Source: a virus. From it: a DNA stretch of 24,045 nucleotides. The notes under the pieces were generated by a model. That model made no database searches. It saw only the letters and a program-made list of their open reading frames with translations, and was not told the DNA's origin. Where the stretch lies: IMG/VR virus record IMGVR_UViG_3300042894_006513, positions 1-24,045 of that record. The stretch is one strand, 5' to 3'. A program made the position numbers and the translations under genes. Below, in pieces: positions 1-24,045 of the stretch (position 1 is its first letter; every line of letters starts with the position of its first letter).

Positions 1-819
1 AAGCAAATTCATTGGTAGTTCGAGTTGAGTTTCTAACTCTTGTTGATATTTTTGTACTAGTTCTGTCACAGTGTTATCCTTGACAGTTGACCAAAGGTCA
101 CTGAGCCGATCAAATGATTGAACCTGTCTAAAATCCCAATCACTCAATAGTGTCATATAAGTGCCCATCCTTGCGCCGGCGATAGCCCATAAACCATTAT
201 CTACATCAGTGCCTACATTGTGCCAGATGGTTAGATGATCCAAATTTCTAAAATGAATTTTACTTTTGAATTCAGACAATTTGGGTTTTTGCCCTCTATC
301 CAGAGACATTTTCACTCCTTCTCTAAATCCCGAGCGCCAGGCTTGAAAGGGCGACCCATTAGGATAAGTGGTACTGAAACAGTCGTGCATGGGCCAATAA
401 AGACTGTCAAAACAAAACTCAACTTGAGTTTCATGACTACCAGTGGAATTTTCATGCGTTTTCATAGCCATTACATAACTTTTGGTCCAACTACTGATGC
501 CACCATTCCCATACATCAGACCATTGATATGATTTCTTGCTCGCCAACGAAAGACAGCTTGCTCCCAATGAGGATCAGGTAATTCCAAAATTTGATTAAA
601 AAATTCAGGGTCAGGTAAATTGTCACCATCAATTAATATAAATCGTTCAGTGGTACTGGCGTTGGCGGCGGCCTTATGTGCCGAATCGCTGCCTTTAACA
701 CCATCAACTCTACGAGCCCAAGGAATCATATTATGGATTTTAACCCAAAATTGTTCTTTTTCGGGCTCATCATAAGTGAGAAATATCACATCCAGATCGG
801 CTATGTCAATCTTAGTCAT
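1..819 (-). CDS. Glycosyltransferase-like protein, GT-A type (3' end cut by window edge)
   Basis: Reading leftward from an ATG at 819, the frame stays open for all 273 codons to the window edge, so the C-terminus is missing. The N-terminal part looks like a GT-A nucleotide-sugar transferase. A hydrophobic beta strand (RFILIDGDN, residues 59-67) ends in a DGD acid pair at 64-66, the usual site for the divalent metal and sugar nucleotide. It is preceded by GVKGSDSAHKAAANAST (about 40-56), a Gly/Ala/His stretch I associate with glycosyltransferase-like proteins of T4-type cyanophages. Trp and Tyr are frequent downstream (HTIWHN-type and GLWAI segments). It overlaps the end of the preceding 111-aa gene by 8 bases, which suggests coupled translation. 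It differs from the two glycosyltransferase-like genes at 1131-2715, so it is a third, separate family member. A fused C-terminal domain beyond the window is possible. The acceptor is unknown: host surface glycan or a virion protein. Confidence 0.72.
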   Translation of the reverse strand, partial: MTKIDIADLDVIFLTYDEPEKEQFWVKIHNMIPWARRVDGVKGSDSAHKAAANASTTERFILIDGDNLPDPEFFNQILELPDPHWEQAVFRWRARNHINGLMYGNGGISSWTKSYVMAMKTHENSTGSHETQVEFCFDSLYWPMHDCFSTTYPNGSPFQAWRSGFREGVKMSLDRGQKPKLSEFKSKIHFRNLDHLTIWHNVGTDVDNGLWAIAGARMGTYMTLLSDWDFRQVQSFDRLSDLWSTVKDNTVTELVQKYQQELETQLELPMNLL

Positions 820-1147
820 TGATTTGTAATTTCCATTTTTGATGCGGTTTGGTACTATCACAAATTATGGAAACATTATTAATCATACAGGGTTGCCCAT
901 TGTGATCATCGGGCACAAGTTTAGGTAATAAAAATTTTTTTTCTACCAACTGGCCATTGACCACCTTAACATGTGAATTGGCTCGAGCAAATTGTTCAGA
1001 TGTAATTTCTATGTATTGACCAGGCAAATCTTCCATGCTGTAAAATAAAGGGCCACCGTCGCTGTCGTGATACAATCTATAAAATACAGAGCAGTTAGAT
1101 AGGGGTATATTTTGTAAAACAGTTAAAAGGTCACTTAAATTGTTCAA
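812..1147 (-). CDS. Conserved hypothetical phage protein (111 aa)
   Basis: This is a short protein without a catalytic domain I recognise. It carries the motifs VFYRLYHD (21-28), PLFYSMEDLPGQYIEI (33-48), VKVVNGQLV (60-68) and KLVPDDHNGQPC (76-87). I recall this pattern from small hypothetical proteins near fibre and glycosyltransferase genes in T4-like cyanophages, but I know of no function. It is soluble, with no signal peptide or membrane segment. The frame extends up to a TTG at 1147 inside the end of the upstream glycosyltransferase-like gene. No good Shine-Dalgarno precedes that TTG and the first in-frame ATG is too far inside the conserved part, so the true start is uncertain. Its 3' end overlaps the next gene by 8 bases. 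Its position between glycosyltransferase-like genes suggests a linked role, but nothing in the sequence proves this. Confidence 0.7.
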   Translation of the reverse strand: MNNLSDLLTVLQNIPLSNCSVFYRLYHDSDGGPLFYSMEDLPGQYIEITSEQFARANSHVKVVNGQLVEKKFLLPKLVPDDHNGQPCMINNVSIICDSTKPHQKWKLQIND

Positions 1148-1934
1148 TTTTATTTGCCCAGGATTTTATGTGATAGTGAAAAAAACCTGTTTGAGTAACA
1201 GTATTGATTCGCAAACGATTGTGATCAAACTCCCAAACTAATTCTTTAGTCCAATCATTGGATTCAATATTAATTATGTGTTTTTTCATGTGTACTATAG
1301 AAATAAAATCTCTGTCAGGTAAAGTGACATTCTCTACACCCACTACAACTGCAGCCATTGCGTAGACCAAGTCAGTGGTAGGCACATCGTCGGAAAAGCT
1401 TAGAAGTGTTCGATAATAATCCCAATTATTAAATATCTGCTGTACTATTCTAAAGAACCTCTGACTGAGATCGCATTGTCTCCAGTAAGTAATGGCATTA
1501 TACAAATCAGGTAAATTGTTATCAACAAATGTTTTGCGATAAAATTTTGATAAAGATTTATTACCGTAAAAATCTCTTATACCGGTTGAAATAACTATGT
1601 CTTTGACCATAAACATTTTCCACCAATGGTCGATAGAGCTGGTTAAAATCATGTCAGCTTCTAATTTTATTGTGTGTTTAAATGGACTAGCTATCCAGGC
1701 TTGCCAATCATTGGATAGTTTCCACGCCTGGCCAACTGCCTTATCTCCGTAGGGGAAAACTTTTATATAATCAAAATTACTGTTTGTGATAATTTGGTCG
1801 GTCAATAAACAGATAGGTATATCTGGGTGCCAGTAACGAAGGCTTTGAGCAAGTTTTTCAGCGCAGAGAATATAGTCCGTGGTTTCAGTATTAGCAGCTA
1901 AAATTAAAAATCCTTTTTGATCAAGAATGTTCAA
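1131..1934 (-). CDS. Glycosyltransferase-like protein, GT8-type fold (267 aa), tandem paralogue
   Basis: The protein begins with a Rossmann-like strand (FLILAANTETTDY, 9-21). A nucleotide-binding-type region follows, then the strand HTIKLEADMIL (87-97). The acid cluster EAD at 92-94 stands where GT8-type enzymes have DxD. Later landmarks are NWDYYRTL (170-177) and a conserved Asp at 188 before a small-residue helix. These landmarks match the next upstream gene (1921-2715) residue for residue in spacing, so the two are tandem duplicates. The first acidic residue differs: Glu here, Asp there. The likely role is sugar transfer to a virion or host-surface acceptor, or a diverged non-catalytic relative. 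The start is a TTG at 1934, supported by AGGAG six bases upstream (1941-1945) inside the preceding gene. The 14-base overlap suggests coupled translation. The 3' end runs 17 bases into the 111-aa frame as drawn. Confidence 0.72.
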   Translation of the reverse strand: MNILDQKGFLILAANTETTDYILCAEKLAQSLRYWHPDIPICLLTDQIITNSNFDYIKVFPYGDKAVGQAWKLSNDWQAWIASPFKHTIKLEADMILTSSIDHWWKMFMVKDIVISTGIRDFYGNKSLSKFYRKTFVDNNLPDLYNAITYWRQCDLSQRFFRIVQQIFNNWDYYRTLLSFSDDVPTTDLVYAMAAVVVGVENVTLPDRDFISIVHMKKHIINIESNDWTKELVWEFDHNRLRINTVTQTGFFHYHIKSWANKIEQFK

Positions 1935-2715
1935 TTATTTCTCCTAATTGTAATTTATCTAGACAATGAAAATCTTGATCAGCTAAAAAAAGATATTTGC
2001 GATTTTGGCTTTGATTATATTCCAGGCAGAACTTATTGTGTTCTATTAATTTCAGTTTATAGTCAGATACCAATGTTATTAACGGCCAGGGAATAGCCGT
2101 AAAATTTCCACTGTGTCCGTTTACAATGTTTAGTGCAATAGCTAATGCAAAATCGTTCCGATATAATTGATTTGATATTTGATATAAATTTCTATAGTGT
2201 TGCCAATTATCTTTGACCATAGTCATAACATCAAATACAGATCTGCTGTAAAGAGATTTTTTAAAATACATAACTGTGGCCCAGGCCATTGGCCACTTAA
2301 ATTTTCCAAATTGATTTAACCAACTGTCGGTGGTAGATTCTGTGACATCGTAGGCCAATCGATGACACAAAAAATCTCTATCGCTGTTAAATAATTTAGA
2401 AAGTTGCTGACTATTAACAACATAATCAGCATCTATAACCAGGGTTTGATCATAAGGACTTAGGTCATAGACCGAAGGTCTGGAAGTATTATACCAATTG
2501 CTGACTTTATTGTATTCATGATAGAATTTTCTATTGCCGGTGTCTTTGTCAACGACAATAACTTGATCGAAATTTTTATTATCAACAGGGTTATCAGTTA
2601 CGATTGTTGTTGGTAAATTTAGAAAATGTCTTATTCTTTTAGCTGACCACGCAGCCATTGACACATAATCAACGAGCTCATTGTTGATAGCAAAAATAAC
2701 GATACCGGCAGTCAT
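1921..2715 (-). CDS. Glycosyltransferase-like protein, GT8-type fold (264 aa), tandem paralogue
   Basis: A GT-A-type layout is visible. The opening strand is GIVIFAINNELVDY (4-17), the TIVTDN segment is at 37-42, and the strand TLVIDADYVV (91-100) carries a canonical DxD (D95-A-D97) expected to hold Mn2+ or Mg2+ and the sugar nucleotide. Downstream are the acceptor-side element WPMAWATVMYFKKS (141-154), the NWQHYRNL motif (170-177) and Asp188. There is no signal peptide or transmembrane segment, so a cytoplasmic enzyme is expected. The ATG at 2715 overlaps the stop of the preceding 101-aa gene as ATGA, which argues for translational coupling. The next gene downstream is its paralogue, with EAD in place of DAD. 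Family membership is by motif and strand pattern only; GT8, GT-A-like DUF families or other Leloir enzymes all remain possible. Donor and acceptor are unknown. Confidence 0.74.
   Translation of the reverse strand: MTAGIVIFAINNELVDYVSMAAWSAKRIRHFLNLPTTIVTDNPVDNKNFDQVIVVDKDTGNRKFYHEYNKVSNWYNTSRPSVYDLSPYDQTLVIDADYVVNSQQLSKLFNSDRDFLCHRLAYDVTESTTDSWLNQFGKFKWPMAWATVMYFKKSLYSRSVFDVMTMVKDNWQHYRNLYQISNQLYRNDFALAIALNIVNGHSGNFTAIPWPLITLVSDYKLKLIEHNKFCLEYNQSQNRKYLFLADQDFHCLDKLQLGEIIEHS
1941..1945 (-). promoter_or_regulatory. Shine-Dalgarno AGGAG that decides a TTG start
   Basis: The minus strand reads AGGAG, six bases, then TTG (1934-1932). No ATG is available nearby in that frame, so this strong ribosome site inside the end of the upstream glycosyltransferase-like gene is the evidence for the TTG start of the 267-aa gene. 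Confidence 0.7.
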
Positions 2716-3017
2716 CTTTGTTGACAGTTTTTTGTATATTCAAGTAACCAAGCATTCATTTGTTCTTGCCAAAGCTGTTGGCTTAATATCATTAATTCCT
2801 GTTTATTAACTTTTACCGGGTTACCATAACAATCTAATAGTACTGCAGTCTGATCTGGACAAGAAAGCAGTGTTAACTGTAATTCGGGCCCGGCTTGCCA
2901 CATGCCGCCATTATAGGCAAAAAACATTTTAGATTGATATTTTTCTGCTATCAGTTTTTTAGCAGCATGGTGGTCAAATCTTGCTCGAGCCTGTTCAACA
3001 AGAGAATCAGTATTCAT
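2712..3017 (-). CDS. Conserved hypothetical phage protein (101 aa)
   Basis: This is a small soluble protein. It has an N-terminal helix rich in Arg, His and Lys (VEQARARFDHHAAKKLIAEKY, split here as VEQARARFDHH then AAKKLIAEKY), then FFAYNGGMWQAGPEL (32-46), VLLDCYGNPVKVNKQEL (59-75) and a C-terminal helix with QEQMNAWLLEY. I recall this pattern as a conserved small protein beside tail-fibre genes in T4-like cyanophages, with no known function. Its ATG at 3017 lies on a perfect 9-bp inverted repeat (3009-3029), and I see no good Shine-Dalgarno before it, so expression may be controlled at this point. Its stop overlaps the next ATG as ATGA. The position between fibre-type genes and glycosyltransferases would suit an accessory or chaperone-like role, which is only inference. 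Confidence 0.75.
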   Translation of the reverse strand: MNTDSLVEQARARFDHHAAKKLIAEKYQSKMFFAYNGGMWQAGPELQLTLLSCPDQTAVLLDCYGNPVKVNKQELMILSQQLWQEQMNAWLLEYTKNCQQR

Positions 3018-3029
3018 AGTATGAATACT
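3009..3029. repeat. Perfect 9-bp inverted repeat over a start codon
   Basis: The arms AGTATTCAT and ATGAATACT are separated by three bases. In the minus-strand transcript the start codon of the 101-aa gene opens the 3' arm of this possible hairpin. The octamer TATAAGTA (3026-3033), one base from the T4 late-promoter consensus TATAAATA, overlaps the other arm. It could be a translational lock, a protein-binding dyad or chance. No U-tract follows, so it does not look like an intrinsic terminator. Confidence 0.5.
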
Positions 3030-3056
3030 TATAAAACTGTCGATCTTCTAGTAAAT

Positions 3057-4037
3057 TTAAGCTACAGTAGCAGCAACAGTAGGAGTCCCCCAACTGTTAC
3101 TTAAATATGAAATACTAGGAGGAAAATAGGTAACCACAGTTGCAGGAGCAGTACCAAATGTAATACCCGAAGTAGCAGTACCTCCGCTGATAACATCGCT
3201 ACTACCAAATGCACTGCCGCCCGGGTCGACCCAATAAGTAGTAAGTATTAATTGTGTTCCTGCCCCGGCTGTTCGTGCCAAAAGTTGAATATATTGTCCC
3301 GTATAAGGTGCCGTATCTGCATATTGAAGATAAAGTTCTTGATCCGAGGTAGTTAAATTAAACCACCCTCTCGTAGTGAACAATGATGTCGGGGTTCCGG
3401 TTCCGCCGCTTTTAGTCACACCGGTATATGATGTTCCTGCTATGGTTTGCGTTAGCGCACCACCAGTGATAAAGATATCTCCTACTAGAGTGTTTGCTAA
3501 ATCATTCCACTCTGCATCAGCCAATTGCCCGGTGGAGGTCTTGCTCGTTTCCCACTTTATTCTACCGCCGGCATTGAAAAAATATCTAGCAGCGGCGGCA
3601 CTGGCCCAAGTAATTGTATGAGTAAAGGTTATTGTCCAAGGGTTACTACCGCTGCCAGTACTAGAAGTTTTGCTACTAGTACCGGTCCAGGCTGTATATT
3701 GACTACCCGAAGCTACAGCATTGCCTCTATTATTTGTTAAATTTGTAATATCAGTAGCGACATTCGATAATATCGTAATTAAATCTCCAGTTACTGGGGC
3801 GATTCTTGAAGTAATAGATGTTCCTTGATGGCTTGCTGTAGTAGCAAGTGTATTGACCAGACTTGCCCAATTTGTAGCAGATATTAGATCTCCTACTGCG
3901 ACCTGTGATAAAGCAGTTTGTCCATACCCAAAGCTGGTAGAACCGGTGGCCCATACACGGTTGAGGCCCGATGAACTGTCGCCTACAAATCCATTGTAGT
4001 CGCTTGCTTCTATTAAACCACCAACTGTGTAAGTCAT
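3057..4037 (-). CDS. Putative tail fibre / virion structural protein, Ser/Thr/Gly-rich (326 aa)
   Basis: The N-terminus MTYTVGGLIEASDYN (1-15), followed by FGYGQTALSQVAVGDLI (36-52), NWASLVNTL (56-64) and HQG (70-72), resembles a family of phage virion proteins I recall from T4-like and large marine phages. Further marks are RYFFNAGGRIKWE (151-163), EWNDL (176-180) and a C-terminal half of short beta strands rich in Ser, Thr and Gly, ending in a Pro/Tyr-containing segment. It has almost no Cys and no signal peptide or membrane helix. This is typical of a trimeric, beta-rich fibre or tail-tip decoration protein. It sits 10 bases after the fibre gene, with AAGG before the ATG at 4037 as a plausible ribosome site. 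The exact place in the virion cannot be read from sequence. Receptor binding is possible but unproven. Confidence 0.65.
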   Translation of the reverse strand: MTYTVGGLIEASDYNGFVGDSSSGLNRVWATGSTSFGYGQTALSQVAVGDLISATNWASLVNTLATTASHQGTSITSRIAPVTGDLITILSNVATDITNLTNNRGNAVASGSQYTAWTGTSSKTSSTGSGSNPWTITFTHTITWASAAAARYFFNAGGRIKWETSKTSTGQLADAEWNDLANTLVGDIFITGGALTQTIAGTSYTGVTKSGGTGTPTSLFTTRGWFNLTTSDQELYLQYADTAPYTGQYIQLLARTAGAGTQLILTTYWVDPGGSAFGSSDVISGGTATSGITFGTAPATVVTYFPPSISYLSNSWGTPTVAATVA

Positions 4038-4047
4038 GGAAATACCT

Positions 4048-5436
4048 TTACTTTATTGTTACAATAGCTTCGATTAAGCCAATATCAAGAGAATCTTTAG
4101 ATTCTAAGGCTCTACCTATACTATTGTACGCAGTTAAATCGCTGAAACTAGCGGCTTTAGCCAACCCATTACCTGCTGATACCAGTCTGTCGCCTTTTTT
4201 TACTGCTCCTATTACTCGTACAGGAACTCTTCCGGTCATTGCCACCGGCGGATGTGTTTCGTTATTCCCTGCGCCGCCGTTCATTAAGAACGCAGCTCTT
4301 GTACTAATCACACCAAAAACATTGTTGCTGAGCGGATCTTTTACTTCTGTAATTTCTGCTGTACCGCCCAATTCAACCACTGTTCCGGGTTCATAAAATC
4401 TATCTGCTGCAAATCGTTCAGCAACGTCAGCGTATAGAGCTTCTGTAGCAGTAGCATAAACTGTGTCAAACCAATTACTTGAACTACCGATATTGCCCAC
4501 AGTGTTACTTCCTGATTTGGCAATACTGCTGACTTCAAGTGCGTTGCCAAACCCAGCCACCGCATTGGCACCATATAAGGTAAACACAGTAGTGTCTACA
4601 CCGCCATCGTTGACATTAAATGCAATATTTCCATTATTTGTCTTATTAGCAATAGTAATTGTAGATCCCGATACTGTCATTGAAAGATCGCCATCAACAC
4701 CAATTTCCAAGCCATTATCGTTGTCTATAGTAACTGCATTAACGGTCGAAGTTACATTACCCGAAACTGCAGTAGCACGCATAAATGCATTGGCATTTAG
4801 ATTTTCCAATAATTGACTATTCGTTGCTGTTCCCTGAAAAAATTGGTTAACGCCACTGACACTGGTTGCTAGAGTAATACCTGGATTGACATTACTGAAA
4901 CCCGATATACCCACTTGTGGAGTAAATGATGCATCTTTACTGACTATGCCAACTACTTGATTAGCAACAAATAATTTTATAACTACATGGTCAACTAAAC
5001 TAGTATCTTGAATAGTGTCGACAATAGCACCGGTAGTTCCTGTGCCTGCTGTAAATGCTGGTCCTACCAGAATCCAAGTTGATCCAGTATAGACATATAA
5101 CTGTTCATTTATACTATTATACCATAGATCGCCAGCAATACTATTAGATGGAGCACTAGTTGCTGCTTGAGCACCGTTAAGCCGTTTGAAGCTAGTACCA
5201 TTATAGACTTTAAGTGTGTTGGAACTTTTATCAAACCATAACTGTCCTATTAAAGGTGCACCCGGCGATGTGCTATTTGCACTGTTTTCTAAAAGATGAA
5301 TAAAGTTTTCATCTAGAAATTCACCATAACCGGCATAATTTTTACCTACTAATGTCATACTACTAGCGGTATTAATTGTGCCGTCGGCTACTACTGCAAA
5401 TACTGATCCATCAGTTAAATTAATTGTATAGGCCAT
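4048..5436 (-). CDS. Tail fibre protein with C-terminal IMC/G2-like module (462 aa)
   Basis: The N-terminus has a conserved-looking attachment region (VADGTINTASSMTLVGKNYA, 16-35, then ENFIHLLEN, 43-51). Two copies of a short bead repeat follow: GQLWFDKSSNTLKVYNGTSF (64-83) and GDLWYNSINEQLYVYTGSTW (102-121). A beta-rich Asn/Thr/Gly shaft runs to about 300. The element SNWFDTVYATATEALYADVA (320-339) then leads into a terminal module. It contains EPGTVVELGG (349-358), NVFGVIS (372-378), GRVPVRVIGAVKKGDRLVS (402-420) and IGRALESKD (440-448). That module resembles the intramolecular-chaperone or peptidase-G2-like ends of phage fibres, which help trimers fold and may be cleaved off. I do not identify the cleavage residue. 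The ATG at 5436 has GGAG six bases upstream, and a CATAAATA octamer precedes it, so it may have its own late promoter. It is probably host-contacting; the receptor is unknown. Confidence 0.8.
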   Translation of the reverse strand: MAYTINLTDGSVFAVVADGTINTASSMTLVGKNYAGYGEFLDENFIHLLENSANSTSPGAPLIGQLWFDKSSNTLKVYNGTSFKRLNGAQAATSAPSNSIAGDLWYNSINEQLYVYTGSTWILVGPAFTAGTGTTGAIVDTIQDTSLVDHVVIKLFVANQVVGIVSKDASFTPQVGISGFSNVNPGITLATSVSGVNQFFQGTATNSQLLENLNANAFMRATAVSGNVTSTVNAVTIDNDNGLEIGVDGDLSMTVSGSTITIANKTNNGNIAFNVNDGGVDTTVFTLYGANAVAGFGNALEVSSIAKSGSNTVGNIGSSSNWFDTVYATATEALYADVAERFAADRFYEPGTVVELGGTAEITEVKDPLSNNVFGVISTRAAFLMNGGAGNNETHPPVAMTGRVPVRVIGAVKKGDRLVSAGNGLAKAASFSDLTAYNSIGRALESKDSLDIGLIEAIVTIK

Positions 5437-5442
5437 TTCTTA

Positions 5443-5446
5443 CTCC
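5443..5446 (-). promoter_or_regulatory. Shine-Dalgarno GGAG for the fibre gene
   Basis: GGAG lies six bases before the ATG at 5436. This spacing fixes the start of the 462-aa fibre gene. Confidence 0.7.
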
Positions 5447-5472
5447 AATATGTTTTTAGACATATTTTTAAA

Positions 5473-5480
5473 TATTTATG
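5473..5480 (-). promoter_or_regulatory. Candidate T4-type late promoter (CATAAATA)
   Basis: The minus strand reads CATAAATA, one base from the T4 late consensus TATAAATA. It overlaps the stop codon of the 201-aa gene and lies 36 bases before the fibre ATG, leaving room for a leader of roughly 25-30 bases with a good GGAG ribosome site (5443-5446). The site is short and the DNA AT-rich, so chance remains possible. Confidence 0.45.
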
Positions 5481-6081
5481 TTGTACTCAAATTCGTTAAG
5501 GTCTGTATTCTAATGGTGTAGTCGATTTGTATCTGACGATTTAGGCTTTTCTGCACCGGATGAAAAATTACATGTGTTAGCAAACGGGTAGCTTGCCCAT
5601 CACCGGTATATCCTTTAAGCCCCAATTCATCAAAGACAAATTCTCCATTAAAATTAGTACTATTATCGAACGCTTGTTGTCCGGCTGGTTCGCCGTAATC
5701 TAATAAACAACTAACAAGTATATCTGTGTATACTTGTCCAGAAGTGTGCAACACAGTCATTTTATTATTGGCCGGATCTGAATTGGCTGCTGCAGTATCG
5801 TCGACAATTTTAAAATATGTTTCGTTGTACAAATCTGTGTTTTGTCCTGTTACATTAGGCGGCAAATATGTAATCACACCAGTGGGGTCAACACTGCTAC
5901 CACCATTTCCAAATGCCATTGTGTAAATATAACCGATATCACGATTAGCCAGTGTTTGCGCCAAACTGATACTCATATTTTCATAATGAATAGCATTCTT
6001 TTTTTCCACAAAAACTTCCCCGGATTTGGGGTCATGGATTTTGACAAATCCCTGTATATTATATTTTATAGGTAAAATCAT
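5476..6081 (-). CDS. Conserved virion structural protein, probably tail/baseplate (201 aa)
   Basis: The protein opens with QGFVKIHDPKSGEVFVEKKN (10-29), then AIHYENMSISLAQTLAN (30-46), MAFGNGGSSVDPTG (55-68) and LLDYGEP (126-132). It ends with FVFDELGLKGY (148-158) and LLTHVIFHPVQKSLNRQI (167-184). This matches my memory of a virion protein found beside the giant baseplate gene in T4-like cyanophages. It has no enzyme motif, signal peptide or membrane segment. The ATG at 6081 overlaps the stop of the 48-aa mini-gene (ATGA), and GGAG/AAGG lie 2-12 bases upstream. Residues 10-29 share 11 of 20 positions with the last 20 residues of that mini-gene, which suggests a common origin. A role in attaching fibres or completing the baseplate fits the position but is inference. 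Confidence 0.72.
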   Translation of the reverse strand: MILPIKYNIQGFVKIHDPKSGEVFVEKKNAIHYENMSISLAQTLANRDIGYIYTMAFGNGGSSVDPTGVITYLPPNVTGQNTDLYNETYFKIVDDTAAANSDPANNKMTVLHTSGQVYTDILVSCLLDYGEPAGQQAFDNSTNFNGEFVFDELGLKGYTGDGQATRLLTHVIFHPVQKSLNRQIQIDYTIRIQTLTNLSTT

Positions 6082-6224
6082 GACCTTTTCTCCACAAACA
6101 CTTTTTTAGTATTTGGATCAAAAATTTTCACATATCCAGAAAAAGTTAATGCAGCATGATCTCGTCTGGCATTTGTTTTTTCAACAGATTTCTGTTTTTG
6201 AATATTTTTTTGCTGTTTTTCCAT
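6078..6224 (-). CDS. 48-aa mini-gene related to the N-terminus of its downstream neighbour
   Basis: This ORF starts with ATG at 6224 and ends with TGA at 6078-6080, which overlaps the next ATG. It fills the space between the giant gene and the 201-aa gene. The first 25 residues are basic and helical (MEKQQKNIQKQKSVEKTNAR, then RDHAA). The last 20 read SGYVKIFDPNTKKVFVEKRS, clearly similar to QGFVKIHDPKSGEVFVEKKN in the next protein. The overlap, the similarity and my recollection of comparable mini-genes in cyanophages support a real gene. The ribosome site is weak: GATAAATA lies five bases upstream in place of a clear GGAG. It could be a small adaptor or chaperone, or a remnant of a duplicated N-terminal domain. 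A long poly-Lys/Gln tract makes a folded enzyme unlikely. Confidence 0.72.
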   Translation of the reverse strand: MEKQQKNIQKQKSVEKTNARRDHAALTFSGYVKIFDPNTKKVFVEKRS

Positions 6225-6241
6225 TTAATTATTTATCTTTA

Positions 6242-9200
6242 TCAGAATCCTCTGAAAAACCTTGCCGCTGTAGTATCTGTTTCTTGCAATGCAAGTCCAT
6301 TACTGGCGGTATTAACACCGGGTTCATACCAGCTTAATCCTTGTAAAATTTCAATTACAACTTCAAGTCCATCCGCAGGTGCAGTATCGAATTCTACGCT
6401 AATAGGATTGTAATTGCTTATAAAATAATTTCCGGACTGTAGAATTCCGCCCACGTATACACGGACTGCTAGTTCAATAAAGCCCGAACTGTCTGCATAG
6501 TAATTTAAATCTATATCATCCGCCGTAAATTTAATAGTAGATCCGTCGCCGATACTAGTGCTTTGGACCAGTCTATTTTGATATTGTGCTTCTAATAAAT
6601 TACCAATACCCATATCATACACTATCGAATCTGCTGCATGGGCTGCTACAGCAGTTCCGGCAGTACCCCTTCTTAATCCACTGATTGTATTTGAGTTGAA
6701 ATCAATCTCTCTGTAGGTAATTCTTTCGCCATTGATGGTTACTACACCTAAGAGATTTTGTGTTGGGCTAGGTATTTCTAATCTGCTGGCATCTTTAACT
6801 GTAATTTCGTCATCGTCTACTAGGACCGCAGAGGCCAATTCAGTAGTTGAATTTTCTGTAATTCTGTATGTTAATTGTAATCCGCGCATATCTTGAAAAA
6901 TTCTAAATGCCATGTGATCCGGAGTTACAGAGTCGGTGACTTCGGTAATGACTACTACATCAGTTACACTAATTACACCCGAGGTTAGAATTAATTCTTG
7001 ACCGTTGACAGTAAATCCTGCACCGTAAAAAAGTCTATCGCCATTTAAAGTTACCCATAATCTTTCAGGTTTAGTATAGACTTTATCTAAAAATAAATCA
7101 TTAACCACAAGTGTAATGCCTTCGGTATAATCGTAACTGCCTGGATCACCCGATATTGTGGCATAACTGAATGGAGTACTATCATAGGGTTGATTTACTG
7201 TTATACCTGTAGTAACTGGTCCAACATAGACCTTGGTTGAAAGATTCTGTTGTTGTGTGTCGTTCCAGGATATCACTGATATGATATCACCTGTTAAAGG
7301 TAAGAAACTACTACTAGGATTCCAATCTAAAGTAACTGTACTGGTACCCAATCCAGAAAATGTATAATCAGCATCAGTAAATACTGCAATATAAATACTA
7401 TCTCCGTCGTTGGGTTCGACTGCAAAAATAACCTCTCTAAGATCTTCGTCAGATACATAAGGTTCTACAATATAATCAACCCCTTGTACTTGTAATTCAT
7501 TGTTTAGCCAAACCACTACATCACTGTCGGAAATGGTGCTCTGATTAAATCCTAATCTAGTAGGCAATGCAAAAGCACTAGATCCGTCGGCAATATAACT
7601 TGCTCCGGCCGGAGGCCTGGCCCTGATACCATTGCGTTCAACAACGGCAACACCGGCATTTATGCCACCCATGTCAGCTGATAATATAAAACTTAAAGTT
7701 GAGCCATCTGCAGTAAAGTATTCAGTAATCGGTGTCGACCAACTTATACCTTCGGCAAAATAGCTTTCACTAAGTGCGGTAATACTAATGTAATCAACTG
7801 CAGTATAGGTTGTTGCAAAATTAATCACAGTGAATCCCACCACATCTGCAGAATAAGTAAAATCGGTTGTTAATTCGCCATTGACAAAAATTACTAAATC
7901 ATCAATTTCGTCGTAAAGTACAGGAATAGTTAGTTGATTGCCTACTTGCTGACCGTTGTAACTCTGTCTAAAGATCTGATTACCACCACCTATACCATAA
8001 ACGGAGACTGTAATTATATCACCGTTACTGGCAGCAGGAAAACTAACATTATTCACAATCGAAACTGTTTGAGTTACCCAATCTATAGTGTAATGAACTC
8101 CTAATATAAGGTCTCTTTGCTGTGTTTGATTAGATACAATTATTCCTATAGGGTCATTGATTAGATTAGCAAAACTTACTTCAGTTGATGTTGCTGAATT
8201 ATAAGTGAATCTTATATAATTCAAAGGAAAACCGTGACCATCGCCTTGCCAATCTGCTCCTGGTCTTGTAAAGACTCTAAAATCCAAAGTATCAAATATA
8301 CTGCCAGGAACTAGCTCTTCGGGTGCATGACTACTATAAGTGTCTACAAATGTTCCACCTACCACATTGATATCACTGAGTCTTGTTCCTAGATAACTGT
8401 CTAGGAAACTGCTTTCATACACAGTGTCTAACTCTGTGATATTATCGTTAAACAATAAACCGTAGACTTGTACGCCAGGATAACTTATTCCAGACATTAA
8501 TAAATTCAAATCAACACCAAACTGTTCAGCAGTGGGCGCATAGTACCCACGAGTTCTATCTACCCCACTTAAAACATTAGCAGAAACACTGGTCCATTGA
8601 GCTAAATTAAATGTCATAGAACTATTGTTTTCTGTAGCTTGCCAAACCCTGTTGGCATATCTTACTCTTTGTCCAGTAATATAAGTAATACCGGCCTGCC
8701 AATCAGTTATATTGCTTTGATGCTGATATCTGTCAAATTTTATAGTAGTTTTGATTTGTCTTATCAACTGATTGCCCATGTTAGCAGTTAACATTGCACC
8801 TGTACCAACACCGGTTACTACAATGGTTGGGGTGCTGGTATAACCGCTGCCGGGGTCTAGTATTTCAATTTCGCTGACTTGCCCTAAGATATTAATATTG
8901 GCTGTAATCACAGCAGGAGTTATGCAATCCCCTACTACAGACACTTCAGGTGGGATTAAATACCCTGTGCCACCATTGACAATATTCACAGATTCTAAAC
9001 TGAGTTTATAGTTATCAAACCAATAGACATAGGGCAATGTAGTCCACAACTGCGAATCTGGGGGCGTATCACTGTCTAGATTAGCTAATCCAGTTCCTAT
9101 TGCTGAACTTAATGTATAGGGGGTAAGTATCGGGCTGACGAATTTTGGTGTTACTAAACTGGTCTTAAAGTAAGCAGGTAAATCAAAATCGTTAACTGCC

Positions 9201-12200
9201 AACCCAGCTTGATCAAAGCCATTATATAGCAAATTCAATTCTCTAACTTGCACATGATAAGGTTTAACTTCTTGAATATAATCAATGACAAATTCTTGAT
9301 TATCTCTGTTATAGATTTGAAACGGTAATAGTTCCCGAATTCTATGATCAACATCAATTAAACTGGTTTTGAAAAGCCACTGAGGAGCCAACGACTCTGA
9401 CAAGATAAAGTTAAACATTAATACCAAACAGCGATTTCTTTCAATCAATAAATCATCGATTAATAATTCTTCGTTTATGGCCTGTATGATTTTTCTAGTT
9501 TCAGTTACCGGTTCTTGATCAAAATATTGGCTATCGTAGACTTCAACATCAAAACCAAATTTACCGAATGCATAGTCCCAAATTGCACGGCTAATTTCAA
9601 TTGTGCCATCTTGTAATCCAACCCTAACCCAACCTGTTTCTGTTCTCAGATATATTTCAAATTTATTGTTAGCATTGAATCTGACTTTGACACTGCTACC
9701 AACTGGTACGGTCAATGAATCTAGCTCGCTGGCATAATTAATCACCGCAACTGGTGTTATCGAACTATTGTAACCGGGCTGATACCAATTGATGTAACTC
9801 CAATATCTCGGTGTGTCATAACTCTGCACTCTTACCAACTGTAAAGTTTCTAGTGTTTTTGCTGCAGTTACTTGATTTATTGTCCAAAAACCAAATTGTT
9901 CGCTGTTACTTTCGACTAGGTATTTGTAGCCCACAGGTACTGCTGATAAATTTTGAAAACTAAGTTCTTCTAGATCAGCAACGCGATCGTCCCATGCCCC
10001 GGAATTACTTGATGGTATAGGTTCACTGCTATTTAACAAACTGAAATTACGATTTTCACTAATTGGATATCGGGCTAAAATTTCATTGACCCGTGTTAAG
10101 TAGTTTTGCAATGCTGCAAAGCGATTGATAAACATACTTTGTCTGGGGCGGAAATTTACTCCATATCTGTTAGCTGGTCTTAATAAAGGATCAGGTACTA
10201 TGTTGCCTTGAGTATCGGCCCCACAAAAACTGTCTTGAAGTTTTCTATATAAATTTGTACTCAAGAAACCATCTGCACGATCTTGCGGTATAAGCTCGTA
10301 TTCAACATGTACGGCATTGTCATTGAGTTCCTTGTCATATTCAATTGACAGAATAGTATCTTGAGCATTGACAATCCCAAATTTGTTGTAAATCGCTGTG
10401 GCACTACTGCTTAAAAATGCCACAAACGGTATACCGGAACTCTTGGGATCTTCTATATACCTTTCTATAGAAGTAGTGCTGAGTGTTTTTCCTAAATTAT
10501 AATTGATAAACTCATTACCGCGAACCCAAAAGAAATAATTGGTTCTTAATACTCCTGTGGAATCTACTGCGGTTACTACAGTATATGATGCCAATGATTT
10601 AACTACGCCCGGACCGGTATACTGTGCAGGTGGAACAGGACTTACCGTCCATTGATAGACTTCAACAGTGCTGCCAGGAAATAATTGACTCCATCTGGCT
10701 GCTGCATATTCAATATTATTTTGATTGGGATTAACAAATCTAGTATTAGCAGTATCCCACCAAATTTTGCCAACTTGAGCAGCACCCCACCTTCTTCCAT
10801 AATTATTAATCGATCCAACATTATAACTAGCAGGATCTATTGCACCTATGTAATCTATATTTTGCCTGGCCACACCTAGTATTTTGTTTTGTAATGGGTC
10901 AATAAAATCAAAGTATTCAGCCTCGGCGCTTTGCAATATATCATAAGCAAATACACTGTTAATTAATCTTATGTCTACTACTGGTGTTTCTCTTCTAATT
11001 ACAACCCAAGCGGCACTACTATTTTCATTTAGGAATGTAATGAATTTACCATAGTTCAATTCACTTAGAACGCTGTCCCCTAAATCACTGCCTGGACTTG
11101 TTATTAATAATGTGTTATTAACATAATTTACTACTTTGCCGTATTGATCAAGACTTTCCAAGACATTTGGTACAATTATCTGCCCAAAGACAAACAGGTT
11201 AGGATTAGTTACACTAGGCGATTGTGTATCCAATAAATCAAAACTGTATACTGCACCACTTTCGGTGGGTTGACTGTAAAATGTGGTTTTTTTACTGTCA
11301 AAATAAGTCAACCCGTTGTCATAGATATTAACAATATAGGCACTATCTCTGGGTGCACCTACTATTAAGGTTCTGGCTGAATTACTAAGCGAAATGGACT
11401 CACCGAATCTCGCAGTGATTGAGGGCCGTGGACTGTAAATATCTTGAGTATGTACAAATATTTCTAAACCCAGTGCGTCAAATACCGACGCGGGATTGAC
11501 AAATCCCAAGCTGATATTAAGTTTATTGAGATAATTTAATGTTTCATTTATGGTATTGAAACTCAATACACCAGTTACAACTGTTATATCAGCAGTAGAT
11601 GGGGGAGGTGTTGTGAATGTCAAAGTTTTAGCTGTGAGATTCAATGTATAGTCGACATTAAGAGTTTTTAATACATTGTTGACATAGACCAAAGGTGTAT
11701 AACTTTCCACATCCTGATAGGCTGTACCAATCGAATAAGTTCTATCTAAACCACTGGGGGTAATTTGTATATTAGATGATAATACTGCAGAAACATTTGG
11801 CACAACAGCATTGACCTGATGTCGGAATGCTATAAGGTTTATAATATAACCAAAGGCAGTTGTATCTATTAATTTCCAATAATCAGAATCAGATATATCT
11901 GTACCGCCCGGTACATCTTGTTGAGCCTGATATATGCTATAAATGCCCGACGATAAAGTATATACCACAGTGCGGAATGTGTAAGGGTTGGCTCCTACCC
12001 ATAGCCCAGGTACAACAACATCAATGTTATTAATTCTTAGGCTATTACCAGATATCAGCGAAGGATTAGCTATTGTTGAAGATATTGTACCATAAGTTCT
12101 TGCTTGATTAACAGTTCTTTCTACCATACCCGACTGTGGTAATTCACTGTTATTTCCCGGTACACCAACATACACACTGCAACTATTGCTACAGATTTTT

Positions 12201-15200
12201 ACTGAATATCCATACTCGGCAAATTCCTGTGGAGTTGTCTGAGATAATTTTTGTAAGAAATTAAATGTATTGATCGAAATTTCAACAACATCACCTACAG
12301 TGAAATTATAATCAATATCTACAGTATTGGAATCTATAACAGTAAATTGACCTCCTATGTTGTCTTGAGTATTGATCAGATTTTGTCCATTTACTGAAAC
12401 AGTCAATGGTTGAACAAAATTAACAGTGGTAGAATATTCAGTTTGATCAACATCTGTAACAGTGAATCTTTCTATATTTCTTTCAAAGATATAAACAGCA
12501 CCGGCATTATTTGTAGTGGTAGCTGCTACCACATCATCATTTTTTGCACCTATTAGTATTTGAGATCCGTCTAATGTGCAATCTATACTATGACCAAATC
12601 TAGCTCCTACCACAGGTGTTGGTGGTTCTAGTTTTTCAATATATTGATAGTAACTACCGCTGCGAACTATAATTTTGTTACTAGAAGTTTTCGCAGTCGA
12701 GAAGGTAATGTTTTTGGTTGTGGTATTAAATGTATAATCAACGAATGGTCTCAGAAGAACATTATCTACCAATACACTAAATGAATAAATGTTTTGTGCA
12801 GTATAGAGATAATCACCTATATTGTATACAGAGCCACCATTGCCATCGAATTCATAGGTACTTTTTCTTGTAATCGACAACACCGAATTATCAGCCGGCG
12901 TACTATTCAGTGTAATTTCGCCGCCACTTAGAGAATAGCTTGCCGGCAATAGTAATTGATTATTTAAAATAACGACTATCTGATTAGGTTTAGTTTCATC
13001 TATAACAATACTATCACCAAAGTTATATGTATCGGTACTACCATCAGTTTTGTAACTGACAGTTTGTCTTTGTACAGGGATTTGTGCAAATGCGTAAACC
13101 GCGTTAATTCCCGGAGCACCGACATACATCCACTTTTCGTCCTGGCTGATTTTTATACTGTGACCAAATTCTGCACTGTCTCCGAGATCTTGCTCGGGTA
13201 ACAATAACTGTATAAATTCAAAAGTGCTGGACCCCGATATTTTTTCTAAGACAGCGACCAATCCCATATCTGTGATTGCGTTAATGTCACTAAGTGGTGC
13301 GCCCACTGCACTAAAAGTTGTGTTGCCAATGCTGACGCTTCTACCAAAATCCCGTGTACCAACTGCAGAGCATTCTAACACACTATTGGGTATGTAATTG
13401 CCAAAATTATTTTTCACATAGGTATAAACCGCTCCCTCAACTGAATACCCTGGGCTACCAACTAAAGTAAATAAGTTTTGCTGTGATTGATCAGCACTGA
13501 TTCCATATTGACCATCTTGTACTGGCAAATCGGGTCGAATAGTTTGATCTTCGTCAAAGACTTCTTGTTTTTCTAAGACTTCCCAGGGTGAGGTTGAATT
13601 AGACACCCAAATTTTAAATCCCAGATTCAAGTCATCGGCAAAATCTGTATTAATAATATCGCTGGGCTGTGAAACACGAACACTTTTCAAAGTAAATGCT
13701 ACGCCATTGCCAAATATAGATATTTGATTTATATTGACAAATATGTAGGCAATAACAATAGCATTAGGTGCAGGTACAGCCAGGACTCTATAGACCCCAT
13801 CAATGGAAGGATCAAAGAACTTTATAATAGCTTGTTGATTTTGTAACAAATTGTGATTTTGATCGAATATGACTTGAGCAGTACCATCTAAATTATCACG
13901 AACCTCAATGACTTTGCCCGGTACGCCATAAACTCTATAGACATCCCAGTCATAGTTATTGACCTTGGCTACCCAAATTAGTTGTCCGACTGCTAACTCG
14001 CTGAGATAGGGATTTAGTACTGTGGGATCTTCTAGACTAAACACTGTGATGTCAACATCATTGAAATTGACGAATCCCGCAGTAGGTAAACCAGCATCGG
14101 GAGGCAAGTTTGATCTTGTGGTTAATATGTCAGGGTTAGATATTAAAGTGCTAGATTTCCAAATGTCACCGACCTGCACAGACTGGTTGGCTAAAGTCTG
14201 TTGTCCAGGGAAAATAACTTGTACCGTACTGGGATTAGCATTTAGATCGGCTTCGTTAAGTTGTATTTCATAGTAATTTCTATTGGCATTGGCACCGTAA
14301 GTGGCTTTTTGTATAGCCCAATTTTCGTAAATGTCAAATTGTGCGACACCTTTGCCTAGATCAGCAAAAGTAAATATTTCTGCAGCCTGAACAGTGCCCT
14401 TGGTACCTAAAAACTGTCTATATAGATTGACCTGACTGATATCGTCTAGATTTAGTGCGGTCATATATTGTCTTGGCCTAAATCCAATTAGACCATAACT
14501 GAATAAATCTTGATCACGCTCAAGATTAGCAGTGTAGACATTATAACTATTTTCTAATTGGTTACTCTTATTCGCCAAGTTAGGCAATAAACCAGTTTGT
14601 ATTTCAGTATAGTCGCTGCGCTTCCAAAGATTGAAATTAAATGTCTCGCTGGGTTGTATAATGTCTATAGCACTATAATAGAGACTTTTATATTTGACGA
14701 TTTCGCCCTTGGCATATTTGCGTAACGGTGTCCAATCTTGTATATTGTCTTGATTAAGTATAAATCCAGGAGCATTCAGCTGTCCATTCCAATTGACACT
14801 AGTTACTGCAGATATCTTGATTCGGTCCTGTCTTGCGCCAGTTGCTGGATCGTAAATTAAGTCAGCAAATATACTGCGATTGTCGAGAACCATAATGTTC
14901 TCGTAACTGACAAGATTTACGCTGATATAATTTATAGTCTGATTGTTTGTAGGTACTAAACTAAAACGATTATTTTCTCTGTCAACAACAAGATTTTTTG
15001 TTGTCAATGGAGACTTCTCTTGATCCAATACAAGATTTTCTTGTGTTTGAACACTGATGTCATCAACGATAGCCAATGGTGTTTCTAATACTAACTTATT
15101 GGCCAATGGGTTGAGATTGATAATGCTGTTTACACCCCAACCTTGTGCGTCCCAATAGAGAAACTCTTTGACCATTTGTTGCCAATTTAGAATATAGCCA

Positions 15201-18200
15201 TTTTCATAATCGTCGAAGATAAATCCCAATTGCTGCAGTCTAACACCATAACTTATAAGAAAGTCAGCAACACCACTGGTTGTGGTATATTCAAATCCAT
15301 AGGGAATTTGTATGATAGTATCACTATGCGATACACTGACATTGACTGTTTTGCCACCTGCTGAGATAGCCACTGGTATTCCTACATTTTGACTAGCCAG
15401 TATTTCAAAGTAGGGTTTTAATGTACCGTAACCATAGACACTATAACCATTATTGGTTTTTTGTACTATGACACTGCTGTAAATAGCCTGATTAAATGGA
15501 ACATTTTTATATAAAAATAAATTGTAACTTTCATCGGGTAATAGTAAGCCACTATTAATGCTTTGTGGACTGCTTTTTTCTGTAAAGACCTGTAAGAGAT
15601 TTTTTGCTGTGAATGCACCAAATCTATAGCATAATCTAACATCTAAAGAAGCTAGGTCTTCAGTTAAAATATCTGTGCTGTCAAGACCGGACTGCCTATT
15701 GAAATCTACAATCCAGTCAATGTAACTGGCTTTACTAATACCATTACCGTAGACTTGCACCCCATTGGCATCTAAACGATATCTGTCATTTAACAGGTAT
15801 TGATCAAAAGTATTATCGAAGCGATACAGATCTCTGTCGGCAAATAAGGTAAAAAATTCAGCTGGTCTAGTTAAGGCCAATAACCGCATTATACTAAATG
15901 GATAGCTACTGCTAGTTCTCCAGGCATTTTCTACTGGACCGTCGTCACCAAACTTCCAGTTTAACCGAAATGAATTTTGACTGTAACTTCCAACAACACT
16001 GTCAAACGGACTTGCTAGCTGCCCTTCTGTTCCTGCTGGAATAACTTGAGTAAGTCCAGGTCTGGCATATTTTTCAATGATATATTCGCCGTTAGGATCT
16101 CGAACCAACCCAGCTTCTAAATCGTCCCACAGAACTAAGTTACCACTGGTATAAGGAGGTAGACCATATTGTGATTGCCACCAACTGGGCTCAACACTGA
16201 ATCCCAACATTTCCCATGGTCTGGTATTGGGATAGATTGTATCGTAAAAATAATTGTAAATGCCACGCCAAGCACCTATATCTAAACTGGTATTGTTTAG
16301 TTTATTGCCAGACTGACTGTAATTGTAAGTAAATTTATTAGAGCTGATATAATTTTGTGTACGGAAATCTAATTTATTCCACCCTACCCAACTGAAAAAG
16401 TCAGAAGCCAGTATTTCGTTTATTTCCTCTATACTGTAATCAGTTGATCTAAATTGTCCCGGAATAACATCTGTAGCTACTAACGGTATAGGGTTTCCGT
16501 CAACTTTCAAGGTATTGTAAATTCGCTTTTCAAATTCTAACAATAGTTCGTCACGAAAATCTTCAAATGCCACAGTGATGCTACCGTCGTGTCCTCTAAT
16601 CACCAATGTAGGTTCAATATAAGTCTCATCAATATAAATTTCAGGTTCTGTGGCAGGATAAAGACCCAGTTTGGTAGGAGTATTGGGTATAAAACTACCT
16701 GCTGTGGTTTGATATTCTCTGATAGTAATAGTATCACCTACTGCCAATGGTGCTGTTACAGTAATAGTGGGGCTGTCGATTCCCACTGTATATTGGCTAC
16801 CTCTCAGTAGTTGAACACCATTTAAGTAAACTAGTAAACCTAGGTAATTGGCCGAAGTAAAATCATAGGTCTGCGTTGTATCAAAGACATTGACACTTAC
16901 CGGTGTCCAAGTATACACAGTTTCTGTGTAGACATTACTGAATGGCAGCATGTCTGACCAATAGAATGGCTGCGAGGAAGTTTTGTCAAATCCTAATTCA
17001 GTTAAAATGTCATTGAGAATTTCTGGTATTGTAAGATTGGTGTAATCATTGGTAACTGCTAAATTTAATATCTGTGCTTTGATTTTTTCGTATTCACGAC
17101 TGTTATAGTCAAGAGCAGAAAATATGTTAAATTGCTGACTTCTTAAAAAATATCCTGCCAAAGATAATGGACTGCTTTGCTGATTTATTATTAGACCATA
17201 AGGTAAGATATTACCTAAATCTCTGGTGTTATTAGCACCATTTATACTGCCTTGAAAATCTAAGAGATTTTCGGCGATACTTTGATAATGTTGTCTAGCA
17301 GTACCTAATGTAAAAATCGACGAATTTTCATTGAATGGATTATTTTCTAAATTATTTGGTACTTCGTAAAATCCCACTTCACTGATTTGATCACTCAGAG
17401 CTTGCACTTCAATTATAGTCCCGATAGGAATACCAGTTTCGTTAAGTGTAATCGTAGTTGAATTTTCTGTTGTAGTATAACTGAAAGTACCCGGTACTTG
17501 AAAATCTTCTCCGATATAGATTTTTACAACAGGAACATCAATGATTTCTTGGTTTTTCACTGCTATATCTAACAGCAAAGTAGAGCTGCCATCATAGACA
17601 AATCTAAATTGTTGATAAACTTGCAGTCGAGTGGCTGCTGTTTGCCAACCAATTCTTGGAACAAAATCTGTACGGCTGCTGTATTCTTTTAATATACCGT
17701 TGCTGATATTCTGGGTAACACTTGATTTGTCTTTGAGATAAACAAACGACTGCGTATAAAAGTTATTGTCAAAGACAATGTCGCCCACATTGGCCAATGT
17801 TAGATAATTTAATGGAAAACCCAGCACAGGGTCTTTACTGCCTTCGCCGGGCTGGTAACTAAAAACCTTACTACCGAAAAAGTTAGAGCTGATATATAGG
17901 TCTTGATCGCTATAGCTGATACCATTTAGATCAAAAACATCAAAGAGTGGTGCCTGGTTAACTTGTGTTTTTTCCTGTGCTAATTTCCAAGTTAATCCAT
18001 TAAACCAATATGTTAGGCCCTGTTCTGTTTGTCCGTTAAGGCCTAGCACTGAATTATTAACAAGAACATTAGCATCCTCGGCTGGTGTTAATAATATAAC
18101 CTCAGAAGAACTATCGCCGGTTGGCTCAATAAAAGAAACTATATAAATTTTGTTTCTAATGTCTAACTCATTATCAATGGCAAATATTACTCTTGTTCCG

Positions 18201-20011
18201 TTGACAAATTCATATCCGTCAACTTGATAACTAGTTGCACCATTAACTTCACTGAATGCGTCAGTGGTAACAAAATCTACTATATCTACTGGTTGTTTTG
18301 CTGCGGTACCATTATTGAATAATTGTAAACCACCGCGAAATTCTAAAATTGGTCTTTTAGCTCTGAAGTTATTGTCGAATACAGCAACAGTATTATTATA
18401 TTCTGCAGTAGCGTTAATGACATCTATATGAAACCATCTATTGGTTCTCGACCACGCATTGAGGCTAGGTGAATCTAAAGACATCAATAGATAGTCAGGT
18501 ATTAACGGTTGATTGGGCTCGGTGCTGTCAATATAAGTTTCGGGTGTGATATAATCAGTAACAGGCAGCAACTTGATAGCAGTACCCACACCCGAAACAT
18601 AGTATTCATTATTTTGATAACTGTCAGGCACAACTGACCCACGAAAAACAACTTTTAAATTGTTAGTAAAGACCACACCTGTAGGACTGGTATAGTTTGG
18701 TTTGCCTAAAATATTATCTATGAAAATAGTATCATTATCAGTGGATTCTAACAGTCGTATAACACCAAAAAAGTTTGGATTGGTACTGTCTTGATAGTAA
18801 AGAGTATTAAAGATTGCCGATAGTAATGGGATCTTTTCTATAAAACCATCTGAGTTTTTGTACCATTGTGTGCTGCTCCATTGGGCGCCGAATAAAATAT
18901 CAACTTTATCAAATATTGCAATAGGGATATATGGTTCTACTGTTAGATAAATTTGATTGTCTGTGTCATAATTGTAGACAATTCTCCAGACCTTATATCT
19001 TTCTTCAAAAGGTATCTCTAATTCTTGATCATAGAGTGTAGTATCAAAACTGCCAACTTGTCCATTGAATGCTGGATCCTGTGGTAAGGGATCAAATCTA
19101 GTAGATTCAAACCAGCCCTGTTCCGTTGTAAAAATAATAGTTTTCTGATCTAAACTAGTTATTCCATCAATACCACTGGGATAAGCGGCTAAAAAATTAT
19201 CAAGATAGACATTGTTTATATCTTCATAAGTCAGTGTAGTAGTCAATAAATCAACGGAACCCAACAAAGGTAAATCATAATAAAACTGCTGAGCATCGGC
19301 TTGAGGAACATTGAATGTCACTGTGCCATTGCTTTGACCGTTGTCCTCAACACCCAAAATATCTCTGCCGGAAATGTTAGGTGTGGCACTAAGGGTACCA
19401 TTGACACCAGGCTCTAACTGTATCCAAAATTTATGAGGATCTTGATTGACATTGAATGTATAAGATCCACCTCTTAGCAGATAAATTGTAGGGCGGTTTC
19501 CTGCTATACCCGAAAATTCATAACCCCTGTTAGTTCTGGTTACATCGAAACTGTCAGTTAATGGAATAGCAGATGAACTGATATCTACGGCGTCTGGACC
19601 ATTTGGTAACCAATAGTATTGGCTGAAATTGATAAACTTGTCAAAATCAACAAAAGGATCCCAGGAATAATATTCGCTGGTCCATAACCTATCAAGTCTT
19701 GAAGTATTGGCACCTTGCAGAGCCAATGCATCTACCATACCAGGATAAGTGATTACATCTTTAATTTTGGTTCGATCTTCACGCAATGAAACTACCCCTG
19801 GTTCAAGTTGATAGTCACTGCGTATCTTATCTAATTCTATGACATATTTGTCATTGGGATTTACACCAGGGCCAATTTTACGACCTATATAGCCCTGTGT
19901 TCTTTTAAATTCAGGTTCTTGCGTAAGTTGATCTAATGTAGCAGAAAGAAACTGCCGATTTATCGGAGTTTGAAATATTTCAGGTAAAAAATCTACAGTT
20001 CTGAAGGACAT
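6242..20011 (-). CDS. Giant baseplate-associated structural protein (4589 aa)
   Basis: This is a single uninterrupted frame, roughly 500 kDa. The N-terminus (MSFRTVDFLPEIFQTPINRQ, 1-20; TQGYIGRKIGPGVNPNDKY, 38-56; YYSWDPFVDFDKFINFSQYY, about 114-133) matches the giant virion protein I recall downstream of gp6 in T4-like cyanophages. It holds the position of T4 gp7 (about 1030 aa) but is over four times longer. Visible parts, in order, are: a Tyr/Asn-rich N-terminal third; a CBM5/12-like segment near 1755-1800; a seven-motif FG-GAP-like propeller at about 2175-2980 with inserted beta modules; a second and third CBM5/12-like segment near 2668-2714 and 3767-3807; GxGY repeats near 3675-3744; and a run of beta modules at 3950-4560. 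Just before the last module is VTINGERITYREID, then SGLRRGTAGT. No catalytic motif or membrane helix is seen. The ATG overlaps the gp6 stop (TAATG), so translation is probably coupled. It likely forms the outer wedge and a surface-binding region. Whether it is cleaved after synthesis is unknown. Confidence 0.85.
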   Translation of the reverse strand: MSFRTVDFLPEIFQTPINRQFLSATLDQLTQEPEFKRTQGYIGRKIGPGVNPNDKYVIELDKIRSDYQLEPGVVSLREDRTKIKDVITYPGMVDALALQGANTSRLDRLWTSEYYSWDPFVDFDKFINFSQYYWLPNGPDAVDISSSAIPLTDSFDVTRTNRGYEFSGIAGNRPTIYLLRGGSYTFNVNQDPHKFWIQLEPGVNGTLSATPNISGRDILGVEDNGQSNGTVTFNVPQADAQQFYYDLPLLGSVDLLTTTLTYEDINNVYLDNFLAAYPSGIDGITSLDQKTIIFTTEQGWFESTRFDPLPQDPAFNGQVGSFDTTLYDQELEIPFEERYKVWRIVYNYDTDNQIYLTVEPYIPIAIFDKVDILFGAQWSSTQWYKNSDGFIEKIPLLSAIFNTLYYQDSTNPNFFGVIRLLESTDNDTIFIDNILGKPNYTSPTGVVFTNNLKVVFRGSVVPDSYQNNEYYVSGVGTAIKLLPVTDYITPETYIDSTEPNQPLIPDYLLMSLDSPSLNAWSRTNRWFHIDVINATAEYNNTVAVFDNNFRAKRPILEFRGGLQLFNNGTAAKQPVDIVDFVTTDAFSEVNGATSYQVDGYEFVNGTRVIFAIDNELDIRNKIYIVSFIEPTGDSSSEVILLTPAEDANVLVNNSVLGLNGQTEQGLTYWFNGLTWKLAQEKTQVNQAPLFDVFDLNGISYSDQDLYISSNFFGSKVFSYQPGEGSKDPVLGFPLNYLTLANVGDIVFDNNFYTQSFVYLKDKSSVTQNISNGILKEYSSRTDFVPRIGWQTAATRLQVYQQFRFVYDGSSTLLLDIAVKNQEIIDVPVVKIYIGEDFQVPGTFSYTTTENSTTITLNETGIPIGTIIEVQALSDQISEVGFYEVPNNLENNPFNENSSIFTLGTARQHYQSIAENLLDFQGSINGANNTRDLGNILPYGLIINQQSSPLSLAGYFLRSQQFNIFSALDYNSREYEKIKAQILNLAVTNDYTNLTIPEILNDILTELGFDKTSSQPFYWSDMLPFSNVYTETVYTWTPVSVNVFDTTQTYDFTSANYLGLLVYLNGVQLLRGSQYTVGIDSPTITVTAPLAVGDTITIREYQTTAGSFIPNTPTKLGLYPATEPEIYIDETYIEPTLVIRGHDGSITVAFEDFRDELLLEFEKRIYNTLKVDGNPIPLVATDVIPGQFRSTDYSIEEINEILASDFFSWVGWNKLDFRTQNYISSNKFTYNYSQSGNKLNNTSLDIGAWRGIYNYFYDTIYPNTRPWEMLGFSVEPSWWQSQYGLPPYTSGNLVLWDDLEAGLVRDPNGEYIIEKYARPGLTQVIPAGTEGQLASPFDSVVGSYSQNSFRLNWKFGDDGPVENAWRTSSSYPFSIMRLLALTRPAEFFTLFADRDLYRFDNTFDQYLLNDRYRLDANGVQVYGNGISKASYIDWIVDFNRQSGLDSTDILTEDLASLDVRLCYRFGAFTAKNLLQVFTEKSSPQSINSGLLLPDESYNLFLYKNVPFNQAIYSSVIVQKTNNGYSVYGYGTLKPYFEILASQNVGIPVAISAGGKTVNVSVSHSDTIIQIPYGFEYTTTSGVADFLISYGVRLQQLGFIFDDYENGYILNWQQMVKEFLYWDAQGWGVNSIINLNPLANKLVLETPLAIVDDISVQTQENLVLDQEKSPLTTKNLVVDRENNRFSLVPTNNQTINYISVNLVSYENIMVLDNRSIFADLIYDPATGARQDRIKISAVTSVNWNGQLNAPGFILNQDNIQDWTPLRKYAKGEIVKYKSLYYSAIDIIQPSETFNFNLWKRSDYTEIQTGLLPNLANKSNQLENSYNVYTANLERDQDLFSYGLIGFRPRQYMTALNLDDISQVNLYRQFLGTKGTVQAAEIFTFADLGKGVAQFDIYENWAIQKATYGANANRNYYEIQLNEADLNANPSTVQVIFPGQQTLANQSVQVGDIWKSSTLISNPDILTTRSNLPPDAGLPTAGFVNFNDVDITVFSLEDPTVLNPYLSELAVGQLIWVAKVNNYDWDVYRVYGVPGKVIEVRDNLDGTAQVIFDQNHNLLQNQQAIIKFFDPSIDGVYRVLAVPAPNAIVIAYIFVNINQISIFGNGVAFTLKSVRVSQPSDIINTDFADDLNLGFKIWVSNSTSPWEVLEKQEVFDEDQTIRPDLPVQDGQYGISADQSQQNLFTLVGSPGYSVEGAVYTYVKNNFGNYIPNSVLECSAVGTRDFGRSVSIGNTTFSAVGAPLSDINAITDMGLVAVLEKISGSSTFEFIQLLLPEQDLGDSAEFGHSIKISQDEKWMYVGAPGINAVYAFAQIPVQRQTVSYKTDGSTDTYNFGDSIVIDETKPNQIVVILNNQLLLPASYSLSGGEITLNSTPADNSVLSITRKSTYEFDGNGGSVYNIGDYLYTAQNIYSFSVLVDNVLLRPFVDYTFNTTTKNITFSTAKTSSNKIIVRSGSYYQYIEKLEPPTPVVGARFGHSIDCTLDGSQILIGAKNDDVVAATTTNNAGAVYIFERNIERFTVTDVDQTEYSTTVNFVQPLTVSVNGQNLINTQDNIGGQFTVIDSNTVDIDYNFTVGDVVEISINTFNFLQKLSQTTPQEFAEYGYSVKICSNSCSVYVGVPGNNSELPQSGMVERTVNQARTYGTISSTIANPSLISGNSLRINNIDVVVPGLWVGANPYTFRTVVYTLSSGIYSIYQAQQDVPGGTDISDSDYWKLIDTTAFGYIINLIAFRHQVNAVVPNVSAVLSSNIQITPSGLDRTYSIGTAYQDVESYTPLVYVNNVLKTLNVDYTLNLTAKTLTFTTPPPSTADITVVTGVLSFNTINETLNYLNKLNISLGFVNPASVFDALGLEIFVHTQDIYSPRPSITARFGESISLSNSARTLIVGAPRDSAYIVNIYDNGLTYFDSKKTTFYSQPTESGAVYSFDLLDTQSPSVTNPNLFVFGQIIVPNVLESLDQYGKVVNYVNNTLLITSPGSDLGDSVLSELNYGKFITFLNENSSAAWVVIRRETPVVDIRLINSVFAYDILQSAEAEYFDFIDPLQNKILGVARQNIDYIGAIDPASYNVGSINNYGRRWGAAQVGKIWWDTANTRFVNPNQNNIEYAAARWSQLFPGSTVEVYQWTVSPVPPAQYTGPGVVKSLASYTVVTAVDSTGVLRTNYFFWVRGNEFINYNLGKTLSTTSIERYIEDPKSSGIPFVAFLSSSATAIYNKFGIVNAQDTILSIEYDKELNDNAVHVEYELIPQDRADGFLSTNLYRKLQDSFCGADTQGNIVPDPLLRPANRYGVNFRPRQSMFINRFAALQNYLTRVNEILARYPISENRNFSLLNSSEPIPSSNSGAWDDRVADLEELSFQNLSAVPVGYKYLVESNSEQFGFWTINQVTAAKTLETLQLVRVQSYDTPRYWSYINWYQPGYNSSITPVAVINYASELDSLTVPVGSSVKVRFNANNKFEIYLRTETGWVRVGLQDGTIEISRAIWDYAFGKFGFDVEVYDSQYFDQEPVTETRKIIQAINEELLIDDLLIERNRCLVLMFNFILSESLAPQWLFKTSLIDVDHRIRELLPFQIYNRDNQEFVIDYIQEVKPYHVQVRELNLLYNGFDQAGLAVNDFDLPAYFKTSLVTPKFVSPILTPYTLSSAIGTGLANLDSDTPPDSQLWTTLPYVYWFDNYKLSLESVNIVNGGTGYLIPPEVSVVGDCITPAVITANINILGQVSEIEILDPGSGYTSTPTIVVTGVGTGAMLTANMGNQLIRQIKTTIKFDRYQHQSNITDWQAGITYITGQRVRYANRVWQATENNSSMTFNLAQWTSVSANVLSGVDRTRGYYAPTAEQFGVDLNLLMSGISYPGVQVYGLLFNDNITELDTVYESSFLDSYLGTRLSDINVVGGTFVDTYSSHAPEELVPGSIFDTLDFRVFTRPGADWQGDGHGFPLNYIRFTYNSATSTEVSFANLINDPIGIIVSNQTQQRDLILGVHYTIDWVTQTVSIVNNVSFPAASNGDIITVSVYGIGGGNQIFRQSYNGQQVGNQLTIPVLYDEIDDLVIFVNGELTTDFTYSADVVGFTVINFATTYTAVDYISITALSESYFAEGISWSTPITEYFTADGSTLSFILSADMGGINAGVAVVERNGIRARPPAGASYIADGSSAFALPTRLGFNQSTISDSDVVVWLNNELQVQGVDYIVEPYVSDEDLREVIFAVEPNDGDSIYIAVFTDADYTFSGLGTSTVTLDWNPSSSFLPLTGDIISVISWNDTQQQNLSTKVYVGPVTTGITVNQPYDSTPFSYATISGDPGSYDYTEGITLVVNDLFLDKVYTKPERLWVTLNGDRLFYGAGFTVNGQELILTSGVISVTDVVVITEVTDSVTPDHMAFRIFQDMRGLQLTYRITENSTTELASAVLVDDDEITVKDASRLEIPSPTQNLLGVVTINGERITYREIDFNSNTISGLRRGTAGTAVAAHAADSIVYDMGIGNLLEAQYQNRLVQSTSIGDGSTIKFTADDIDLNYYADSSGFIELAVRVYVGGILQSGNYFISNYNPISVEFDTAPADGLEVVIEILQGLSWYEPGVNTASNGLALQETDTTAARFFRGF
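8590..8710 (-). other. CBM5/12-like segment 3 in the giant protein
   Basis: At about residues 3767-3807, TDWQAGITYITGQRVRYANR, then VWQATENNSSMTFNLAQWTS is a good fit to the W.....Y..G..V.Y....W.A.......F....W pattern of CBM5/12 modules. It directly follows the GxGY-repeat region. Confidence 0.5.
8778..8985 (-). repeat. GxGY beta-repeat pair in the giant protein
   Basis: Two related units, VNGGTGYLIPPEVSVVG and ILDPGSGYTSTPTIVVTGVG, each ending in an Ala/Thr-rich strand (ITANIN; AMLTANMG), lie at about residues 3675-3744. Such GxGYxxxPxVxxxG repeats are common in beta-rich phage fibre and tail proteins. Confidence 0.6.
11060..13490 (-). repeat. Seven FG-GAP-like motifs (possible 7-bladed beta-propeller) inside the giant protein
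   Basis: Seven segments follow the integrin/FG-GAP blade pattern (F/Y-G-x-S/V-V/I, then a strand, then V/I-G-A/S-P). By residue they are: LVGSPGYSVEGAVYTY (about 2180), FGRSVSIGNTTFSAVGAPLS (about 2220), FGHSIKISQDEKWMYVGAPG (about 2282), FGHSIDCTLDGSQILIGAKN (about 2470), YGYSVKICSNSCSVYVGVPG (about 2598), FGESISLSNSARTLIVGAPR (about 2867) and YGKVVNYVNNTLLITSPGSD (about 2954). Several are followed by a GAVY-type closing strand. Long insertions between motifs 3-4, 4-5 and 5-6 contain other modules. Seven motifs suit a closed propeller. The usual Ca2+ loop DxDxDG is not obvious in every motif. This is a pattern reading, not a modelled fold. Confidence 0.6.
11870..12010 (-). other. CBM5/12-like segment 2 in the giant protein
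   Basis: At about residues 2668-2714, WVGANPYTFRTVVYTLSSGI, then YSIYQAQQDVPGGTDISDSD and YWKL follow the same W/Y...Y....V.Y....Y.A......D..YW layout, in an insertion between propeller motifs 5 and 6. The match is looser than segment 1 because the usual Gly before the V-x-Y strand is missing. Confidence 0.4.
14610..14745 (-). other. CBM5/12-like segment 1 in the giant protein
   Basis: At about residues 1755-1800 the sequence QDWTPLRKYAKGEIVKYKSL, then YYSAIDIIQPSETFNFNLWK, fits the small chitin-binding CBM5/12 pattern. That pattern is W...Y..G..V.Y....Y.A......P......W, with the spaced aromatics that stack on sugars. In phages such modules occur on tail proteins that touch the host surface. 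Ligand and actual binding are not shown by sequence. Confidence 0.5.
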
Positions 20012-23000
20012 TAAATTACCCCACTACCAGGTGCTGTTTTTATATTTGTACTTGTCAAGGCTGAAATAACTTCGACATTATTTACTGTTGCTGCATTTAC
20101 AAAAATTTCATTGGGTGCACTTCTTATTTCGTAGAGATCACCAAAACTCTTGTTGGGATTTAATGGTACTATAACAACACTGCTTACTAAACCACCTATA
20201 TTTCTGTGAACATAAGCAGCACATTCACTGAAATAAAATGTAGCTCCAAAATCCCATTTGTCTATGGTAAAATAATTATTGAGATTTTGTACAACAAGAT
20301 TTTTGATTTCGCTGTCACTGGCCGATGTGTTGGCGGCCTTAATTACTTTAATGGTGGCCTTTAAAGCATTGGCAGCTTTTTCGCCAAATAAGGGTTTGAA
20401 AGTAACACTGTTTAATACAATGTTATCACTGATCATTTTGTAATTGTCAAGCCCTTGATATGCCAACGATAATTCATTGATTGTAGGTTGTAAAGGCTCA
20501 GGTACTGTACCAGTGGTATCTCGTATCCAGTTTTGATAGGCAATATAGTATTGTTGTGTGACTACATACAAGTCAATGATATTGCTTGTTCCTGGGTCAA
20601 TTCGGCTAGTCAATGGTGCATTGTGTCTGTATTGATAATACAGACTCTGTCTACCTGTTTTCACTATCCACGAGCTAGAAACATCAGTTATTACTCGCTG
20701 ATCATTTATGAAATCTAATCTATAAAATGCACCCACTGAACCAGATAATGTTACTTGAGCATAAGCATAAAATATTTGATCTGGGTTGAATTCAGTCTTA
20801 ACTAATTCTATGCTATCTAAAGTTGGCAGATCTCTGTAGACACGGTCAGCAGCAACTAACAGATATCTTTCGAGATTGTCAAAGTCTACTGTTTTTTCGA
20901 AGAATACAGTTTTGTTTACGGTATTATCGTCGGGGTTGACAATTTCATCAAAAAAGTCAGGATTATCTGCGATACCATCAGCATCACTATCTTCAAAACT
21001 CACTGTGACTTGAAAGTCATCAACTAAACCATCACTAAGCACTGGTTGTCCAATTATTCTCAAGGGGTAATCAGTTGTTAATGGTTGATTACTGTCAGGC
21101 TGCGAATTAGATCTTAAAACTTTGACAAAATCTTTTATGGTAGTGCCAGTTCTCGGATCGTAGATATTTTGATTGGTTTCAAAGAAAAATCTCGTTTGAA
21201 TTACACTACCAAAAGAATACACCAAAAATCTTGTTGAAACAGTATAAGTTTCGCCGTCGGTTATAAATTGTATAAGCCAACTGGCATCACTGTTGGTTCC
21301 TGCTGTACTCTGGGCATTAGCCAAACTAAATTCAGCATCAACTGCTAAATTACTGCTGGTAATTACATACCATGTACTGGTTAAGTTGTTATAACCTAGT
21401 CCAAAATTTCTGTAAAGTGTAATTTGATCTATAATTGAATTCACTACAGCCGTTGATAACGATGTCACTAAAACTGGTATAACTTCTACAGGAATCGCCG
21501 AAGTAGGAACAAAATTATTTAGAGTTATGGGACCAGTGCCGTCACTGAGATTACCCAGCCCACCATTAGTACCATTTCCTACTATGGACTGTGGGCTGGC
21601 CCATATGACTAGTTTGTCGCCTTCCTGGTTCGGCGTACCAACCTGTAATTTATTTTCACTGTCAAAGTATTGTCCATTTGGTGCTTGAAATTTAATCAAA
21701 GAACCCACAACAATATATTTGGTATTTGTGCTGCTAAAACTGCCCACTGCTACCGGAGTACCATTGCTATCTTTGAAGTATCCGGTGGTTTCGTTTAAAA
21801 GAGTAGTGCTTTGTTGCCAAGTTAAATTGAGTGCACTCAGCGACGGTCTTGAAAAATTTGCATAATAAAATTGAACAAATTCATCTTCTGCAATAGTAGG
21901 TTCGATTTGATTATTAATAACACTGGCTACATCATTGAGGTTTAACCAAGTGAAAGTAAATGTCGGTAAAGCATTATCTTCCCATAATGCACCATCACTA
22001 CCAAAACTGTTTGTGCTGGAATATTTTCCAGTATTGTCAACAAGATCTAACCAACGACTGGTGCCTATACTGGCACGATTCACTGCTTTACTTTTAATAA
22101 TGCTGTTATACAGTGTAAATGGAAAATTATTATAATCTTCGCCATTTACCATGCGATTTTGTGTGTAGTATCTAGCAGGTGCACGCTGTTTAATTTCGTC
22201 TAGCGTTTCTCTAGGTTGTGCATTGCTGACAGGTTGCGTAATACCGCAAGTAAATGTTATAGTCTCAACTTGCCCAGTTCGGCTGGTATAGGTAATAGGT
22301 ATTACCACACTTTGCATTTCTTCGGGATTAATGATATATCTTAATCCGTTACTGGCTCTGACATAACATCTAAATAGTCCCACCGGGATGGCGCTAAAAA
22401 CCCCATCACCGAAAATCAGTGTAATTTGATCATTGACTCTGCTGGCAACACTGAATAATTTTCTTTGTTCTGGATCTATCTGCTCGACTGCTCCAGCAAA
22501 GACATTGTCAACATATTGCCATTCGTCGGTGGTATTACCTACATTATCAAGTTGAAATAACCAACGGTCTTCGTTATTAACACCTTCGATATTAATTGCT
22601 ACTGTTTGATTGGAAATCTGTTCAGGCAAATTAAAATCTTGATTTGTCAATACTCCTTGTTTGAAATAAAAAAAGTATCCGGTATTGGCGCTGTCAAATC
22701 CCATTCTGTCATTGCGATAAAGAATGTTAAAAACAGAATTTATATTGGGACTAGGTTCATACACATAATCTCGACCTACGCTAGTTGCACTAACAGCTTC
22801 AAATGGCATTTGAACACCATCTATGGTGCTGTTATAACTGACAATAGGCAAAAATCCCGGCACTAAATTAATACTATATTCATCAGTGACGACATTTAAG
22901 ATAGTTTGTCTATTACCGGGTCTGCCAACTTTTTGACTGTCTATCAATGCAGCATTTATTATAGCAGTAAACTGCTCACGCCAATTGGGATTTGTGGGGT

Positions 23001-23436
23001 CGTTCCAATTAATTGTTATATTGCTGAGATTTATTCCATTAAAGTCGATGACATTTTCAGTGGTTTGTACATTGAAAACTTTAAGAAACCCCTGCGCTTC
23101 TTCATTGCGTTTAGGAGTATATCCTACCAGATTGGCCAATCTTACAACACTGTCTCTTCTTTCTGCAGTGTCAATGTAATTTTCTCTGGTATTGAGATCA
23201 TTTCTAAATGCCATTGCTTGACCCATGAATGCAATAACATCCAACAAGGCAATGAATTCACTGCTTTCAATATAGTCATTGAAAGTTTCAGGATAGTATT
23301 GTCTGAGATAATCTACAAAACTTTTTCTTAGTGTTTCAAAATCATAACTTTGAAAGTCTGCTTCTCTAAAAGTTTCGTAAATTCTTTTCCAGTCTTCGAC
23401 CCCGAAAATTACAGTTTGTCTAGTGGTTCTTGCCAT
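20011..23436 (-). CDS. 6: Baseplate wedge protein gp6-like (1141 aa)
   Basis: The N-terminal helical region (YDFETLRKSFVDYLRQYYPE, 31-50; ESSEFIALLDVIAFMGQAMA, 61-80; FRNDLNTRENYIDTAERR, 82-99; VVRLANLVGYTPKR, about 102-115) is a hallmark of gp6/baseplate-J-like wedge proteins. The marker RYYTQNRMVNGEDYNNFPF lies near 420-440. The C-terminal region (about 1010-1141) carries WDFGATFYFSECAAYVHRN and SSVVIVPLNPNK, as in the gp6 ring-forming end. T4 gp6 is about 660 aa, so this copy has some 480 extra residues, mostly beta-rich inserts. One insert holds DSDADGIADNPD (about 815-826), a thrombospondin-type-3-like Ca2+ loop. Gp6 dimers tie the six baseplate wedges together around the hub, next to gp25. 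The gene follows gp25 by 50 bases with a GATAAATA octamer in between, and its stop overlaps the giant gene's ATG. Confidence 0.88.
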   Translation of the reverse strand: MARTTRQTVIFGVEDWKRIYETFREADFQSYDFETLRKSFVDYLRQYYPETFNDYIESSEFIALLDVIAFMGQAMAFRNDLNTRENYIDTAERRDSVVRLANLVGYTPKRNEEAQGFLKVFNVQTTENVIDFNGINLSNITINWNDPTNPNWREQFTAIINAALIDSQKVGRPGNRQTILNVVTDEYSINLVPGFLPIVSYNSTIDGVQMPFEAVSATSVGRDYVYEPSPNINSVFNILYRNDRMGFDSANTGYFFYFKQGVLTNQDFNLPEQISNQTVAINIEGVNNEDRWLFQLDNVGNTTDEWQYVDNVFAGAVEQIDPEQRKLFSVASRVNDQITLIFGDGVFSAIPVGLFRCYVRASNGLRYIINPEEMQSVVIPITYTSRTGQVETITFTCGITQPVSNAQPRETLDEIKQRAPARYYTQNRMVNGEDYNNFPFTLYNSIIKSKAVNRASIGTSRWLDLVDNTGKYSSTNSFGSDGALWEDNALPTFTFTWLNLNDVASVINNQIEPTIAEDEFVQFYYANFSRPSLSALNLTWQQSTTLLNETTGYFKDSNGTPVAVGSFSSTNTKYIVVGSLIKFQAPNGQYFDSENKLQVGTPNQEGDKLVIWASPQSIVGNGTNGGLGNLSDGTGPITLNNFVPTSAIPVEVIPVLVTSLSTAVVNSIIDQITLYRNFGLGYNNLTSTWYVITSSNLAVDAEFSLANAQSTAGTNSDASWLIQFITDGETYTVSTRFLVYSFGSVIQTRFFFETNQNIYDPRTGTTIKDFVKVLRSNSQPDSNQPLTTDYPLRIIGQPVLSDGLVDDFQVTVSFEDSDADGIADNPDFFDEIVNPDDNTVNKTVFFEKTVDFDNLERYLLVAADRVYRDLPTLDSIELVKTEFNPDQIFYAYAQVTLSGSVGAFYRLDFINDQRVITDVSSSWIVKTGRQSLYYQYRHNAPLTSRIDPGTSNIIDLYVVTQQYYIAYQNWIRDTTGTVPEPLQPTINELSLAYQGLDNYKMISDNIVLNSVTFKPLFGEKAANALKATIKVIKAANTSASDSEIKNLVVQNLNNYFTIDKWDFGATFYFSECAAYVHRNIGGLVSSVVIVPLNPNKSFGDLYEIRSAPNEIFVNAATVNNVEVISALTSTNIKTAPGSGVI
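20960..21000 (-). other. Thrombospondin-type-3-like calcium loop within gp6
   Basis: The segment DSDADGIADNPD matches the DxDxDGxxDxxD spacing that coordinates Ca2+ in thrombospondin type 3 and related loops. It occurs once in the protein, in the C-terminal half, followed by an acidic stretch (FFDEIVNPDDN). Calcium binding is predicted from spacing only. Confidence 0.55.
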
Positions 23437-23458
23437 ATATGAGTTTCTCGGTTCAAAA

Positions 23459-23466
23459 TATTTATC
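23459..23466 (-). promoter_or_regulatory. Candidate T4-type late promoter (GATAAATA) before gp6
   Basis: GATAAATA lies in the 50-base gap between gp25 and gp6, 22 bases before the gp6 ATG, one base from the T4 late consensus. It would leave a short leader. The leader lacks a strong GGAG; only CCGAG is near. Confidence 0.45.
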
Positions 23467-23471
23467 GTTTT

Positions 23472-23491
23472 TATAAACTATGTAGTTTATA
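23472..23491. repeat. Perfect 9-bp inverted repeat at the end of gp25
   Basis: The arms TATAAACTA and TAGTTTATA are separated by two bases and overlap the gp25 stop codon (23487-23489). The loop is too short for a simple hairpin and no U-tract follows in the transcript direction, so a terminator is unlikely. It may be a protein-binding dyad next to the GATAAATA octamer, or chance in AT-rich DNA. Confidence 0.45.
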
Positions 23492-23861
23492 TGTAAGTGG
23501 CATTTCTCTGTATCTGGTCGAAAAATATAGATAATATTTCAGCGTTATTTGTTGGTATTACTTGTATTGTAAGTTCTAATAACAATCCGTTATCCTGTGG
23601 ATAAACATTAACTGATTGTAAATAAATTCTAGGATCGCCGCCGGCTACTCGTTGTACTTCTTCTAAAATGCCCTGTTCTGTGGCTTGATTAAGATTTTCA
23701 AAGACAAAATCCCAAAGTCTTGTGCCATATTCAGGTCGTCCAGGTAGTTGACCTTGTCTAATGTTGAATGCATTTAATAGATCTTGTTTGATTAATTCAA
23801 AATCTACTAATGTAAATTTTTTATTACGACCAATGGTGCTAAATCCTATAAATGTTGTCAT
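23487..23861 (-). CDS. 25: Baseplate wedge protein gp25-like (124 aa)
   Basis: Its length is normal for the gp25/GPW family (T4 gp25 is about 130 aa). The core FNIRQGQLPGRPEYGTRLWD (32-51) followed by FVFENLN (52-58) is the family signature: a turn with Arg/Pro, then a Gly-x-x-Leu/Trp-x-x-hydrophobic-Phe-Glu strand-helix. VQRVAGGDPRIYLQSVNVYP (69-88) and a beta-strand LLLELTIQV complete the fold. gp25 belongs to the conserved core of contractile injection systems. It sits in the inner baseplate with gp6 and is thought to help seed sheath assembly. The ATG at 23861 has AAGGG about ten bases upstream. It lies 17 bases after the preceding gene and 50 bases before gp6, the order expected for this phage group. 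Confidence 0.9.
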   Translation of the reverse strand: MTTFIGFSTIGRNKKFTLVDFELIKQDLLNAFNIRQGQLPGRPEYGTRLWDFVFENLNQATEQGILEEVQRVAGGDPRIYLQSVNVYPQDNGLLLELTIQVIPTNNAEILSIFFDQIQRNATYI

Positions 23862-23878
23862 GATGTATTTACCCTTTT

Positions 23879-24045
23879 TTAGGCACCATAATCCGGTAAA
23901 GGTACTTTATTATCACCTACAATGTTTTTAAATGATGCATCAACTGTTTTCCTATTTGTGGTGTTTACAACTGCCTTGGCTTGTCGAGTTCCTGACTGTA
24001 AAGGATTGCCGCCGCCTAATCCACCCAATGCACCCAATCCGCCTA
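23879..24045 (-). CDS. C-terminal end of an unidentified virion gene (5' part outside window)
   Basis: About 54 codons are visible, ending with TAA at 23879-23881. The visible protein runs GGLGALGGLGGGNPLQSG, then TRQAKAVVNTTNRKTVDASF and ends VPLPDYGA. The Gly/Leu-rich stretch looks like a flexible linker, with a short tail after it. In T4-like marine phages the gene before gp25 is often a baseplate hub or tail-lysozyme (gp5-type) or spike-tip gene, but too little is visible to decide. No enzyme motif lies in the visible part. Confidence 0.6.
   Translation of the reverse strand, partial: GGLGALGGLGGGNPLQSGTRQAKAVVNTTNRKTVDASFKNIVGDNKVPLPDYGA

Follow-up and report, generated by a model that had tools for sequence, protein, structure and literature searches.

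The giant baseplate protein encoded in this viral DNA is predicted with confidence to contain, at residues 2164-3007, a seven-bladed beta-propeller of the integrin type. The propeller is conserved in a large environmental clade of uncultured jumbo-type phages, and a single insertion site for it in the giant is strongly predicted. The fold of the integrin head is known above all for its role in adhesion in animals. Its presence at a fixed, losable baseplate site throughout a large phage clade, together with a seven-blade ring that stays constant and hairpin modules that vary, points to a hitherto unrecognised organ of contractile tails for adhesion or docking.

Giant baseplate protein and its gene neighbourhood

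The window, i.e. the whole stretch of DNA that was analysed, is a virus record of 24,045 bases in which every large gene lies on the minus strand (Table 1). The gene order is gp25-like, gp6-like and then the giant, and the last two genes share a one-base overlap. The same order is found in phage PA5oct, and all three of its products are detected by mass spectrometry according to its record. Both the gene order and the detected PA5oct homologue agree with the first-pass annotation, in which the giant was called a baseplate protein. A megablast search with the window and a phmmer search of the PDB with the full giant returned no match.

The giant matches phrog_10938 (virion structural protein) with E 4e-285. 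Homologues of 3326-4555 aa are found in seven named phages (PA5oct, RaK2, Munch, SCTP-2, Atu_ph07, Phosso and Vibrio 2.275.O), and the core blocks align in all seven. On sequence grounds, the giant belongs to the phrog_10938 giants, with a core homologous along much of its length. The giants of these seven phages mostly hold the same position after the gp25-like and gp6-like genes. They differ in carrying short linkers or other long inserts, without the propeller. In one subclade of the relatives (L115-L121, L077-L093) the giants are longer than 5400 aa and extend past the locus end; in the L084 record the giant lies within a 6350-aa open frame.

A comparison with T4 gp7 was also made. Like gp7, the giant directly follows a gp6-type gene and overlaps its end. 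However, T4 gp7 has 1032 aa, and the profile-profile comparison of the two is negative (hhalign probability 0.1%). With no detectable similarity to gp7, the giant is therefore not classed as gp7.

Table 1. Positions of the features in the window and of the corresponding residues of the giant protein.
Feature	Window position	Residues	Strand	Evidence
gp25-like baseplate wedge protein	23487-23861		(-)	PF04965 E 1e-8, phrog_43 E 2e-15
gp6-like baseplate wedge protein	20011-23436		(-)	phrog_10646 E 2e-280; also phrog_219, Gp6-like_1st E 0.005
Giant baseplate protein, 4589 aa, 511 kDa	6242-20011		(-)	ORF; T4 gp7 gene position
Upstream conserved core of giant	14192-16696	1106-1940	(-)	alignment with relatives
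Predicted seven-bladed FG-GAP/integrin-type beta-propeller	10991-13522	2164-3007	(-)	PF14312, AlphaFold2, Foldseek
Blade 1, four strands, no insert	13373-13522	2164-2213	(-)	DSSP of model, motif table
Blade 2, no insert	13196-13360	2218-2272	(-)	model, motif table
Blade 3, two DYT-type beta modules in strand 3-4 hairpin	12629-13183	2277-2461	(-)	model, motifs, module profile
Blade 3 insert	12656-13072	2314-2452	(-)	modules 2328-2382 (34 bits), 2395-2450 (48 bits)
Blade 4, one beta insert (2518-2574) in strand 3-4 hairpin	12245-12613	2467-2589	(-)	model, motifs
Blade 5, largest insert (2638-2849) in strand 3-4 hairpin	11438-12229	2595-2858	(-)	model, motifs
Candidate CBM5/12-like segment in blade 5 insert	11858-12004	~2670-2718	(-)	weak: hhalign E 0.0015, probability 17%
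DYT-type beta module in blade 5 insert	11579-11740	2758-2811	(-)	41 bits
Blade 6, small strand 2-3 loop insert (~2890-2916)	11174-11422	2864-2946	(-)	model, motifs
Blade 7, plain	10991-11158	2952-3007	(-)	model, motifs
Downstream conserved core of giant	10052-10990	3008-3320	(-)	abuts upstream part in propeller-less relatives

Seven FG-GAP motifs

Seven FG-GAP motifs are located by alignment at residues 2168, 2222, 2281, 2471, 2599, 2868 and 2956. This is the number given in the first-pass annotation, whose interval of 11060-13490 is right to a few dozen bases. The Pfam family FG-GAP_2 (PF14312) matches the whole giant with E 5.1e-12 and the excised region with E 5.1e-15 (score 55.8 against a cut-off of 23 bits), and three of the seven repeats pass on their own. 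The sequence profile alone reaches integrin alpha-IIb with E 9e-4. The profile search that had been suggested as a check returns an FG-GAP family and an integrin instead of no hit. A loose motif pattern finds five matches in the propeller region, compared with a mean of 0.0085 in shuffled sequences. The seven motif columns are present throughout 67 aligned close relatives, with the letters of single motifs degraded in a few diverged ones.

Scans of viral contigs and tblastn against phage records gave 161 giants with both flanking core blocks placed; this sample leans to each scan's top 80 hits, and the site is located by core profiles using best domains only. Above 7 bits, a blade profile yields 762 matches in the 137,848 residues at the propeller site of these 161 giants, 0 in 567,244 residues of these proteins outside the site and 0 in shuffles; it was built from relatives and is therefore partly circular for them, which does not hold for the other places searched. 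At least three matches are found in 128 of the 161 giants, and the counts per giant stop at seven, with a single eight. A tblastn search with the propeller against 50,697 phage records returned nothing at 1e-5.

Predicted structure of the propeller

The AlphaFold2 model of residues 2055-3015, built with 61 homologues, has a pLDDT of 91.1 and a pTM of 0.88. When its DSSP strands are compared with the motifs, seven blades of four strands each result. In a Foldseek search of the PDB, integrin alpha chains make up nearly all of the top fifty matches. In particular, isolated alpha-5 integrin propellers align with nearly the entire query over 913 columns (TM 0.60-0.61 on target length, TMt). The top match itself, 9k09_U from cyanophage A4, was discarded as not meaningful (TM 0.09, rmsd 33). 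A compact homologue with fewer inserts (L074, 28% identical) was modelled with a pLDDT of 79.7 and a pTM of 0.80, and it matches integrin alpha-5 with TMt 0.59 and CIAO1, a seven-bladed WD40 ring, with TMt 0.76. We infer closure of the ring from the whole-length Foldseek matches and the strand order.

The propeller first read from the motifs is thus borne out by the model and by its whole-length matches to integrin alpha and WD40 rings. Separate beta sandwiches lacking a circular seven-blade arrangement did not appear. That the region nevertheless consists of such sandwiches with chance FG-GAP-like motifs would agree with the four repeats that fall short in Pfam individually. But the model is confident, it matches closed seven-bladed rings over the whole length, the seven repeats are conserved and there are no chance matches, which leaves this reading barely credible. 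Some Foldseek and sequence matches are lactonase-type propellers (1ri6, 3hfq, paraoxonase), as would be expected of an enzymatic, carbohydrate-cleaving propeller with a lactonase- or glycosidase-type seven-bladed fold acting as a tail depolymerase. For the window, however, these matches are weaker than those to integrin and reflect general propeller similarity, and no enzyme family is matched in Pfam or NCBIfam. We regard such an enzyme as quite unlikely.

Inserts in the blades

According to the first-pass annotation, at least three of the gaps between the blade motifs are filled with unrelated beta modules. Filling is indeed observed, but the inserts sit inside the blades; those of blades 3, 4 and 5 occupy the strand 3-4 hairpin and that of blade 6 the strand 2-3 loop. 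Nor are the modules unrelated, as most of them, at least three, are copies of one recurring module, the DYT beta module. Its profile matches nine sites in the giant of the window, starting at residues 826, 1042, 2328, 2395, 2758, 3942, 4156, 4313 and 4515, and never matches shuffles; the inserted DYT modules are therefore related to each other. Three of the nine are within the propeller. The idea of a hub from which modules project fits this anatomy, with modules inserted in the blade hairpins of the model.

The CBM5/12-like segment, also proposed in the first reading, is weakly matched at profile level in the window copy (Table 1), for which Pfam returns nothing up to E 5-10. In one relative (L049) the equivalent insert gives E 0.0012 with Pfam CBM_5_12 and in another relative the value is 0.037, both under the cut-off. 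A CBM5/12 model made from the giant's own copies finds none inside any propeller stretch. The CBM5/12-like blade 5 insert is found in about a quarter of the relatives.

Across the 67 relatives, the motif spacing ranges over 52-519 residues between blades 3 and 4, 105-296 between blades 4 and 5 and 146-269 between blades 5 and 6. The lowest value of blades 3-4, 52 residues, is seen in L077, where the blade 3 insert is absent. The blade number is constant and the hairpin inserts are variable in length. Identity to the window has a median of 0.59 and 0.57 for the two flanking cores, 0.41 for the blades and 0.36 for the inserts (31% gaps). The propeller changes faster than the core.

Insertion site and history of the propeller

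The propeller is found between a core block ending near residue 2150 and one starting near residue 3000. In propeller-less relatives, the flanks align directly across the site. Munch, RaK2, Vibrio 2.275.O, PA5oct and an environmental clade of 11 rows around L071 have 195-310 residues between the two block profiles, compared with 1060 in the window. The FG-GAP propeller is absent at this site in the cultured relatives checked, which are the seven phages named above. SCTP-2 has 498 residues there, a different insert without FG-GAP motifs. The giants of Atu_ph07 and Phosso (L007 and L009, residues ~1660-3190) have ~1500-1520 residues at the site without FG-GAP, an unrelated or unrecognised insert. 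The site is a recurrent one, holding the propeller, a long FG-GAP-free insert or nothing, and marks where the giants diversify.

The upstream core of 161 rows was used for a FastTree phylogeny, which groups all propeller bearers apart from all cultured phages. Two to three changes explain the distribution of the propeller on this tree, compared with about 30 in shuffles. The tree is rooted at its midpoint, and the deeper state, gain or loss, depends on the root. The L071 clade is nested among the propeller bearers and has apparently lost the propeller cleanly. Many relatives share the core yet have no propeller, and clean loss can occur; the propeller is therefore not needed for baseplate assembly as such.

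Comparison with known propellers

The propeller resembles those of integrin alpha (alpha-5, alpha-V and alpha-IIb) in its seven four-stranded FG-GAP blades. Domains can be inserted in propeller loops, for example the integrin I domain. Unlike in integrin alpha, the inserts of the giant are found mainly in blades 3-5, within the strand 3-4 hairpins, the identity is ~9-12% and the propeller lies inside a viral baseplate protein. Integrin alpha has Ca2+-binding DxD/NxDG loops in its later blades and pairs with a beta subunit for ligand binding. No integrin-type Ca2+ motif (D-x-D/N-x-D-G) is present in residues 2164-3007, and because these motifs are missing the propeller is not an integrin subunit.

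Viral proteins with the FG-GAP propeller fold are known from Harvfovirus and Megaviridae, the Atu_ph07 'hemagglutinin' and Phosso (TMt up to 0.79). These are separate genes or different proteins. Since FG-GAP propellers occur in other viral proteins, what is new is therefore the place, a fixed and losable insertion in a giant baseplate protein. In the open-access literature searched, we found no description of an FG-GAP domain or propeller in a phage baseplate.

Both the profile and the fold match identify the 'hemagglutinin' of Agrobacterium phage Atu_ph07 (NC_042013, 243018-244199, L100) as an FG-GAP propeller, and it is encoded beside an annotated tail sheath gene. In Phosso, a Sinorhizobium phage, two adjacent giant hypothetical proteins of ~3160 and ~3690 aa (PV764938, 48338-68978, L101) contain FG-GAP_2 repeats, some 35 or more in number, which would suffice for several consecutive propellers. 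Two more FG-GAP proteins of ~400 aa are encoded downstream of a minor tail protein gene of the same phage (PV764938, 92124-94532).

Proposed role of the propeller

We slightly favour a proposal in which the giant is an outer wedge protein whose closed propeller holds modules for host contact or fibre docking. The giant would serve as outer wedge protein in the baseplate of a contractile tail, with the propeller standing out from the wedge as a rigid disk, exposed at the wedge rim. Assuming that the giant occurs in the wedge in the same number as gp7, there would probably be six propellers per baseplate. Each would carry small beta modules, joined in some phages by a carbohydrate-binding-like module. 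Under the integrin convention, every 3-4 hairpin of a propeller opens on a single face, and the three large inserts are accordingly expected to project together on that face. During early adsorption, the modules may make contact with the host surface or serve to dock a fibre, and the propeller probably helps the tail touch the host.

A role in host contact agrees better than a core scaffold does with the faster change, the variability of the inserts and what looks like free loss of the propeller. The fast change may also reflect relaxed constraint instead of host pressure, and since DYT modules occur elsewhere in the giant, they may be structural spacers. A structural scaffold would make the propeller a virion-internal docking platform, such as a seat for a tail fibre or a neighbouring wedge, with no direct host contact. 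In its favour, docking is a frequent function of propellers, the clade keeps the seven-blade number and many blade positions, and the recurring beta modules are spread along the entire giant. However, many relatives with the same core have no propeller, clean loss is possible and the inserts are strongly variable, so we consider the scaffold possible but less likely. As an extension of the host-contact reading, offered tentatively, six exposed propellers on each baseplate of this uncultured clade could act as exchangeable receptor-binding hubs, in which the ring is fixed and the hairpin modules are swapped to change the first contact. The propeller offers a well-defined target for cryo-EM and for assays of binding.

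Other open reading frames in the window

Two adjacent open reading frames at window positions 1131-2715 (267 and 264 aa) each weakly match phrog_1903, which suggests a tandem duplication. The open reading frame next to this pair, at 1-861, has a very weak resemblance to glycosyltransferases. A 462-aa open reading frame at 4048-5436 has partial matches to several virion protein families and, near its C-terminus, a weak match to the Peptidase_G2 autoproteolytic domain, as in tail fibres and spikes.
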